A stretch of DNA of 59,682 nucleotides from Frankiaceae bacterium (GTDB taxonomy: Bacteria; Actinomycetota; Actinomycetes; JAFAQI01): assembly GCA_019239875.1 (NCBI GenBank), contig JAFAZI010000141.1, forward strand, positions 1 through 59,682, in the 5' to 3' direction. The translations under genes and the position numbers were made by a program. Positions within the stretch are counted from its first letter, which is position 1. Each line of letters starts with the position of its first letter. Positions 1-59,682 of this stretch are shown piece by piece. The notes under the pieces are model-generated. The model had not been told where the DNA came from. It saw nothing but the letters and a program-made list of their open reading frames with translations, and searched no databases.

Positions 1-223
1 TGTTGCCGATGGTGGTCGCCGAGTCACCAGGATTGATCACGATCGTCACGGAACCGGTGCCGTTCCCGCTGTAGTCGCCGCCGGATCCGAAGAGGTGCTT
101 GATCGGACCCGCAACGAAGATCGCGATCACCAGGATCAGCACGAGCAGTCCCACTGCCGCGACAATCGCCGCACGCCGTGAATTCGGCTCGTCCGGCTCG
201 TCCGCCATCCAGTCGAAGCTCAC
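1..223 (-). CDS. mltG: MltG/YceG-like endolytic murein transglycosylase, N-terminal part
   Basis: Only the first ~74 residues lie in the window; the gene continues beyond base 1. My translation from the GTG at 223 starts VSFDWMADEPDEPN, then has one membrane segment (about residues 19-39) and a Gly/Ser linker, and reaches VTIVINPGDSATTIGN, the conserved start of the YceG domain. The family cleaves nascent glycan strands in the periplasmic/cell-wall space and sets glycan length. The GTG overlaps the ruvX stop as GTGA, so translation is probably coupled; an in-frame ATG at 208 is the alternative start. The order alaS-ruvX-mltG is the standard actinobacterial arrangement, which supports the call despite truncation. 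Confidence 0.85.
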   Translation of the reverse strand, partial: MSFDWMADEPDEPNSRRAAIVAAVGLLVLILVIAIFVAGPIKHLFGSGGDYSGNGTGSVTIVINPGDSATTIGN

Positions 224-696
224 GCCTGCACCATCTCACCAGGGGCGACCCCCGTCGCGCGCTCTGCATCCAGGGCGTGTTGCAGGATCACGGCGGCGGC
301 GGCGGCGTCGATCGTGCCGCGTCCGGCCTTGGCGCTCACTCCTGCCGATCGCAGGCCGCGCGCGGCTTCGACCGTCGACAGGCGCTCGTCGACCAGCCGG
401 ACCGTAACGGGCGCAACCCGCCGGGCGACGTGCCGCGCGTAGTCCCGGGCCAGGTCAGCGGCCGCGCCGTCGGTGCCCGATAACGTCCGCGGAAGCCCGA
501 CGAGCACCTCCGTGGCCTCCCGCTCGGCGACGATGCGGGCGAGCTCATCGAGGTCCGCACCACGCTTGCGGTCGCGAGCGAGAACCGCTACCGGCGAGGC
601 GAGAATGCCCGCGGGATCGCAGGCAGCGACACCGACCCGCACGCTCCCGACGTCCACCCCGAGCCTCACGCCTGTCCGCACCGCAAGCATCACCAC
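220..696 (-). CDS. ruvX: RuvX/YqgF family putative pre-16S rRNA nuclease / Holliday junction resolvase-like protein
   Basis: 158 residues, the usual length for the RNase H-fold YqgF family, which in E. coli takes part in 5' maturation of 16S rRNA. Visible landmarks are LGVDVGSVRVG (12-22) with the first acidic residue, VGLPRTLSG (66-74), DERLSTVEA (103-111) and IDAAAAAVILQ (129-139) with the final Asp. The first methionine is followed by a poorly conserved stretch, so the true start may be a few codons downstream. It lies 10 bp after alaS and overlaps mltG by 4 bases, so the three genes are probably one transcript. Confidence 0.93.
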   Translation of the reverse strand: MVMLAVRTGVRLGVDVGSVRVGVAACDPAGILASPVAVLARDRKRGADLDELARIVAEREATEVLVGLPRTLSGTDGAAADLARDYARHVARRVAPVTVRLVDERLSTVEAARGLRSAGVSAKAGRGTIDAAAAAVILQHALDAERATGVAPGEMVQA

Positions 697-706
697 GGCC
701 GAGCCG

Positions 707-3388
707 TCATCCAGATTCGCCGGCCCGGCGCCCGACGAGGGTCGGCAGGTCGCGGATCACGTCGTCGAGTGCACTCGCGTTCGTGCCACCGCCCTGGGCG
801 AGATCGTCTCGACCGCCGCCACCACCGCCGAGGACTACCGCCGCCTCCCGAACGAGCTCACCCGCGCGGATCCCACGGCTGCGAGCGGACTCGTTCACGG
901 CGACGACGATGATGGGCCGGTCGTCGGCGATCGAGGCAACGGCGACCACCGCTGGCCCCCGCTGCTCCAACCGATTGCGAAGGTCGAGAGCGAGCTTCCG
1001 AAGCCCATCGGCATCGGTCCCGTCCGGCGCCCGGTGGGAGATGACCGACACACCGTTCTCGTCGGTAGCGGTCTCCGCGAGGTCGCCCGACCCCGCCATC
1101 ACCGCAGCACCGCGGAGTCGCTCGACGTCCTTCTCCAGCTCGCGAACCCGGGCGATGACCGCGCTGATGCGCTCTGGGAGCTCCTCCGGTGTGGCGTTCA
1201 TGAGACCGCTCAGCTGCGAGACGAGGACGTGCTCGCGCGCAAGGAAGTCGTAGGCGTCGGCACCGACGAGGCCTTCGATCCGGCGGGTGCCGGTGCCGAT
1301 CGACCGCTCACTCAGCAGCTTCACGAGGCCGAGCTGCGCCGATCGCATCGCGTGCGTCCCGCCGCACAGCTCACGGGCATAGTCGCCGACCTCGACGACC
1401 CGCACCGCCTCGCCGTACTTCTCGCCGAACATCGCGATCGCACCGATCTTCTTCGCCTCGTCCTGCGTCGTGACGAACGCGCGCACGGTCAGATCAGCGA
1501 GCAGTACGTCGTTGACCTCAGCCTCGATGTCCATGAGGACGCTGTCCGGCACCGCACCGGGTGACGTGAAGTCGAACCGGAAGCGCCCCGCGTCGTTCTG
1601 CGAGCCGGCCTGCGCGGCGTTGTCACCCAGCGCACGGCGGATCGCCTGGTGAACCAGGTGAGTCGCGGTGTGAGCACGCGAGATGGCCTTGCGTCGCTCG
1701 ATGTCGATCGCGGAGATCACCGGCTCACCGACCCGCACCTGACCCCGCACGACCCGACCGCGGTGCACGATGAGGTCGCTGACCGGCTTCTGCGCGTCGT
1801 ACACCTCGACCAGCGAGCCGTCGGCCAGCTCGATCGTGCCGTGATCCGCGAGCTGGCCACCGGACTCGGCGTAGAAGGGGGTCCGATCCAGGGCGACCTC
1901 GATGTCTGCGCCTTCCCCGGCACTGCGTGCGATCGCGCCGTCGACCAGCAACCCGGTGAGGATGCCTTCTGCCTCGACCTGCGCGTATCCCGTGAACGTC
2001 GTGGGACCACGGTCCAGCAGCGACCGGTACACAGAGAGGTCCGCGCGCCCGCTCTTGCGCTCGGCGGTGTCCTTCTTCGCCCGCTCACGCTGCTCGCTCA
2101 TGAGGCGGCGGAAGCCTTCCTCGTCGACCTCGAGGCCCTGCTCACGGGCCATCTCGAGCGTGAGGTCGATCGGGAAGCCGTACGTGTCGTGCAGCTGGAA
2201 GGCATCCTCGCCGGACACCGTTCGGCTGCCCTGGTCTCGGACGTCGCGGGTGACCCGCTCGAACAGGACGGAACCGGTGCGCAGCGTTGCGAGGAACGCC
2301 TCCTCCTCCTGCACCGCGACCGCCTCGATCCGGGCGGCGCTGTCGGCAAGCTCCGGGAAGCTCGGCGTCATGATCTCGACCGCGAGGTCGATGAGGTCGC
2401 CGATCGCCGGCTGCTCCACCCCCAGCAGGCGCATGGTGCGAATCGCCCGACGGATCATGCGGCGCAGGACGTAGCCCCGGCCCTCGTTGCCGGGCGTGAC
2501 GCCGTCGGCGATGAGCATCGTCGCGGTCCGAATGTGGTCGGCGATGACCCGCAGCCGGACGTCGGTCTCGGCATCCGCGCCGTACCGCTCCCCAGCCAGT
2601 TCTGACGCCCAGTCGAGCAGCGGCTTGAGCAGGTCGGTTTCGAAGATGTTGTCGACGCCCTGCAGGATCACCGCCATGCGGTCGACGCCGAGGCCGGTGT
2701 CGATGTTCTTCGCCGGAAGCTCGCCTTGCAGATGATCGACGTAGTCGTACCCGGGGCCGTCACCCCGCACGTACTGCATGAACACGAGGTTCCAGACCTC
2801 GAGGTATCGCTCCTCGTCGGCGACCGGTCCTCCGTCACGGCCGTACTCGGGCCCACGGTCGAAGTAGATCTCCGAGCACGGTCCACATGGGCCCGCGACG
2901 CCCATCGACCAGAAGTTGTCCTCGCGGCCGCGCCGTTGGACGCGCTCGGCGGGCATCCCGACCTCTTCGGTCCAGATCCGGTACGCCTCGTCATCGTCGA
3001 GGTAGACGGTCGCCCACAGGCGATGCGGGTCGAACCCGAACCCGCCGTCGTCGATCGACGTCGTCAGCAGCTCCCACGCAAGGCGGATCGCCCGCTTCTT
3101 GAAGTAGTTGCCGAACGAGAAGTTGCCGGCCATCTGGAAGAACGACACGTTGCGGCTGTTGGTCCCGACGATGTCGATGTCCGCGGTGCGCACGCATTTC
3201 TGGACGCTGGTCGCTCTCGGAAACGGGGCCGGCTCCTGGCCGAGGAAGTACGGCTTGAAGGGGACCATGCCGGCGTTGACGAGGAGCAGCGTCGGGTCAT
3301 CGAGCACCAGCGACGCTGACGGCACAACCGTGTGGTCTCGGTCCGCGAAGAACTTGATGAACCGAGCCTTAATCTCCTCGCTCTTCAC
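707..3388 (-). CDS. alaS: alanyl-tRNA synthetase
   Basis: 893 residues, full length. The class II catalytic core occupies about residues 1-350 (VIADHIRTATMLIADGV near 281-297). The editing domain carries the zinc/editing motif HTATHLVH (573-580) and CGGTH (675-679), and the C-terminal DHHA1 domain has a Gly-rich GGGGGGRDD stretch near residue 860. It charges tRNA-Ala in the cytosol and hydrolyses mischarged Ser/Gly. The start is a GTG (VKSEEIKARF). Upstream, between this gene and the DUF6167-like gene, lies a short intergenic repeat (3401-3436) related to one upstream of pdxT. Confidence 0.98.
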   Translation of the reverse strand: MKSEEIKARFIKFFADRDHTVVPSASLVLDDPTLLLVNAGMVPFKPYFLGQEPAPFPRATSVQKCVRTADIDIVGTNSRNVSFFQMAGNFSFGNYFKKRAIRLAWELLTTSIDDGGFGFDPHRLWATVYLDDDEAYRIWTEEVGMPAERVQRRGREDNFWSMGVAGPCGPCSEIYFDRGPEYGRDGGPVADEERYLEVWNLVFMQYVRGDGPGYDYVDHLQGELPAKNIDTGLGVDRMAVILQGVDNIFETDLLKPLLDWASELAGERYGADAETDVRLRVIADHIRTATMLIADGVTPGNEGRGYVLRRMIRRAIRTMRLLGVEQPAIGDLIDLAVEIMTPSFPELADSAARIEAVAVQEEEAFLATLRTGSVLFERVTRDVRDQGSRTVSGEDAFQLHDTYGFPIDLTLEMAREQGLEVDEEGFRRLMSEQRERAKKDTAERKSGRADLSVYRSLLDRGPTTFTGYAQVEAEGILTGLLVDGAIARSAGEGADIEVALDRTPFYAESGGQLADHGTIELADGSLVEVYDAQKPVSDLIVHRGRVVRGQVRVGEPVISAIDIERRKAISRAHTATHLVHQAIRRALGDNAAQAGSQNDAGRFRFDFTSPGAVPDSVLMDIEAEVNDVLLADLTVRAFVTTQDEAKKIGAIAMFGEKYGEAVRVVEVGDYARELCGGTHAMRSAQLGLVKLLSERSIGTGTRRIEGLVGADAYDFLAREHVLVSQLSGLMNATPEELPERISAVIARVRELEKDVERLRGAAVMAGSGDLAETATDENGVSVISHRAPDGTDADGLRKLALDLRNRLEQRGPAVVAVASIADDRPIIVVAVNESARSRGIRAGELVREAAVVLGGGGGGRDDLAQGGGTNASALDDVIRDLPTLVGRRAGESG

Positions 3389-3400
3389 CGGGGCCCCCGG

Positions 3401-3436
3401 GGAGCTGTGAGCGCAGCGAGCAGATTTGTGGGGCGG
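3401..3436. repeat. dispersed intergenic repeat, copy 1
   Basis: This stretch, with core TGTGAGCGCAGCGAG followed by a GTGGGG block, resembles 22040-22074 (TGTGAGCGAAGCGAG...GTGGGG) over about 35 bases with few mismatches. Both copies lie exactly between the stop of one minus-strand gene and the start of the next, in the same orientation. A shorter relative (GCGAGCGAAGCGAGCGG) occurs near 19580. Function unknown. Confidence 0.5.
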
Positions 3437-3437
3437 T

Positions 3438-3662
3438 TCATGCGGCCGGGTGCTCGTCGATGCCTAGGGCCTCACGCAGCTCGAGTTCGCGGGCGGCGGC
3501 GGACTCCTGCACGATCGCCCACCACTCGGAAAGCCGGCCGCCGACTCCGGTGGCCTGTCCGGCAAGTCCTTCCGGCGTCCACTTGTGCGCAGCTTGGGTG
3601 ACCCGTCGTACGACGAGAACCCCCGCCGTCGCACCGAAGGCGACGTAGAACAGCCGCCTCAC
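3438..3662 (-). CDS. small DUF6167-like membrane-anchored protein
   Basis: 74 residues. It starts [23 protein letters not shown], one hydrophobic segment, followed by a short amphipathic region (KWTPEGLAGQATGVGGRLSEWW) and an acidic tail ELREALGI. This pattern and its position between alaS and the DUF948 gene match the DUF6167 family of actinobacteria. Function unknown. It overlaps the upstream DUF948 gene by 4 bases (ATGA), so the two are probably co-translated. Confidence 0.7.
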   Translation of the reverse strand: MRRLFYVAFGATAGVLVVRRVTQAAHKWTPEGLAGQATGVGGRLSEWWAIVQESAAARELELREALGIDEHPAA

Positions 3663-4111
3663 TTGGTGGCCTTTCGGGCAGCCTTCGACGCTGCCTTGTC
3701 GGCCTTCATCTGAAGCTTGATGCGCTTGCGCATCTCGTCCTCGTTCTTGCCGTTGATGGCCTTCCGCACCCCGTAGGAGAAGGCGGCCACCTTGATCAGC
3801 GGGGAGCCCATCGTCGCGGAGAACAGTGCGGTCAGTGCGCGCGCATTCGTCGAGATGTCCTCCACGTTGGAGGCGATCGTGTCGACGCGGGTGAGCTCGG
3901 CATTGACCTGGACGACCGACGTCGTGACCTCACCCAGCAGCGGAACCGTCTGGTCGGCCACGCCGTGGACGAGCTTGCCGGTCTCTCCGATCACCTTGCC
4001 GAGCTTGACGAGGACGTAGGCGAGGAAGCACACGAGGATGGCCCAGAACACGGCCACGATCAGCCCAGCGATCTCACCGCCGGACAGCCCGCCGCTTGCC
4101 GTCGTGATCAC
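3659..4111 (-). CDS. DUF948 family single-pass membrane protein
   Basis: 150 residues. One transmembrane helix lies at about residues 12-36 ([22 protein letters not shown]), followed by an amphipathic helical region with [21 protein letters not shown], typical of the DUF948 family (a general-stress-like coiled coil), and a lysine/alanine-rich basic tail. Members sit beside alaS in most actinobacteria; no biochemical role is established. It overlaps both rarA (upstream) and the DUF6167-like gene (downstream) by four bases, giving a rarA-DUF948-DUF6167-alaS-ruvX-mltG unit. Confidence 0.88.
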
Positions 4112-5451
4112 TGGCCTGCTCCATCCTCATCCGGTGCACCACGCACGGTCGCGCGCAGTGCTGCGAGCCGCTCGCTCGCCGCCCGCTCCGCTCCTCGGTC
4201 CGAGGGGCGGTAGTAGTCCCGGCCGACGACCTCGTCCGGCGGATATTGCTGTTCGACGACACCGCCCGGGAAGTCATGAGGGTATCGGTAGCCGCGACCG
4301 TGTTCTAACCGCTTCGCGCCGGGATAGTGCGAGTCACGCAGCGCCGGGGGCACTCGGCCCGCCCGGCCGGCCTGGACGTCAGCGGTCGCGGCGCCGATCG
4401 CTGTGATCACCGCATTGCTCTTCGGCGAGAGAGCGAGGTGGATGGTCGCCTGCGCCAGGTTCAGACGCGCCTCGGGAAGGCCGACGAGCTCGAGTGCGTG
4501 AGCAGCCGCCACCGCGACGTTGAGCGCACCAGGCTCTGCGAGCCCGACGTCCTCGCTGGCGAAGATCACCAGCCGGCGGGCGATGAACCGCGGGTCCTCT
4601 CCCGCTTCGAGCATGCGTGCGAGGTAGTGCAGGGCCGCGTCGACGTCGCTGCCCCGCAGGCTCTTGATGAAGGCGCTGATGACGTCGTAGTGCTGGTCAC
4701 CCTCCCGGTCGTAGCGCACTGCCGCTCGGTCGACTGCCTGTTCGAGGAGCTCCAGGTCGATCGACCCGCGCTCGAGGGTGCGCGCCGCGCCGGCCGCCGC
4801 GTCCAGCGCGGTCAGCGCCCGACGGGCGTCGCCCGCCGAGAGCCGGAGCAGGTGGTCAAGGCTCTCGGCGGGCAGCTGGAGGTCGCCGCCGAGGCCACGT
4901 GGGTCCTGGAGCGCTCGCTCGATCAGCAGCTCGATCGCCTCGTCACCCAGGGGCTCGAGGGTCAGCAGCAGCGAGCGCGACAGCAGCGGCGAGATCACCG
5001 AGAAGAACGGGTTCTCCGTGGTCGCCCCGACGAAGGTGACGAGCCCGGCCTCGACGCCTGGCAGCAGTGCGTCCTGCTGTGACTTGGAGAAGCGATGGAC
5101 CTCGTCGACGAACAACACGGTGCGCTCACCCTGGAAGGACAGCCGGTCCTTGGCCGCGGCGATCGCCTCACGGACGTCCTTCACCCCCGCGGTGACGGCA
5201 GAGAGCTCCACGAAGTGTCGGCCCGCGGCGAGGAGCCGCGCGATGGTGGTCTTGCCGCTCCCCGGCGGACCCCAAAGCAGGACGCTCGTCGTACCGCCGC
5301 CGTCGACCAGCTGGCGAAGGGGCGCGCCCGGCGCAAGCAGGTGGGACTGCCCGACAACCTCATCGAGCGATCGCGGCCGCATCCGCGCAGCGAGCGGGGC
5401 GGCCGCGTCAGCCGCCTCGTCGGCGGCCTGCGAGAACAGGTCGCCCGCCAC
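4108..5451 (-). CDS. rarA: replication-associated recombination protein A (RarA/MgsA AAA+ ATPase)
   Basis: 447 residues from the GTG at 5451, whose product begins [17 protein letters not shown], like other actinobacterial RarA; the open frame extends to 5550, but that extension is unlike the family and overlaps an inverted repeat. Visible: Walker [10 protein letters not shown] (61-69), Walker B FVDE (114-117), sensor-1 GATTENP, and a C-terminal clamp/tetramerisation region with [20 protein letters not shown]. RarA acts at stalled forks with the clamp loader and SSB. The 168-base gap to aspS contains nested inverted repeats (5489-5591) that would lie in the rarA leader RNA. No good Shine-Dalgarno precedes the GTG, so the start is likely but not certain. 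Confidence 0.93.
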
Positions 5452-5488
5452 GCCGTCGAGCCTATGCCGCAACCGTACTTCGACCGGG

Positions 5489-5591
5489 CTGCCCGATCCT
5501 GAACATAACCACCACCGCCCCGCAGGGGCGGACGCTCGCGGCACGCTCAACCTCAGACGGCGGCGCGGCAGATGTGTTCAGGATCGGGCAG
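5489..5591. repeat. nested inverted repeats in the aspS-rarA gap
   Basis: A perfect 17-bp inverted repeat, CTGCCCGATCCTGAACA (5489-5505) and its complement (5575-5591), encloses a second perfect 7-bp hairpin, CCGCCCC-GCA-GGGGCGG (5515-5531). No T-run follows on either strand. In minus-strand RNA the structure would lie after aspS and about 38 bases before the rarA start. It could be a terminator/attenuator, a small mobile palindromic repeat, or a protein site; I cannot tell which. Confidence 0.75.
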
Positions 5592-5619
5592 AAAGTAGCG
5601 GGGGGGCGCCGAGCGGCGG

Positions 5620-7362
5620 CTACTCCTCCGGTACGGCGTCGATGCCGGCCTCGGCCCGCTGTTCGGCGGTGATGGGGGTGGGCGCGCCGGTCAGCGGGTC
5701 GCCGCCGCTCGACGCCTTCGGGAATGCCATCGTCTCGCGGATGGCGTCGGTGCCGAGCAGCTCCGCGACCAACCGGTCGATGCCGAACGCGATGCCGCCG
5801 TGAGGTGGCGGCCCGTACTTGAACGCTTCGAGCAGGAAGCCGAACTTGCTCTCGGCCTCCGCACGGGTCAGTCCGATCACGTCGAACACCCGCTGCTGCA
5901 TCTCGCCGCGATGGATACGGATGGAGCCGCCGCCGAGCTCGACGCCGTTGCCGACCACGTCGTACGCGCGGGCCAGCGCCGCCTCCGGGTCGTCCTGGAA
6001 CGTCTTCTCCCAGTCGACGGACGGCGCCGTGAACGGGTGATGCACCGCCGTCCAGCCCGCACCGTCCCCGGTCGGCTCGAACATCGGAGCGTCGACGACC
6101 CACAAGAACTTCCACTCGTCAGTTCGGACGAGACCTTGCTGCTGGGCAACGGCGAGCCGGAGCGCGCCAAGCATCTCGAGCGTCGTACGACGGGGGCCGG
6201 CCGCGAACAGGATCGCGTCACCAGGCTGTGCCCCCGCGGCCTCGGGCAGTGACGCCAGCCGGTCGGGCTCGAGTCGGGTGATCGATCCTTTCGGCTCGCC
6301 GGTCGTGGGGATCAGCAGCCAGGCGATCCCCTTTCCACCGCGCGACTTCGCCCAGTCCTGCCAGGCGTCGAGCTCCTTGCGCGTGTACGCCGCGCCGCCC
6401 GGGACGACGACCGCGCCGACATGCTCCGCCTGGAACACCCGGAACTCCGTGCCCGCCATGTGCTCGGTGAGGTCGACCAGCTCGAGCTCGAACCGGAGAT
6501 CCGGCTTGTCGGAGCCGTAGCGCCGCATCGCCTCCCAGTACGACATCCGCGGGAATGGTGTCGGGAGCTCGATCCCGAGCAGCTCTCGCCACAGGGTCGC
6601 CAACAGGTCCTCGGTGAGCGCGAAGATGTCCTCCTCGTCGAGGAAGGACATCTCGATGTCGAGCTGGGTGAACTCCGCGGTCCGGTCGGCCCGGAAGTCC
6701 TCATCGCGGAAGCATCGTGCGATCTGGTAGTACCGCTCGAGGCCGCCAACCATCAGCAGCTGCTTGAACAGCTGCGGCGACTGCGGGAGCGCGTACCAGT
6801 GTCCGGGTTGAAGGCGCACCGGCACGAGGAAGTCGCGCGCGCCCTCCGGGGTCGACCGCGTGAGGTACGGCGTCTCGACGTCGACGAAGCCCCGGCTCTC
6901 CATCACATGACGCATCAGCGAGATCGCCTTGGCGCGGGTGCGAACCGCTCGCGCGGGGCCGGTCCGGCGCAGATCGAGGTAGCGGTGTTTCCACCGGAGC
7001 ATCTCGTCGACGCCGGACTCGATCTCGTCCGAGCCGTCGATGGGGAACGGCAGCGGCTCGCTCTCGCTCAACACCGTGACGGCCGATGCGACGACCTCGA
7101 TCTCCCCGGTCGCCAGGTTCGGGTTGACGTTGCCCTCGGTGCGCGCCGTCACCTCGCCACCGACCGAGATGCACCACTCGCTCCGGAGCGCGTGAACCTC
7201 GGGGAGATCGCGGCACACGACCTGGACCGACCCGCTCGCGTCGCGCACGTCAAGGAACGTGACGCCGCCGTGGTCGCGACGGCGAGCGACCCATCCCGCG
7301 AGGGTCACCGAGGTCCCGACGTCACCGACCCGCAGGTCGCCCGCGTCGTGGGTCCGGATCAC
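5620..7362 (-). CDS. aspS: aspartyl-tRNA synthetase (bacterial type, probably non-discriminating)
   Basis: 580 residues, bacterial length including the GAD insertion. The N-terminal OB anticodon-binding fold contains [11 protein letters not shown] (23-33); class II motif 2 is FRDEDFR (218-224), and motif 3 AFGIDRLV lies near residue 535. His31 in the OB fold is the residue found in non-discriminating enzymes such as those of Pseudomonas and Mycobacterium, which also charge tRNA-Asn ahead of GatCAB; discriminating enzymes have Leu there. That assignment is inference from one position. The start codon overlaps the hisS stop by 4 bases. Confidence 0.97.
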
Positions 7363-8621
7363 CGCAGCCTCTTTTCGATTGTCTCGAGCAGTTCGTCCAG
7401 TGCGACCGGTTCCTGGCCGCCGGTGCCCAGGTCCTTCACCTGCGCGACCCCGGCCTCGAGATCTCGCTCCCCCACCACGATGGCGATCGACGCACCCGAC
7501 CGGTCAGCCGCCTTCATCGCGCCCTTCAGGCCACGGTCGCCGTATGCGAGGTCGGCCGCAACTCCACGCCGGCGCAGGTCGGCGACGACCGGCACCAGGC
7601 ACTGCTTCGCGGCGGCGCCGAGTGGCACGGCGAAGACCTCACAGCCGGCACCGGCCGTGATCTCGACCGACTCGGCCTTCAGCGCGAGCACCGTCCGGTC
7701 GACCCCGAGTGCCCAGCCGACTCCCGGCAGCTGTGGCCCCCCGACCTGCTCGGACAGCCCGTCGTACCGGCCGCCGCCGCCCACCGCCGACTGGGACCCG
7801 AGGCCGTCGTGCACGAACTCGAACGTGGTGCGGGTGTAGTAGTCGAGCCCGCGAACCAGCCGCGGCGTCTCCTCCCACGTCACGCCGAGGTCGGCGAGGT
7901 AGCCACGGACCAGGTCGTAGTGCGCTTTGCAGTCGTCACAGAGCGAGTCCGCCATGACCGGAGCGTCGCCGACCTGCGCGACGACCTCGGGTCGCTTGTC
8001 GTCGAGCACCCGCAACGGGTTGATCTCGATCCGCTTGCGAGTCTCGGCGTCGAGGTCGAGCCCGCTCAGGAATTCGACGAGCCGCGCTCGGTAGACCGGC
8101 CGGCACTCGGCGTCGCCGAGGGAGTTGAGCAGCAGGCGGACCTGCGTGAGACCGAGGTCGCGATAGATCTGCGCGCCGAGCGAGACGATCTCGGCGTCTA
8201 GCGCCGGGTCGTCGACCCCGAGCGCTTCGGCACCCACCTGGCTGAAGTGTCGGTAGCGGCCCGCCTGCGGCCGCTCGTAGCGGTAGTACGAGCCGGAGTA
8301 CCAGAGCTTCACCGGCAGCTGGCCGGCGTAGAGGCGGTGCTGCACGACCGCCCGTACGACGCCGGCGGTCCCCTCCGGCTTCAGGCTCAGGTTGTCGCCG
8401 CCCCGCGTCGTGAAGGAGTACATCTCCTTCGAGACGACGTCGGTGGACTCACCCACGCCCCGTTCGAACAGCGCGGTGTGCTCGAACGTCGGGGTTTCGA
8501 TGTAGCCGTAACCGGCGCGGCGCAACGGTGCAGCCATCGCCTCGCGAACGGCGAGGAACGCCTCGGACTCCGGCGGAAGGAGGTCGTAGGTCCCCTTCGG
8601 CGCCGAGAACGTGGCTGTCAT
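7359..8621 (-). CDS. hisS: histidyl-tRNA synthetase
   Basis: 420 residues, normal size. It starts [19 protein letters not shown], with the conserved PKGTxDLLP. Class II motif 2 is seen in [17 protein letters not shown], the histidine A motif in [15 protein letters not shown], motif 3 in [15 protein letters not shown], and a C-terminal anticodon-binding domain ends the protein. It overlaps the metallo-hydrolase gene upstream and aspS downstream by four bases each, so the three are translationally coupled. Confidence 0.98.
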
Positions 8622-9310
8622 AGCCCGCGCCGGACCGGTGACTGCGCCGCGAGGTCGACCAGGAAGGGATTCGTGAGGCGTTCCCGCCCGATCGTGGTGT
8701 CCGGTCCGTGGCCGGGGCGGACGACCGTCTCGTCAGGAAGGGTGAGCGGGAACGCCAGAGAACGTTGCATCTGCTCCCAGGAACCGCCAGGCAGATCGGT
8801 CCGCCCGATCGAACCCGCGAACAGCAGGTCGCCCGAGAACAGCTCGCCACCACCAAGGAACGTGACCGACCCTTCGGTGTGCCCGGGTGTCGCGTCGACG
8901 CGCAACGACAGGCCCGCGAGCTCGAGCGTCTCGCCGTCGACGAGCTCGCGGACGTCGTCAGGCTCCGCGAAGGACAGCCGGCCGAAGATCGGTGTACCTG
9001 GCGGGACCCCCAGTCCCATCGCCGGGTCGGTCAACATCGGGCGGTCGGCCGGGTGAATGAGAGCCGGGACGTCCTTCGCGCCACAGACAGGCGTGACGGA
9101 GAACATGTGGTCGAGATGCCCGTGGGTGAGGAGGACCGCGACCGGCTGCAGCCGGTACTCGGCCAACACGTCATCCAGCGGCCCCTCGGCCTCGACACCG
9201 GGGTCGATGACGACGCACTGCTCGCCGCTTCCTGGCGCCACGATCCAGCAGTTCGTCCCGAACGGGCCAGCCGGAAAGCCGACGACGAGCATCAAAGTCC
9301 TCTCAGACAC
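8618..9310 (-). CDS. metallo-beta-lactamase fold hydrolase (glyoxalase II-like)
   Basis: 230 residues. The di-metal motif is THGHLDHM (H63, H65, D67, H68); further ligands lie in [13 protein letters not shown] and [19 protein letters not shown], and the RPGHGPDTT end is typical of hydroxyacylglutathione-hydrolase-like enzymes. Actinobacteria lack glutathione, so the thioester substrate is probably another thiol or is unknown. An internal Met (codon at 9292, [16 protein letters not shown]) is an equally good start. The gene lies next to hisS as in Mycobacterium (Rv2581c-Rv2580c). The divergent plus-strand FKBP gene begins 95 bp away. Confidence 0.93.
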
Positions 9311-9405
9311 GCGGGAGGTCCTTCATGACCTCTTAAGGCGAGCCTAGCGAGCGGTTGCCTAGACTCTCCGAGGCATTTGTTCCAGGCGATTCTGGAGGAC
9401 CTACC

Positions 9406-10080
9406 GTGGCGACCAGCCGACGCCGCGAGCGCGAGCTCGCCCGCCGCCGCTTCGAGCGACGCCGTCAAGCCGAGATCGAGCGCCGGGCGAAGGCCAAGCG
9501 GCGCAACACGATCATCGGCGCGACGGCCGGGACCGCCGCGGTCATCGCGGGCGTCATCGTCCTGGTCATCGCCTTGTCCGGCGGTTCCGACAAGAAGCAG
9601 TCGATCAGCAGCGGCAAGAAGCCGACGCCATCCGCGTCGCCATCGCCGTCCAAGGCGCCGAAGCCGCCGAAGAAGTGCGCGACGATCAAGCCCAACCCGC
9701 CGGCGAAGGGCGAGCCGCGAATCCCACCGGTCAAGGGCAAGCCCTCCGCCAAGCTCGTGAGCAAGGACATCACGGTGGGCTCCGGCAAAGCGGCCAAGGC
9801 AGGCGACCACGTCACCGTCAAGTACGTGGGTGTGTCGTGCAGCACCGGCGTGGTGTTCGACGCGTCGTACACCGACGGCGCACCGAAGCAGGAATTCGAC
9901 TTCGACCTCGGCGCCGGCGCAGTCATCCAGGGCTGGGACCAGGGCGTGGTCGGCATGAAGCCCGGCGGCGTGCGGGAGCTCGTGATCCCGGCCTCCCTCG
10001 GGTACGGCGCCACGGGCTCCGGGCCGAAGATTGCACCGAACGAGACGCTGATCTTCGTGATCACGTTGGTCAAGGTGTGA
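9406..10080 (+). CDS. membrane-anchored FKBP-type peptidyl-prolyl isomerase
   Basis: 224 residues from the GTG at 9406, chosen because a GGAGGA Shine-Dalgarno lies at 9394-9399; the frame is open further upstream without such a site. The product has a short, highly basic N-terminal coil (ATSRRRERELARRRFERRRQ), one transmembrane helix (about 36-58), a Lys/Pro/Ser linker, and a C-terminal FKBP domain with KYVGVSCSTGVVFDASY, GAGAVIQGWDQGVVGMKPGG and LGYGATGSGPKIAPNETL. The basic-coil-plus-anchor N terminus is the type normally attached to actinobacterial cyclophilins at this locus. The domain should lie outside the membrane and assist folding of exported proteins. It overlaps the cyclophilin gene by 4 bases. 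Confidence 0.93.
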   Translation: MATSRRRERELARRRFERRRQAEIERRAKAKRRNTIIGATAGTAAVIAGVIVLVIALSGGSDKKQSISSGKKPTPSASPSPSKAPKPPKKCATIKPNPPAKGEPRIPPVKGKPSAKLVSKDITVGSGKAAKAGDHVTVKYVGVSCSTGVVFDASYTDGAPKQEFDFDLGAGAVIQGWDQGVVGMKPGGVRELVIPASLGYGATGSGPKIAPNETLIFVITLVKV

Positions 10081-10760
10081 GGCGCCGGCTCCGCGGAGCG
10101 ATCGGAGTCCTGGCGCTCGGGGCGCTGGCCGCCTGCAGCTCGGGAAGCAGCAGCGGCAAGGCCGTGACGCCTAACTCACGGGTCGCCACGCCGAACGCCA
10201 ACGGCTGCCTTCCGGCGCCGAAACTCGTGTCCAAGATGGCGCAGTTCCCCGCCGCGCCTGCACTGCAGATCGACCGGACGACCTACACCGCGCGGATCGT
10301 GACCAACTGCGGAACGATCATCGTGTCGCTCGACGGCAAGCATGCCCCGCAGACCGTCAACTCGTTCGCGTTCCTCGCCAAATCGAGCTTCTTCAACGAC
10401 ACGCCGTGCCACCGGCTGACCACGAGCGGCATCTACGTCCTGCAGTGCGGGGACCCGAGCGGCTCGGGGAGCGGCGGTCCGGGATACACGATCCCCGACG
10501 AGAACCTCGCCCATGCGACCTATCCGGCGGGCACCCTGGCGATGGCGAACACCGGATCGCCGCACACCGGCGGGAGCCAGTTCTTCATCGTCTACCGCGA
10601 CAGCACGAGCGGCTTGAGCCCGCTGTACACACCGTTCGGCCACATCACGTCGGGCCTCGACGTGCTGAAGAAGATCGCCGCAGCCGGTAGCAAGCCGCCC
10701 GGCGACGGAGCGCCGGTGCAGCCGGTCGCGATCGAGTCGGTCGGGGTGACCAAGGGCTGA
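10077..10760 (+). CDS. lipoprotein cyclophilin-type peptidyl-prolyl isomerase
   Basis: 227 residues from a GTG that overlaps the FKBP stop (GTGA); the open frame extends far upstream but overlaps the FKBP gene. A short signal peptide ends in a lipobox LGALAAC (lipidated Cys20), followed by a Ser/Gly linker. The cyclophilin domain has FLAKSSFFNDTPCHRL, GYTIPDENL, GTLAMANTGSPHTGGSQFFIVY and a closing GHITSGLDVLKKIA. It is probably tethered to the outer face of the membrane and translated together with the FKBP: two isomerase families in one short operon. Confidence 0.93.
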   Translation: MRRRLRGAIGVLALGALAACSSGSSSGKAVTPNSRVATPNANGCLPAPKLVSKMAQFPAAPALQIDRTTYTARIVTNCGTIIVSLDGKHAPQTVNSFAFLAKSSFFNDTPCHRLTTSGIYVLQCGDPSGSGSGGPGYTIPDENLAHATYPAGTLAMANTGSPHTGGSQFFIVYRDSTSGLSPLYTPFGHITSGLDVLKKIAAAGSKPPGDGAPVQPVAIESVGVTKG

Positions 10761-10761
10761 C

Positions 10762-10778
10762 CGGCTGTACCTCAGCCG
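10762..10778. terminator. short hairpin between convergent genes
   Basis: CGGCTG-TACCT-CAGCCG lies directly after the cyclophilin stop in the 42-bp gap to the convergent rel gene. The stem is six base pairs and no T-run follows, so it is a weak, possibly two-way, terminator candidate. Confidence 0.35.
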
Positions 10779-10802
10779 TCCGTCACGCCCTGGACGAAGC
10801 GA

Positions 10803-13145
10803 TCAGAAGCCGGACGTGACGCGGTACGCGTCGTACACACCTTCGACGCCGCGGACCGCCCGGAGCAGATGACCGAGATGCTTGGGATCGCCCATCTCGA
10901 AGGTGAACTTGGACAGAGCGACGCGATCACGCGACGTGGACACCGACGCGGACAGGATGTTGACGTGCGCGTCTGACAGCACGTGAGTCACGTCGGCGAG
11001 CAGACGGCTGCGGTCGAGCGCCTCGACCTGGATCGCGACCAGGAACACCGACCCGGCGGTCGGCGCCCACTCGACCTCCTGCATCCGGTCCGGGTGCAGC
11101 GACAGGCTGGCAACATTCGTGCAGTCGGTGCGGTGGACGGACACGCCGTGGCCACGGGTCACGAAACCGACGATCTCGTCGCCGGGCACCGGGGTGCAGC
11201 AGCGGGCGAGCTTCGCCCAAACGTCGCTGGCACCCTTCACGACCACGCCCGGGTCACCGGCGGAGCGGGCCTTCGCCTTCGTGCGGACGGTCGCCGTCTC
11301 GGTCTCTGCGATGTCGTCGACGGCACCCTCTGGGCCACCCAAGGCGGCCACGAGACGCTGGACGACGGTCTGCGCGGACAGGTGACCCTCACCAACGGCC
11401 GCATACAGCGCCGAGACGTCGGTGAACTGCAGGTCCCGGGCCAGCGTCAGCAGCGCGTCGCCTCCCATGAGGCGCTGCAGCGGAAGGCCGGCCTTGCGCA
11501 TCGCGCGGCTGATCGCGTCCTTGCCCTCGTCGATCGCGTCCTCGCGACGCTCCCGGGCGAACCACTGACGGATCTTGTTGCGGGCGCGAGCCGACTTGAC
11601 GAACGACAGCCAGTCCCGGCTCGGTCCCGCTGTCTCTGACTTCGACGTGAACACCTCGACCACGTCACCGTTGTCGAGGACGGACTCGAGTGGTACCAAC
11701 CGGCCGTTGACGCGCGCGCCGATGCAGCGATGCCCGACTTCGGTGTGAACCGAGTAGGCGAAGTCGACCGGTGTGGCACCGGCGGGCAGCCCGATCGCGT
11801 CACCCTTGGGGGTGAACACGAACACCTCCTGGGCATGCAGGTCGAATCGCAGCGAGTCGAGGAACTCCCCCGGGTCCTGCGTCTCGCGCTGCCAGTCGAC
11901 GATCTGCTTGAGCCAGGTCATCTCCTGCTCGTCGGAGTCGGACTCCTCCTTGTACTTCCAGTGCGCCGCGATGCCGTACTCGGCCCGGCGGTGCATCTGA
12001 TGAGTCCGAATCTGCACCTCGACCGGCTTGCCCTGCGGGCCGATCACCGTCGTGTGCAGCGACTGGTAGAGGTTGAACTTCGGCATCGCGATGTAGTCCT
12101 TGAACCGGCCGGGGACCGGTGACCACATCGTGTGGATGACGCCGAGTGCGGCGTAGCAGTCTCGCTCGTTCTCGACGGTGATCCGGATCCCGACGAGGTC
12201 GTAGATGTCGTCGAAGTCGCGGCCTCGGACGATCATCTTCTGGTAGATCGAGTAGTAGTGCTTCGGCCGGCCGGTCACCGCCGTCTTGATCTTGGCGGTA
12301 CGCATCTCGGTGAGGACGCGCTCGGTGACGCCGGCGAGATAGGTGTCGCGGGACGGCGCGCGCTCGGCGACCAGCCGCACGATCTCGTCGTACCGCTTCG
12401 GGTACAGCGTGGCGAACGACAGGTCCTCGAGCTCCCACTTGATGGCGTTCATGCCGAGGCGATGCGCCAGCGGCGCGTAGATCTCGAGGGTCTGCTTGGC
12501 CATCCGCTGCTGCTTGTCCGGCGGCAGCCAGCTGACGGTTCGGATGTTGTGGAGCCGGTCAGCGAGCTTGACGATCAGCACCTTCGGGTCGCGAGCCATC
12601 GCCACGACCATCTTGCGAATCGTCTCAGCCTCGGCGGACTCGCCGTACCGGACCTTGTCCAGCTTCGTGACGCCGTCCACGAGACGACCGACCTCGTCAC
12701 CGAACTCGCGCGTCACCTCCGCCAGCGACATCGCCGTGTCCTCGACGGTGTCATGCAGGAGCGCCGCGCAGAGGGTGGGCGGCTCCATGCCGAGCTCGGC
12801 GGCGATGGTCGCGACAGCGAGCGGATGCGAGATGTACGGGTCGCCACTGCGCCGCATCTGTCCGCGGTGGCATCGCTCGGCGACCTCGTACGCCCGCGCC
12901 ACGAGCCGGGTGTCTGCCTTCGGGTGGTTGGCGCGAAGCGTCTTGAGCAGCGGCTCGAGCTCCGGCGGCGGCGGGGATGACTTCGAGCCACCGAGGCGGC
13001 CGAGCCGGGCCCGGACGCGGGCAGCAGCGGCGACCTCGTGCTGGGTCTCCGGCAGGGACGGCGCGGCCGGGCCCGCGACAGCGTCGTCCGCTACGGGGAC
13101 GACGTCGTTCGCCACATGCACTCCATCCAGATTTTCTGTTGCCAA
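10803..13145 (-). CDS. rel: bifunctional (p)ppGpp synthetase/hydrolase Rel
   Basis: 780 residues. Order: HD hydrolase domain with HRGQ (93-96) and HDTVED (131-136), which keep the metal ligands; synthetase domain with YYSIYQKM and [11 protein letters not shown], where the RXKD form is typical of bifunctional long Rel enzymes; TGS domain ([24 protein letters not shown]); zinc-finger/helical region with [10 protein letters not shown]; and a C-terminal ACT domain. The intact HD site indicates both synthesis and hydrolysis of the stringent-response alarmone. The first ~60 residues are variable. It follows apt by 73 bp, in the conserved secDF-apt-rel order. Confidence 0.97.
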
Positions 13146-13218
13146 TTCTAACGATCGCCAGGCGTGATTCGTTCCTGAATCGCTGATGGCGCGGCCACGG
13201 CCGTCGGCTGCCCGGCGC

Positions 13219-13752
13219 TCAGTACGTCAGCAGGGAGTGGACGTCGAGGTCTGGCAGGCGCTTCCGGCCGCCGAGGAACGTCAGTTCCATCAGGACGCTG
13301 CACCCGGAGACGACTGCACCCGCACGGCGGATCAGCGACGCCGCTGCCGCCACGGTCCCGCCGGTCGCCAGGACGTCGTCGACCAGGAGCACCCGCTCGC
13401 CGGGGACGAACGCGTCTTGATGGACCTCGATCGTCGCTTCGCCGTACTCCAGTGCGTAGGCCTGCGAGTACGTCGAGCTCGGCAGCTTGCCGTCCTTGCG
13501 GACCGGGACGAATCCGGCGCCGAAGTGATAGGCGACTGCCGCGCCGAGGATGAAGCCTCGGGCCTCGATCCCGGCGACCTTGTCAATCGTGCCACGGCCG
13601 TGGTGGCTCACGATCGCGTCCACGACAGCGGCGAAGGCAGTGTGGTCGGCGAGCAGCGGGGTGATGTCCTTGAAGCTGACTCCCGCCTCGGGGAAGTCCG
13701 GAATTTCGCGGATCCTCGCGCGCAGCAGCGCAACGAGATCGAGCGGGCTCAC
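13219..13752 (-). CDS. apt: adenine phosphoribosyltransferase
   Basis: 177 residues. The PRPP-binding signature is [18 protein letters not shown]; the flexible-loop region is [19 protein letters not shown], and [18 protein letters not shown] near the N terminus is characteristic of Apt. It salvages adenine to AMP in the cytosol. The start overlaps the secF stop by four bases (ATGA), the typical actinobacterial secF-apt coupling. Confidence 0.97.
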
Positions 13753-14963
13753 CGCCGCTTTTTGGACCGGCCGCCGCGACCGCCTGGACGGCCACCTTTC
13801 GCAGGCTTACGGCGCTGTTGGCTCGGTCGCGCTCCGGGCCGTGGTCCGACGCCCTCACGCCGCACTGCGGGCGCTGCAGGTGTGTCCTCTGCCTCGAGCT
13901 GGTCGGTGAGGGTGCCGGCCGCGAGCGGCGCCCCCACCTTCGCGGGCTGCAGCGCGCCCTCGCGAGCATCTCTCGCCTGACGGGCCGACACCCGCTTCGC
14001 GAGCTGTTGGTACGTCGGCTCGCGTTCCTTGAAGTCGCAGAGCAACGGTGTCGCGATGAAGATCGAGGAGTACGCGCCTGATGCCAGGCCGATCAGCAGC
14101 GCGACCGATAGGTCGTCGAGCGAGCCTGCGCCGAGCAGTCCGGCGCCGATCACCAGCAACCCGATGACAGGCAGCAAGGCGATGATCGAGGTGTTGATCG
14201 ACCGGACCAGGGTCTGGTTGACGGCGAGGTTCGCGGCCTGTGTGAAGGTCATCTTCGACCCGCCGGCGATCGTGGCGGTGTTCTCGCGGACCTTGTCGAA
14301 CACCACGACGGTGTCGTAGAGCGAGTAACCGAGGATGGTCAGCAGGGCGATGACGGTCGACGGGCTGACCTGCAGGCCCGACAGCGAATAGACCCCTGCC
14401 GTGATCACGAGGTCGTGGATCAACGCGATGGTCGCCGCCAGCGCCATCTTCCACTCGAACCGGATCGACAGGTAAGCGACGACGGCGATCAGGAAGATGA
14501 TCAGACCCAGGATCGCCTTGTGGGTGATCTGGCCGCCCCAGGTGGATCCCACCGTCGACGTACTGATCTCACCAACCTGGATGCCCAGCTGATCGGCGAG
14601 CGCCTGGTCGATCTTGTCGACCGGGCTGTTCGTGCCCGAGTCGACGAGCGTCTCGGTCTCGACCTGGAACCGGCGGGCGCTGCCGCTGCCGATGATGGTG
14701 GGGTTGCCGGGGTCCACACCGGTTGATTTGACTGCCGCCTGGACGTCGGCCACCGAGTGACCGTTCAGCGGGCCTGCGAAGAGGGCGCCGCCGGTGAACT
14801 CGATCGACGGGTTCAGCCCGCGGACACCGAGGCTGACGATCCCGATGATCATGATCAACCCGGAGAACGCGTACCAGATCCGACGCCGGCCGATGAAGTC
14901 CCAGGAGACCTCACCCCGGTACAGCCGGGTGGCGAGAGAGTCGTGCTGGCCGTCGCGCGCCAC
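13749..14963 (-). CDS. secF: protein translocase subunit SecF
   Basis: 404 residues from the GTG at 14963, one base after the secD stop; the longer open frame merely reads out of phase through secD. The N-terminal membrane segment is followed by NPSIEFTGGALF, the large external loop, and then five membrane helices with GYSLYDTVVVFDKVREN and the family motif around NQTLVRSINTS. SecF works with SecD and YajC to drive late translocation through SecYEG. The C-terminal ~80 residues are a polar, strongly basic tail ending RGGRSKKRR, as in many actinobacterial SecF. Confidence 0.96.
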   Translation of the reverse strand: MARDGQHDSLATRLYRGEVSWDFIGRRRIWYAFSGLIMIIGIVSLGVRGLNPSIEFTGGALFAGPLNGHSVADVQAAVKSTGVDPGNPTIIGSGSARRFQVETETLVDSGTNSPVDKIDQALADQLGIQVGEISTSTVGSTWGGQITHKAILGLIIFLIAVVAYLSIRFEWKMALAATIALIHDLVITAGVYSLSGLQVSPSTVIALLTILGYSLYDTVVVFDKVRENTATIAGGSKMTFTQAANLAVNQTLVRSINTSIIALLPVIGLLVIGAGLLGAGSLDDLSVALLIGLASGAYSSIFIATPLLCDFKEREPTYQQLAKRVSARQARDAREGALQPAKVGAPLAAGTLTDQLEAEDTPAAPAVRREGVGPRPGARPSQQRRKPAKGGRPGGRGGRSKKRR

Positions 14964-14964
14964 C

Positions 14965-16794
14965 TCAGGCCTCCCTCGTCCGCGTCCGGCGGGCTCGATC
15001 GCGATCACTCGCATCACGGGCAACTCCGGCGCGCACCTGCCCGATGCCGGTCCACTTCTTCCCCGAGTCGAACGCCTTGCTCTTCGCCAGCACCATGAGA
15101 AGCGGCTTCGTGAAGAAGAACACGATGAACAAGTCGGACAGCGTCGAGATGCCGAGCGTGAAGGCGAACCCGCGAACGTCACCGATCGACACGACGTAGA
15201 GGACGAACGCGGCCAGCAGGGAGACGGTGTCCGCGGACAGGATCGTACGACGTGCCCGTGGCCAACCGCGGTCGATCGCACTGCGCAGCCGCCTGCCCTC
15301 CCGGATCTCGTCACGGATCCGTTCGAAGAACACGACGAAGGAGTCGGCGGTGATGCCGACCGCGACGATGAAGCCTGCAATACCGGGAAGCGACAGGGTG
15401 TAGCCGACCGAGGAGTGGCCGAGCAGCGTGGTGACGGCGTACAGGATCAGACCTGACACAGCAAGCGAGCCGACCGTCACCAGCCCCAGCGCGCGGTAGT
15501 AGAGCAGCGAGAACAGAATCACCAGAGCCAGGCCGATGACACCGGCGACCAGGCCGCCGTGAAGCTGGGTGGAGCCCAAGGTCGGCGACACCTGCGTAGC
15601 CGTGGGCACCGAGAACTTCAACGGCAGCGAGCCGTACTTGAGCACGTTGGCCAGCTGCGACGCGGTCTCGTGGGTGAAGTTTCCGGAGATCTCGGTGTTG
15701 CCGCCCGGGATGCCGTCCGTCTGCGTTGCCGGCGCCGACTGCACGACCCCGTCGAGGACGATGCCAATCGCGTTGCAGCCCTTCGGCGGCGAGCAGCCGG
15801 TGTTGAAGCCGCTCTCGCCGCTGTTGGTCACCTCATACGTCTTGCGCGTGAGCGCCAGCCATGCGCTGGACCCGTGACCGGTGAACTTCAGGTCGACGAC
15901 CCACCCACCGGTTTGGTTGATGTTCGCGCTCGCGGTGGAGACGTCGGTGCCCTGCAGCGCGGCCGGGCCGAGCAAGTACTTCGAGCCGGTCGACGGCTCG
16001 CACGCAATGATGTAGTCGGTCGACAGATCGCTGCCGTTGGTCGGGTTCGAATCCTTCGAGCAGTCCCACTTCTGAAACGACTGCTGGAGCGCGGGGGTCA
16101 GCGTGGGCGCCTCGCTGCCCTTGTCCGGCTTGCTCGACGCGCCGGTGTCACTCGCATTGGGCGGCGACGCCGACACTGTCGGAGTCGGCGACCCGGCTGG
16201 CGTCGGGGTGACCGCCACCGTCGACGGCGTGGGGCTCGGGGACTTCTTCGGCTTCGCCAGCAGCGCCGCACGCACGGCGTCACCGTTGGACTGCTTGCCC
16301 TTCTTGTTGCCCGCCTTCGACGTCTGGGTGGCCTTCGGTGTCGCCGTCCCACCCTTGCCCTTGCCGGGCGACGGGCTGGTCGTCGCGGTCGGCGTGGTGA
16401 CAGGCGCCGGCACGCCGTTCGCCGCCTGGAGCACCTGGCGGAACCGCAGCAGCGCGGTCTCGCCGACAGTGTCGAGAACCTCGCGACGATTTGTCGCGCC
16501 AGGAATCGACACGACGATGTTGCTGCCGCCCTGGGTGTGCACCTCCGCGCCACTGGCACCGAGGCCGTTGACCCGCTGGCGGATGATGTTGACGGCCTGG
16601 TTGAGGTCATCCTTGGTGATCGTGCCGCCACGGATCGGTTCCGCTTTGAGGGTTACCTGGATGCCGCCACGCAGGTCGAGGCCCAGGCTCGGCGTCGCCG
16701 ACGGACCGAGGAAGACGCCGAGATAGAGCCCTACCAGTACCAGAGCGACAAAGGCGAGATAGCGGCCCGGCCGCTGCCTTACCGGTGCAGCCAC
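14965..16794 (-). CDS. secD: protein translocase subunit SecD
   Basis: 609 residues. N-terminal helix (about 12-30), conserved LGLDLRGGIQVTL (37-49), P1 domain with NIIRQRVNGLG, then C-terminal membrane helices including GIAGFIVAVGITADSFVVFFERI, the translocation helix seen in SecD/F. A low-complexity Pro/Thr/Ser/Ala/Lys insertion spans roughly residues 127-231 within the external region; such inserts occur in actinobacterial SecD but this one is long. It sits one base upstream of secF and one base downstream of yajC, an unbroken export operon. Confidence 0.96.
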   Translation of the reverse strand: MAAPVRQRPGRYLAFVALVLVGLYLGVFLGPSATPSLGLDLRGGIQVTLKAEPIRGGTITKDDLNQAVNIIRQRVNGLGASGAEVHTQGGSNIVVSIPGATNRREVLDTVGETALLRFRQVLQAANGVPAPVTTPTATTSPSPGKGKGGTATPKATQTSKAGNKKGKQSNGDAVRAALLAKPKKSPSPTPSTVAVTPTPAGSPTPTVSASPPNASDTGASSKPDKGSEAPTLTPALQQSFQKWDCSKDSNPTNGSDLSTDYIIACEPSTGSKYLLGPAALQGTDVSTASANINQTGGWVVDLKFTGHGSSAWLALTRKTYEVTNSGESGFNTGCSPPKGCNAIGIVLDGVVQSAPATQTDGIPGGNTEISGNFTHETASQLANVLKYGSLPLKFSVPTATQVSPTLGSTQLHGGLVAGVIGLALVILFSLLYYRALGLVTVGSLAVSGLILYAVTTLLGHSSVGYTLSLPGIAGFIVAVGITADSFVVFFERIRDEIREGRRLRSAIDRGWPRARRTILSADTVSLLAAFVLYVVSIGDVRGFAFTLGISTLSDLFIVFFFTKPLLMVLAKSKAFDSGKKWTGIGQVRAGVARDASDRDRARRTRTREA

Positions 16795-16795
16795 G

Positions 16796-17251
16796 TCAGT
16801 CTGCCTTCCCAGGTGTGTCCGTCGTACCGGTCTCCGTCGGGCCCGTTTCGGGCTCCGCGATCACTTCGTGGTTGCTCACGTCCGGCGCGGGCTGGTCCTC
16901 GCCGAGGTCCTCGTCCTCATCGTCACGGTTGACGCGGAGGATCGCCGCCGGCACGTAGCGGCAGTGAACGCCGGGGGCCACCTCGAGGGTGAGGTACTCG
17001 TCGTCGATCGCCACGACAGTTGCGAGCAGGCCAGCAGTGGTGATCACCTCGTCGCCGACCTCGGCGCTGCGGCGCTCTTCGATCGCGGCACGCTGCCGGT
17101 TCCGCGCCGGCCGGATGAAGACCAGGTAGGCCACCATGAACAGGACGAGGAGGACCAGGAACGGCGCGAAGCTGCCGCCCTTCTTCGTGGACCCAGTACT
17201 TCCCGTGCTCGCCGCGAGGACGTGGTTGAGCACGGTGAGGCTCGTGTGCAC
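16796..17251 (-). CDS. yajC: preprotein translocase accessory subunit YajC
   Basis: 151 residues. One membrane helix (about 28-47, FAPFLVLLVLFMVAYLVFIRP) ends in the family's FIRPARNRQ sequence, followed by the small beta domain EVGDEVITTAGLLATVVAI. The last ~45 residues are an acidic/Thr/Glu-rich tail (DDEDEDLGEDQ), longer than in the E. coli protein. YajC associates with SecDF. The 62-bp gap upstream separates it from ruvB. Confidence 0.95.
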   Translation of the reverse strand: MHTSLTVLNHVLAASTGSTGSTKKGGSFAPFLVLLVLFMVAYLVFIRPARNRQRAAIEERRSAEVGDEVITTAGLLATVVAIDDEYLTLEVAPGVHCRYVPAAILRVNRDDEDEDLGEDQPAPDVSNHEVIAEPETGPTETGTTDTPGKAD

Positions 17252-17313
17252 CGGTGTGGGTCCTCCATCGCTCAGGCGTACGGCGCAGGCATGCCCCGTC
17301 GGCCGGAGCGAGT

Positions 17314-18417
17314 CTACGTGTCGGGTTCGCCCGAGTTGCTGAATGCCGCGTCCGCGGTGTCGCCCAGCCCGGAACTCGCGGCATCACCGTCGATGTCGAA
17401 CAGGGACAAGCTCGTCGGGGCGGTCGGCGGCGGGCGCAGGCCGAGATGCGCCCAGGCTGCGGGCGTCGCCACCCGCCCACGAGGCGTGCGCGCGAGCATG
17501 CCGGCACGTACCAAGAACGGTTCCGCGACGGTCTCGACCGTCTCGGGCTCCTCGGCGACGGCGACCGCGAGCGTGGTCAGACCGACCGGCCCGCCGCCGA
17601 ACCGCCGCAGCAACGCGTCGAGCACGGCGTGGTCGAGCCGGTCGAGTCCGAGCTCGTCGACCTCGTAGACGTCGAGCGCGGCCCGGGCGATGGGGCGCGT
17701 GATCCGGCCGTCAGCTCGCACCTCGGCGTAGTCCCGGACTCGCCGCAGCAGCCGGTTGGCGATCCGCGGCGTGCCCCGCGCGCGGCTGCCGATCTCCTCA
17801 GCACCTTCTGGCGTCAGATCGACGCCGAGCAACGTGGCGCTACGCGCAAGCACGCGCTCGAGCTCGGCGGGGGTGTAGAAGTCCAGGCGCGCCACGAACC
17901 CGAAGCGGTCCCGAAGGGGGCCCGGAAGCATGCCCGCCCGGGTCGTGGCGCCGACGAGGGTGAACGGCGCGACGTCGAGCGGGATGGCGGTGGCGCCGGG
18001 ACCCTTGCCGACGACGACGTCGACCCGGAAGTCCTCCATCGCGACGTAGAGCATCTCTTCGGCGGGTCGCGCCATCCGGTGGATCTCGTCGAGGAAGAGG
18101 ACCTCCCCCTCGGCGAGCGTCGACAGCAGCGCCGCGAGGTCACCGGCTCGTTCAATGGCTGGGCCGCTCGTGATCCGAAGTGGCGTGCCGAGCTCGGCGG
18201 CGATGATCATCGCGAGGGTCGTCTTGCCGAGGCCGGGTGATCCCGCGAGCAGCACATGGTCGGGAGCGCGACCGCGACGTTTCGCGGCATCGATCACCAG
18301 TGAGAGCTGCTCGCGCACCCGTTCCTGCCCGACGAAGTCCTCGAGCCGTTTCGGGCGCAGCGCGGCATCGACGATCTCATCGTCGTCATCGGCGAGGGAT
18401 GACACGAGTTCGCTCAT
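17314..18417 (-). CDS. ruvB: Holliday junction branch migration helicase RuvB
   Basis: 367 residues from the ATG at 18417, which overlaps the ruvA stop as ATGA; an earlier in-frame ATG (18441) lies inside ruvA. Walker A is GSPGLGKTT (59-67), Walker [10 protein letters not shown] (107-115), then sensor [19 protein letters not shown] and the C-terminal winged helix with [16 protein letters not shown]. This motor powers branch migration together with RuvA. It is the last gene of ruvCAB, expected to be under the LexA-type box at 19549-19564. Confidence 0.97.
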
Positions 18418-19037
18418 GCCCGGCTCAACATCTGCAGGCACGTCTTCAGCAGCGCCGCCACGTCGGGTACGTCACCGACGGCGATCGCGGCCTCGGCCTC
18501 GGGGCCGACGGCGGCGAGCGCTTCGTCGACCTCACGGTTTCCCCAGCCGAGGTTCAGCAACGCGGAGCGGAGCTGCTCCCGCCAGGCTCCCGGGCCATCG
18601 CGCCCTGGCAGCCGAATGACGGTCGCGGCGGTCGCCGTCGTACCCAGCTTGTCCTTGAGCTCGAGCACGAGCCGCTGGGCTCCCTTGCGACCGATGCCCG
18701 GCACCAAGGTGAGCGCCCCGACGTCGTCCGTCGTCACCGCGGCGCGGATGCTGTCCGGCGAATGTGTCGCCAGCACGGCCTGTGCCAGACGTGGACCGAC
18801 GCCCGTTACACCTTGCAGCGTCTCGAAGATCGCGCGCTCGTCGTCGGACCCGAACCCGAACAACGTGAGCGAGTCCTCGCGGACGACCAGGCTCGTCGCC
18901 AGCCGGGTCTCCGATCCAGTGCGCAGGGTGGCCAGGGTGGCCGGCGTGCACTGGACGGCGATGCCGATGCCGCCGACCTCGACGATGGCAGCTTCCCCGG
19001 TGAGCCCGATGACGGTCCCGGCGACGGACGCGATCAT
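18414..19037 (-). CDS. ruvA: Holliday junction DNA-binding protein RuvA
   Basis: 207 residues. Domain I is an OB fold ([25 protein letters not shown]), domain II has two helix-hairpin-helix motifs ([16 protein letters not shown] and [23 protein letters not shown]), and domain III near residues 155-200 ([19 protein letters not shown]) contacts RuvB. It forms the tetramer that holds the four-way junction. It overlaps ruvC upstream and ruvB downstream by four bases each. Confidence 0.97.
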
Positions 19038-19540
19038 CGGACCGCCGCCGCTTCGAGCCGGGCGAGCGCGCTACCGCGCCAGATGTGACAGATCGCGAGT
19101 GCCAACGCGTCGGCGGTGTCGGCAGGCTTCGGCACCGCGCCGAGGTTCAGCAGCCGCGTGACCATCTGACCGACCTGCGCCTTCTCCGCCCGCCCGTTGC
19201 CGGTGACCGAGGCCTTGACCTCGCTCGGGGTGTGCAGCACGACAGGTACGCCGGCGCGCGCAGCCGTAGTGATCGCGACCGCAGCTGCCTGCGCCGTACC
19301 CATCACCGTTTTGACGTTGTGCTGGCTGAACACACGCTCGACCGCGACCACATCCGGGCGGTGCAGGGTGATCCAGGTCGTCAGATGCCCTTCGAGGGCG
19401 AGCAGGCGGTGGGCGATGCCGTCCGTGCTCGGGGTGCACACGACGTCGAAGGCGACCGCGGTGAGCTTGCGGCCGGCGGTGCCGTCGACGACGCCGAGGC
19501 CACACCTCGTCAACCCCGGGTCGACGCCTAGGACGCGCAC
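19034..19540 (-). CDS. ruvC: crossover junction endodeoxyribonuclease RuvC
   Basis: 168 residues from a GTG ([14 protein letters not shown]). The four catalytic acids of the RNase H-like resolvase are present: D7, E68 (VAVERVF), D141 and D144 ([10 protein letters not shown]). It cuts Holliday junctions bound by RuvAB. A GGAGGA ribosome site lies 5-10 bases before the GTG and a perfect LexA-type operator immediately upstream of that, so the gene probably heads an SOS-controlled ruvCAB operon. Confidence 0.97.
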
Positions 19541-19548
19541 TGATCCTC

Positions 19549-19564
19549 CCGAACGTATGTTCGG
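19549..19564. promoter_or_regulatory. LexA (SOS) box upstream of ruvCAB
   Basis: CCGAACGTATGTTCGG is a perfect 16-bp palindrome and matches the Gram-positive/actinobacterial SOS consensus CGAAC-N4-GTTCG exactly. It lies 9-24 bases before the ruvC GTG, directly upstream of the GGAGGA ribosome site, so LexA bound here would overlap or closely follow the promoter of ruvCAB, a known SOS operon in mycobacteria. Confidence 0.88.
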
Positions 19565-19625
19565 ACAGCGTAAGGCGGACGCGAGCGAAGCGAGCGGACC
19601 GCCACGCCGAACCCCTCCGCCGGGT

Positions 19626-19667
19626 TGTCCGAATGTGGCGCGGCTATAGCCACGCCACGTTCGGACA
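19626..19667. repeat. 42-bp near-perfect palindrome 5' of the DUF559-like gene
   Basis: Arms TGTCCGAATGTGGCG (19626-19640) and CGCCACGTTCGGACA (19653-19667) pair with a single G-T wobble, and the centre GGCTATAGCC is itself palindromic. The outer TGTCCGA/TCGGACA arms recur in the hairpin at the 3' end of the next gene (20625-20668). It may act as terminator, operator or end of a small mobile islet. Confidence 0.75.
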
Positions 19668-19724
19668 CGTTGCGGCTGTGGACGGCGTCGGACGCTCCGC
19701 TGCGTTTCGCGACATTCTCCCGCG

Positions 19725-20648
19725 ATGCTTCATCCACTCGCCGACCGGCTCGCCGACCAATCCGGCGTGGGTCGACGGGAGCAGCTCTACTCCGCCGGAC
19801 TCACTGAGGCCGAGGTCCGCGCCGAGATCGATGGCCGCCGGTGGCATGCGGTCAACGACGTCGTCGTGGTGACTCACAACGGTCCACTGACGCAGGAGCA
19901 ACAGCAGTGGGCAGTGGTGTTGAGCTGTCGCGAGCCGGTCGGGCTTGGCGGTCTGACGGCGATCGCGAATCACGGGGTCAAGGGTTTCGACACCGACACC
20001 GTGCATGTCGTCGTGACGAAGGGCGCGCGGCCGCTTGACGTCCCCGGTGTAGCAATCCATGTCCACGAGTCGCGCCGATTCACCTCCGATGACCTCATCC
20101 AGCGCTTGCCGCCCATGACGTCACTGGAGCGGTCGACGATTGACGCGGCGGTCTGGAGCAAGGACATCAGAACCGCGTTCCGGATCTGTGTCGCGCCGGT
20201 CCAGCAACGACTCACCACGGCAACGCGGCTTAGAAGGGAGCTGCTCGCCGCAGGCGCTGTGCACTTCCGTCGACCGCTGCTGCTCTTCCTCGCCGATTTG
20301 GAGGGCGGCGCCGAGGCACTGTCGGAGGTCGTGTTCCTTCGATGGTGTCGGCGTCATCGGCTTCCGAAGCCTGAGACCAGCGTCCGCTACGACCGGAATG
20401 GCCGACGCCGATACCTCGATGCGACCTTCCGCCTGCCCGACGGGTCCGCGCTGTTCGTCGAGATCGATGGCGGGATCCATCTGCTGCTGATGGTCCGGTG
20501 GGAGGACACGATCAAGGACAACGACGCGGTGTTGGCCAATCGCAAGACTCTGCGGTTTGCCAGTGCCGCCATTTACGCCGACGACCCTCGCGCCCTCCGG
20601 CAGCTTCGCGAGGCGCTCGGCATGTTGTCCGAGCCTCACGTGGCTTGA
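19725..20648 (+). CDS. DUF559/Vsr-like endonuclease-fold protein with N-terminal AbiEi-like domain
   Basis: 307 residues. The N-terminal half ([17 protein letters not shown] then [16 protein letters not shown]) resembles the winged-helix start of AbiEi-type antitoxin-like proteins common in actinobacteria. The C-terminal half has [21 protein letters not shown], a D-x(n)-E-x-D arrangement like the PD-(D/E)XK core of DUF559/Vsr-type domains. Biological role unknown; a partner toxin gene is not seen. It is the only plus-strand gene between ruvC and yebC, neighbours usually on one strand, and is flanked on both sides by related palindromes, so it is probably a recently acquired islet. Its last codons lie inside the downstream hairpin. 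Confidence 0.72.
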
Positions 20649-20668
20649 GCCACGCCAGATTCGGACAA
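20625..20668. terminator. stem-loop spanning the 3' end of the DUF559-like gene
   Basis: Outer arms TTGTCCGA (20625-20632) and TCGGACAA (20661-20668) are perfectly complementary, with inner arms CGTGGCT and AGCCACG around the stop codon. It lies between convergent genes (DUF559-like and yebC), fitting a two-way terminator, and shares the TGTCCGA/TCGGACA arms with the palindrome at 19626-19667. Confidence 0.6.
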
Positions 20669-20685
20669 CTCGGTGGTGGGGTCGA

Positions 20686-21435
20686 TCAGGCGTCGGCGAG
20701 GACTTCGTCGCTCACGTCGAAGTTGGCCCAGACGTTCTGCACGTCATCGCTGTCCTCGAGGGCGTCGACGAGACGCAGCACCTTGCGGCCCGTGTCGTCG
20801 TCGAGCGGCACCGAGACGGAGGGAAGCCAGGCCGAGTCCGCCGAGTCGATCCCGATGCCCGCCGCAGCGAGCGCATCTCTCACCGCAGGCAGGTCACTCG
20901 CCTCGCAGATCACCTCGAGGTCCTCGCCGAGGTCGTTGACCTCTTCTGCACCGGCGTCGAGCACCGCGCCGAGCACGTCGTCCTCGCTGACCCCCGCCGC
21001 CTTCGACACGATCACGACACCCTTGCGGTTGAACAGGTACGCGACGCTGCCAGGGTCCGCGAGCGAACCACCGTTGCGGGTCAACGCCGTCCGCACCTCC
21101 GACGCCGCGCGGTTGCGGTTGTCGGTCAAGCACTCGACCAGTACGGCGACACCTCCGGGCCCGTAGCCCTCGTAGGTGATGGCCTCCCAGTCGGCGCCGC
21201 CGGCGTCGAGCCCGGCGCCGCGTCGAACCGCGCGGTCGATGTTGTCGTTCGGGACCGAGTTGCCCTTCGCCTTGGCGATGGCGTCGGCGAGCGTGGGGTT
21301 ACCGGCCGGATCTCCCCCACCGGTCCGCGCCGCGACCTCGATGTTCTTGATCAGCTTTGCGAACAGCTTGCCGCGCCGAGCGTCGACGACTGCCTTCTTG
21401 TGCTTCGTCGTCGCCCATTTTGAATGGCCACTCAT
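20686..21435 (-). CDS. yebC: YebC/PmpR family probable transcriptional regulator
   Basis: 249 residues. The N terminus [25 protein letters not shown] and then ANDxxDRAVRR-type sequence ([14 protein letters not shown]) and [22 protein letters not shown] are family hallmarks. Proteins of this family act as DNA-binding regulators and, in recent work on relatives, in relief of ribosome stalling at prolines. It is directly adjacent to pdxT with no intervening base. Confidence 0.95.
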
Positions 21436-22026
21436 CTAGCAGATCTCCCTGACCATCGAGACAAACAGTTCATGGACCCGCGGGTCTCCGGTCAGCTCGG
21501 GATGGAACGACGTCGCGAGCAACGGACCCTGTCGGACTGCCACGATCTTATCTGCGGCGCGCCCGAGCACGGTCACCTCCGGACCGACGGCCTCCACCCA
21601 CGGTGCCCGGATGAACACCGCATCGAACTCTCCAACGCCGTCGAGCTCGACGGTTCCCTCGAACGAGTCCACCTGTCGGCCGAACGCGTTGCGACGGACG
21701 GTCATGTCGATGCCGCCCAGCCACACCTGGTCGGGCGTGCCGTCGAGCACCCGATCCGCGAGCAGGATCATCCCAGCGCACGACCCGTACGCGGGGAGCC
21801 CGGCCACGATCGCCTTGCGCAGTGGCTCGAGCAGCTCGAAGGTCACGAGCAGCTTGCCGATCGTCGTCGACTCCCCGCCGGGGATGACGATGCCGTCGAG
21901 GTCGCCCAGCTCGTCCGGCCGCCGCACGGCTACGGCTTCAGCGCCCGCCGATCGAAGCGCGGCGAGATGCTCGCGGACATCGCCCTGTAGGGCCAGTACG
22001 CCGATGCGCGGGGTGCTGGTTGTCAT
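21436..22026 (-). CDS. pdxT: pyridoxal 5'-phosphate synthase glutaminase subunit PdxT
   Basis: 196 residues from the ATG at 22026 ([20 protein letters not shown]); the open frame extends upstream but without family similarity. Class I glutaminase triad: nucleophile Cys83 in GSCAGM, His175 and Glu177 in SFHPEL, with GGESTT at 50-55. It delivers ammonia to PdxS for direct PLP synthesis from ribose 5-phosphate, glyceraldehyde 3-phosphate and glutamine. A dispersed intergenic repeat separates it from pdxS. Confidence 0.96.
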
Positions 22027-22039
22027 GTCGTGTCCCCGC

Positions 22040-22074
22040 GGAGGTGTGAGCGAAGCGAGGAACTTCGTGGGGTG
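22040..22074. repeat. dispersed intergenic repeat, copy 2
   Basis: Between the pdxS stop and the pdxT start. It shares the TGTGAGCG-A/C-AGCGAG core and the following GTGGGG block with 3401-3436, in the same orientation relative to the minus-strand genes. Confidence 0.5.
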
Positions 22075-22075
22075 A

Positions 22076-22969
22076 CTACCAGCCTCGTTCGGCGAGGCGG
22101 TGTGAGACGGGAAGGTCGTCGACGTTGATGCCGACCATGGCCTCACCGAGGCCACGGCTCACCTTCGCCACGACATCCGCGTCGTCGTACATCGTCGTCG
22201 CCTGAACGATCGCGCGGGCCCGCGCCGCCGGGTCGCCGGACTTGAAGATGCCGCTCCCGACAAAGACGCCCTGGGCGCCGAGCTGCATCATCATCGCCGC
22301 GTCGGCCGGAGTGGCGATGCCGCCAGCGGTGAACAACACAACGGGCAGCGCGCCGGTGACGGCAACCTCCTTGACCAGCTCGTACGGCGCCTGCAGGTCC
22401 TTGGCGGCGACATACAGCTCGTCCTCGGACAGCGACGTCAGCCGGCGGATCTCGCCGCGGATCGTCCGCATGTGGGTGACCGCGTTGGAGACGTCGCCGG
22501 TGCCCGCCTCCCCCTTCGACCGGATCATCGCCGCACCCTCGTTGATGCGGCGAAGCGCCTCGCCGAGGTTTGTCGCGCCGCAGACGAACGGCACCGTGAA
22601 CGCCCACTTGTCGATGTGGTTCGTGTAGTCGGCCGGGGTGAGGACTTCGGACTCGTCGACATAGTCGACCCCGAGCGACTGGAGGACCTGTGCCTCTGCG
22701 AAGTGCCCGATCCGTGCCTTGGCCATCACGGGGATGGACACGGCGGCGATGATGCCGTCGATCATGTCGGGATCGCTCATCCGCGAGACGCCGCCCTGGG
22801 CGCGGATGTCGGCCGGCACCCGCTCCAGCGCCATGACGGCGACGGCACCTGCGTCCTCGGCGATCTTCGCCTGCTCGGCCGTGACGACGTCCATGATCAC
22901 GCCGCCCTTGAGCATTTCGGCCATGCCGCGCTTGACGCGCGCTGTCCCAGTCGCCTGTCCGTCGGTCAC
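22076..22969 (-). CDS. pdxS: pyridoxal 5'-phosphate synthase lyase subunit PdxS
   Basis: 297 residues, typical for this (beta/alpha)8 protein. Conserved stretches [46 protein letters not shown] (catalytic lysine region) and [28 protein letters not shown] (phosphate-binding loop) are present. It forms the dodecameric core of PLP synthase, with PdxT docking on each subunit. Upstream, 9 bp away, is the LemA-like membrane gene. Confidence 0.98.
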
Positions 22970-22978
22970 ATCTCGAGT

Positions 22979-23521
22979 TTAGGCCCGCTCTGCAAGCGGA
23001 ATTGGTGCCACCGGAAGCTCCTCGTCGAACATCTCGAAGTACGCCGGATGCGGCGCTCGGCCGGCGAGGCGGAGCCACCTGACCATGCGACGGTCCCGGA
23101 TCACCAGCGCGTCACGCACCGTGTCGTTGTAGAACCCGCGGGCGAAGCTCGCACGCAGCGCCTCGTCGTGCAGATCGGTCGCGGCACCTGACGGCTCGAG
23201 GAACGATCGGGGCGACACCCTCACCGCGTGCGCGAGTGCATGCGTGACCGCGTTCTCGACGACCTCCCGGTCGTGGCCTAGCCCGCTGACCAGATCGGCC
23301 GCCGCCACGGCTGACCGGAGCTGCAGGTCGACGCCGCGTGGCAGCGTGACCGCCTCGCAGAACTCGAGCACGTGCGCGTCGCGACGAGCCAGCTGCGCGT
23401 CGAGCGCCGCCGCCGCCGCGTCGATGCGAGCGTGCAGTCGATCCAACCGCCGCGCCGTCCAGAACAGCCACAGCGCGAGAACTGCCAGAATCGCAAGCAC
23501 CGCAACGATCTTGGCGATCAC
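22979..23521 (-). CDS. conserved single-pass membrane protein, LemA-like
   Basis: 180 residues from a GTG. One N-terminal membrane helix (about 4-22) is followed by long helices (LHARIDAAAAALDAQLARRDAHVLEFCEAV), a pattern like LemA-family anchored coiled coils, then RASFARGFYNDTVRDALVIRDRRMVRWLRLAG. The corresponding mycobacterial slot between pimA and pdxS also holds a membrane protein (Rv2609c, with a NUDIX domain); no NUDIX box is seen here. Function unknown; position in the pgsA-patA-pimA operon hints at the envelope. Confidence 0.7.
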   Translation of the reverse strand: MIAKIVAVLAILAVLALWLFWTARRLDRLHARIDAAAAALDAQLARRDAHVLEFCEAVTLPRGVDLQLRSAVAAADLVSGLGHDREVVENAVTHALAHAVRVSPRSFLEPSGAATDLHDEALRASFARGFYNDTVRDALVIRDRRMVRWLRLAGRAPHPAYFEMFDEELPVAPIPLAERA

Positions 23522-23530
23522 GGCATGACG

Positions 23531-24673
23531 CTACAGCGGCGGAAGCGCCGGTACGTCGACCGGCTCGGGCTCCTCGACGACGCGTCCCGTGCGTGCGGCG
23601 ATCGCCATCTCGTAGACCCGCAAGACCTCGCCGCTGACGACTGACCAGTCGTATCGAGCAACGGCATGCCGAGCGTTTGTCCGGAGCTCTTCCCGCCGTT
23701 GCGGCGAGGCGAGCAGCGCAGAGCACTTCGCGGCGAGCGACGCCGGATCGCCGACTGCGGCGAGCTCCCCGAGTGCGCCGTCCTTGAGCACCCGCTCGAA
23801 GGCATCCAGATCGCTCGCCACGATCGGTGCGCCGCCTGCCATGGCCTCGAGCAGGACGATGCCGAAACTTTCCCCGCCGATGTTCGGCGCCACGAAGACA
23901 TCGACCGACGCCAGCAGCCGCGCCTTGTCGGCGTCGGACACGCGACCGAGGACCGTCACGCCATCGGGGACGTGCTCGAGGTCGCCAGGGCCGGCCACGA
24001 GGACCCGAACCGCCGGGTGGTCCCGGCGGATGAGCGGCAGCGCGTCGAGCAGCACGGCGAGCCCCTTGCGCGGCTCGTCAACCCGGCCGACGAAGCCGAT
24101 CGCACCGCCCTCCCCCGGCCACCCTGGCAGCGGGCTCGCGCCGGCGTACTTCGCGATGTGCACGCCGTTCGGCACGACGACGGCGTTGGCGCCAAGGTGA
24201 TCCATGACGGTCTTCCGCGCCGAAGGGGACACGGCGATGGAGCCGGCCAGCTTCTCGAGATAGATCTGCAACGGGTTCTGAAGCAGCGAGAGGATCCGCG
24301 ACTTCGGGTTGGCCGCGTGGAAGGTCGCAACGATCGGACCGCGTGCGTTGCCGAGGGCGACCAGTGAGAGCGAGAAGGTCTCGGGCGAGTGAACGTGCAG
24401 GACGTCGAACCGGCCGTCGTGCAACCAGCGCCGTACCCGTGCCGCGCTGACCGGGCCGATCAACAGCCGCGACACCGAACCGTTGTACGGGATCGGCACG
24501 CTCCGGCCCGCCCTGGTGAGGTACGACGGCAGCGGCAGGTCGTCGTCGTCGACCGGGCTGATCACCGCGACGTCGTGACCCCGGGCGATCAACGCCTCGG
24601 CCAGGTCACCGATATGCGCGACGACCCCACCTGGCACGTCCCAGGGATACGGCGAGACGAGGCCGACCCGCAT
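23531..24673 (-). CDS. pimA: phosphatidylinositol alpha-mannosyltransferase PimA
   Basis: 380 residues from the ATG at 24673, which shares one base with the patA stop (TGATG); the open frame extends upstream without similarity. A GT-B fold GT4 enzyme: glycine-rich acceptor loop WDVPGGVVAHIGDLAEAL (10-27), then SPETFSLSL and the nucleotide-binding GRVDEPRKGL and ESFGIVLLEAMAGGAPIVASD (EX7E). It adds the first mannose to phosphatidylinositol on the cytoplasmic face of the membrane. It sits directly after pgsA and patA, the conserved PIM pathway order. Confidence 0.94.
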   Translation of the reverse strand: MRVGLVSPYPWDVPGGVVAHIGDLAEALIARGHDVAVISPVDDDDLPLPSYLTRAGRSVPIPYNGSVSRLLIGPVSAARVRRWLHDGRFDVLHVHSPETFSLSLVALGNARGPIVATFHAANPKSRILSLLQNPLQIYLEKLAGSIAVSPSARKTVMDHLGANAVVVPNGVHIAKYAGASPLPGWPGEGGAIGFVGRVDEPRKGLAVLLDALPLIRRDHPAVRVLVAGPGDLEHVPDGVTVLGRVSDADKARLLASVDVFVAPNIGGESFGIVLLEAMAGGAPIVASDLDAFERVLKDGALGELAAVGDPASLAAKCSALLASPQRREELRTNARHAVARYDWSVVSGEVLRVYEMAIAARTGRVVEEPEPVDVPALPPL

Positions 24674-25596
24674 CAGGCGTCCGCGGGTGTCGGGGCCTTG
24701 CTCGGGTCGAGGTCGGCGGTCCACAGGCGCTGCAACATGTGCCAGTCCTGCGGATTGGCTGAGATCGCGCGCTCGAAGGCTCGCGCGACCTCTTGCGTCA
24801 TGGCCTGGATCTTCGACTCGCGATCACCCTCCGTCGGCACCGCGACGGGCTCGTGGATGACGACGCCCCAACGCATTCGCGACGGGTACCAGCACGTCGT
24901 GGGGAGCAATGCTGCACCGGTGTCCACCGCGAGCGCGGCGGGACCGGCGGCCATCTTCGCGGGCGAGCCGAAGAAGTCGACCTCGATGCCGCGGCCGGAC
25001 AGGTCGCGGTCGGCGAGCAGGCAGAGCGCGCCGCCGGCCCGGAGCCGCTCCGCGAGGATGGCGAACGGTGGCTGGGCGCCGCCGGTCAACGGGATGACCT
25101 CCATGCCGAGCGACTCGCGGAACTCGACGAACCGCTCGAACAACGACTCCGGCTTCAGCCGCTCCGCCACGGTCGTGAACGGATAGCCGATGCCCGCCAG
25201 CCAAGCGCCGGCATGGTCCCAGTTCCCCATGTGTGGCAAGGAAAGGATCATGCCGTTGCCGGCTGCCATCGCGTCATGGATGCGTTGCTCGCCTTCGGCG
25301 TCCATGCGCGCGATGGCTTCCTCGACGTCGAGATTCGGCAGCTGGAAGATCTCGCACCAGTACCGCATGTACGTGCGGATGCCGTCGCGGGTCAGCAGCC
25401 GCAGCTCGAGCCGATTTGCCTCCGGCCGCACCCGGGCCAGGTTGGCCTCGAGGCGGCGGACGCTCGGCCCCCTCCGGGCCGCCACCGCGACCGCGATCTG
25501 GTCGAACGTGAGGCGCGCCAGTCGTTCTGGCATCCCCCTGACGACCGACCAGCCCGCCGCGTACGCCGCATCGACGACCTCATCGCGAGCTGCCAC
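24673..25596 (-). CDS. patA: phosphatidylinositol mannoside acyltransferase (PatA-like, LpxL/HtrB family)
   Basis: 307 residues from the GTG at 25596, which overlaps the pgsA stop (TAGTG); the longer frame reads into pgsA out of phase. The HX4D acyltransferase motif is HMGNWD (H122-D127) and the downstream glycine-rich ADRDLSGRGIEVDFFG matches the family. The enzyme acylates the 6-OH of mannose in PIM1/PIM2 at the inner leaflet. It is coupled to pgsA upstream and pimA downstream. Confidence 0.93.
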   Translation of the reverse strand: MAARDEVVDAAYAAGWSVVRGMPERLARLTFDQIAVAVAARRGPSVRRLEANLARVRPEANRLELRLLTRDGIRTYMRYWCEIFQLPNLDVEEAIARMDAEGEQRIHDAMAAGNGMILSLPHMGNWDHAGAWLAGIGYPFTTVAERLKPESLFERFVEFRESLGMEVIPLTGGAQPPFAILAERLRAGGALCLLADRDLSGRGIEVDFFGSPAKMAAGPAALAVDTGAALLPTTCWYPSRMRWGVVIHEPVAVPTEGDRESKIQAMTQEVARAFERAISANPQDWHMLQRLWTADLDPSKAPTPADA

Positions 25597-26249
25597 TACT
25601 GCGCGGCCTTCGCGGCCTCGGCCGCCGCGAGCGCCCCCGGCCGGGTCTGTCGCCGTACCTCGACCATCCGCTGCACGACGGTGATCGACGTGAGGACGGC
25701 CAGGCCCCACAGCGCGATCGTGCGAAGCACGGGGAGGTCGAAGATGCCCGACAGGCCGGTGAGCACGAGGATGCCGACCAGCCGCTCGGCGCGTTCCGCG
25801 ATCCCCACGTTGCAGGTCAGGTCGAGGCTCTCGGCGCGAGCTTTGGCGTACGACGTGACGACGCCGGCCACCATGTCGAACAGAGCGACCGCGCACAAGG
25901 TGGTGCTGTTGCCGTCTCCGGCGTACCAGAGCGCGAGCGACGCGAAGATCGCACCGTCACCGACCCGGTCCAGGGTCGAGTCGAGGAACGCGCCCCACGG
26001 TCCGCTGCTGCCGGCAGCGCGGGCGACGGCGCCGTCCATCAGGTCGCTGAAGACGAACGCCGTGATGACGAGGGTGCCGGCGAGGAAGTGGCCGCGCGGG
26101 TAGAAGCCGATCGCGCCAGCCGCCACGCCGAGCGTGCCGATGATCGTCAGCGCGTCGGGGGTGATGCCGATCGCCGCCATCTTGCGGGCGGTTGGCTCGA
26201 TCACCTTGTTGATCTGGGGCCGCGCGTGGATGCCGAGCATGGTGCGCAC
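25596..26249 (-). CDS. pgsA: phosphatidylinositol phosphate synthase (CDP-alcohol phosphatidyltransferase)
   Basis: 217 residues with about six hydrophobic helices. The CDP-alcohol signature D-x2-D-G-x2-A-R-x8-G-x3-D-x3-D is present at 69-94 (SDLMDGAVARAAG followed by GAFLDSTLDRVGD). In actinobacteria at this locus the enzyme condenses CDP-diacylglycerol with inositol 1-phosphate. It follows the HIT-domain gene in other genomes, but here a plus-strand EF-G2 gene and a small membrane gene intervene, and pgsA opens its own transcript. Confidence 0.92.
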   Translation of the reverse strand: MRTMLGIHARPQINKVIEPTARKMAAIGITPDALTIIGTLGVAAGAIGFYPRGHFLAGTLVITAFVFSDLMDGAVARAAGSSGPWGAFLDSTLDRVGDGAIFASLALWYAGDGNSTTLCAVALFDMVAGVVTSYAKARAESLDLTCNVGIAERAERLVGILVLTGLSGIFDLPVLRTIALWGLAVLTSITVVQRMVEVRRQTRPGALAAAEAAKAAQ

Positions 26250-26372
26250 AGGCTATCGACCCGATATGTCGAACCACCCGGATTGGGGGCTTGTGCGAAT
26301 CGGTCAACAGGTGGAGAGTCGCCAAGTAACGCCGAGCAGCGTTGCCCGGCGGGTTTTCGCTGGGAGGCGAGC

Positions 26373-28520
26373 ATGGCCGACAAGTCGAACTCAGGAGCCG
26401 CCGGCAGGGCACCGACGGCCAGCGAGCCGGGACGCATCCGCAACGTCGTACTCGTTGGCCACTCGGGAGCGGGCAAGACAGCGCTTGTCGAGGCCCTCCT
26501 CGTCGCGACCGGGACGATTCCGCGGGCCGGACGGGTCGAGGACGGCACCACGGTCACCGACTTCGACGAGGCCGAAGCCCGGCAGCAACGATCGATCAGC
26601 CTCGCGCTCGCGCCGTTCGAACACGACGGCGTGAAGGTGAACCTGCTCGACTCGCCCGGGTACGCCGACTTCACCGGCGACCTCCGCGCTGGGCTGCGCG
26701 CTGCGGACGCCGCACTGTTCGTCGTCAGTTCAGCGGACGGCATCGACGGCACGACCCGGATGATCTGGGAGGAGTGCGCGTCGGTCGGCATGCCGCGTGC
26801 GGTCGTGATCACCCGCCTCGACTCGCCGCGCGCGGACTTCGAGGAGACGCTGGCGGCATGTCAGGCCGCCTTCGGTGACGGCGTGTTGCCGCTATATCTC
26901 CCGCTACACGGCGACGACGAGAGCATCGGTGGCCTGATCGGCCTGCTCTCGCAACAGATCTACGACTACTCCACCGGCTCCCGCGAGCAGCGTGACCCGG
27001 ACCCCGAGCACCTGCCACTCATCGAGGAGCACCGCAACGCCCTCATCGAAGGGATCATCGCGGAGTCCGAGGACGAGACCCTCATGGACCGCTATCTCGG
27101 CGGCGAGGACATCGACGTGAAAGTCCTCATCGACGACCTCGAGACCGCGGTCGCCCGCGGCTCGTTCTACCCGGTGCTCGCCGCGTGCGCCGGCTCGGGC
27201 CTCGGGATGGCGGAACTGCTCGAGGTGCTGGTCAACGGCTTTCCCTCACCGCTCGAGCACCCGCTGCTCCCGGTCGCACGGCCGGACGGCTCGTCGGTCG
27301 AGCCGCTCACCTGCGACCCGGCTGGCCGGCTCTGCGCAGAGGTGGTCAAGACCACTACCGATCCCTACGTCGGACGAATCTCGCTGGTCCGGATCTTCTC
27401 GGGCACCCTGACTCCGGACGCGGTCCTGCACGTCTCGGGACATGGTCTCTCCGACCGTGGCCACGAGGACCACGACGTCGACGAGAAGGTCGGGGCGCTG
27501 TCCTGCCCGCTGGGCAAGACGCAGCGCCCCGTCGACCATGCGATCGCGGGTGACATCGTGGCCATCGCCAAGCTGGCCCGGGCCGAGACCGGCGACACGC
27601 TGTCGACCAAGGACGACCCGCTGCTCGTTCAGGCCTGGGAGATGCCCGAACCCCTGCTGCCCGTCGCGATCGCAGCCAAGAGCAAGGCCGACGAGGACAA
27701 GCTGTCCACCGGCCTGCAGCGCATCGTCGCCGAGGAGCCGACGGTCCGCCTCGAACGCAACGTCGAGACGACCCAGCTCATCCTCTGGTGCATGGGTGAG
27801 GCGCACGCCGACGTTCTGATCGACCGGCTGAAGTCGAAGTACGGCGTCGAGGTCGAGCAGGTCGAGCTGCGCGTGCCGCTCCGCGAGACCCTGAGCGGCA
27901 CCGCTAGCGGGCATGGCCGGCATGTCAAGCAGTCGGGTGGACACGGCCAGTTCGCGGTCTGTGACGTCGAGTTCGAGCCGCTACCGGCGGGGTCCGGGTT
28001 CGAGTTCGTCGACAAGATCTACGGCGGCTCGGTGCCCAACCAGTTCATCCCGTCGGTGGAGAAGGGCATCCGCACGCAGATGGAGCGCGGGATCGCGGCC
28101 GGCTTCCCGGTCGTTGACATCCGCGCCACGTTGAAGGATGGCAAGGCCCACTCGGTCGACTCCTCCGACATGGCCTTCCAGGTTGCCGGCAGCCTGGCCC
28201 TGCGGGATGCCGCCGAGCACACCACGGTGTCACTGCTCGAGCCGATCCTCGAGCTCGCGATCCTCGTCGAGGACGACTACGTCGGCGCGGTGATGAGCGA
28301 TCTGTCGACGCGGCGCGGTCGGGTCACCGGCACCGAGTCGATCGGCACCGGCCGGTCATTGGTCAAAGCCGAGGTGCCGGAGCTCGAGGTCACCCGCTAC
28401 GCGATCGACCTGCGGTCGATCTCGCACGGCACGGCGACATTCACCCGCCACCACGTGCGCTACGACTCGATGCCATCCCACATCGCCTCGAAGATGACTT
28501 CCGCCGCAAGCGAACACTGA
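26373..28520 (+). CDS. elongation factor G-like protein (EF-G2 type)
   Basis: 715 residues from the ATG at 26373, with GGGAGGCG six to eight bases upstream; the open frame begins earlier but overlaps pgsA. The GTPase domain has G1 GHSGAGKT (29-36), a modified G3 DSPGYADF in place of the EF-G DTPGH, and a degenerate G4 (TRLDS rather than NKxD), as in the EF-G2/FusA2 paralogues of actinobacteria. Domains II-V follow, with GHGRHVKQSGGHGQFAVCDVEF typical of domain IV. These paralogues lack proven translocase activity. It interrupts the usual HIT-pgsA neighbourhood on the opposite strand. Confidence 0.9.
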   Translation: MADKSNSGAAGRAPTASEPGRIRNVVLVGHSGAGKTALVEALLVATGTIPRAGRVEDGTTVTDFDEAEARQQRSISLALAPFEHDGVKVNLLDSPGYADFTGDLRAGLRAADAALFVVSSADGIDGTTRMIWEECASVGMPRAVVITRLDSPRADFEETLAACQAAFGDGVLPLYLPLHGDDESIGGLIGLLSQQIYDYSTGSREQRDPDPEHLPLIEEHRNALIEGIIAESEDETLMDRYLGGEDIDVKVLIDDLETAVARGSFYPVLAACAGSGLGMAELLEVLVNGFPSPLEHPLLPVARPDGSSVEPLTCDPAGRLCAEVVKTTTDPYVGRISLVRIFSGTLTPDAVLHVSGHGLSDRGHEDHDVDEKVGALSCPLGKTQRPVDHAIAGDIVAIAKLARAETGDTLSTKDDPLLVQAWEMPEPLLPVAIAAKSKADEDKLSTGLQRIVAEEPTVRLERNVETTQLILWCMGEAHADVLIDRLKSKYGVEVEQVELRVPLRETLSGTASGHGRHVKQSGGHGQFAVCDVEFEPLPAGSGFEFVDKIYGGSVPNQFIPSVEKGIRTQMERGIAAGFPVVDIRATLKDGKAHSVDSSDMAFQVAGSLALRDAAEHTTVSLLEPILELAILVEDDYVGAVMSDLSTRRGRVTGTESIGTGRSLVKAEVPELEVTRYAIDLRSISHGTATFTRHHVRYDSMPSHIASKMTSAASEH

Positions 28521-28556
28521 GGTTTGGCGGGGCCCGCTGCGGCATAGGCTGGCCGC

Positions 28557-28931
28557 ATGATCCTTTGGGTCTTCATCGCGCTGCTGATTGCGTTCGTCGT
28601 GCTGCCGATCGTCGGCGCGGTCCTCTGGCAGATCATCGTGTCGTTCTTCACCGGCATCTTCATCGGCGCGCTCGGACGCCTCATCGTCCCTGGGCGGCAG
28701 CCGATCGGTCTGCTCGCGACGATCGTGGCGGGTTGGATCGGCTCGCTCGGCGGCTGGGCGATCGCCGGCGCCATCTGGGGCTTCAAGCACCATCACGGCC
28801 ACTGGTTCGCGACGGTTCTCATCGAGGTCGGCGTGGCGGCCCTCGCCGTACTGATCTTCGACCTGATCGCCCGCAAGCACCCGCCGAAGCCAACCCGCTT
28901 CGAGGTCCGCCACCGCGTCATCGACATCTGA
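28557..28931 (+). CDS. GlsB/YeaQ/YmgE-family stress-response membrane protein, extended
   Basis: 124 residues with four hydrophobic segments. The central GALGRLIVPGRQPIGLLATI and AGWIGSLGGWAIAG stretches match the small GlsB/YeaQ family ('transglycosylase-associated'). An extra N-terminal helix and a basic C-terminal tail (ARKHPPKPTRFEVRHR) make it longer than the ~85-residue enterobacterial members. Probably a general envelope-stress protein; role unproven. It is 36 bp downstream of the EF-G2 gene and ends at a strong inverted repeat. Confidence 0.8.
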   Translation: MILWVFIALLIAFVVLPIVGAVLWQIIVSFFTGIFIGALGRLIVPGRQPIGLLATIVAGWIGSLGGWAIAGAIWGFKHHHGHWFATVLIEVGVAALAVLIFDLIARKHPPKPTRFEVRHRVIDI

Positions 28932-28961
28932 CGATTCCGCGTTCCTACTCGCGCCGAAGTA

Positions 28962-29027
28962 TCGCCAAAGCGGCGCAAAACGTTGGTTGTCACCGGCCCA
29001 AAGAAACAACTTGCGCCGCTTTGGCGA
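28962..29027. terminator. bidirectional terminator-like inverted repeat
   Basis: TCGCCAAAGCGGCGCAA (28962-28978) and its exact complement (29011-29027) flank a 32-base loop that holds a further GTTGT/ACAAC pair. It lies between the convergent GlsB-like and HIT genes. On each strand the inner end of the stem is A/T rich, but no long T-run follows the stem. Confidence 0.7.
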
Positions 29028-29034
29028 CTGGGTC

Positions 29035-29562
29035 CTAACCCGGCCAGTTGTCGGCGAGGAGCTGCCTCGTGTCTCGCAGCAGCTGCGGCAGGACCTTGGT
29101 CCGGGCGACCACCGGCATGAAGTTCGTGTCACCGCCCCACCGTGGTACGACGTGCTGGTGCAGGTGCGCGGCGATGCCCGCCCCCGCCACGACCCCCTGG
29201 TTCATGCCGAGGTTGAAACCCTGCGCGTTGCTGACCTCCCGCAGCACCGACATCGCCGTACGCGTCAGGTCGGCGACCTCGGCGGTCTCCTCCGCCGTCA
29301 GCTCGGTGTAGTCCGCGACATGGCGGAACGGCACCGCCATCAGGTGCCCCGAGTTGTACGGGTAGAGATTGAGCACCACGTACGACGTCGTGCCGCGCCG
29401 CACGATCAGCCCGTCCTCGTCCGTCATCGACGGGATCTCGCAGAACGGGCACCCGTCGCTCTTGCCCTCTCCCTTGATGTAGGCCAAGCGCTCGGGCATC
29501 CAGATCCGCTGCCACTGGTCCGCCATGCCCGCGCCGGGCTGACGTTCGACGTCGGGGCTCAC
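29035..29562 (-). CDS. HIT-domain hydrolase/phosphorylase (Ap4A phosphorylase type)
   Basis: 175 residues from the GTG at 29562, which overlaps the thrS stop (GTGA); an ATG at 29526 is an alternative without a clear ribosome site. CPFC (38-41) begins the domain, and the histidine triad [10 protein letters not shown] (133-142) carries the catalytic histidine. It resembles Rv2613c, a tetraphosphate phosphorylase that lies between thrS and pgsA in Mycobacterium, so the substrate is probably a diadenosine polyphosphate. Confidence 0.93.
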
Positions 29563-31586
29563 CGCTCGAGAGACTCCGGGTCGACGAGCTCGTCCGGGTT
29601 CAGCGCATCGGGATCGATCTGCCGCGATGCGATGTTGCGCGCCACCTCCTGGATCGCCTCGTCGACCGGCACCCCGCGCCGCTCGATGCCGTTGCGATAA
29701 CGCATCGAGACCGCGCCGGCCTCGACGTCGCGCGGCCCGGCGACGAACATGAACGGCACTTTCTGCTGCTGGGCATGCAGGATCTTCTTCTGCATCCGAT
29801 CGTCGCTCTCGTCGACCTCGGCCCGGACGCCCTCTCCACGCAGGCGCTCGGCGACACGGTGCAGGTAGTCGATGTTCTCCGACCGGATCGGGATGCCCAT
29901 CACCTGAACCGGCGCGAGCCAGGGCGGGAAGGCGCCGGCATAGTGCTCGAGGAGCACGCCGAAGAACCGTTCGATCGAGCCGAACTTCGCAGAGTGGATC
30001 ATCACCGGCTGATGGCGCTGCCCGTCGTCGCCCTGGTACTCCAGGCCGAACCTGGCCGGCTGGTTGAAGTCGTACTGAATCGTCGACATCTGCCAGGTAC
30101 GTCCGATCGCGTCCCGCGCCTGCACGGAGATCTTCGGGCCATAGAACGCCGCTCCGCCCGGATCCAGCACGAGAGACAAGCCGCTTGCGGTCGCCACCTG
30201 CTCGAGGATCGCGGTCGCAGTGGCCCACTCCTCGTCGCTGCCGATGAACTTGTCCGAGTCTGGATCGCGGGTCGACAGCTCGAGGTAGAAGTCGTCGAGT
30301 CCGAAGTCCTTCAGCAGGCTCAGCACGAAGTTCAGCAGGTGCTTGATCTCCTCGGGCGCCTGCTCAGGAGTGCAGTAGGAGTGGGAGTCGTCCTGGGTGA
30401 GGCCGCGCACCCTGGTGAGGCCATGCACCACGCCGGACTTCTCGTAGCGGTACACGGTGCCGAACTCGAACAGGCGCATCGGCAGCTCGCGATAGGACCG
30501 CCCGCGCGAGCGGAAGATCAGGTTGTGCATCGGGCAGTTCATGGCCTTGAGGTAGTAGGAGCTGCCCTCCATCTCCATCGGCGGGAACATCGTGTCCGCG
30601 TAGTACGGGAGGTGACCGCTGGTCTCGAACAGGCCCTGCTTGGTGATGTGCGGGGACCCGACGTAATGAAAGCCCTCATCGATGTGACGCTGGCGGACGT
30701 AGTCCTCCATCACCCGCTTGACCACGCCGCCCTTCGGGTGAAACACGACTAGGCCCGACCCGATCTCATCCGGGAAGGAGAACAGGTCGAGCTCCGCGCC
30801 GAGTCGGCGGTGGTCGCGCTTCTCGGCTTCGGCCAGCAGCTCGAGGTGTCCTTGCAGCTCAGCCTCCGACGGCCAGGCGGTGCCGTAGATCCGTTGCAGC
30901 TGCGGATTCTTCTCGCTCCCCCGCCAGTACGCCGCTGCACTGCGCATCAGCTTGACGGCGGGGATCATCGCCGTCGACGGCAGGTGCGGGCCGCGGCAGA
31001 GATCCTTCCAGGCGAGCGATCCGTCCGGCCGGCGGTTGTCGTAGATGGTCAACTCGCCGGCACCGACCTCGACGTCGGCGCCTTCGGCGGCGTCTCCGGC
31101 GCCCGACCCCTTGAGGCCGATCAACTCCAGCTTGTACGGCTCGGCGGCGAGCTCGTCACGAGCATCGTCATCGGTGACGACGCGACGATGGAAGGTCTGC
31201 CCTTCCGCGATGATGTCCGCCATTCGCTTCTCGAGCTGCTCGAGGTCGTCGGGAGTGAACGGAACCTCGACCCCGAAGTCGTAGTAGAAGCCATTGGTGA
31301 TCGGTGGGCCGATGCCGAGCTTCGCGTCCGGGAACAGCTCCTGGACGGCCTGTGCCAGCACGTGTGCGCTCGAGTGGCGCAGCACCGCGAGCCCCTCTGG
31401 GGAGTTGATCGGCACGGACTCGAGAGCATCGCCGTCTTCGGGTACCCAGTCGAGGTCGTGCAGGATCTCTTCGTTGGCCCGCACGACCACCGCATCGATC
31501 CCGGCATCGGCGAAGATCTGGGCCGTCGTCTGACCGGCCGGCACAACGCGAGGCGAACCGTCCAGCGTCAGGCGTATGTCAGACAT
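29559..31586 (-). CDS. thrS: threonyl-tRNA synthetase
   Basis: 675 residues. N-terminal TGS domain, then the editing domain with HSSAHVLAQ (H71, H75) and, further on, the class II core with MNCPMHN (zinc ligand cysteine), [14 protein letters not shown] and the C-terminal anticodon domain with [14 protein letters not shown]. It charges tRNA-Thr. No T-box leader is visible in the 52 bp upstream. It overlaps the HIT gene by four bases. Confidence 0.98.
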
Positions 31587-31638
31587 GGTTCGAGGTTATC
31601 GAGCCACCTCAAGGGAGTTGAACGACGTCGACGAGGGG

Positions 31639-31896
31639 CTAGTGAATGTCGTCGACGAGCGGCCGATCGATCGGGGTCCCGCGCAGGAACTCCACCGCAC
31701 TCGGCACAGCCGCCTTGGCCTCGGCGAGGGTGTCGCTGACCAGCCGGTGGATCACGGCCAGATCATTCACGTCGGGGTGGGTGAGCTCGAACGCTGCCTG
31801 CCACCCCGCGGGGCACCGCTCGTAACGGACGGTGATGACGAACCCGTCGCAGAGGGTGACCTCGTCGACGATCGCGCCAGCCTCGAGGCGAGCCAT
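31639..31896 (-). CDS. small hypothetical protein upstream of thrS
   Basis: 85 residues from the ATG at 31896, chosen because GGAG lies about 11 bases upstream; the open frame is longer but the extension is not protein-like. Sequence MARLEAGAIVDEVTLCDGFVITVRYERCP suggests a small alpha/beta fold; no recognised domain. It precedes thrS by 52 bp on the same strand and is divergent from the ZIP transporter. Confidence 0.6.
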   Translation of the reverse strand: MARLEAGAIVDEVTLCDGFVITVRYERCPAGWQAAFELTHPDVNDLAVIHRLVSDTLAEAKAAVPSAVEFLRGTPIDRPLVDDIH

Positions 31897-32085
31897 GACG
31901 TGCGCCACTCCTTGGGGGTCCGATCCGATCGAAGGCCGGCTGCACGACCTGCGTACGACGGAGGAGCTCGTCGCCCTTACAGACTGCCCTGCCGATAGTC
32001 CGAAAACATCACCCGAATGGGTGGTCAAGTGGTCATATCCGGCTATGTCCGGTGCCATCCTGAGCGTGAATGAGGGGCACCCCCA

Positions 32086-32113
32086 TTGACTTAGGCTCGC
32101 CTTACCTTACTAT
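32086..32113 (+). promoter_or_regulatory. promoter of the ZIP transporter gene, probably giving a leaderless mRNA
   Basis: TTGACT (32086-32091), 16 bp, TACTAT (32108-32113) is a near-consensus sigma-A-type promoter. Transcription would begin about seven bases further on, at or next to the GTG start codon (32121), and no Shine-Dalgarno is present, which fits a leaderless transcript. The spacer is occupied by a metal-regulator-like box. Confidence 0.75.
32091..32109. promoter_or_regulatory. DtxR/IdeR-like metal-regulator box
   Basis: TTAGGCTCGCCTTACCTTA matches the 19-bp DtxR/IdeR consensus TTAGGTTAGGCTAACCTAA at 14 of 19 positions, including TTAGG and ACCT. It fills the space between the -35 and -10 elements of the ZIP promoter, the normal position for a repressor site. 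The metal sensed (Fe or Mn) and the regulator are inferred. Confidence 0.75.
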
Positions 32114-32120
32114 TCACCTC

Positions 32121-33008
32121 GTGAGCCTTTCCCGAACTCTTCTCCTCGGCTTCATCGCTGGTGTGACGATCCTGGCCGGCATCCCCATCGGGCGCATCCG
32201 CCGGCCGATGCCTGGGATGCGGGTGTTCCTCAACGCCACCGCGGTCGGCGTCCTGCTGTTCTTGGTCTGGGACGTGCTGTCCGCGGCGTGGGAGCCGATC
32301 GACATCGCGCTGTCGAACCTCCACGAGCACACCGGCGGGTTCGCGCCGGTCGCTGGCTACGGCAGCTTGTTTGCAGGTGGCATCGCCGTCGGGCTGCTCG
32401 CCCTCGTCGGGTACGACCGTTACCTCGCGCGCCGCTCCGCCACGCTCTCGGCGACCGGAGGCGTGCCGCACGGACCGGGCGCGATGGCCGCCATGCCGTC
32501 GCCGAGCACTCGGATTCCTGGGATCGTCGGCTGGTCGCCGGCCCGCCAGCTCGCCCTGCTGATCGCGGTCGGCATCGGCCTGCATAACTTCGCGGAAGGC
32601 CTGGCGATCGGCCAGTCCGCTGCGAGCAACGACATCGCGCTTGCGACAACGCTGGTCATCGGCTTCGCGCTGCACAACGCGACCGAGGGCTTCGGCATCG
32701 TGGCCCCGCTGGCCGCCGAGGCCGACGCCACCGCCACCGCACGGCCGTCCTGGGGCTTTCTGCTGTCGATGGCGCTGATCGGCGGCGGCCCGACGTTCGT
32801 CGGAACCTGGGTCGGCCACGGGTTCTCCAGCGATGCGGTAGCGGTGGCGTTCCTGACGCTGGCTGCCGGGTCGATAATCTACGTCATCGCCCAGCTGCTG
32901 GGGATCGCCGCGAAGGCGAAGCGCACTGATCTCGTCGCCTACGGGCTGCTGGTCGGTCTGCTCGCGGGATTCCTCACCGACGGCGTCGTGACCGCCGCCG
33001 GCGTCTGA
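32121..33008 (+). CDS. ZIP family divalent metal transporter
   Basis: 295 residues from the GTG at 32121 (the open frame extends upstream through the promoter). About eight membrane helices. The two signature ZIP metal motifs are HNFAEG (155-160) and HNATEG (185-190), the paired HN-x2-EG sites in helices 4 and 5. A loop of ~40 residues (about 100-140) with low conservation separates helix 3 and 4. It should import Zn, Fe or Mn across the cytoplasmic membrane, and the DtxR/IdeR-like box suggests iron or manganese control. Confidence 0.92.
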   Translation: MSLSRTLLLGFIAGVTILAGIPIGRIRRPMPGMRVFLNATAVGVLLFLVWDVLSAAWEPIDIALSNLHEHTGGFAPVAGYGSLFAGGIAVGLLALVGYDRYLARRSATLSATGGVPHGPGAMAAMPSPSTRIPGIVGWSPARQLALLIAVGIGLHNFAEGLAIGQSAASNDIALATTLVIGFALHNATEGFGIVAPLAAEADATATARPSWGFLLSMALIGGGPTFVGTWVGHGFSSDAVAVAFLTLAAGSIIYVIAQLLGIAAKAKRTDLVAYGLLVGLLAGFLTDGVVTAAGV

Positions 33009-33031
33009 TCAGCCGCCGACTCGGACCGACG

Positions 33032-33108
33032 TGGTGGGCGATACTGGACTTGAACCAGTGACCTCTCGCGTGTGAGGCGAGCGCTCTGACCAACTGAGCT
33101 AATCGCCC
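33032..33108 (-). tRNA. tRNA-Val (anticodon CAC)
   Basis: On the minus strand the acceptor GGGCGAT pairs with ATCGCCC, the anticodon loop CTCACAC is closed by CTCGC/GCGAG (anticodon at 33072-33074), the T-arm has GGTTCAAGTCC, and CCA is encoded. Its last 35 bases differ from the integration core in tRNA-Val(GAC) at two compensating T-stem positions only. Confidence 0.97.
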
Positions 33109-33330
33109 AAGCGCGGACAGCGTATGACATGCGTGTGAGCGCGCCACGACAAACCGGACGACTCACCCGAATTCGCCGTCGCGATTGCTCCAATAGGGGA
33201 ATTGAGCGAATGGGCCGAATGGACGACAATTGATCCAACGCCGAACCTGACCCACATTCGACGTTACGCAGGGCGAAATCGCGGGGATACCCCACGCAAC
33301 GGCAAGCGACGTGGAGGACGAGCAGCAGCC

Positions 33331-33759
33331 ATGAGCACCCGCCCTGACATGGTCAGCACCGAGATCGAGCTCAAGCTCGTTGTCTCCGACGGGCCCGACC
33401 GCCCGGTCCACGCCGACCTCAGCTACTCGCACACCGACCCGTACGCCGTCCGCGTCGCGTTCCACACCGGCGGCAGCGAGGTCGTCGAGTGGACGTTCGC
33501 CCGCTCGCTTCTCACCGACGGGGTGACCCACCCGGTTGGTGACGGTGACGTCCAGGTGTGGCCCGCCAACGGCAGCGGCCAGCCGGTGGTCTGCCTGTCA
33601 CTGTCCAGCCCGTCCGGTCGCGCGCTGTTCGAGGCGCCGCTCACCCGGGTGGTCGAGTTCCTCACGAAGACTTACACCTTGGTCCCGACCGGCAGCGAGA
33701 GCGACTTCGTCGACGTGGAATCCGAGCTCGCGTCACTCCTGCGTGACGAGGCCAGCTAG
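33331..33759 (+). CDS. SsgA-like (SALP) sporulation/cell-division regulator, SsgB type
   Basis: 142 residues from the ATG at 33331 (GGAGG 15-19 bases upstream; an internal GTG-equivalent start near 33349 is possible). The product matches the SsgA-like family: ELKLVVSDGPDRPVHADLSY, DPYAVRVAFHTG, VEWTFARSLLTDG and SLSSPSGRALFEAP. In Streptomyces SsgB recruits FtsZ to sporulation septa; family members are limited to morphologically complex actinomycetes, so this hints at the host's lifestyle. It is monocistronic between a tRNA and a methyltransferase gene. Confidence 0.93.
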   Translation: MSTRPDMVSTEIELKLVVSDGPDRPVHADLSYSHTDPYAVRVAFHTGGSEVVEWTFARSLLTDGVTHPVGDGDVQVWPANGSGQPVVCLSLSSPSGRALFEAPLTRVVEFLTKTYTLVPTGSESDFVDVESELASLLRDEAS

Positions 33760-33786
33760 CGCGGCTTCTGTGCTTCGCTAGGCCGT

Positions 33787-34347
33787 GTGAACGAGGGCCA
33801 TCAGATCTGCGACAGCCCCGAGTGGCGGGCGGCGGTACGAGACCAGATCATCCCGTGGGCGGTGCGCGACGTCGACCTCGGGGACGACGTGCTCGAGGTC
33901 GGTCCGGGGTACGGCGCGACCACCGACGTGTTCGCGGAGCTGCTCCCCCGGATCACCAGCGTCGAGATCGACCCCGCCCTCGCGGCCCGGCTGCAGGAGC
34001 GCTACGCCGACACACATGTCGAGGTGGTCGTCGCCGACGCGACACAGCTCCCCTTCCCGGATGGCCGGTTCACCGGTGCGGTCTGCTTCTCAATGCTGCA
34101 CCACGTACCGTCCGCCGAGCTCCAGGATCGGCTGTTCGCAGAAGTGACCCGTGTCCTGCAGCCGGGCGCGGCACTCATCGCGGTCGACGGGGTCGAGTCC
34201 GACGACGTGCGGGCCTTCCACGACGGCGACACCTACCAGCCGATCGACCCCTCGACGCTCGAGCCGCGACTTGCCGCGGCGGGCCTGCAGTCAATCGAGG
34301 TCCGCGTGAACGATTACGGCTGGACCGCACTGGCACGTCGAGGCTGA
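33787..34347 (+). CDS. class I SAM-dependent methyltransferase
   Basis: 186 residues from a GTG. SAM-binding motif I is VLEVGPGYGATTDVF, the acidic loop VEIDPALAARL, motif II VVADATQLPFPDG and AVCFSMLHHVP. Substrate unknown (UbiE/small-molecule type). It is 27 bp after the ssgB-like gene, and its final 34 bases overlap the end of the convergent hutI gene. Confidence 0.88.
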   Translation: MNEGHQICDSPEWRAAVRDQIIPWAVRDVDLGDDVLEVGPGYGATTDVFAELLPRITSVEIDPALAARLQERYADTHVEVVVADATQLPFPDGRFTGAVCFSMLHHVPSAELQDRLFAEVTRVLQPGAALIAVDGVESDDVRAFHDGDTYQPIDPSTLEPRLAAAGLQSIEVRVNDYGWTALARRG

Positions 34348-35504
34348 CCGCCGATCACCGTCGACCACACGGCGTTCGCCCCGAGGTGCGCGACCACATC
34401 GACCTCGTGGTCACTGGCGAGGACGGCGAGGTCGCCGCGCGCCCCGACGCTGAGATGCCCGACATCGGTACGGCGTAGTGCGGCGGCACCTCCCAGGGTC
34501 GCGGCTCGTAGCGCCTCGTCGATGGATAGGCCCATTGCGAGGCAGGCGAGCTGCACGGCGTATGGCATCGACTCGCACCACGCCGTACCCGGATTGCAAT
34601 CGGTCGCGACCGCGAGGGTGACCCCGGCGTCGCGCAGCAGGGCGGCATGCGACCACCGCTGCGAGCGCGTGTAGAGCGAGGCGACCGGCACCAGCACGCC
34701 GACCACGCCGGCCGCCGCCATCGCAGCGGCATCCGCCGCGGTCACGTGGTCGAGGTGGTCGGCGCTCGCGCATCGGAGATCAGCCGCCAACCGTGCGGCA
34801 CCGGTGTTCGTGAGCTGCTCCGCATGGATTCGCGTCCCGAGACCCTGCTCCCCCGCGGCGATGAGGATGCGCCGGGCATCGTCGATGGTGAAGGCACCGT
34901 CGTCGCAGAACACGTCACACCACTGCGCACCCGCGGCTGCGGCGAGCGGTAGGTCCGCGATCACGCTGTCGACGTACTCCGCATGCTCCCTGCCCTGCGG
35001 CACCACGTGCGCACCGAGATACGTGGTCATGGCGGTCAGGCCCACTCCCGCAGCCGCGTCGCGCCCGACTGTGAGCAACCGCGCCTCGTCCATCGACGTC
35101 AGGCCGTAGCCGGACTTGATCTCGACAGTGGTGGTCCCGCCATCTCGCATCGCGGTAAGCCGCAACGCAGCGGCCGCAAGGAGGTCGTCGTACGACGCTT
35201 CGCGGGTGGCGGCGACCGTCGCGGCGATGCCCGCAGGGTTGTAGCCCGTGCCCGAGAGCCGTCCTGCTACGTCGTCGCGGCGGCTGCCCGCCCACACGGC
35301 GTGGGTGTGGCAGTCGACGAAGCCGGGAATCGCCGCGCGGCCCTCGGCGTCGAGTTCCGGCCGGTCGGAGAGGCCGGTCGGCAGGTCGCGGTCGGCGCCG
35401 GTCCACTCGACCACGCCGCCGCTGATGACGACGGCAGCATCAGACAGCCGCGGCCCAGCCCAGGTGGTCAGTCGCCCGACGTGCCGGACGACGAGGTCAC
35501 TCAT
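34314..35504 (-). CDS. hutI: imidazolonepropionase
   Basis: 396 residues, amidohydrolase fold. Metal ligands lie in GFVDCHTHAVWAGSRRDD (HxH), a further histidine in HAEQLTNTGAA, and the C-terminal Asp in VAVATDCNPG. It opens the imidazolone ring to formimidoylglutamate, the third step of histidine breakdown. It starts two bases after hutU, and the last 34 bases overlap the convergent methyltransferase gene. Confidence 0.96.
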   Translation of the reverse strand: MSDLVVRHVGRLTTWAGPRLSDAAVVISGGVVEWTGADRDLPTGLSDRPELDAEGRAAIPGFVDCHTHAVWAGSRRDDVAGRLSGTGYNPAGIAATVAATREASYDDLLAAAALRLTAMRDGGTTTVEIKSGYGLTSMDEARLLTVGRDAAAGVGLTAMTTYLGAHVVPQGREHAEYVDSVIADLPLAAAAGAQWCDVFCDDGAFTIDDARRILIAAGEQGLGTRIHAEQLTNTGAARLAADLRCASADHLDHVTAADAAAMAAAGVVGVLVPVASLYTRSQRWSHAALLRDAGVTLAVATDCNPGTAWCESMPYAVQLACLAMGLSIDEALRAATLGGAAALRRTDVGHLSVGARGDLAVLASDHEVDVVAHLGANAVWSTVIGGQPRRASAVQP

Positions 35505-35506
35505 CC

Positions 35507-37186
35507 CTACTGCCAGGCCGGTCCGTGGGTGCCTGGCTCGAGCGGCATCCGCACACCGACGTCACGCGCCGTGTCCAGCCCGATGTCGTATCCCGCGTCG
35601 GCGTGCCGGATCACGCCCATCGCCGGGTCGTTGGTCAGCACCAGCTCGGTCTTGCGTCGTGAGAGGTCGGTCCCCTCGGCCACGACCACCTGGCCCGCGT
35701 GGATCGACTTGCCGATGCCGACCCCGCCACCGTGATGGATCGACACCCAGCTCGCGCCGGAGGCGGTGTTGACCAGCGCGTTGAGCAGCGGCCAGTCGGC
35801 GATCGCGTCCGAGCCGTCGCGCATGCCCTCGGTCTCGCGTTCCGGGCTCGCCACCGATCCGGCATCGAGATGGTCGCGACCGATTGCGATCGGGGCGCTC
35901 ACCGCGCCGCTCGCGACGAGGTCCTCGAAGACCAGGCCCGCGCGGTGGCGTTCGCCGTACCCCACCCAGCAGATCCGCGACGGCAGGCCCTGTCCCTTGA
36001 CCTTTTCGCGTGCGAACCGGACCCACCGTTGCAGCGGCTCGTCGTCGGGGAAGGTCGCGAGCATCGCGTCATCGGTCGCGGCGAGATCCTTCGGGTCTCC
36101 GGACAGGCAGGCCCAGCGGAACGGCCCGGCGCCGCGCGAGAACAGCGGCCGGATGTAGGCGAGCACGAAGCCGGGATAGTCGAACGCGTCCGCGACGCCG
36201 GCGTCGCGGGCCTGGCCACGAAGGCCGTTGCCGTAGTCGAAGGTGACGGCACCGGCCGCCTGCAGGTCGAGCATCGCCCGGCAGTGCACCGCCATCGCGG
36301 CCTGCGCCCGCTCGACGTACTCGCTGGGCTTGGTTCGGCGGAGCTCGAGCGCCTCGTCGAGGCTCACGCCGTTGGGGACGTAGCCGTTGAGAGCGTCGTG
36401 GGCCGAGGTCTGGTCGGTGACGACATCCGGCGTGACGCCGCGGCGTACCAGCTCCGGAAAGACGTCGGCGGCGTTGGCGACGACGGCAACGGACACGGCA
36501 TCGCCGGCCCGGGCCGCGGCTTCGACGCGCGCGAGCCCGGCGTCGAGGGAGTCGGCGATCTCGTCGAGGTAGCCGTGGTCGAGGCGCCGTTGGGCTCTCG
36601 TCGGGTCGACTTCGACGCAGAGGGCGGCGCCGCCGTTGCCCGTGACCGCGAGCGGCTGCGCGCCCCCCATGCCGCCGAGACCGGCGGTGAGCACCCATCG
36701 GCCGGACAGGGTCCCGCCGAAGTGCTGGTTCGCGACCTCGGTGAACGTCGCGTAGGTGCCCTGCAGAATCCCTTGGGTTCCGATGTAGATCCAGGAGCCA
36801 GCGGTCATCTGCCCGTACATCGTCAGACCGAGGTCCTCGAACTCCCGGAAGTGCTCCGGCGTGGCCCACTTGGGAACCAGGTTGCTGTTCGCGATCAACA
36901 CCCGCGGCGCCATGTCGTGGGTCCGCAGGATTCCGACCGGCTTGCCGCTCTGCACGACGAGCGTGTCGTCGGGCGCCATGCTGCGCAGCGACTCGACGAT
37001 CGCGTCGAAGCACCGCCAGTCTCGGGCCGCCCGGCCGTTCCCGCCGTACACGACCAGGTCGTCCGGCCGTTCCGCAACCTCGGGGTCGAGGTTGTTGTGG
37101 AGCATCCGCAGGGCACCCTCGGCGCCCCAGGAGTTGGCGCTTCGCTGGGTGCCTCGGGGAGCTCGGACCTCGCGTGCACCGTCCAT
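35507..37186 (-). CDS. hutU: urocanate hydratase
   Basis: 559 residues, full length. The NAD+-binding region has [18 protein letters not shown], and the conserved [19 protein letters not shown] lies towards the C terminus. It converts urocanate to imidazolone propionate using NAD+ as an electrophile. The 132-bp gap to the upstream hutH contains three spaced palindromes (37237-37313), unusual in an otherwise tightly packed cluster. Confidence 0.98.
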
Positions 37187-37236
37187 GGTCCGGACCCTAT
37201 GCCCGGTGCCGCGCGGGTTCTAGTCGGGCGAGACAA

Positions 37237-37313
37237 AGCAATGTGGCATTGCTCGGCTATCGCCAGGGCAATGCCACATCGCCCCCCGAGGCCGCGAGCA
37301 ATGCCACATTGCT
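37237..37313. promoter_or_regulatory. three 17-bp palindromes with 30-bp spacing in the hutH-hutU gap
   Basis: Sites at 37237-37253 (AGCAATGTGGCATTGCT), 37267-37283 (GGCAATGCCACATCGCC, one mismatch in its symmetry) and 37297-37313 (AGCAATGCCACATTGCT). Each has 7-bp arms around a 3-bp centre and each starts exactly 30 bp after the previous one. The outer two are also exact complements over 21 bases. An operator array for hutU-hutI or a repeat-derived structure are both possible. Confidence 0.65.
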
Positions 37314-37318
37314 TTCGC

Positions 37319-38854
37319 TCAGTCGAGTGGGCCGGTCACCGATTCGGCTGCGGCGAGCAGCGAGCCGTCCTGTACGCCGCTGACCGCGGCGTCGATCTCC
37401 GGCGCGAGGTGCCGGTCCGGCCCAGCGCCGGCCACCGACTCGCGCAACCTCGCGACCACCGCGGCGGTCGCCGGCGACGGCTGCACCGGTGCCCGGAAGT
37501 CCAGCGCCCGCGCGGCCGTCAGGATCTCGATCGCGAGCACTCGGCCCAGGAGGTCGATCGACCGACGCAGCTTGCGGGCGGCTGACCAACCCATCGACAC
37601 GTGGTCCTCCTGCATGGCGGAGGACGGGATCGAGTCGACGCTTGCCGGGACGGCGAGCCGCTTGCACTCGCTGACCATGCCGGCCTGCGTGTACTGCGCG
37701 ATCATGTGGCCGGAGTCGACGCCCGGCTCGCCGGCGAGGAAGGGCGGCAGTCCCTGCGACCGGTTTCGGTCGAGCATGCGATCAGTCCGGCGCTCAGCGA
37801 TCGACGCGAGGTCGGCGATCGCGATCGCCAGGAAGTCGAGCACGTACCCGACCGGCGCACCGTGGAAGTTGCCGTTCGACTCGACCCGCCCGTCGGGCAG
37901 CACGACGGGGTTGTCGATCGCCGACGCGAGCTCGGCCACTGAGACTCGCCGCGCGTGCTCCAGCGTGTCGCGGCACGCCCCCGCGACCTGGGGGGCACAG
38001 CGCAGCGAGTACGCGTCCTGCACGCGCGTGTCCTCCGGGCCAGCGTGCGAGGTGACGATCGCTGAGCCGTCGAGCAAAGCGCGCATGTTGGCGGCGGAGA
38101 CTGCCTGGCCGGGCTGCGGCCGGAGCTGTTGGAGGTCCGCAGCAAACACCTTGTCGGTGCCGAGCAGGGCCTCGACGCTCATCGCGGCCGACAGGTCGGC
38201 GGTGGCGATGAGACGGCCGAGGTCGGCGCAGGCGAGCACGAGCGTGCCGAGCATCCCGTCGGTGCCGTTGAGCAGCGCGAGGCCCTCCTTCTCGGCGAGG
38301 ACAACAGGCTCGAGACCCGCTGCCGCGAGGGCTTCGGCGGCCGAGCGACGTTGCCCGCCCGCGTCGAACACCTCGCCTTCACCCATCAGCGCGAGGGCGC
38401 CGGAGGCGAGCGGTGCGAGGTCTCCGCTGCATCCCAACGACCCGAACTCCGGTACGACGGGCGTGATCCCAGCGTTGAGCAACGCGGCCATCGCCGCCGC
38501 GACGAGCGGCCGGGCTCCGGTACGGCCGGTCGCGATTGTGCGCAGCCGCAGCAGCTGCATCGCCCGGACCACTTCGCGTTCGACCGGCAGACCGGTGCCG
38601 GCGGCATGAGAGCGGACGAGCGATCGCTGCAGGTCAGCCCTCCGCTCGACGGGGATATGGGTGGTGGCGAGCGCCCCGAAACCGGTCGAGATGCCATAGG
38701 CCGGCTGGTCGGAGGCAGCGAGGCGTTCGACGTATGCCCGCGACTCCGCCATGGCGTCCCATGCCTCCCGCGACACCTCGACCTCGGCGCCGTCACGGGC
38801 CACGGCGACGACATCCGCCGGCGTCAGCGGTTCCGGCGTGACGACGACGGTCAT
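37319..38854 (-). CDS. hutH: histidine ammonia-lyase
   Basis: 511 residues from the ATG at 38854, which overlaps the stop of the aminotransferase gene (ATGA). Landmarks: YGISTGFG (53-60) and the MIO-forming site GSLGCSGDLAPLA, where the cyclising triad is Cys142-Ser143-Gly144 rather than the Ala-Ser-Gly of Pseudomonas; Cys is also seen in Streptomyces histidases. It deaminates L-histidine to urocanate, the first step of the pathway. Confidence 0.96.
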   Translation of the reverse strand: MTVVVTPEPLTPADVVAVARDGAEVEVSREAWDAMAESRAYVERLAASDQPAYGISTGFGALATTHIPVERRADLQRSLVRSHAAGTGLPVEREVVRAMQLLRLRTIATGRTGARPLVAAAMAALLNAGITPVVPEFGSLGCSGDLAPLASGALALMGEGEVFDAGGQRRSAAEALAAAGLEPVVLAEKEGLALLNGTDGMLGTLVLACADLGRLIATADLSAAMSVEALLGTDKVFAADLQQLRPQPGQAVSAANMRALLDGSAIVTSHAGPEDTRVQDAYSLRCAPQVAGACRDTLEHARRVSVAELASAIDNPVVLPDGRVESNGNFHGAPVGYVLDFLAIAIADLASIAERRTDRMLDRNRSQGLPPFLAGEPGVDSGHMIAQYTQAGMVSECKRLAVPASVDSIPSSAMQEDHVSMGWSAARKLRRSIDLLGRVLAIEILTAARALDFRAPVQPSPATAAVVARLRESVAGAGPDRHLAPEIDAAVSGVQDGSLLAAAESVTGPLD

Positions 38855-39669
38855 GGGTCGATCTCGCGGCTGCACTCGGCGAACACCGACATTGCGCGCT
38901 TGGTCAAGGGGCCGGGGGCGGCGGGGAGGACCAGACCGTCGACGGCCCGGATCGGCTGAACGTCTCTGGTGCTCGACGTGAGAAATGCCTCGGAGGAGTC
39001 GCCGAGGGCAGTGATGGGCACCGCCCGCTCAACGACGTCGCCGAGCCACTCGATGACGAGCTCGCGGGTGATGCCCGCCAGGCACCCGCTCGACAGCGGC
39101 GGGGTGATGAGCTCGCCCCTGAAGACGATGAAGATGTTGCTGCCGGTGCCTTCACAGAGCTCGCCCACAGAGTTCGCGAGGATCGCCTCACTGGTGCCGC
39201 GCTCGTGCGCTCGCCGCAGCGCGATGACGTTGTCGGCGTACGACGTCGTCTTCATGCCCGCTGTCGCCGCGCGTTCGTTGCGCGTCCACGGCACGATCGA
39301 CACGTCGGCCGTCGGGGGCCAGTCGGTGAGCGGTGCGGTGGCGACCATGACGGTCGGACCGGCCTCACCACGATCGGTGCCGAACGGCGACGGCCCACCG
39401 GTCACGGTGACGCGGAGCCTGACCCGAGGCCGGCCGTCAGCGGCAACCACCTCCGCGACTGCGGCACGAACCAGGTCGAGATCGACCTCGAGTCCGAGGC
39501 CGGCCGCCGAAGTCTCCAGGCGGCGGAGATGGCGGCTCAGCGCAAAGGGCTGACCGGCCACGACCTTCATCGTCTCGAAGACGCCATCGCCCACCGTGAT
39601 GCCATGGTCGTCAGCGCGGAGAACCCTGGCGTCAGGGTCGGTCAGCGCCCCGTTCACCCACAGCGTCAT
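38851..39669 (-). CDS. class IV aminotransferase / aminodeoxychorismate lyase-like PLP enzyme
   Basis: 272 residues from the ATG at 39669 (MTLWVNGALTDPDARVL); the longer open frame reads into hutG out of phase. Fold-type IV signatures: DHGITVGDGVFETMKV, catalytic Lys140 in AGMKTTSYADNVIAL, and ANSVGELCEGTGSNIF for PLP binding. Reaction could be 4-amino-4-deoxychorismate lyase, D-amino acid or branched-chain transamination; the sequence alone does not decide. It lies 13 bp after the hutG-like gene and overlaps hutH by four bases, so it is translated with the histidine genes although no such step is known in the Hut pathway. Confidence 0.85.
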   Translation of the reverse strand: MTLWVNGALTDPDARVLRADDHGITVGDGVFETMKVVAGQPFALSRHLRRLETSAAGLGLEVDLDLVRAAVAEVVAADGRPRVRLRVTVTGGPSPFGTDRGEAGPTVMVATAPLTDWPPTADVSIVPWTRNERAATAGMKTTSYADNVIALRRAHERGTSEAILANSVGELCEGTGSNIFIVFRGELITPPLSSGCLAGITRELVIEWLGDVVERAVPITALGDSSEAFLTSSTRDVQPIRAVDGLVLPAAPGPLTKRAMSVFAECSREIDP

Positions 39670-39682
39670 CGCGTCGACCCTG

Positions 39683-40600
39683 TCATTGGTCGGCCCGAAG
39701 CGCCAACCCGGCTGCGACCTCCAGGACGCACAGAGCGGCCAGGCGGACCGTCCGCTCGTCGTCCGCGTCGCGGGTCGCGTCGACCTCGGCGATGTCGATC
39801 GCCCGCACCCTGGGGTCGTGGCCCGCGACGAATGCCGCCTGCATGATCTCGGACGCCGTGAAGCCCCCGGGCAGGCTGGCCGGGCAGGCCGGCGCCACGG
39901 AGCGGTCGCACACGTCCATGTCGAGGTCGACATAGATGCCGGCCCCGCCCGCGCCCGCGATCTCGAGCGCCTCATGAAGGCACTCCTCGATGCCTCGCCG
40001 CGCCACCTCGCTGCGGCCGATCACGGTGACGCCGCGGGCGTGCGCCTCGGTGGCGTACGAGCGGCTATTGGCCCAGTCGGCGATGCCGACCTGGACGATC
40101 CGCTCCCCCGGCAGACCGGCGTCGATCAAGTCGCGCACCGGCGTGCCGTTGCTCCGGCCATCGCGCAGGTCGTGGTGGGCGTCGAGGGTCACCAGCCCCG
40201 CGCGATCGAGGTCATCGCCGAAGGTGCCGCCCATCACCGGGTAGGTCAGCGAGTTGTCGCCGCCGATGGCAAGCAACAGCCGCGACTTGGCCGCCGCTGT
40301 GCCGGCCGCCGTACGGACCCGCCACTCCCCTTCCACAGGCACATCCGGGTCTTCGACGTCGCCGCGGTCCCACGGGGCGAGGAGGTCGGCCAGGTCGATC
40401 CGCCGGGAGGCGCTCCACGTCGAGTAGCGGCTCAACGCACGGCGTACCGCTGCAGGGGTCGCATGGGCGCCGGTCGTGGAGATCGAGGTCGCGAAGGCCG
40501 GTACGCCGAGGATCGCCAGGTCAACGGGGCGGTCGCCAGGCCCCGCTGCGAGCCATTCCGAGGCGCGCGGCCAGCGGCGATCCTCCGGCTTGGTGACCAC
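39683..40600 (-). CDS. hutG: ureohydrolase family enzyme, probable formimidoylglutamase (HutG-like)
   Basis: 305 residues, arginase/agmatinase fold. Metal motifs: GGDNS (Asn116 where most members have His), LDAHHDLRDG (D140, H142, D144) and YVDLDMDVCD (D225, D227). The C-terminal acidic ligand region follows. By position at the head of hutH-hutU-hutI it should hydrolyse formimidoylglutamate to glutamate and formamide. The Asn in the first metal motif is also seen in some actinobacterial agmatinase-like proteins, as far as I recall, and may alter metal binding. It likely starts the cluster's transcript. Confidence 0.82.
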   Translation of the reverse strand: MVTKPEDRRWPRASEWLAAGPGDRPVDLAILGVPAFATSISTTGAHATPAAVRRALSRYSTWSASRRIDLADLLAPWDRGDVEDPDVPVEGEWRVRTAAGTAAAKSRLLLAIGGDNSLTYPVMGGTFGDDLDRAGLVTLDAHHDLRDGRSNGTPVRDLIDAGLPGERIVQVGIADWANSRSYATEAHARGVTVIGRSEVARRGIEECLHEALEIAGAGGAGIYVDLDMDVCDRSVAPACPASLPGGFTASEIMQAAFVAGHDPRVRAIDIAEVDATRDADDERTVRLAALCVLEVAAGLALRADQ

Positions 40601-40674
40601 GACGCGATGCTGTCACGTCCGTCGCCCGTGTAACATCGGCAGGCACCAACGAGGCGGAATCACGCCTCTGGCGC

Positions 40675-40747
40675 GCGGACGTAGCGCAGCTGGTAGCGCA
40701 TCACCTTGCCAAGGTGAGGGTCGCGGGTTCGAATCCCGTCGTCCGCT
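40675..40747 (+). tRNA. tRNA-Gly (anticodon GCC)
   Basis: Acceptor GCGGACG pairs with CGTCCGC, the anticodon GCC is at 40708-40710 in loop TTGCCAA, and the T-arm is GGGTTCGAATCCC. No CCA is encoded. First of three clustered tRNAs. Confidence 0.97.
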
Positions 40748-40783
40748 CGGCGGCGCCTCTCGGGGCGCCACTTGCACCACCCA

Positions 40784-40855
40784 GGCGGGTTGGCCGAGTG
40801 GCTTAGGCAAGGGCCTGCAAAGCCCTGTACGCGGGTTCGATTCCCGCACCCGCCT
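40784..40855 (+). tRNA. tRNA-Cys (anticodon GCA)
   Basis: Acceptor GGCGGGT pairs with ACCCGCC, anticodon GCA at 40817-40819, T-arm CGGGTTCGATTCCCG. No CCA encoded. It lies 36 bp after tRNA-Gly and 12 bp before tRNA-Val. Confidence 0.97.
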
Positions 40856-40867
40856 CGCAAGACCCAC

Positions 40868-40945
40868 GGGCGATTGGCGCAGTCTGGCTAGCGCGCTTCC
40901 CTGACACGGAAGAGGTCACAGGTTCAAGTCCTGTATCGCCCACCA
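40868..40945 (+). tRNA. tRNA-Val (anticodon GAC), integration target
   Basis: Acceptor GGGCGAT pairs with ATCGCCC, anticodon GAC at 40903-40905, T-arm AGGTTCAAGTCCT, and CCA is encoded. The last 48 bases (40898-40945) are repeated exactly at 55198-55245, so the gene is intact but its 3' part now derives from the integrated element. Confidence 0.98.
40898..40945 (+). repeat. attL core: 3' part of tRNA-Val
   Basis: A 48-base stretch from the anticodon stem through CCA is identical to 55198-55245. Bases before and after differ between the two copies, so both edges are sharp. This is the usual result of tyrosine-integrase insertion at a tRNA 3' end. Confidence 0.95.
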
Positions 40946-40971
40946 CACATCACCGCAGGTCAACGCCTAAA

Positions 40972-41835
40972 TTGCGTGCCGAGGCGCTCTTCCGTCGGCA
41001 TCATGAATTGGTGTCGGGTAGCCAAACTGGTAGCCATCCGCCACCGGACTTCGATCTCAGCGCACTCGCGCCGATCTTCCGGCGCATCGAAGAACTAATC
41101 CGCGTGTCAGAAGTTCGCCCCAACGATCCGGCACCGGGCAGCGCATTCGCGGGCGACGTGCGCTGGTCACCGGATTACAACGGTGCCTATCTCGCTCAGC
41201 TCAGTTTCTCGGTCGCAACAGACCATCTGCATGCGCTGCACACAGCGCTAGTGACCGGCAAGACGATCCACACCTACGCACCGTTCACCCTCCTGCGGGG
41301 CACACTCGACAACGCCGCGACTGGCATCTGGCTGCTGATGCCAAGCAAGCGATCGGAACGAGTCTTGCGAGCTCTTCGCGTGGGCGGGCAAAGCATCGTC
41401 GAAGTGAGGGCGATTCACGACATCACCGGTCAGCTGCCGACATCCGGCCGCACTCCTGACCAGCAACTACAAGCCCTCAAGAGTCTCGCCGCGTCGAGAG
41501 GTCTCGACCCGGACCTCGTCGGCGGCAGGCTCGGCACCGCATCCATAATCCGTGCCGCTAGCAACGACGCAGCTCTCAGCGGTTCGGACCTCGAGCTGCT
41601 GTTGTGGCGCGTATGTAGCGGCCTGAACCACGGCCGGTCCTGGGCAACACTTGCGGCGCTCGAGCGCGACGTCGTGGAGAAGACTGGCAACGCGCTCATG
41701 ATCCGCTTGACGGCGCCTTCCGTTCCTCTTCTCGCCACGGCCGAGGTCGCGACCCACATGACCGAGCGGCTTTATGAACTCCTAGAGCTGCGGCGCACAG
41801 ACCACCTTCGACACCTAGGGGTGCCAGGCCGTTGA
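40972..41835 (+). CDS. hypothetical helical protein next to attL
   Basis: Up to 287 residues from a TTG at 40972; the start is uncertain because candidate integrase arm sites lie at 41016-41036, and a start near the FDLSALAPIFRRIEEL helix (about residue 27 on) is more likely. Mostly helical, with FTLLRGTLDNAATGIWLLMP and RVCSGLNH (R213 to H220 by the long numbering), an R-x6-H pattern like HEPN RNases. Similar unnamed proteins occur in actinobacterial accessory regions. Cargo position beside the attachment site is where satellites and prophages often carry defence genes. Function not established. Confidence 0.65.
   Translation: MRAEALFRRHHELVSGSQTGSHPPPDFDLSALAPIFRRIEELIRVSEVRPNDPAPGSAFAGDVRWSPDYNGAYLAQLSFSVATDHLHALHTALVTGKTIHTYAPFTLLRGTLDNAATGIWLLMPSKRSERVLRALRVGGQSIVEVRAIHDITGQLPTSGRTPDQQLQALKSLAASRGLDPDLVGGRLGTASIIRAASNDAALSGSDLELLLWRVCSGLNHGRSWATLAALERDVVEKTGNALMIRLTAPSVPLLATAEVATHMTERLYELLELRRTDHLRHLGVPGR
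41016..41036 (+). promoter_or_regulatory. candidate integrase arm-type sites, left end
   Basis: Two direct GGTAGCCA boxes, starting at 41017 and 41029 (12-bp spacing). The same pair with the same spacing and orientation occurs inside the right end (55085 and 55097). Paired boxes at both ends beside att cores are typical of tyrosine-integrase arm sites. Confidence 0.65.
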
Positions 41836-41897
41836 CGACTGGGCGATCGCCAAATCAGGTGCAGGTCACCTGACGTTCTGGAACGATCGGCCACGTC

Positions 41898-42491
41898 ATG
41901 TCATCGCGTCTGCCTCGGCAACCTCCCGAGTTTCACTTTCGCAACGAAGCGGCCACTCACTGCGCGTTCTGGTTCGACACCGTTGGCATGCAGCGAGAGC
42001 GAATGATTCGCCCGCGCAACCCCGAGACCGACCGGACGAGCTTGCGACTCGCCGATGCGCTCTTCCTCTTGGTCGCGATCTTCCGTCTCCGCCGATCGTG
42101 CAACCTTGTACGGCGAGCCCTTTCAGACGAACCTGTCAGATGCCTAGAGGTTGATGAGGCGGCCGCAGCGTTTGATCAAGCGGTGCCCCAGCTCGACACC
42201 TTTCGTCATGCCACAGAGCACTTCGATGAATGGATCTTCGGCGAAGGTCGCCGGCAGCCACCCGCGGCCGACGGTACATATCCATTTCGAACGAAGGCCA
42301 CGCACGTCCGCGTCCACACCAACGACGCCCGCGGCGATCGATACCTCTTCGAACTCGAAGGAATTGAGATCGATCTCTGCGACGCGGCGGACGCGGCGAG
42401 CCATCTCGGGATCCGACTCAACGGAATTCTGAACAGAGACGCCGACGATTTGCCGCAGCGATACGTCCGTATGCAACAGCGGCGCACCTAA
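41898..42491 (+). CDS. hypothetical protein with HEPN-like RHxxxH motif
   Basis: 197 residues. The N-terminal half is helical (DALFLLVAIFRLRRSCNLVRR), then FRHATEHFDEWIFGEG (R103-H104-x3-H108), the R-polar-x3-H signature of HEPN ribonucleases, followed by a beta-rich end (YLFELEGIEIDL). No full-domain match can be claimed by eye. It lies 62 bp after the preceding cargo gene on the same strand, so the two may form one unit, and its last four bases overlap the end of the convergent integrase gene. Confidence 0.65.
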   Translation: MSSRLPRQPPEFHFRNEAATHCAFWFDTVGMQRERMIRPRNPETDRTSLRLADALFLLVAIFRLRRSCNLVRRALSDEPVRCLEVDEAAAAFDQAVPQLDTFRHATEHFDEWIFGEGRRQPPAADGTYPFRTKATHVRVHTNDARGDRYLFELEGIEIDLCDAADAASHLGIRLNGILNRDADDLPQRYVRMQQRRT

Positions 42492-43636
42492 CTCGCCGTA
42501 CCTCCGAACGCCGCTTCCATCGGCTCAACAGCCGCAACGATCTCTGGCGTCAACAGGTGCCGATAAACCTGAGATGTGACCCGGATGCTCTCGTGGCCGA
42601 GTAGGTCGGCGATCTCTTCGATTCGCACCCCGGCGGCCGACAAGATCGACGCCGCCGAGTGACGGAGCTCGTGCGGGTGCCAGTGGCCGAGGTTCGCCTT
42701 CGTGGTGAGCCTCGAGAACGTCCGCCGGAGATTGGCCGGGTCGACTGGTGTGCCGACACCGGTGGAGAAAACGAGGTCCTGGTCGGACCATGCGGCAGCG
42801 GCGAGCCGCTCCGAGGCCTGGTCACGCTTGAGAGCTCGTAGTGCGTCGACGACGGGGGAAGGCATGCGGAGCGTGCGCCGACTCGTCGAGGTCTTGACGT
42901 CGCCGAGCACGAGATCAGAGCCGTGCCGCAGCAGCGCGCGACGGACCGTGAGGGTGCCCACTTCGAGGTCGACGCAGGACCATGTCAGCCCGAGCAGTTC
43001 GCCCGGGCGGAGGCCGCACATCAGACCCGTGACGATTGCCGCCTCGAGCCGATCGCCCTTCGCGGCTTCGAGCAGCGCCGCTGCCTGCTCGACAGTCAGG
43101 CTCCGCGACTTCCGCACCGAGCCCGCGGGAGTGTCGACCAGCTCGGCGACGTTGCGAGCGATCGCCCCGCGGCGTTCGGCCTGTCGGAGGGCACGCACGA
43201 GCACACTCCGGATGCGCGCGAGAGAGGCCTTCGCCATGCCATCCGCGGCCTTCGCAGCGAGCATCGACTCGACGTCATCAGGAGTCAGGTCGCGCAGACG
43301 TTTGTGTCCAAGCGCCGGGATCAGGTGCTTGTTGATCGCCCACTCGTATACCGCGATCGTGTTTCCCGACTCGGCCTGCGCCGGCGGATTCGCGAGCCAC
43401 GACTCGAGCAGGTCCGCGACCGTCGTTCTCTGATCGCCGACCGGGACACCGTCCTCGACTTTGCGCAGCGCGGCAGAGAGTTTCGCGCGAGCCTCGGCCT
43501 TCGTCCGGCCAGTCACCTTCGCGCGGCGCCGCTTGCCAGCGCCGTCACGGCCGAGGTCGACGAAACCGATCCATCGACCAGCTGCCTCGCTGTAGAAGAG
43601 CGAGCCCTCGCCGTGTTGGCGCCTTTGAGTCGTCAT
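42488..43636 (-). CDS. int: tyrosine site-specific integrase
   Basis: 382 residues. An N-terminal AP2-like arm-binding domain (GEGSLFYSEAAGRWIGFVDLG), a SAM-like core-binding domain (about 72-160), then the catalytic domain with R210 (GLRPGELLGL), K248, H322-x2-R325 (HPHELRHSAAS), H348 and nucleophile Y358 (VTSQVYRHL). This is the form that integrates at tRNA genes, and the AP2-like domain should bind the GGTAGCCA arm sites. It overlaps the upstream zinc-ribbon gene by four bases. Confidence 0.96.
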   Translation of the reverse strand: MTTQRRQHGEGSLFYSEAAGRWIGFVDLGRDGAGKRRRAKVTGRTKAEARAKLSAALRKVEDGVPVGDQRTTVADLLESWLANPPAQAESGNTIAVYEWAINKHLIPALGHKRLRDLTPDDVESMLAAKAADGMAKASLARIRSVLVRALRQAERRGAIARNVAELVDTPAGSVRKSRSLTVEQAAALLEAAKGDRLEAAIVTGLMCGLRPGELLGLTWSCVDLEVGTLTVRRALLRHGSDLVLGDVKTSTSRRTLRMPSPVVDALRALKRDQASERLAAAAWSDQDLVFSTGVGTPVDPANLRRTFSRLTTKANLGHWHPHELRHSAASILSAAGVRIEEIADLLGHESIRVTSQVYRHLLTPEIVAAVEPMEAAFGGTAS

Positions 43637-44610
43637 CGTTTCCCCGCCCTATACACGGCGGCCCCCTTTGCTCGCTGACGTTGCTTATATCGACGCGCCG
43701 CGGCCCTCTGCGCCGCGGCAAGCCCGCACTTGGGACACCAAGAGCGCTCACCCGGTCTGGGCTGCCGCTTGGGAACGAAGGGGCGAGCGCATCCGGCACA
43801 GATCGCGAACCCGTCCGCCTGGGAGAAGATGAGCGCCAACTGCAGCGCGACCGATCCCAGCGGACCATGAGGCTGAATCTCGAGCTGGAAGGAGTCGGAG
43901 GATCCCAAGATCGGCATGTTGAATCGAACCTGGATAGCCGATAGCCCGAGGAATCCGTCGACGCCGTTCGCCAGCATCGCCGTGTCGAGCCTCAAACGAG
44001 CCGCCTCCGTGGGCTGCTGTTTGCAAAACAGTGACCAGTGACCAGTGACATCCAGCAGGGCCACTCGCTCATCATCGACGGGGCGACCGAGCTGGACGGT
44101 GGCCGCCGCGAAGAGCAGCGCCCGAACATATTCGGACCACCGGATGACGTCAGCAATTCGGATAACTAGCTGTCCGGCGACACGCTGTCGCCGGCACACA
44201 CCGCGACGGGTCGTGGACCGAAGGAGGCCGAAGTCGTCCCGCACCTTGGCGCTCGGCGCGACATGCGCCATCGGCATTCCGTGAACGCATAGCTCCGGAA
44301 CGCCCCACTCGCCCGCAAAGCGCACGACCGCGTCGTGATCAGTGGGGGTGGTCGCGAGGGCCAGGAAGTCGTCGAACAACGCTGGGCCTCCCTGCGTCAC
44401 CTTGTACTCGAATGAGTCGTCTGTGACCGTGCCCTCGGCGTCCCAATACAGGAAGCCAGATTTGTGCCAGGCCTTGGCCGGGACCAGCCAGCCACCGACG
44501 TGCGCTGGCCGACCCAGGTCACCGCTCCCGTCGTCATCGGTAAAACCTGCCTGCGCCCACGCGATCTCGTCCGCAGGCCAGACGGGCGCAGCGTGTTCGC
44601 GCTTGGTCAT
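43633..44610 (-). CDS. hypothetical protein with C-terminal zinc ribbon, coupled to the integrase
   Basis: 325 residues from the ATG at 44610; the longer open frame reads through the divergent excisionase gene out of phase. No N-terminal domain is recognised. The C terminus has CAGCARPFVPKRQPRPGERS then CPKC, a CxxC-x(n)-CxxC zinc ribbon followed by a basic helix (RRYKQRQRAKG), as in several actinobacterial phage/ICE proteins. The four-base overlap with int suggests co-regulation. A divergent promoter region of 87 bp separates it from the excisionase-like gene. Confidence 0.72.
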   Translation of the reverse strand: MTKREHAAPVWPADEIAWAQAGFTDDDGSGDLGRPAHVGGWLVPAKAWHKSGFLYWDAEGTVTDDSFEYKVTQGGPALFDDFLALATTPTDHDAVVRFAGEWGVPELCVHGMPMAHVAPSAKVRDDFGLLRSTTRRGVCRRQRVAGQLVIRIADVIRWSEYVRALLFAAATVQLGRPVDDERVALLDVTGHWSLFCKQQPTEAARLRLDTAMLANGVDGFLGLSAIQVRFNMPILGSSDSFQLEIQPHGPLGSVALQLALIFSQADGFAICAGCARPFVPKRQPRPGERSWCPKCGLAAAQRAAARRYKQRQRAKGAAVYRAGKR

Positions 44611-44697
44611 AGTCAGTTCATAGCGGCATGGACTAGGACGGTCAAGGATGGACCCACGATTCGTTTGTCCGGCGTGTCGAACGGAAGGCGGATCGCG

Positions 44698-44883
44698 TTG
44701 AGAGACAAGTTGATGTACCGAGTTCCCGAGGCGGCAGAACTGCTGGGCATCGGCCGATCCAAACTCTTTGAGCTGATGGCGGCCGGACAAATCGAATCGG
44801 TGAAGGTCGGCCGATCGAGGTTGATCCCCGCCGCTGCCCTGGACAAGTTCGTGGCGCGGCTTTGCGGCGACCCAGCCGCCTGA
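44698..44883 (+). CDS. xis: excisionase-like helix-turn-helix protein
   Basis: About 61 residues from a TTG with GGAAGG nine bases upstream; an ATG at 44713 would give 56. The sequence MYRVPEAAELLGIGRSKLFELMAAGQIESVKVGRSRLIPAAALDKFV is a compact MerR/Xis-type DNA-binding domain. It is divergent from the int-containing operon and begins the plus-strand run of element genes, so it may control excision and the early promoter. Confidence 0.85.
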   Translation: MRDKLMYRVPEAAELLGIGRSKLFELMAAGQIESVKVGRSRLIPAAALDKFVARLCGDPAA

Positions 44884-44890
44884 GCGACGC

Positions 44891-45691
44891 ATGACCCGCG
44901 TCCGATTCGATCCGTACTTTTTCACGGATCCTAGGTGGGAGCGGCTTGGCGCAGACGCCTTCATCCTTCACCAGTGCGCGTGTGCCTACGTCGTGAGCAA
45001 CCTCACCGATGGGTTCGTGTCGACCTCACGCGCACCAACTCTCGCGCCCGGCCTCGTGAAGCGACCGAAGACGGCGATCGCCGCATTGCTCGATGACGGC
45101 CTCTGGACACCTACAGATGGCGGTTACAAGGTCTGCGTTTGCCTCGACAACCTCCGAACCTCGGCCGGCCGCGGTGACGAGCAGCCGAGCCGCGCATACG
45201 TCGAAGGCGAGCGCGAGCGCCTCGCACGTAACAAGGCAGCTTGGGCCGAGCGTCAGCGCAAACAGAAGGTTGCTGACCCGGGAATCGATTCCCTGCCGAC
45301 GATCACGGGACCGGTTGAAGAATCGATTCCGAATCATCAACAGACCAGTACGGATCAGTACGGGACAGGGACTACGTCCCCTGTCCCTGTCCCGATGTCT
45401 TCGCTCGTCGCCGCCACTGGGCGGACCGACGACGAGCCGGGCAAGGCATCCGGGCCAAGCCGAGATCCAGAGGAATGCACGCGGCGCGGCCTCGAGCAGC
45501 TCGTCAAGGACCGCGGCCTCGGCGTCGATGTCGACGAGCTGCTCGGCTTCGCCTACGACCTGAACGATGACCCCTGGCGCGGGTATCTGCTCATCAAGGC
45601 CTTGACCGAGAAGGGACTCGGTGCGAATCGGGCTGCGACCGTCCGATCACGAATTGCGCGTGCCATTCGTGAGAATGCGGGCGCAGCCTGA
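44891..45691 (+). CDS. putative phage-type replication initiator/organiser
   Basis: 266 residues. The N terminus (VRFDPYFFTDPRWERLGADAFILHQCACAYV and IAALLDDGLWTP) resembles the winged-helix region of phage replication or replisome-organiser proteins, followed by a variable linker and a helical C terminus (GLEQLVKDRGLGVDVDELLGFAY). The role is inferred from this pattern and its position right after the excisionase gene. It shares one base with the next gene (TGATG). Confidence 0.5.
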   Translation: MTRVRFDPYFFTDPRWERLGADAFILHQCACAYVVSNLTDGFVSTSRAPTLAPGLVKRPKTAIAALLDDGLWTPTDGGYKVCVCLDNLRTSAGRGDEQPSRAYVEGERERLARNKAAWAERQRKQKVADPGIDSLPTITGPVEESIPNHQQTSTDQYGTGTTSPVPVPMSSLVAATGRTDDEPGKASGPSRDPEECTRRGLEQLVKDRGLGVDVDELLGFAYDLNDDPWRGYLLIKALTEKGLGANRAATVRSRIARAIRENAGAA

Positions 45692-45888
45692 TGGCGCGTG
45701 ATCGCTACGGCGACCAGGTCGACGGCGAGTATTCCGGCGGAATACCGCGTGAACATGACCCGGGCTGCCACAACGGTTGGCTGGGTACGGAAGATCACCC
45801 AACGCCGTGCCCCGCGTGCAAGCCACACCTAGTGCGCCGCGCTGGCAACTGGACGGTCGATCGCTCGCGTATTCGGAACGCATCGTGA
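45691..45888 (+). CDS. small zinc-ribbon protein
   Basis: 65 residues. CHNGWLGTEDHPTPCPACKPH has cysteine/histidine spacing typical of small zinc ribbons found in actinophages. Copy A of the element's TATTCC-N3-GGAATA palindrome (45730-45744) lies inside its coding sequence. Overlaps both neighbours (TGATG and GTGA). Confidence 0.7.
   Translation: MARDRYGDQVDGEYSGGIPREHDPGCHNGWLGTEDHPTPCPACKPHLVRRAGNWTVDRSRIRNAS
45730..45744. repeat. element palindrome, copy A (TATTCCGGCGGAATA)
   Basis: A perfect 15-bp inverted repeat, 6-3-6, extending to 17 bp (45729-45745). Two other copies with different centres occur in the element (47747-47761 and 52480-52494); the palindrome was not noticed outside the element. 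Confidence 0.75.
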
Positions 45889-46256
45889 CGGCCGGCGCGA
45901 GACGATGTGTGGGCTGCGGCCAACGGTTGCCGGAGCGTTGCCGATCGGACAGGCGCTTTTGCTCAAAAGCGTGCCAGGAGACGCATAACGTTCGTCGCTG
46001 TTCGGTCGATGGCTGTGACCAAGCACATCGCGCGCGCGGCCTGTGTTCGACGCACTACAACGAGCGTCATCAGCCCGCCAGGCATCGGAAGCGACCCGTC
46101 CACTGCAGCTACTGCGGTGACCCGTGTGTCAAGGAGCCGTCGAGCAGATATACGCATCGGTATTGCTCGCTCACCTGTCGAGATCTCCACAGCCTCGAGC
46201 TGACAACCGGTGATCCATTCAGAAACCGCCGGGTCACGACGCAGGTAAGCCGATGA
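45885..46256 (+). CDS. multi-zinc-finger protein related to phage HNH-associated fingers
   Basis: 123 residues from a GTG overlapping the previous stop. Three cysteine clusters: CVGCGQRLPERCRSDRRFC, CSVDGCDQAHRARGLCSTHY (the finger that usually precedes phage HNH endonucleases) and CSYCGDPCVKEPSSRYTH then YCSLTC. No HNH catalytic motif follows, so it is either a binding protein or a catalytic remnant. It overlaps the next gene by four bases. Confidence 0.72.
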   Translation: MTAGARRCVGCGQRLPERCRSDRRFCSKACQETHNVRRCSVDGCDQAHRARGLCSTHYNERHQPARHRKRPVHCSYCGDPCVKEPSSRYTHRYCSLTCRDLHSLELTTGDPFRNRRVTTQVSR

Positions 46257-46711
46257 CCGAGACCAACCTGCGTGCGGCCTACGGCGAGTTCGTTGTCCTC
46301 TCGACGGACGCCGCGCGCGAGCTCTATCGCCTGGCGCTCTTCGGCGCTCAGGTTCTACGAAGCCGAGACGGCGGGGGCGGGTTCCGCCCAGGTTCCGCCG
46401 ACCTAGTCGAGTTCCTCAGCCCGATGTTGAGCATCGATGCAGGTCAGACGAGCGCCACCGAGATACTGCTCGAGCCAAGTTCCGGGCCCTTTGCGGATCA
46501 TGCGGAACTTCGCCGACAGTCACCGAGTGCTGTCACAAGCGTCGAAGCCGCCGTTCGTTGGGACTGCGAAGACACGTACGTTCGCCGGCTATGCCGCGCG
46601 GGGCGGATCCCGGGCGCCACGAAGGACGACGCCGGCGCGTGGCAAATCCCGATCGAAGCGCTCAGCACTCCCCTATCCGAACTACCGCGCGTGACATCGA
46701 CGAAGGGCTGA
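46253..46711 (+). CDS. hypothetical protein with C-terminal helix-turn-helix
   Basis: 152 residues. The last ~60 residues (VTSVEAAVRWDCEDTYVRRLCRAGRIPGATKDDAG then WQIPIEALS) look like an excisionase/MerR-type HTH in which the recognition helix follows VRR. The N-terminal part is unrecognised. Starts within the stop of the zinc-finger gene (ATGA), so the four genes from 45691 are one translational unit. Confidence 0.7.
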   Translation: MTETNLRAAYGEFVVLSTDAARELYRLALFGAQVLRSRDGGGGFRPGSADLVEFLSPMLSIDAGQTSATEILLEPSSGPFADHAELRRQSPSAVTSVEAAVRWDCEDTYVRRLCRAGRIPGATKDDAGAWQIPIEALSTPLSELPRVTSTKG

Positions 46712-46716
46712 CGGAG

Positions 46717-47400
46717 ATGGCCAAGGCAACACGACTGCTCGACCGAGCACGCAAGTTCATCCAGCGGATGCGTGACACCGCGCAAAAGCGCGACGACGAC
46801 CTGGACGCCATCGATATCGCCGGCCGGACGCAGGACTGGGTGAACGAACGACGCGCGCAGATCCGGATGACAGCGCTAGAGCAGCTGACCTCCCTCTACG
46901 ACGAAGCGCGGAACACCCTCGACGAGGCCGAAGCCGCTGCGGCCGCAGAGCTCGCCGGCTCCCCAGACACGGCCGCGGAGATCAGGCGCAGCCGCTCCAC
47001 CGATCGCGTGGTGCGGATGCTGGAAGGGAACCAGCCCGTCGAGGTCGCAGGCGTACTTGCCGGCGCCGGCGACGTCGACGGGCTGCGGGCGCTACGAGAG
47101 GAACTGCCGACCTACCTGCAGCGCACCATGAACCCGGCCAGCTGGCGCGACGCGGCGACGCGCACCCGCACAATCGCCAGCCAGCAGCTCATGGTCGATC
47201 GCGCATTGCGCGAGCTCCTCGTCGGCTCGCAGCGCGACGCGATCGACGCTGCCCTCAGTGTCGACGCGGTCCGTCGGCAACTCCACGCCACCTGGGTAAT
47301 GCTGACCCAGCCGAACCGGGGTTTCGAAGCAGCCGTGCAACTGCAGTACGCAAAGGCTGACGACTTCGCCGCAGAGTCGGCAACCACGTCCCGCAGCTGA
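46717..47400 (+). CDS. hypothetical alpha-helical protein
   Basis: 227 residues from the ATG at 46717 (GGAG three bases before it); the open frame extends upstream in the shadow of the previous gene. Rich in Ala, Glu and Arg with long helices (ALEQLTSLYDEARNTLDEAEAAAA) suggestive of coiled coil. No domain recognised. It might be a structural or scaffold-like element gene, but nothing specific supports that. Confidence 0.6.
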   Translation: MAKATRLLDRARKFIQRMRDTAQKRDDDLDAIDIAGRTQDWVNERRAQIRMTALEQLTSLYDEARNTLDEAEAAAAAELAGSPDTAAEIRRSRSTDRVVRMLEGNQPVEVAGVLAGAGDVDGLRALREELPTYLQRTMNPASWRDAATRTRTIASQQLMVDRALRELLVGSQRDAIDAALSVDAVRRQLHATWVMLTQPNRGFEAAVQLQYAKADDFAAESATTSRS

Positions 47401-47404
47401 CCCG

Positions 47405-47638
47405 ATGCGACCGAGACCACCAGCAGGCGTCGAGGCTCGACGTGCGTGGGTCCGCGAGAACGTGCCCGATTGGAACGCGGACGCGATGACCGCGAGTGAC
47501 CTTGCGCGCATCTCCAGTTCAGGTGACTGCATCGATGTCGTGGGTCTCACGGATTCCGACCGCGCCCGGATCGGGCTAATGCCGAGCCGCAACATGCGCG
47601 GCCGCGACGACGTCTGGACGTCGATGTGGGCCTGCTGA
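47405..47638 (+). CDS. small hypothetical protein
   Basis: 77 residues, starting 4 bp after the previous stop. The sequence has WVRENVPDWNADAMTASDLARI and DVWTSMWAC and no recognised domain. Co-oriented with the upstream genes and followed by a gap with a hairpin, so it is probably the last gene of that transcript. Confidence 0.5.
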   Translation: MRPRPPAGVEARRAWVRENVPDWNADAMTASDLARISSSGDCIDVVGLTDSDRARIGLMPSRNMRGRDDVWTSMWAC

Positions 47639-47668
47639 AACCCCCGGGGGGGTCCCCTGCTCGTGCGC

Positions 47669-47696
47669 GAGCGCCGAACCCTCGGAGAGGGCGCTC
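47669..47696. terminator. hairpin after the first element gene block
   Basis: GAGCGCC (47669-47675) and GGCGCTC (47690-47696) are complementary around a 14-base loop, which could also form CCCTC-GGA-GAGGG. It lies between the gene ending at 47638 and the one starting at 47783; no T-run follows, so a terminator role is tentative. Confidence 0.4.
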
Positions 47697-47746
47697 AGAA
47701 GTCGGTCAGGTTCAAAGGATTCCCAGGACCCCTTGCACACATCTGA

Positions 47747-47761
47747 TATTCCGCCGGAATA
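47747..47761. repeat. element palindrome, copy B (TATTCCGCCGGAATA)
   Basis: Perfect 6-3-6 inverted repeat lying 21 bp before the start of the gene at 47783, where a regulatory protein would affect the promoter or start of the tape-measure operon. Confidence 0.75.
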
Positions 47762-47782
47762 CCGGGCGGTCGGGAGGCCGAG

Positions 47783-48040
47783 ATGACAGGTCATGAAGAC
47801 GCGGTCCAGAAAGCGGTCGATCGCCTTCTGGGATCGCTGCTCGAGATGGGTGTCGCGGACCGCCAGCACGGCACCACCAAGCTCGCCTCGATCATCGTCG
47901 GCGCACGAGCCGCGGTCGCGGAAACCCTCGGTGACCTCGCGGGCGTCAACGTCGTGTCAACGTTCTGGGACTCCCTCGATCAACTTGCGTCCGCAGTCCA
48001 GGCGCATGTCGACGCGGAGGTAGGGGGCCACCATGGCTGA
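47783..48040 (+). CDS. small hypothetical protein overlapping the tape-measure gene
   Basis: 85 residues, helical (AVQKAVDRLLGSLLEMG and VVSTFWDSLDQLASAV). It overlaps the tape-measure start by eight bases. In phages this position holds a tail assembly chaperone, but I see neither chaperone similarity nor a slippery sequence. Function unknown. Confidence 0.6.
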   Translation: MTGHEDAVQKAVDRLLGSLLEMGVADRQHGTTKLASIIVGARAAVAETLGDLAGVNVVSTFWDSLDQLASAVQAHVDAEVGGHHG

Positions 48041-51000
48041 GCGGACCGTTGTCGTTCGACTGCGTGCAGAGGTCTCGGACTACACGGCGAAGCTCGAGGT
48101 CGCGGGACGGGTGACCCAGGACCTCGAACGCAAGGTCGCGATGGCGACTGGCAAGACCGCGGCCGGCTACCGCCAACTCGGCCTGGGCATGGTCGCTGCG
48201 GGCGGGCTAATCGTGGCGGGATTGGGGGGCGCCGCAAAGGCGGCCGCTGATTTTGACGCGAAGATGGCGCTGGTCCGGACCCTCGCGAAGGCGTCGCCGG
48301 CCGACATGAGTCGGCTACGCGCGGCGGCTGAAACTGTCGGCCAGGCGTACGGGTACAGCGCCGGTCAGGTCGCCGACGCAGAAGCTGAGCTTGTCAAAGC
48401 AGGCGTGTCGGTGTCCGACATCATGGGCGGTGCGCTCAAGGGTGCGCTCACCCTGGCCGCGGCCGGACAGACCGACGTTGCGACCGCGACCGAGGTCGCC
48501 ACGGTCGCGATGACGCAGTTCGGCCTCAAGGGCAAAGACATCCCGCACGTCGCGGATCTGCTTGCTGCCGGCGCAGACAAAGCGCTGGGATCGGTCACCG
48601 ACCTCTCGTACGCCCTGGACCAGGCGGGCCCGCAAGCCTCGCAGTTCGGTGTGTCCCTCGAGGAGACCGTCGGCACTCTGGCAGCGTTCGCGAACGCCGG
48701 TCAGGTCGGTGAGCGCGGCGGCACCGTGTTCTCGCAGATGCTTCTGCAGCTCGCCGCGCCGAGCAAGCAAGCTTCCGACCTCATGCGGAGACTCGGAATC
48801 GACGCGTACGACGCCGGCGGCCAGTTCGTCGGGATGGCCGGCCTCGCGGGGCAGCTGCAAGACAAGATGTCGGGCCTGACCGGTCAAGAGCGCACTCACG
48901 CGCTCGCCGTCATCTTCGGCGCCCGCGCGATCCGAGGCGCCAACATCCTGTACCAGCAGGGTGCCGCTGGCATCGAGGGGTGGACGAAGAACGTCGACGA
49001 TTCTGGGTTCGCCGCGCTGCAGGCCGCCGGCAAGATGGACAGCCTTCGTGGCGATGTCACAAAGCTCGGCACTGCGCTTCAGACCGCGTTCATTGGGGCC
49101 GGTGAGGGCGCGCAAGGACCGCTACGAGGGCTCGTGCAGGACGCGACCGCCGTGGTCAACAAGTTCAACGAGCTACCCGGTCCCGCGAAAACGGTGGGTA
49201 CAGTCCTGGTCGGCGTGGCCGGTGCCATCACGCTCGTCGGTGGCGCGGCCATCCTTGCCGTTCCCAAGATCGATGCGTTCGTCACGGCGATGGAGTCCCT
49301 GACCGGCACGGCCGTCAGTGCGCGGGGGGCGCTCGGCCTAGTCGGCAAGGCGGCGCTCGGTCTCACGTTGATCCCCGCGATCGACATGGGTCTCGACAAG
49401 CTCGACAGCCTGTGGATCGACGCGCCAAAGGTCGACGCACTCGCCGCGAGCCTGCTCACACTAGGGGAGAGCGGACAGACCAGCGGCGCGATGCTCGACA
49501 CCTTCGGGCCCAAGCTCGAAAAGATCGGCGCGATGGTCCGGGCGGTCACCAGGCCATCGCTCGGAAGCCAGGCGTGGAGCGGCGTGAGTCATATTCCCGT
49601 CCTGAACTGGGGCGAGAAAGTCGAGAAAGCTTTCGGATCGAACCCGTACGCGAATGTTGACGAGGCCCGCGTCAAACTAGCGGCGCTCGACGACGCGCTG
49701 ACCCAGCTGGCCGACAACAACCAGATGAGCGTCGCGCGGGACAAGTTCGCCACCATCGAGCGCGCGATCGAACGGTCAGGCTTGTCCGCCGAAAACGCCG
49801 CTGGTGTCTTTCCGCACTTCGCGAGCGCAGTGAACATGGCAGCCGTGCGGAGCGGCAACGCGGCCGCTGGCGCAGGATCGCTGGGCGACCAACTTGACGC
49901 ACTTGTGCCGCCTGCTAAGCAGGCGGCGTCGGCGACCGACATGGCCGCCAAGTCGATCAAGCGCTACCAGGACGCCCTGCACGCGCTCAACGACCCTCTG
50001 TTCGCGATGAACCAGGCGCTGCAGGATCTCAAGGCGAAGCAGGACGCTGCAGCCAAGGCGACTCAGAAGTACGGCAAGGACTCGCACCAAGCCAAGCAGG
50101 CCAACCTCGAGCTGGCTCAGTCGGCGATGGAGGTCCACGGCTCGGCGCAGGCTCTCGCGAAGTCCTGGGCTGCGAGCGGCGTGACTCTGGGCAAGGCCCG
50201 CAAAGAGCTCCGCGCGTGGACCAAGGACGGGTCTCTCACGAAGCATCAGGCCGACCAGATCCTGCAGTCGTTCGGGCAGCTCATCGGCAAGGCGAAGGTC
50301 ATGTCCGGGATCGACGCGAAGATGACCGTCGGCGTCCAAGACAACGCCAGTTCGCCACTCGACCGGCTCAACGAGAAGGTCCACGCGCTCACCAACGTGC
50401 CTCACACCGTCCGGGTCACCACGCTGATCACGACGGACAAGGCACCGGGCCGCGCGTCTGGAGGCGGGCTGCCGGAAGGTTGGGCGGCGGTCGGCGAGCA
50501 GGGCCCGGAGCTGGTGCACAAGAGCGGCGGGCGCGTCGACGTCTTCTCCAACACGGCGTCACGGGGGATCGTCGCCGCGACGGGGATGCGTGCGCCCGGG
50601 TTTGCCGGCGGCACCGGCCGAGCTGATCACGTGGTCGCGCACCTGCAGCGCATCCTGTCGAACCCGGCGTCGACCGGACTGCAGATCGCGCGTGCCCTGG
50701 AGATGCTCGACAAGCTCTCCGTCGCATGGCAGGCGACCGTCACCGAAATCAACCAGGCGGCTCAGCACCGCAGCCTCCTGCGCGACGTCGCCAAGGCCCA
50801 TGACGCGCTCAAGAAGGCGAACAAAGAGAACGGCAGCAACGCCAAGGCCGACGTGCACTCAGCCACCCAGCAGCTGAACCAGGCGCGTAAGGCACTCGAG
50901 GAGTTCCGCAAGCAAGCCGCGATCGACCGCGCGACCCGGAAGATCGACGCAGCGACAGCGCGGCTGCAGGCGAAGGAAACCCTCGAGGCGAACCGTGAGG

Positions 51001-51674
51001 CCTTCGAGTTCGACCGGATGAGCTCCGCCGAACAGCTGCGTTACCTCGAGCACCGGATGGCGAAGGAGAAGAAGTACTCCGACCAGTGGATGTCCGACGC
51101 GCAGCAGCGGCAGCAGATCCTCGACCAGCAGCGCCAGACCGCCGAGTCGCTGTCGGAGTTCATCAACCCGACTCAGCAGTCCAGCGTCGGGTTCGCCCCG
51201 TCGATCGGCCAGCTGGTCAGCAATGGCGAGGGACAGGTCGACCAGTTCACCCAGTGGCTCGAGCAGCTCGACCTCGCCCGCCACAAAGGCCTGTCCAAAG
51301 CGGCGGTCGCGATGCTCGGTCTCGACTCGGGACCGGACCAGCTCGCCGAGCTCCTGCAGATCAACAAGGGCAGCGCCGTGCAGATCCACGAGCTCAACGA
51401 GATCGCCCGGGCCCGCAAGCACCTCAGCCGGGTCGGGGCGAAGGCCACCCTGTTCGACTCCGGAGGCGTGTGGCCGTCAGGCACCCTCGGCATCAACCTG
51501 TCCGGACATGACGAGCTCGTCGTACCGCACGGCAAGTGGCAGACCTCCGCGCCGTCCTCGATCGACGTCAAGGTGTACGTCGGCGACCGGGAGATCACCG
51601 ACATCGTCCGCGTCGAGCTGAACACCCGCGACCGCGACGCCGGCTACCGCGACAGAAGGGTCACCCACAGGTGA
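48033..51674 (+). CDS. phage tail tape-measure protein (TP901 type)
   Basis: 1213 residues. The N-terminal region (about 50-350) has the hydrophobic GMVAAGGLIVAGLGGAAKAA stretch followed by helical repeats typical of TP901/PhageMin_Tail tape measures. Glycine-rich links with the family's VGEQGPELV sequence lie near residue 825 and a similar FDSGGVWPSGTL near 1150, and a coiled coil spans about 905-1035. In siphophages this protein sets tail length and leaves with the DNA; about 0.15 nm per residue would mean a ~180 nm tail. It is the only tail gene seen in the element, with no tube, terminator, tip or chaperone gene. Whether it is functional or a remnant is open; the frame is intact. Confidence 0.92.
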   Translation: MAERTVVVRLRAEVSDYTAKLEVAGRVTQDLERKVAMATGKTAAGYRQLGLGMVAAGGLIVAGLGGAAKAAADFDAKMALVRTLAKASPADMSRLRAAAETVGQAYGYSAGQVADAEAELVKAGVSVSDIMGGALKGALTLAAAGQTDVATATEVATVAMTQFGLKGKDIPHVADLLAAGADKALGSVTDLSYALDQAGPQASQFGVSLEETVGTLAAFANAGQVGERGGTVFSQMLLQLAAPSKQASDLMRRLGIDAYDAGGQFVGMAGLAGQLQDKMSGLTGQERTHALAVIFGARAIRGANILYQQGAAGIEGWTKNVDDSGFAALQAAGKMDSLRGDVTKLGTALQTAFIGAGEGAQGPLRGLVQDATAVVNKFNELPGPAKTVGTVLVGVAGAITLVGGAAILAVPKIDAFVTAMESLTGTAVSARGALGLVGKAALGLTLIPAIDMGLDKLDSLWIDAPKVDALAASLLTLGESGQTSGAMLDTFGPKLEKIGAMVRAVTRPSLGSQAWSGVSHIPVLNWGEKVEKAFGSNPYANVDEARVKLAALDDALTQLADNNQMSVARDKFATIERAIERSGLSAENAAGVFPHFASAVNMAAVRSGNAAAGAGSLGDQLDALVPPAKQAASATDMAAKSIKRYQDALHALNDPLFAMNQALQDLKAKQDAAAKATQKYGKDSHQAKQANLELAQSAMEVHGSAQALAKSWAASGVTLGKARKELRAWTKDGSLTKHQADQILQSFGQLIGKAKVMSGIDAKMTVGVQDNASSPLDRLNEKVHALTNVPHTVRVTTLITTDKAPGRASGGGLPEGWAAVGEQGPELVHKSGGRVDVFSNTASRGIVAATGMRAPGFAGGTGRADHVVAHLQRILSNPASTGLQIARALEMLDKLSVAWQATVTEINQAAQHRSLLRDVAKAHDALKKANKENGSNAKADVHSATQQLNQARKALEEFRKQAAIDRATRKIDAATARLQAKETLEANREAFEFDRMSSAEQLRYLEHRMAKEKKYSDQWMSDAQQRQQILDQQRQTAESLSEFINPTQQSSVGFAPSIGQLVSNGEGQVDQFTQWLEQLDLARHKGLSKAAVAMLGLDSGPDQLAELLQINKGSAVQIHELNEIARARKHLSRVGAKATLFDSGGVWPSGTLGINLSGHDELVVPHGKWQTSAPSSIDVKVYVGDREITDIVRVELNTRDRDAGYRDRRVTHR

Positions 51675-51694
51675 AACCAAGCCTGGTAAATGCG

Positions 51695-52417
51695 TCACGG
51701 GCTGAGTGGCGCGCGATAGTCAGCAGGATCTCCGACTAGCGGCGCCGTGCGCCAATCCCGCTGCAGCGTTCGTACCAGCTCGTGGGCGATCTGACGCATG
51801 TTCGCTTCGGCCCACGCGTACGCCGGAAACGGCACCTCCTCGTCCCCGACATGATTGAGCATGCCAAGGCGATCATCGAGCAACGCCACGTACTCGGGAT
51901 CGAGCGCGGGATCGACGTGCGCACCACCGTCCGTGTTGGCCATGGCAAGGACGAGGCGACCGCGACTCCACCAGTCGCCCTTCGACGCTTCGATGACTTT
52001 GTCGTTCCACCAATCCCGGAACGGCATCGGAGGATTCACGCGACCAGCGTGCCCGTCGCCAACAGCATCCCAACTACTCGAAGCAGTCGAAGTCGACGCG
52101 GTCGCTGTCATCGTGATTCGGTTGCACGCCAGACCCTGTTCGGACAGGATCAGCACGCCAGGCTCGGGATTCAGCCGAGTGTCCACGAACCGAATCCCGC
52201 GGATCAAGTTGAGCTGATCGAGCAGCGATCGCGAACTCATCGTCGTATGCACCAATACGCGCGCTGAGACAGCCAACGTTCGGGACCGATACCGCTTGCC
52301 GGCATCGAACGCCGCGCAGTCGTCGACGAGAAGCTCGTACTGATGGCCAAGGGCGCGCTCGAGGTCCTCACGGCTTCGCGGCGTGCGGTGCTCCTGAACT
52401 CGAGGTTTCCTGGTCAT
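51695..52417 (-). CDS. conserved hypothetical protein
   Basis: 240 residues. YELLVDDCAAFDAGKRYRSRTLAVSARVLVHTTMSSRSLLDQL near the N terminus and NTDGGAHVDPALDPEYVAL later resemble a widespread family of unnamed proteins found in accessory regions. No catalytic motif is obvious. Copy C of the element palindrome lies 63 bp upstream of its start, and it is convergent with the tape-measure gene (20 bp apart). Confidence 0.65.
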   Translation of the reverse strand: MTRKPRVQEHRTPRSREDLERALGHQYELLVDDCAAFDAGKRYRSRTLAVSARVLVHTTMSSRSLLDQLNLIRGIRFVDTRLNPEPGVLILSEQGLACNRITMTATASTSTASSSWDAVGDGHAGRVNPPMPFRDWWNDKVIEASKGDWWSRGRLVLAMANTDGGAHVDPALDPEYVALLDDRLGMLNHVGDEEVPFPAYAWAEANMRQIAHELVRTLQRDWRTAPLVGDPADYRAPLSP

Positions 52418-52479
52418 CCAGTCAATGGTGACGGCTCAATCGCCGAGTAGCCACCGATTTCAACCTCGCCGCGCGGCGG

Positions 52480-52494
52480 TATTCCACCGGAATA
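52480..52494. repeat. element palindrome, copy C (TATTCCACCGGAATA)
   Basis: Same 6-3-6 inverted repeat as copies A and B with ACC in the centre. It lies between the 3' end of the second recombinase gene and the start of the conserved hypothetical gene at 52417. Confidence 0.75.
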
Positions 52495-52538
52495 TTCGAC
52501 AAGGCCCCGGCGAGATCCGTCGTAGCCCGTCGCGGGTC

Positions 52539-53660
52539 TCAGGTCGTGGCCGCGGCGGTCACCGCCCGCCGCATCGCGTCCGAGGGCACAGCGGCATACC
52601 GGGCGGTCGTCGTCGGGCTTGTGTGACCGAGGAGCTCCTGGACGGCGAGCAGATCACGGTCGACGGCGTACGCCTTGGTGGCGAACGCATGACGCAACGT
52701 ATGTGCTGTCCACCGTTCCTCGAGCGCAGCGGCCATCAGCCGGCCGACGTGACCAGCCGACATGTGGCCGTCGACCTGGCCGGGGAACAGATATCCGCCG
52801 CCAGCTGCGGCGATCGCGGCCGCGAGGTCCTCACTCACCGGGACGAGCCGCGTGCGGCCCCCCTTCCCTGTCACACGTAGCAGCCCGTCAACTAGGTCAT
52901 CTGCGTGCACTCTGGCAATTTCGGCTCTTCGAAGTCCCGCGTGCGCGCCAAGCATGAGCATCAGTCGGACACGCCCCAGCGACTCGTCAAGCGACCGGCG
53001 CACCACCGCGTTGGGTGCGGGCCTCGGCTTTCCGGGCGGGACCCGCACGGCCGGCAGACGAGCCGATGGGTCGTCCCCGATCAGTTCGGCCGCCGCTGCC
53101 CAGCGGTAGAACGAGCGGAGGGTTACCGAGTGCGCCTTGCGGGTCTCCGCCGCCCACGTTGCCGAAGCGAGGTACGCGACCAGGTCGCGCGTCGAGACCT
53201 GCCAGGGCGAAGGATGCGACTCGGCGAACCGAGCGAGCAGGGCGAGCCTCAGTCGAATCGTCGACTCGGCGTGATTCGAAGCCCGCGAGTGCAGCAGCCA
53301 CTCAGCAATCGGTTGCCGCCACCGGATCGGGAACTTGGCCGTCGAGCCCGCGCGAGGATGCGCTGGTCCGCCTGCTCGGGTGGAAGCCTGGTCCACTGGG
53401 TTATCGAGCCGGACACCCTCGTGCACGAGCCATCGGAACCACGAGTGAAGGTAACTGCGGTAGGTCGCTCGTGTGTGCGCACTGACTCTGCGTGCGATCA
53501 GGAAGGCCGCGATCGCCTCCGGCCTGGCCCGTTCGAGGTCCACACCTGCGGCCGCGAGCTGCTCGACGAGCCGTCGGCGTTCAGCGATCAGCGACTCGCT
53601 GACGGCATTTTCGCGTTGCCACGCGCACCACCGAGCTAGGTCCCGCTTTGTCGCGCTCAT
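52539..53660 (-). CDS. XerC/D-like tyrosine recombinase with apparent duplicated core-binding region
   Basis: 373 residues from the ATG at 53660, overlapping the upstream DUF6907-like gene (ATGA); the longer open frame runs through that gene out of phase. Catalytic residues R244 (AGLRRAEIAR), K266 (TGKGGRTRLV), H320-x2-R323 (HTLRHAFATKAY), H346 (LLGHTSPTTT) and Y355. Two SAM-like core-binding segments seem to precede the catalytic domain: residues ~20-90 (RATYRSYLHSWFRWLVHEG) and ~112-200 (HSVTLRSFYRWAAAAELIG). Most Xer-like enzymes have one. It is unrelated in detail to the integrase at 42488, so it is not a copy of it. Confidence 0.88.
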   Translation of the reverse strand: MSATKRDLARWCAWQRENAVSESLIAERRRLVEQLAAAGVDLERARPEAIAAFLIARRVSAHTRATYRSYLHSWFRWLVHEGVRLDNPVDQASTRAGGPAHPRAGSTAKFPIRWRQPIAEWLLHSRASNHAESTIRLRLALLARFAESHPSPWQVSTRDLVAYLASATWAAETRKAHSVTLRSFYRWAAAAELIGDDPSARLPAVRVPPGKPRPAPNAVVRRSLDESLGRVRLMLMLGAHAGLRRAEIARVHADDLVDGLLRVTGKGGRTRLVPVSEDLAAAIAAAGGGYLFPGQVDGHMSAGHVGRLMAAALEERWTAHTLRHAFATKAYAVDRDLLAVQELLGHTSPTTTARYAAVPSDAMRRAVTAAATT

Positions 53661-54001
53661 CCGCTGATCCGCTCGTAGATGCTTATCGCCTCGGCGAGCT
53701 CGGTGGCGACCTGCCGCGCCTTCTCGATCGAGATGCCCGTGCCCTCTTCGGTCCACATATCGATCGCGGGCTGATCGATGGTGACCCGACCGTCGTAATT
53801 GGTTTCGTACGCCGTCACACCGACGTAATCGCGCTTCAACGCAGTGTGGAATCGGCTCTGCGTGAATGGCTCGGCGGGGTCGACGATCTCGTAAGGATGG
53901 CTGGCTGGCTCGACGCACCACGGCGGGCACGGCGGCGGCGTGAGTGTGCTGGCGAACGCCTCGTCGACCTGATCGGCCAGGTCCCCTGTGAAGTCCTCCA
54001 T
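53657..54001 (-). CDS. DUF6907-like protein
   Basis: 114 residues with a CPPWCVEPASHPYE motif, the Cys-Pro-x-Trp-Cys...His pattern of the DUF6907 family found on actinobacterial plasmids and integrative elements. The rest is acidic (EEGTGISIEKARQVATELAEAISIYERI). Four-base overlap with the second recombinase suggests it acts with it, as a small partner similar to the zinc-ribbon gene upstream of the integrase. Confidence 0.7.
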   Translation of the reverse strand: MEDFTGDLADQVDEAFASTLTPPPCPPWCVEPASHPYEIVDPAEPFTQSRFHTALKRDYVGVTAYETNYDGRVTIDQPAIDMWTEEGTGISIEKARQVATELAEAISIYERISG

Positions 54002-54203
54002 GTCACTTCCACCGCCTGGTCGATTCGGTGGTGTGCAGTGGACCGCTCTTGCCGTGAAAGGCTCGCATCGGGCCCCTCACCTCCCTATAGGTGTTGGGTC
54101 AAGGGCTCGCCTGGAGTTGACGCTCCGGGCGAGCCCGTCTTAGTTCGTGACCGTACACAGTCGTCCACATAATTGTCAGTGGTACTTCGTAGTGTTTCTT
54201 CGC

Positions 54204-54467
54204 ATGGGAATGACATTCGAGTTCAACGAAGAAGGCATCGAGAAGATGCTCGCCCAAGCGAAGGACACGCTCGAGGCCCAAGCAAACCCGCGGCTGCGAG
54301 ACGCCGTCCGAGCGGTGCGTGACCGTTATGCCGGCGAAGATGCGGGAACCGTCTACCAGCAGCTCGTCGCCGAGATCACTTCGGAACTGGGCCCGAAGTT
54401 TGACCCCAATGAGGCAAACCTTCGCGCCGTTGCGCAGGCGATCGTCGACGGCACGCTGACGGGCTGA
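54204..54467 (+). CDS. small hypothetical acidic protein
   Basis: 87 residues from the ATG at 54204 (MGMTFEFNEEGIEKMLAQAKDTLEAQ); an earlier in-frame start at 54147 is less likely. Mostly helical and acidic, with no recognised domain. Eight bases before the next gene. Confidence 0.6.
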   Translation: MGMTFEFNEEGIEKMLAQAKDTLEAQANPRLRDAVRAVRDRYAGEDAGTVYQQLVAEITSELGPKFDPNEANLRAVAQAIVDGTLTG

Positions 54468-54474
54468 AACAAGC

Positions 54475-55089
54475 GTGGCTCGGAGTCGGATCCGCTTTGC
54501 ATTCACTATCGCCGACGGCCCGAACGCGTATCTGACGTCCGGCGGGTGGCGAGTGTGGGTGTCCGGTGACACCGTCTACCTCACGGCGAAGCCTCTCGAA
54601 GGCACATGGAAGGTCTCCCTGCACGGCGACAGCGCCTGGCGTTCAGCTGTGACGACCGAACACCTGCAGACCGAAAACCCGGTCTGGGCTGCGGATCAAG
54701 ATCGTGCCCCCTGGAAGTTCGAGCCAACGAAGTTTGAGAACGGCGTTCGAATGATGTTCGCGCTGGCGATGTCCCGGGGCGCACTTGGCCCGTGGGCCAT
54801 CGACGAGACCGAGCTACACATCAAGGTCGAAGACAGGTGGGACGAGATCACAATCGCCTACCTCTGGCAATCCGAGTCCGGAGTTACGCCGCCAGTCGCT
54901 CGCAGGCCGATCGGACCCGTACTGGAGATGGCCAACGGTCGACGAGTCTGGCTTACCGCCGGCACTGAACCGGTCGCGATGGCAAAACCTGAGCCGGTCC
55001 CCGCCACCGCAATGATCGAGCCCCGCTCACCCTCCGAGCATGACGTGCGAGCGCCCGGCTGGCTTGTTCGAGGCGTCCACCTTGGGTAG
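54475..55089 (+). CDS. hypothetical protein at the right end of the element
   Basis: 204 residues from a GTG. Contains SGGWRVWVSGDTVYLTAKPLEGTWKVSLHGD and several tryptophans in a beta-rich region, then a Pro/Ala-rich C terminus. No recognised domain. Ends six bases after the start of the right-hand arm-site pair, which would therefore overlap its stop codon. Confidence 0.6.
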   Translation: MARSRIRFAFTIADGPNAYLTSGGWRVWVSGDTVYLTAKPLEGTWKVSLHGDSAWRSAVTTEHLQTENPVWAADQDRAPWKFEPTKFENGVRMMFALAMSRGALGPWAIDETELHIKVEDRWDEITIAYLWQSESGVTPPVARRPIGPVLEMANGRRVWLTAGTEPVAMAKPEPVPATAMIEPRSPSEHDVRAPGWLVRGVHLG

Positions 55090-55104
55090 CCATTCTGGTA
55101 GCCA
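55084..55104 (+). promoter_or_regulatory. candidate integrase arm-type sites, right end
   Basis: Direct GGTAGCCA boxes at 55085 and 55097, 12 bp apart, as in the left end (41017, 41029). They lie 94 bp inside the attR core, against 71 bp for the left pair. Confidence 0.65.
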
Positions 55105-55197
55105 AACGCGGCGCACTTCCCCGCACGCTTGCGGACGCGAGCAGACTGATTCCCGATCGACTCGGACCTTGACGTACGTGCCCGTACAGCCTGGCCG

Positions 55198-55245
55198 TCC
55201 CTGACACGGAAGAGGTCACAGGTTCAAGTCCTGTATCGCCCACCA
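55198..55245 (+). repeat. attR core: duplicate 3' tRNA-Val fragment
   Basis: 48 bases identical to 40898-40945; the sequence before it does not form the 5' half of a tRNA. It marks the right end of the element. Confidence 0.95.
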
Positions 55246-55273
55246 GAGAAAAGCGTTGGTACTGCGAGGGAAT

Positions 55274-55320
55274 CCTCTCAACCTAAGAGGCACGTGTCAG
55301 ATACGTGTCAGATTGAGAGG
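55274..55320. repeat. tandem and inverted repeats just outside attR
   Basis: ACGTGTCAGAT is repeated head to tail (55292-55302 and 55303-55313), and CCTCTCAA (55274-55281) and TTGAGAGG (55313-55320) bracket it as an inverted repeat. Position 30-75 bp beyond attR resembles arm sites of a different integrase, perhaps left by an earlier element at the same tRNA. The rest of 55246-55481 shows no gene or other structure. Confidence 0.5.
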
Positions 55321-55481
55321 GACGAATGAGCGTCTGAAGACGCCGCGAGATCGCCGCCGAGTACCACGAGGTCGCGAGCCTGTTGGATGTCCGACGCGTA
55401 AGGCACTTCGCATGCGGCCTCGATCTAACTACAGGCGGTCGGTTCGTGGGTCGATGGCGGGCCAGTTAGCATCATCCACTT

Positions 55482-56132
55482 ATGCTCCGCGCCGAAGCGA
55501 TCTGGTTAGGGTCTGTGTTGTGCGCGATGTCCGACGAGCGCTTTCCGCTGCTCAATCTGGGAAGCAGCACCGAGTCATTCCGCGTCGAAGGACAGCCTTG
55601 GATCCACTCCGAGATATTTGCACCGTTGGAACGAAAGGGTCGCGCCGTCATCCACGTCGACTCGCGCACCGCGCCGGGGGTCGATGTCGTCGCTGATCTC
55701 GCGAACCGCGCGGATCGCTCACGCGTGGGGCAGCTGGCTTACCGCACCATCCTCTGCAGCAATCTGTTGGAACATCTCGAACAGCCCGAGATCGGCGTTG
55801 AGATGTTGCTGGAGCTGAGCAGCGCAGGGCAGTTGCTTGTTGTGAGCGGACCCTTGCAGTATCCGCCTCATCCCGACCCCATCGACAACGGCTTTCGAGG
55901 CACTCCTGACGACATCGCAGCGCTCTTTGGTCACCAGGTTCGCGTGGTCCAATCGGCTGAGCTCGTCGATCAACACCTGGCGCGCATGTACGTCGAACAG
56001 AGCAACCATGGGTTGCTCTCACTCGCCGCAGCTCTTGCGCGTCCTTGGCGTGATCGACAGCTTTGGCAGACCCTCATCCGCTGGGGGCCGCGGCGGATGT
56101 CAGCATCAGCCGTAGTCTTCGAGCGCATCTGA
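55482..56132 (+). CDS. methyltransferase-like protein
   Basis: 216 residues. LLNLGSSTESFRV resembles a SAM-binding loop, VIHVDSRTAPGVDVVADLAN its acidic loop, and TILCSNLLEHLEQPE the motif (NxLEH) of methyltransferases acting in glycan or lipid clusters. Substrate unknown. First chromosomal gene to the right of the element; not linked to it. Confidence 0.75.
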   Translation: MLRAEAIWLGSVLCAMSDERFPLLNLGSSTESFRVEGQPWIHSEIFAPLERKGRAVIHVDSRTAPGVDVVADLANRADRSRVGQLAYRTILCSNLLEHLEQPEIGVEMLLELSSAGQLLVVSGPLQYPPHPDPIDNGFRGTPDDIAALFGHQVRVVQSAELVDQHLARMYVEQSNHGLLSLAAALARPWRDRQLWQTLIRWGPRRMSASAVVFERI

Positions 56133-56212
56133 CCGGTGTGCGATTGCGCTTGAAACGATGTGCGGCGAGGGCATCCACCTGCGCCGACGCCTCTCCGCGA
56201 ATGATCATGGAC

Positions 56213-56247
56213 TTTGTGGCACGGCGCGCGGCGTGTCCTGCCACAAA
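56213..56247. terminator. terminator-like inverted repeat between convergent genes
   Basis: TTTGTGGCA (56213-56221) and TGCCACAAA (56239-56247), perfectly complementary around a 17-base GC-rich loop, lie between the methyltransferase-like and DUF2277 genes. On each strand the stem ends in a short T-run. Confidence 0.6.
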
Positions 56248-56268
56248 CCGCATGGTCAACGGCGGACG

Positions 56269-56538
56269 CTACGACGCGTAGCGGGTGGCGGCGCGGGCGC
56301 GTGCCTTGGCCGCCTCCTCCTCGCGGTTCTTCGGGGGCGACACGGCGGTGAGCTCGTCGAGCAGTCGCACGGTGATCGCCGTGACGTCGGCGACGGCTTG
56401 GTCGAACGCGGCGGCGTTGGCCTGCGACGGTTTCGCCGTACCGCTGATCTTTCGCACGTATTGCAGCGCTGCGGCGTGCGCCTCATCCCGCGTGGCGGGC
56501 GGTTCGAAGTTGTGGAGCGTTCGGATGTTGCGGCACAT
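56269..56538 (-). CDS. DUF2277 family protein
   Basis: 89 residues. MCRNIRTLHNFEPPATRDE followed by AAALQYVRKISGTAKPSQAN is the hallmark of the small DUF2277 family, whose function is unknown. It is 21 bp downstream of the cupin gene on the same strand, so the two may be co-transcribed. Confidence 0.92.
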   Translation of the reverse strand: MCRNIRTLHNFEPPATRDEAHAAALQYVRKISGTAKPSQANAAAFDQAVADVTAITVRLLDELTAVSPPKNREEEAAKARARAATRYAS

Positions 56539-56559
56539 GTCGCCAGGGTAAGCCGCGAG

Positions 56560-57039
56560 TCAGCAGAGGCAGAACTCCTCGCCGAAGCCGCTGACCACCT
56601 CGAAGAGCTGCGCCACGTTCGGTTGCCAGTCGTTGTCGCGCGCCACCTCCCACAGCGCGCAGAACATCTCGCCGGTCCGCAGCGCCGGCGTGGTCCGCCA
56701 CCGCATGACCGCGCCGTCCGCGCCGGCACCCATCAGGTGAGGCGTGCCGGCAGCGACTCGTAGTTCGTCGCCGACGCCCAGCGCTCGATCCGCGTCACCG
56801 ACCGTGGCGTGCATCACGCCGGCCAGCACCGTGAAGTGCTCGTCCTGCGACGGGTGAAGATGGCGCGGCGGCGGCGGACTGTTGGGCGGGTAGGTCACCT
56901 CGATCTCGACGTACGCACCATCGGTCGACTCCGCTGTCGCGATGAAGACCGTGCGCGTCCCGGCAACCGGGTTGACCAGCTCCAGCCCCACTTCGGGCCG
57001 CGTCGGTGATTCAGCCATGCCGGCCATGCTCCCTGGCAC
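56560..57039 (-). CDS. cupin-domain protein
   Basis: 159 residues; an internal Met at 57018 (MAESPTRPEV) is a likely true start. The cupin metal site is HLHPSQDEHFTVLAGVM (H-x-H-x(n)-E-H) with the second motif near GDELRVAAGTPHL. Could be a dioxygenase-like or sensing protein; not specific. Divergent from the secreted-protein gene. Confidence 0.85.
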   Translation of the reverse strand: MPGSMAGMAESPTRPEVGLELVNPVAGTRTVFIATAESTDGAYVEIEVTYPPNSPPPPRHLHPSQDEHFTVLAGVMHATVGDADRALGVGDELRVAAGTPHLMGAGADGAVMRWRTTPALRTGEMFCALWEVARDNDWQPNVAQLFEVVSGFGEEFCLC

Positions 57040-57203
57040 TCGTCGCAGTCAGGAGATCGGAAACGCTGGTCGCTCGAGATCGGTTCGCGCAGCATCGCAT
57101 TGACACCGATATCAATCGGGCGAATAGTGCACGCGGGGATTGGCCGCTGGTCGCATCACGACCACCTGAATCAGGCCGCGGCCTCGACGGGGAGGACCGC
57201 TTC

Positions 57204-57812
57204 ATGATCAAGATCTCTCGGACGACAATCGTCCCAATTGTGATCGGCGCGTGCGCGCTGACCGTAGCCGGAGGTGGGGCGACCGCCCTCGCGCATGGGC
57301 AACGCGGGCAGGTCGCCCAGAGCGCCAGCAGCGGCGTTCATCCGGCGACCAATGTGACCGGGCAGGGCATCGACCAGGTCGTGGTCGCGTACGACGGCCC
57401 CAACTCAACGGTGGGCAGCGCGCCGACGCCCGCGCCGCTGCCGGGGATGACGGTGCAGATCACGGTGCCGTCCGGCTTCACTGCGCTGCTGATCGCGCGA
57501 TTCTCGGCGGAATCCGCCTGCTACGGCGGTGACGCCGGACAGCCCGAGTGGTGCACCGCCACGATCAAGGCCAATGGTGTGGAGATGTCGCCCCAGACCG
57601 GTAGCGATTTCGCGTTCGACTCGACCGACAACGGTGCTGAATCCAACGCCTCATGGGAGTCGCACGCGATGGAGCGAGTGCGGCGGGTTCCTGCGGGCAC
57701 CTACACCGTGCGTGTATTCGGCCTCACGACACTGTTCGGCACCTCGCAGCCGACGTTCTGGACCGGCGAGCGCGTCCTCACGGTCGAGAGCAGTCTGACT
57801 CCGGCTACCTGA
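57204..57812 (+). CDS. secreted hypothetical protein
   Basis: 202 residues from the ATG at 57204, with GGGGAGGA eight bases upstream. A signal peptide (MIKISRTTIVPIVIGACALTVAGGGATALA) has a likely cleavage after ALA, and the mature part is Ser/Thr/Gly-rich with beta-like segments and CYGGDAGQPEWC, probably a disulphide pair. No known domain. Confidence 0.75.
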   Translation: MIKISRTTIVPIVIGACALTVAGGGATALAHGQRGQVAQSASSGVHPATNVTGQGIDQVVVAYDGPNSTVGSAPTPAPLPGMTVQITVPSGFTALLIARFSAESACYGGDAGQPEWCTATIKANGVEMSPQTGSDFAFDSTDNGAESNASWESHAMERVRRVPAGTYTVRVFGLTTLFGTSQPTFWTGERVLTVESSLTPAT

Positions 57813-57848
57813 CGCCGAACCTCGGCGCCCTGGCGTAGCCGAGCAATG

Positions 57849-57886
57849 CCGCCGCCCTGTGGATCAGCCGATCCGCAGGGCGGCGG
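57849..57886. terminator. strong bidirectional terminator hairpin
   Basis: CCGCCGCCCTGTGGATC (57849-57865) and GATCCGCAGGGCGGCGG (57870-57886) form a 17-bp stem with one wobble pair and the 4-base loop AGCC. It lies between the convergent secreted-protein and lipoprotein genes. Confidence 0.85.
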
Positions 57887-57890
57887 CTCG

Positions 57891-58640
57891 TTACACGCAG
57901 GGCTGACCGCCGAGGGCCCCCCGCCCGACGCTGAGCCGCGCACGGTTGACGGCCGTCCGGTCGTAGTGGCTCGAGATGCCACGCCCCGAGGTGAGCTCCA
58001 CCTGCACGCCAGCGGCGCTTGACATCAGCCGCTCGATCCTCGGGCTGAGGTAGACGGTCTCGGAGCAGTTCGAGGCCATGTCCAGGGAGTAGATCACCCG
58101 CAGCCGCCCGGGCGGCAGCAGCTGAGTGCGGACCGCCGCGAGCGCCAGGGCCTGACTCACCGGCGGATCGAACCCGTGAACGCCGAACTTGATCGACGTT
58201 GGCGGCCGCCGGCTCGGCCGTAGCTCGTGGACGAGCGCGTGCGCGACAGCCACGCAGGCGGCGGGTGGCCCTTTAGGAGCAATCCCCGCGGCCAAACTTC
58301 GCAACACGGACAACCTGCTGAGATCTTTGCCTTGGTAACTAATCAGTGATGCCGCCGTCGACTCGACCAGCGGCGCAAATGCTTGCGGGTCGTGGATCCG
58401 GCATCGCCGGTGAGATCCGTGCAGGAGGCTCAAATACTCGGAGTAGCGGCGCGTATGGTCTGCGTGAGCGAGTTGCCGCGCCTGATCGACCAGACTGACC
58501 CGATGCGTCATGGGTTGATGGGGTTTGTCTGGTGCCGGCGCCGGGCCCGATGAGCACCCCGCTAGCGCCAGCGCCAGGCCGACACCGACGACCGCAATGG
58601 CGCGGCTCGCGTCTCGTCGTACCACTGAACCCTCGGTCAA
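57891..58640 (-). CDS. hypothetical lipoprotein
   Basis: 249 residues. Signal peptide with lipobox LALAGC (Cys29), then a Pro/Ala linker (SSGPAPAPDKPHQP) and a soluble domain with paired cysteines but no recognised family. It should sit on the outer face of the membrane. Convergent with the secreted-protein gene. Confidence 0.75.
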   Translation of the reverse strand: MTEGSVVRRDASRAIAVVGVGLALALAGCSSGPAPAPDKPHQPMTHRVSLVDQARQLAHADHTRRYSEYLSLLHGSHRRCRIHDPQAFAPLVESTAASLISYQGKDLSRLSVLRSLAAGIAPKGPPAACVAVAHALVHELRPSRRPPTSIKFGVHGFDPPVSQALALAAVRTQLLPPGRLRVIYSLDMASNCSETVYLSPRIERLMSSAAGVQVELTSGRGISSHYDRTAVNRARLSVGRGALGGQPCV

Positions 58641-58738
58641 TCGTCACTCGAAAGAACTAGCGCGGACGGACTACAGACATCCTCGCCACCCGGTGTCACC
58701 CTCGTCTCACAACGGGGCGTACGCAGGGCGGGGACGGG

Positions 58739-59101
58739 ATGACCGAACGCAGGGTGCTTGTCGTCGAAGACGTCCCCGAACTCTCCCACCTGCTCGGGAT
58801 GACGATCGAGCTCGACGATCGGTTCACGCCTGCGGCGAGTGCCCGTAGCGGCCCAGAGGCACTCGAGATGGCACAGGTTCATCGCCCCGACGCAATCGTT
58901 CTCGATGTGTCGATCGACGGCGCCGAAAGCGGCATGGACGTGTTGCCCGAGCTGCGCAAGCTCCTGCCGGAGGCCCGGATCATCGTCTTCACCGCGCACG
59001 GCAATCTGCAGCAGCAGGAGAAGGCGCTCGCCCGTGGTGCGTCGGACTACATCGTCAAGGGCGGCGATCTGCAGCCGCTGTTGGACTCGCTGGCGCGATA
59101 G
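58739..59101 (+). CDS. stand-alone response regulator receiver domain
   Basis: 120 residues, only a CheY-like domain. Acidic pocket E10/D11, phosphoacceptor D56 (AIVLDVS), T85 (VFTAHG) and K107 (YIVKGG) are all present. No output domain, so it works by protein contact, or a histidine kinase elsewhere uses it. Eight bases separate it from the convergent DUF6704-like gene. Confidence 0.93.
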   Translation: MTERRVLVVEDVPELSHLLGMTIELDDRFTPAASARSGPEALEMAQVHRPDAIVLDVSIDGAESGMDVLPELRKLLPEARIIVFTAHGNLQQQEKALARGASDYIVKGGDLQPLLDSLAR

Positions 59102-59109
59102 GACGGCGG

Positions 59110-59349
59110 CTACGCCGACTCGGCCTCGGCCGGACCGTCACCAGAGCCGAACTCGCTGACCATGTCCATGATGTCAGCGAGGTACGCGCCCACGGTCCCG
59201 AGCACCATCAGGCCGACGCCCACCCAGAACACCGGCCAGACCCACTCGATGAGGGCGATGCCGCCGATGATGGACCCGGCGATGATGACCGCAACGGCGA
59301 TCCACACGCCGGTGGTCGCGCCGTGTCCGCCGCCCGAGTCGCCCGCCAT
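59110..59349 (-). CDS. small membrane protein, DUF6704 (HGxxPAAW) type
   Basis: 79 residues from the ATG at 59349; the longer frame adds an unconserved basic stretch. GHGATTGVWIAVAVIIAGSI starts the conserved part and two hydrophobic helices follow (IALIEWVWPVFWVGVGLMVLG). It resembles DUF6704 proteins, which have a similar HG...W start; no function known. Confidence 0.6.
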   Translation of the reverse strand: MAGDSGGGHGATTGVWIAVAVIIAGSIIGGIALIEWVWPVFWVGVGLMVLGTVGAYLADIMDMVSEFGSGDGPAEAESA

Positions 59350-59386
59350 CGATCCTCCCGAGATCCCGTCGTAGGTCGCGACCAGC

Positions 59387-59682
59387 CTATGGCGCGAGCG
59401 GCTCTGGTTCGCGTTGACCCTCCAACTCGCGGAGCTTCGCCGTCTCCGGTCGTGGCCAGGAACGGTCGATCTCCGCGTTGAGCTCCGCACCGAACAGAAT
59501 CGCCAGCGCGGTCAGGTAGAGGAACAGGAGTACGGCGACCGGCGCGGACAGCGGGCCGTAGGTAGCGGTCTTACGGAACGCGAACACCAGCCAGATTCGC
59601 AGCACGACCGACCCGGCGAACCACACGAGCATCGCGACCACCGCGCCTGGCAACGCACGGCGCCACGGCGTCTGCACAGGGA
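59387..59682 (-). CDS. YihY/BrkB-family inner-membrane protein, C-terminal part
   Basis: Frame is open to the window end; the N-terminal part lies outside. Three membrane segments with WRRALPGAVVAMLVWF, YGPLSAPVAVLLFLYLTALAILFGAELNAEID are the end of the YihY/BrkB (YhjD-like) family. Soluble tail ends REPEPLAP. Function of the family in actinobacteria is uncertain. Confidence 0.85.
   Translation of the reverse strand, partial: PVQTPWRRALPGAVVAMLVWFAGSVVLRIWLVFAFRKTATYGPLSAPVAVLLFLYLTALAILFGAELNAEIDRSWPRPETAKLRELEGQREPEPLAP

Follow-up and report, generated by a model that had tools for sequence, protein, structure and literature searches.

The window, meaning the whole 59,682-nucleotide stretch of Frankiaceae DNA analysed here (contig JAFAZI010000141.1, from one draft assembly of 206 contigs), contains a discrete 14.3-kb element inserted in a tRNA-Val(GAC) gene (40868-40945, + strand, identified by ARAGORN) that belongs to a tRNA cluster common to relatives. 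Two perfect 48-bp direct repeats on the + strand, the attL core at 40898-40945 and the attR core at 55198-55245, lie 14,300 bp apart, and both match the 3' part of this tRNA gene. In seven other genomes of the order, the Gly-Cys-Val cluster has only one copy of the 48-bp core within the sequence read. At the empty site of genome G012 (locus L092), homologues of the host genes on the window's right flank (57891-59349) follow 0.4-2.1 kb after the tRNA, and this direct adjacency identifies the 14.3 kb as an insertion. With its length, repeats, integrase and empty site, the element meets the size and insertion criterion for phage satellites (about 7-20 kb, integrase, att repeats). The genes between attR and the conserved host block (55246-57812) also lack a counterpart at the empty L092 site and may perhaps represent another insertion at the same tRNA.

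Gene models come from our own simple predictor, and 20 reading frames of the window were scanned against Pfam and PHROGs, which detected integrases, a replication initiator, weak zinc and HTH matches, PHROG 7805 and a tape measure protein (TMP). Between attL and the integrase lie two unknown, possibly cargo proteins without Pfam, PHROG or PADLOC matches (41011-41835, +, and 41898-42491, +, start uncertain); PADLOC found no defence gene in the window's cargo. A tyrosine integrase (42488-43636, -; PF00589 E=5e-27, phrog_1 6e-74) is followed by an unknown protein with C-terminal Cys pairs (43633-44610, -), which has no family match and resembles a zinc ribbon by eye only. From 44713 to 51674 all genes point rightward, mostly abutting or overlapping. 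This run opens with a 56-aa HTH protein known as a gene model (44713-44883, +), which clusters with a small HTH protein of a related element, L029, and whose excisionase role is inferred. It continues with a replication initiation protein-like gene (44891-45691, +; phrog_2447 9e-12), a zinc-finger/HNH-like protein of uncertain start (45777-46256, +; weak zf-FCS match, 0.0014; phrog_1271 7e-8) and a protein with a C-terminal HTH_17 domain (46253-46711, +; 7.5e-4), the position of which is kept in nine lone-TMP elements by alignment. Two orphans come next: a 227-aa helical protein with a weak structure model and no family or phage match (46717-47400, +), and an unmatched 85-aa protein (47783-48040, +) that overlaps the TMP start by 8 nt. 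The TMP itself (48033-51674, +; PF10145 3.7e-48, phrog_1533 3e-89) comes last in this co-directional run with the replication and HTH genes, and its frame is uninterrupted, with 1213 codons and no stops.

To the right of the TMP lie an unknown protein of phage family PHROG 7805 (51695-52417, -; E 6.7e-40), a second tyrosine recombinase (52539-53660, -; PF00589 E=2e-18), a small protein, known from its gene model, with a CPPWC motif read from the sequence (53657-54001, -), an 85-aa unknown gene model without a PADLOC match (54210-54467, +) and an unknown protein of uncertain start with no Pfam match and no significant PHROG match (54475-55089, +). Motifs similar to CPPWC were seen by eye, without a statistical test, in two related elements, L003 and L035 (CPDWC, CTEWC). 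A second recombinase at the end far from the integrase recurs in L072, L073, L076 and L078 (E 1e-35 to 1e-56). The idea that this gene is a peculiarity of lone-TMP elements was dropped because a homologue adjoins the tail module of viral contig L098 (273-1196). In L073, a 122-bp repeat (94%) at 5659-5780 and 6437-6558 spans two adjacent second-recombinase genes, possibly the trace of a tandem duplication.

The two orphans before the TMP have positional counterparts in L003, where a 229-aa gene occupies the slot of the 227-aa protein and an 82-aa gene likewise overlaps the TMP start. No similarity of the 85-aa protein to phage chaperones is detectable; its slot is possibly that of a small terminase (TerS) or chaperone, a role that remains unproven. 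Membership of the 227-aa protein in the coiled-coil family of L024, L035, L073 and L075 is not supported (hhalign probability below 1%). AlphaFold models of the 227-aa protein (pLDDT 44) and of the chaperone-like protein of L024 (pLDDT 40) are too poor to use, and no relatives of the 227-aa protein, of the coiled-coil family or of the C-terminal part of the TMP turned up in scans of viral contigs.

Besides the TMP, the element contains no other recognisable virion gene. The Pfam and PHROG scan of the 20 frames detected no capsid, portal, terminase, tube, tip, lysis or conjugation family, and no FtsK/TraB-like translocase or relaxase, the hallmark of integrative conjugative elements. Nor is any TerS, chaperone, hub, capsid or capsid-size/remodelling gene recognisable in the element. 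When all predicted proteins of 21 full-module TMP loci were compared with it by tblastn, only TMP and integrase similarity appeared; remnants or disrupted copies of other virion genes, a hallmark of prophage decay, were absent at E<=1e-3. In the genome as a whole, the PF04860 portal is absent and no second TMP was detected. The element thus meets the satellite criterion of lacking a full set of virion and lysis genes. An earlier note, made from sequence alone, had described a 14.3-kb element between 48-bp repeats in tRNA-Val(GAC), with an intact 1213-residue TMP, an integrase and second recombinase, and no recognisable tube, tip, capsid, portal, terminase, lysis or conjugation gene; all of this held, while its zinc-protein calls rest on weak evidence.

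The TMP is related to those of siphophages. Its best segment (residues 1-766) is 52% identical to the TMP of viral contig L037, which is surrounded by a head and tail module, and residues 1-423 are 47% identical to the TMP of Arthrobacter phage Constance. The C-terminal third diverges from phage TMPs, the last 423 residues having only short matches in phage records. At 1213 residues the protein is longer than the L037 TMP (1020) and about equal to that of L038 (1208). Lone TMPs of other elements are mostly near the length of their phage relatives (L056, 928 vs 899-912; L024, 910 vs 930; L029, 960 vs 969). The phage lambda ruler measures about 0.15 nm per residue; by this analogy, a 1213-residue ruler would set a tail of roughly 180 nm. 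A TMP gene in pieces, with two internal TAG stops, occurs in genome G464 (L074, 431-3883) and exemplifies decay of such a gene.

Elements built on the same plan recur in three actinobacterial families. A TMP search in 395 genomes of the class gave 19 with a match at E<=1e-20, and 18 of these (G113 was left out) were read in stretches of up to 20 kb. Head or tail genes lie near the TMP in 13 of the 18 and are missing in five, the window included (G000, G005, G168, G289, G337). Two further searches, each within one genus and subject to bias from the query used, contributed L054 and L056 from genus g63, and L072, L073, L075, L076 and L078 from genus g11 (inferred to be Mycobacterium-like from its closest phage genes); the latter also gave a twelfth relative, L077, which has a capsid gene. 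The 11 further capsid-less lone-TMP elements belong to family f1 (L003, GenBank JAICMG010000067.1, a Frankiaceae MAG), family f36 (L024 from Microbacterium sp. K24, L029, L054, L056) and family f5 (L035, L072, L073, L075, L076, L078). Recurrence was assessed from these genome searches and not from a profile scan of genome contigs with a four-TMP alignment, which confirmed at least six loci. The labels "lone" and "full" are based on stretches of about 20 kb; for L029, L054, L075 and L076, reading past the first stretches led into host genes or to the integrase end, with no virion genes on the way.

Elements with att repeats measure 9.6 to 16.3 kb; no repeats were found for L029, L054, L035, L075 and L076. 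The tRNA-Val(GAC) gene is the site of the window element, L003, L024 and L078, and in L003 the genes run in the opposite orientation to the window's, with the TMP end adjoining the tRNA. The usual order is integrase, HTH gene, replication protein or primase, zinc or WhiB-like protein and the aligned C-terminal-HTH protein, followed by a coiled-coil, scaffold or protease gene, a small gene and the TMP. L029 and L054 agree with each other in gene order and occupy different tRNAs, which makes it probable that the plan was present in their common ancestor. The lone-TMP element L035 (1-19462) uses a serine integrase and, as judged by eye, appears to sit in a comM/yifB-like gene next to dprA; it carries a transposase gene (8293-9597) between its coiled-coil and TerS genes. 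Genome G402 harbours both a prophage with a full head and tail module (L055) and a lone-TMP element at tRNA-Lys (L056). The two form a natural candidate pair, though only a possible one, as the L056 TMP is closer to that of another phage, L026.

Several relatives place recognisable assembly or packaging genes beside the TMP. Small terminases (phrog_4479) occur in L035 (3e-35) and L075 (6e-32), and the L035 TerS shares about 70% identity, along most of its length, with mycobacteriophage TerS proteins such as those of Avani and Yoshi. L035 and L073 encode a tail assembly protein (phrog_17360; 6e-39, 4e-37); the L035 copy shares about 51% identity with the tail assembly chaperones found in M. abscessus prophages. 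In L024, one protein matches a profile of ten phage chaperones (hhalign E 4.9e-6), and a head scaffold was also matched (4e-10). Just upstream of the TMP, L072 (13709-14635), L076 (13692-14609) and L078 (5453-6496) encode prohead proteases (PF04586) that are considerably extended at the C terminus. These elements have no capsid gene, and the products could be satellite-encoded proteases or scaffolds acting on a helper head, although this is only a possibility. L077 (7452-13622), bounded by 40-bp repeats at tRNA-Arg, encodes a protease-like protein and an HK97-type capsid (PF05065 2.7e-46) together with its TMP; it has no other recognised tail gene and resembles a cf-PICI that has a TMP as well. 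The strongest reason for reading the class as satellites is that the capsid-less relatives carry genes for steering assembly and packaging but no shell, tube or motor.

In the TMP tree, the window and L003 proteins group with phage contig L037, and the lone/full label changes eight times, at least seven of them on supported branches. Since shuffled labels average 9.4 changes, the label is not significantly clustered, and the tree alone does not tell repeated TMP capture apart from the alternative that the other genes were lost repeatedly. Capture is favoured by the common backbone and the lack of remnants. Selection is visible in the lone-TMP pair L029/L054, where the first 500 codons have pN of 0.01-0.21 vs pS of 0.34-0.49 and the middle part diverges freely. 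This indicates purifying selection on the N-terminal half in a related pair, not in the window copy, whose TMP is too divergent from that of L003 for a firm selection ratio.

Among characterised systems, the PLE satellites of Vibrio cholerae offer a functional parallel, since they too are integrated elements with their own TMP. They encode a TMP, a chaperone and a hub, proteomics placed the PLE11 TMP and hub in virions, and in three PLEs transduction fell by 96 to 99.9% once tmp was deleted (PMC12987554). That study states that no other satellite had previously been reported to encode a TMP and lists further putative satellites, cf-PICIs among them, with predicted tmp genes (PMC12987554 Extended Data Fig. 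10). In PLEs the TMP is built into chimeric tails, and L024, L035 and L073 likewise pair the TMP with a chaperone-type tail assembly gene. However, the PLE helper is the contractile-tailed lytic phage ICP1, whereas the window TMP is of the siphophage (TP901/PF10145) type in actinobacterial hosts; no sequence kinship is claimed. Of the PLE-type tail-hijacker features, the window element has its own TMP and lacks its own chaperone and hub gene. The earlier note's statement that known satellites hijack heads or whole tails is therefore out of date, and its inferred function, a satellite ruler that alters a helper's tail, is no longer unprecedented.

The cf-PICIs and the candidate PICIs of Mycobacterium are likewise small, integrate at tRNA genes and have genes for replication; some cf-PICIs have predicted tmp genes, and L077 shares with them a capsid, protease and TMP. 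A capsid gene defines that group, yet it is absent from the window element and its 11 relatives and met only by L077. A survey of Mycobacterium satellites required a major capsid and an integrase gene (PMC10654092), and a capsid-based search of this kind would miss the elements described here; a survey of actinobacterial prophages merely suggested that small elements may be satellites (PMC10023795). SaPIs and PICIs resemble the class in their int, HTH and rep genes and, for L035 and L075, in a small terminase next to assembly genes, but the small terminase or capsid-size gene that characterises them is missing from the window element, and SaPIs are not known to carry a TMP. Siphophages such as L037 and Constance have a related TMP, while the head and tail module of L037 is absent from the element.

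Taken together, the window element is probably a phage satellite whose own TMP goes into tails that a helper otherwise builds, although no helper, induction or particle has been shown. On this model, siphophage infection or induction would lead the element to excise and replicate, and the operon would be read through to the TMP. The helper would supply capsid, portal, terminase, tube and tip; its TMP would be replaced by that of the satellite, which would assemble with this tube and tip. The resulting particles would have chimeric tails whose length and ejection properties are set by the satellite, with possible gains in competing with helper virions, evading TMP-directed inhibition or suiting the recipient membrane. 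In relatives, TerS, chaperone, head scaffold or protease may steer packaging and assembly; the window's 227-aa and 85-aa orphans occupy those assembly-gene slots, and their roles are unproven. Several points weigh against the satellite reading: no helper is identified, with neither a PF04860 portal nor a second TMP in the window's genome; the element has no recognisable gene for TerS, a chaperone or capsid remodelling; selection was measured on a related pair; and the host sequence is a single draft assembly. In the case of the window element by itself, TMP function is inferred from the class as a whole, and helper, induction and transduction are all unproven.

The best-surviving rival is a decayed prophage, that is, a complete temperate phage reduced to integration and replication genes and a functionless TMP. 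Related TMPs do sit in full tail modules (L037, L038, Arthrobacter phages), cryptic prophages are common in Actinobacteria (PMC10023795), and the two internal stops in G464 show that such genes can decay. Against this stand the intact 1213-codon frame, the lack of any remnant of neighbouring tail genes, the position of the TMP inside a replication operon, the same plan kept in independent elements, the purifying selection in L029/L054, the repeated independent origin on the TMP tree and the assembly-redirecting neighbours in relatives, which together make decay unlikely. The note had preferred a satellite to simple decay, and this is largely supported. The architecture whose recurrence it proposed as a check is found in several hosts without a tail module, including three other tRNA-Val(GAC) sites. 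As a refutation it had named related elements with the TMP beside a full tail module and the window copy clearly deleted. TMPs with similar N-terminal regions do sit in full tail modules, as in L037, which is expected of any phage-derived TMP, but nothing marks the window copy as a deletion derivative.

Less likely still is a satellite or defence island whose TMP is a decoy: it would protect the host by poisoning the assembly of helper tails and would not become part of working satellite tails. The PLE11 tail-assembly inhibitor Rta works through the phage TMP, which makes tail assembly an effective target, and the divergent C-terminal third could render the TMP dominant-negative. However, the TerS, chaperone, scaffold and protease genes beside the TMP in relatives point to particle production, and lone TMPs are mostly near the full length of their phage relatives. 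A conjugative- or tailocin-type element, with the TMP as a DNA channel or bacteriocin part and no helper phage, is very unlikely: actinobacterial integrative elements are likewise built on integrase, HTH and Rep genes, and hydrophobic segments occur in TMPs, but there is no FtsK/TraB-type or relaxase match and no tube, sheath or tip gene, and relatives carry packaging and head genes.

There is also a bolder reading, for and against which the case is evenly balanced: capsid-less, TMP-centred satellites would form a widespread, repeatedly evolved actinobacterial class, in which a ruler repeatedly captured from local phages serves as the core hijacking factor and replaces capsid remodelling. The principle of a satellite-encoded TMP is not new (PLE, 2026, PMC12987554), while the capsid-less actinobacterial class seems unreported, as no report of capsid-less TMP satellites in Actinobacteria was found in the open-access literature searched. 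The first demonstration that satellites manipulate tails dates from 2026 and concerns a single Vibrio family. An actinobacterial set with several independent TMP origins would, if true, make tail manipulation a common strategy, and a lone-TMP class would explain small islands that escape capsid-based searches. Culturable hosts such as Microbacterium allow direct tests of the helper specificity of such tail rulers.
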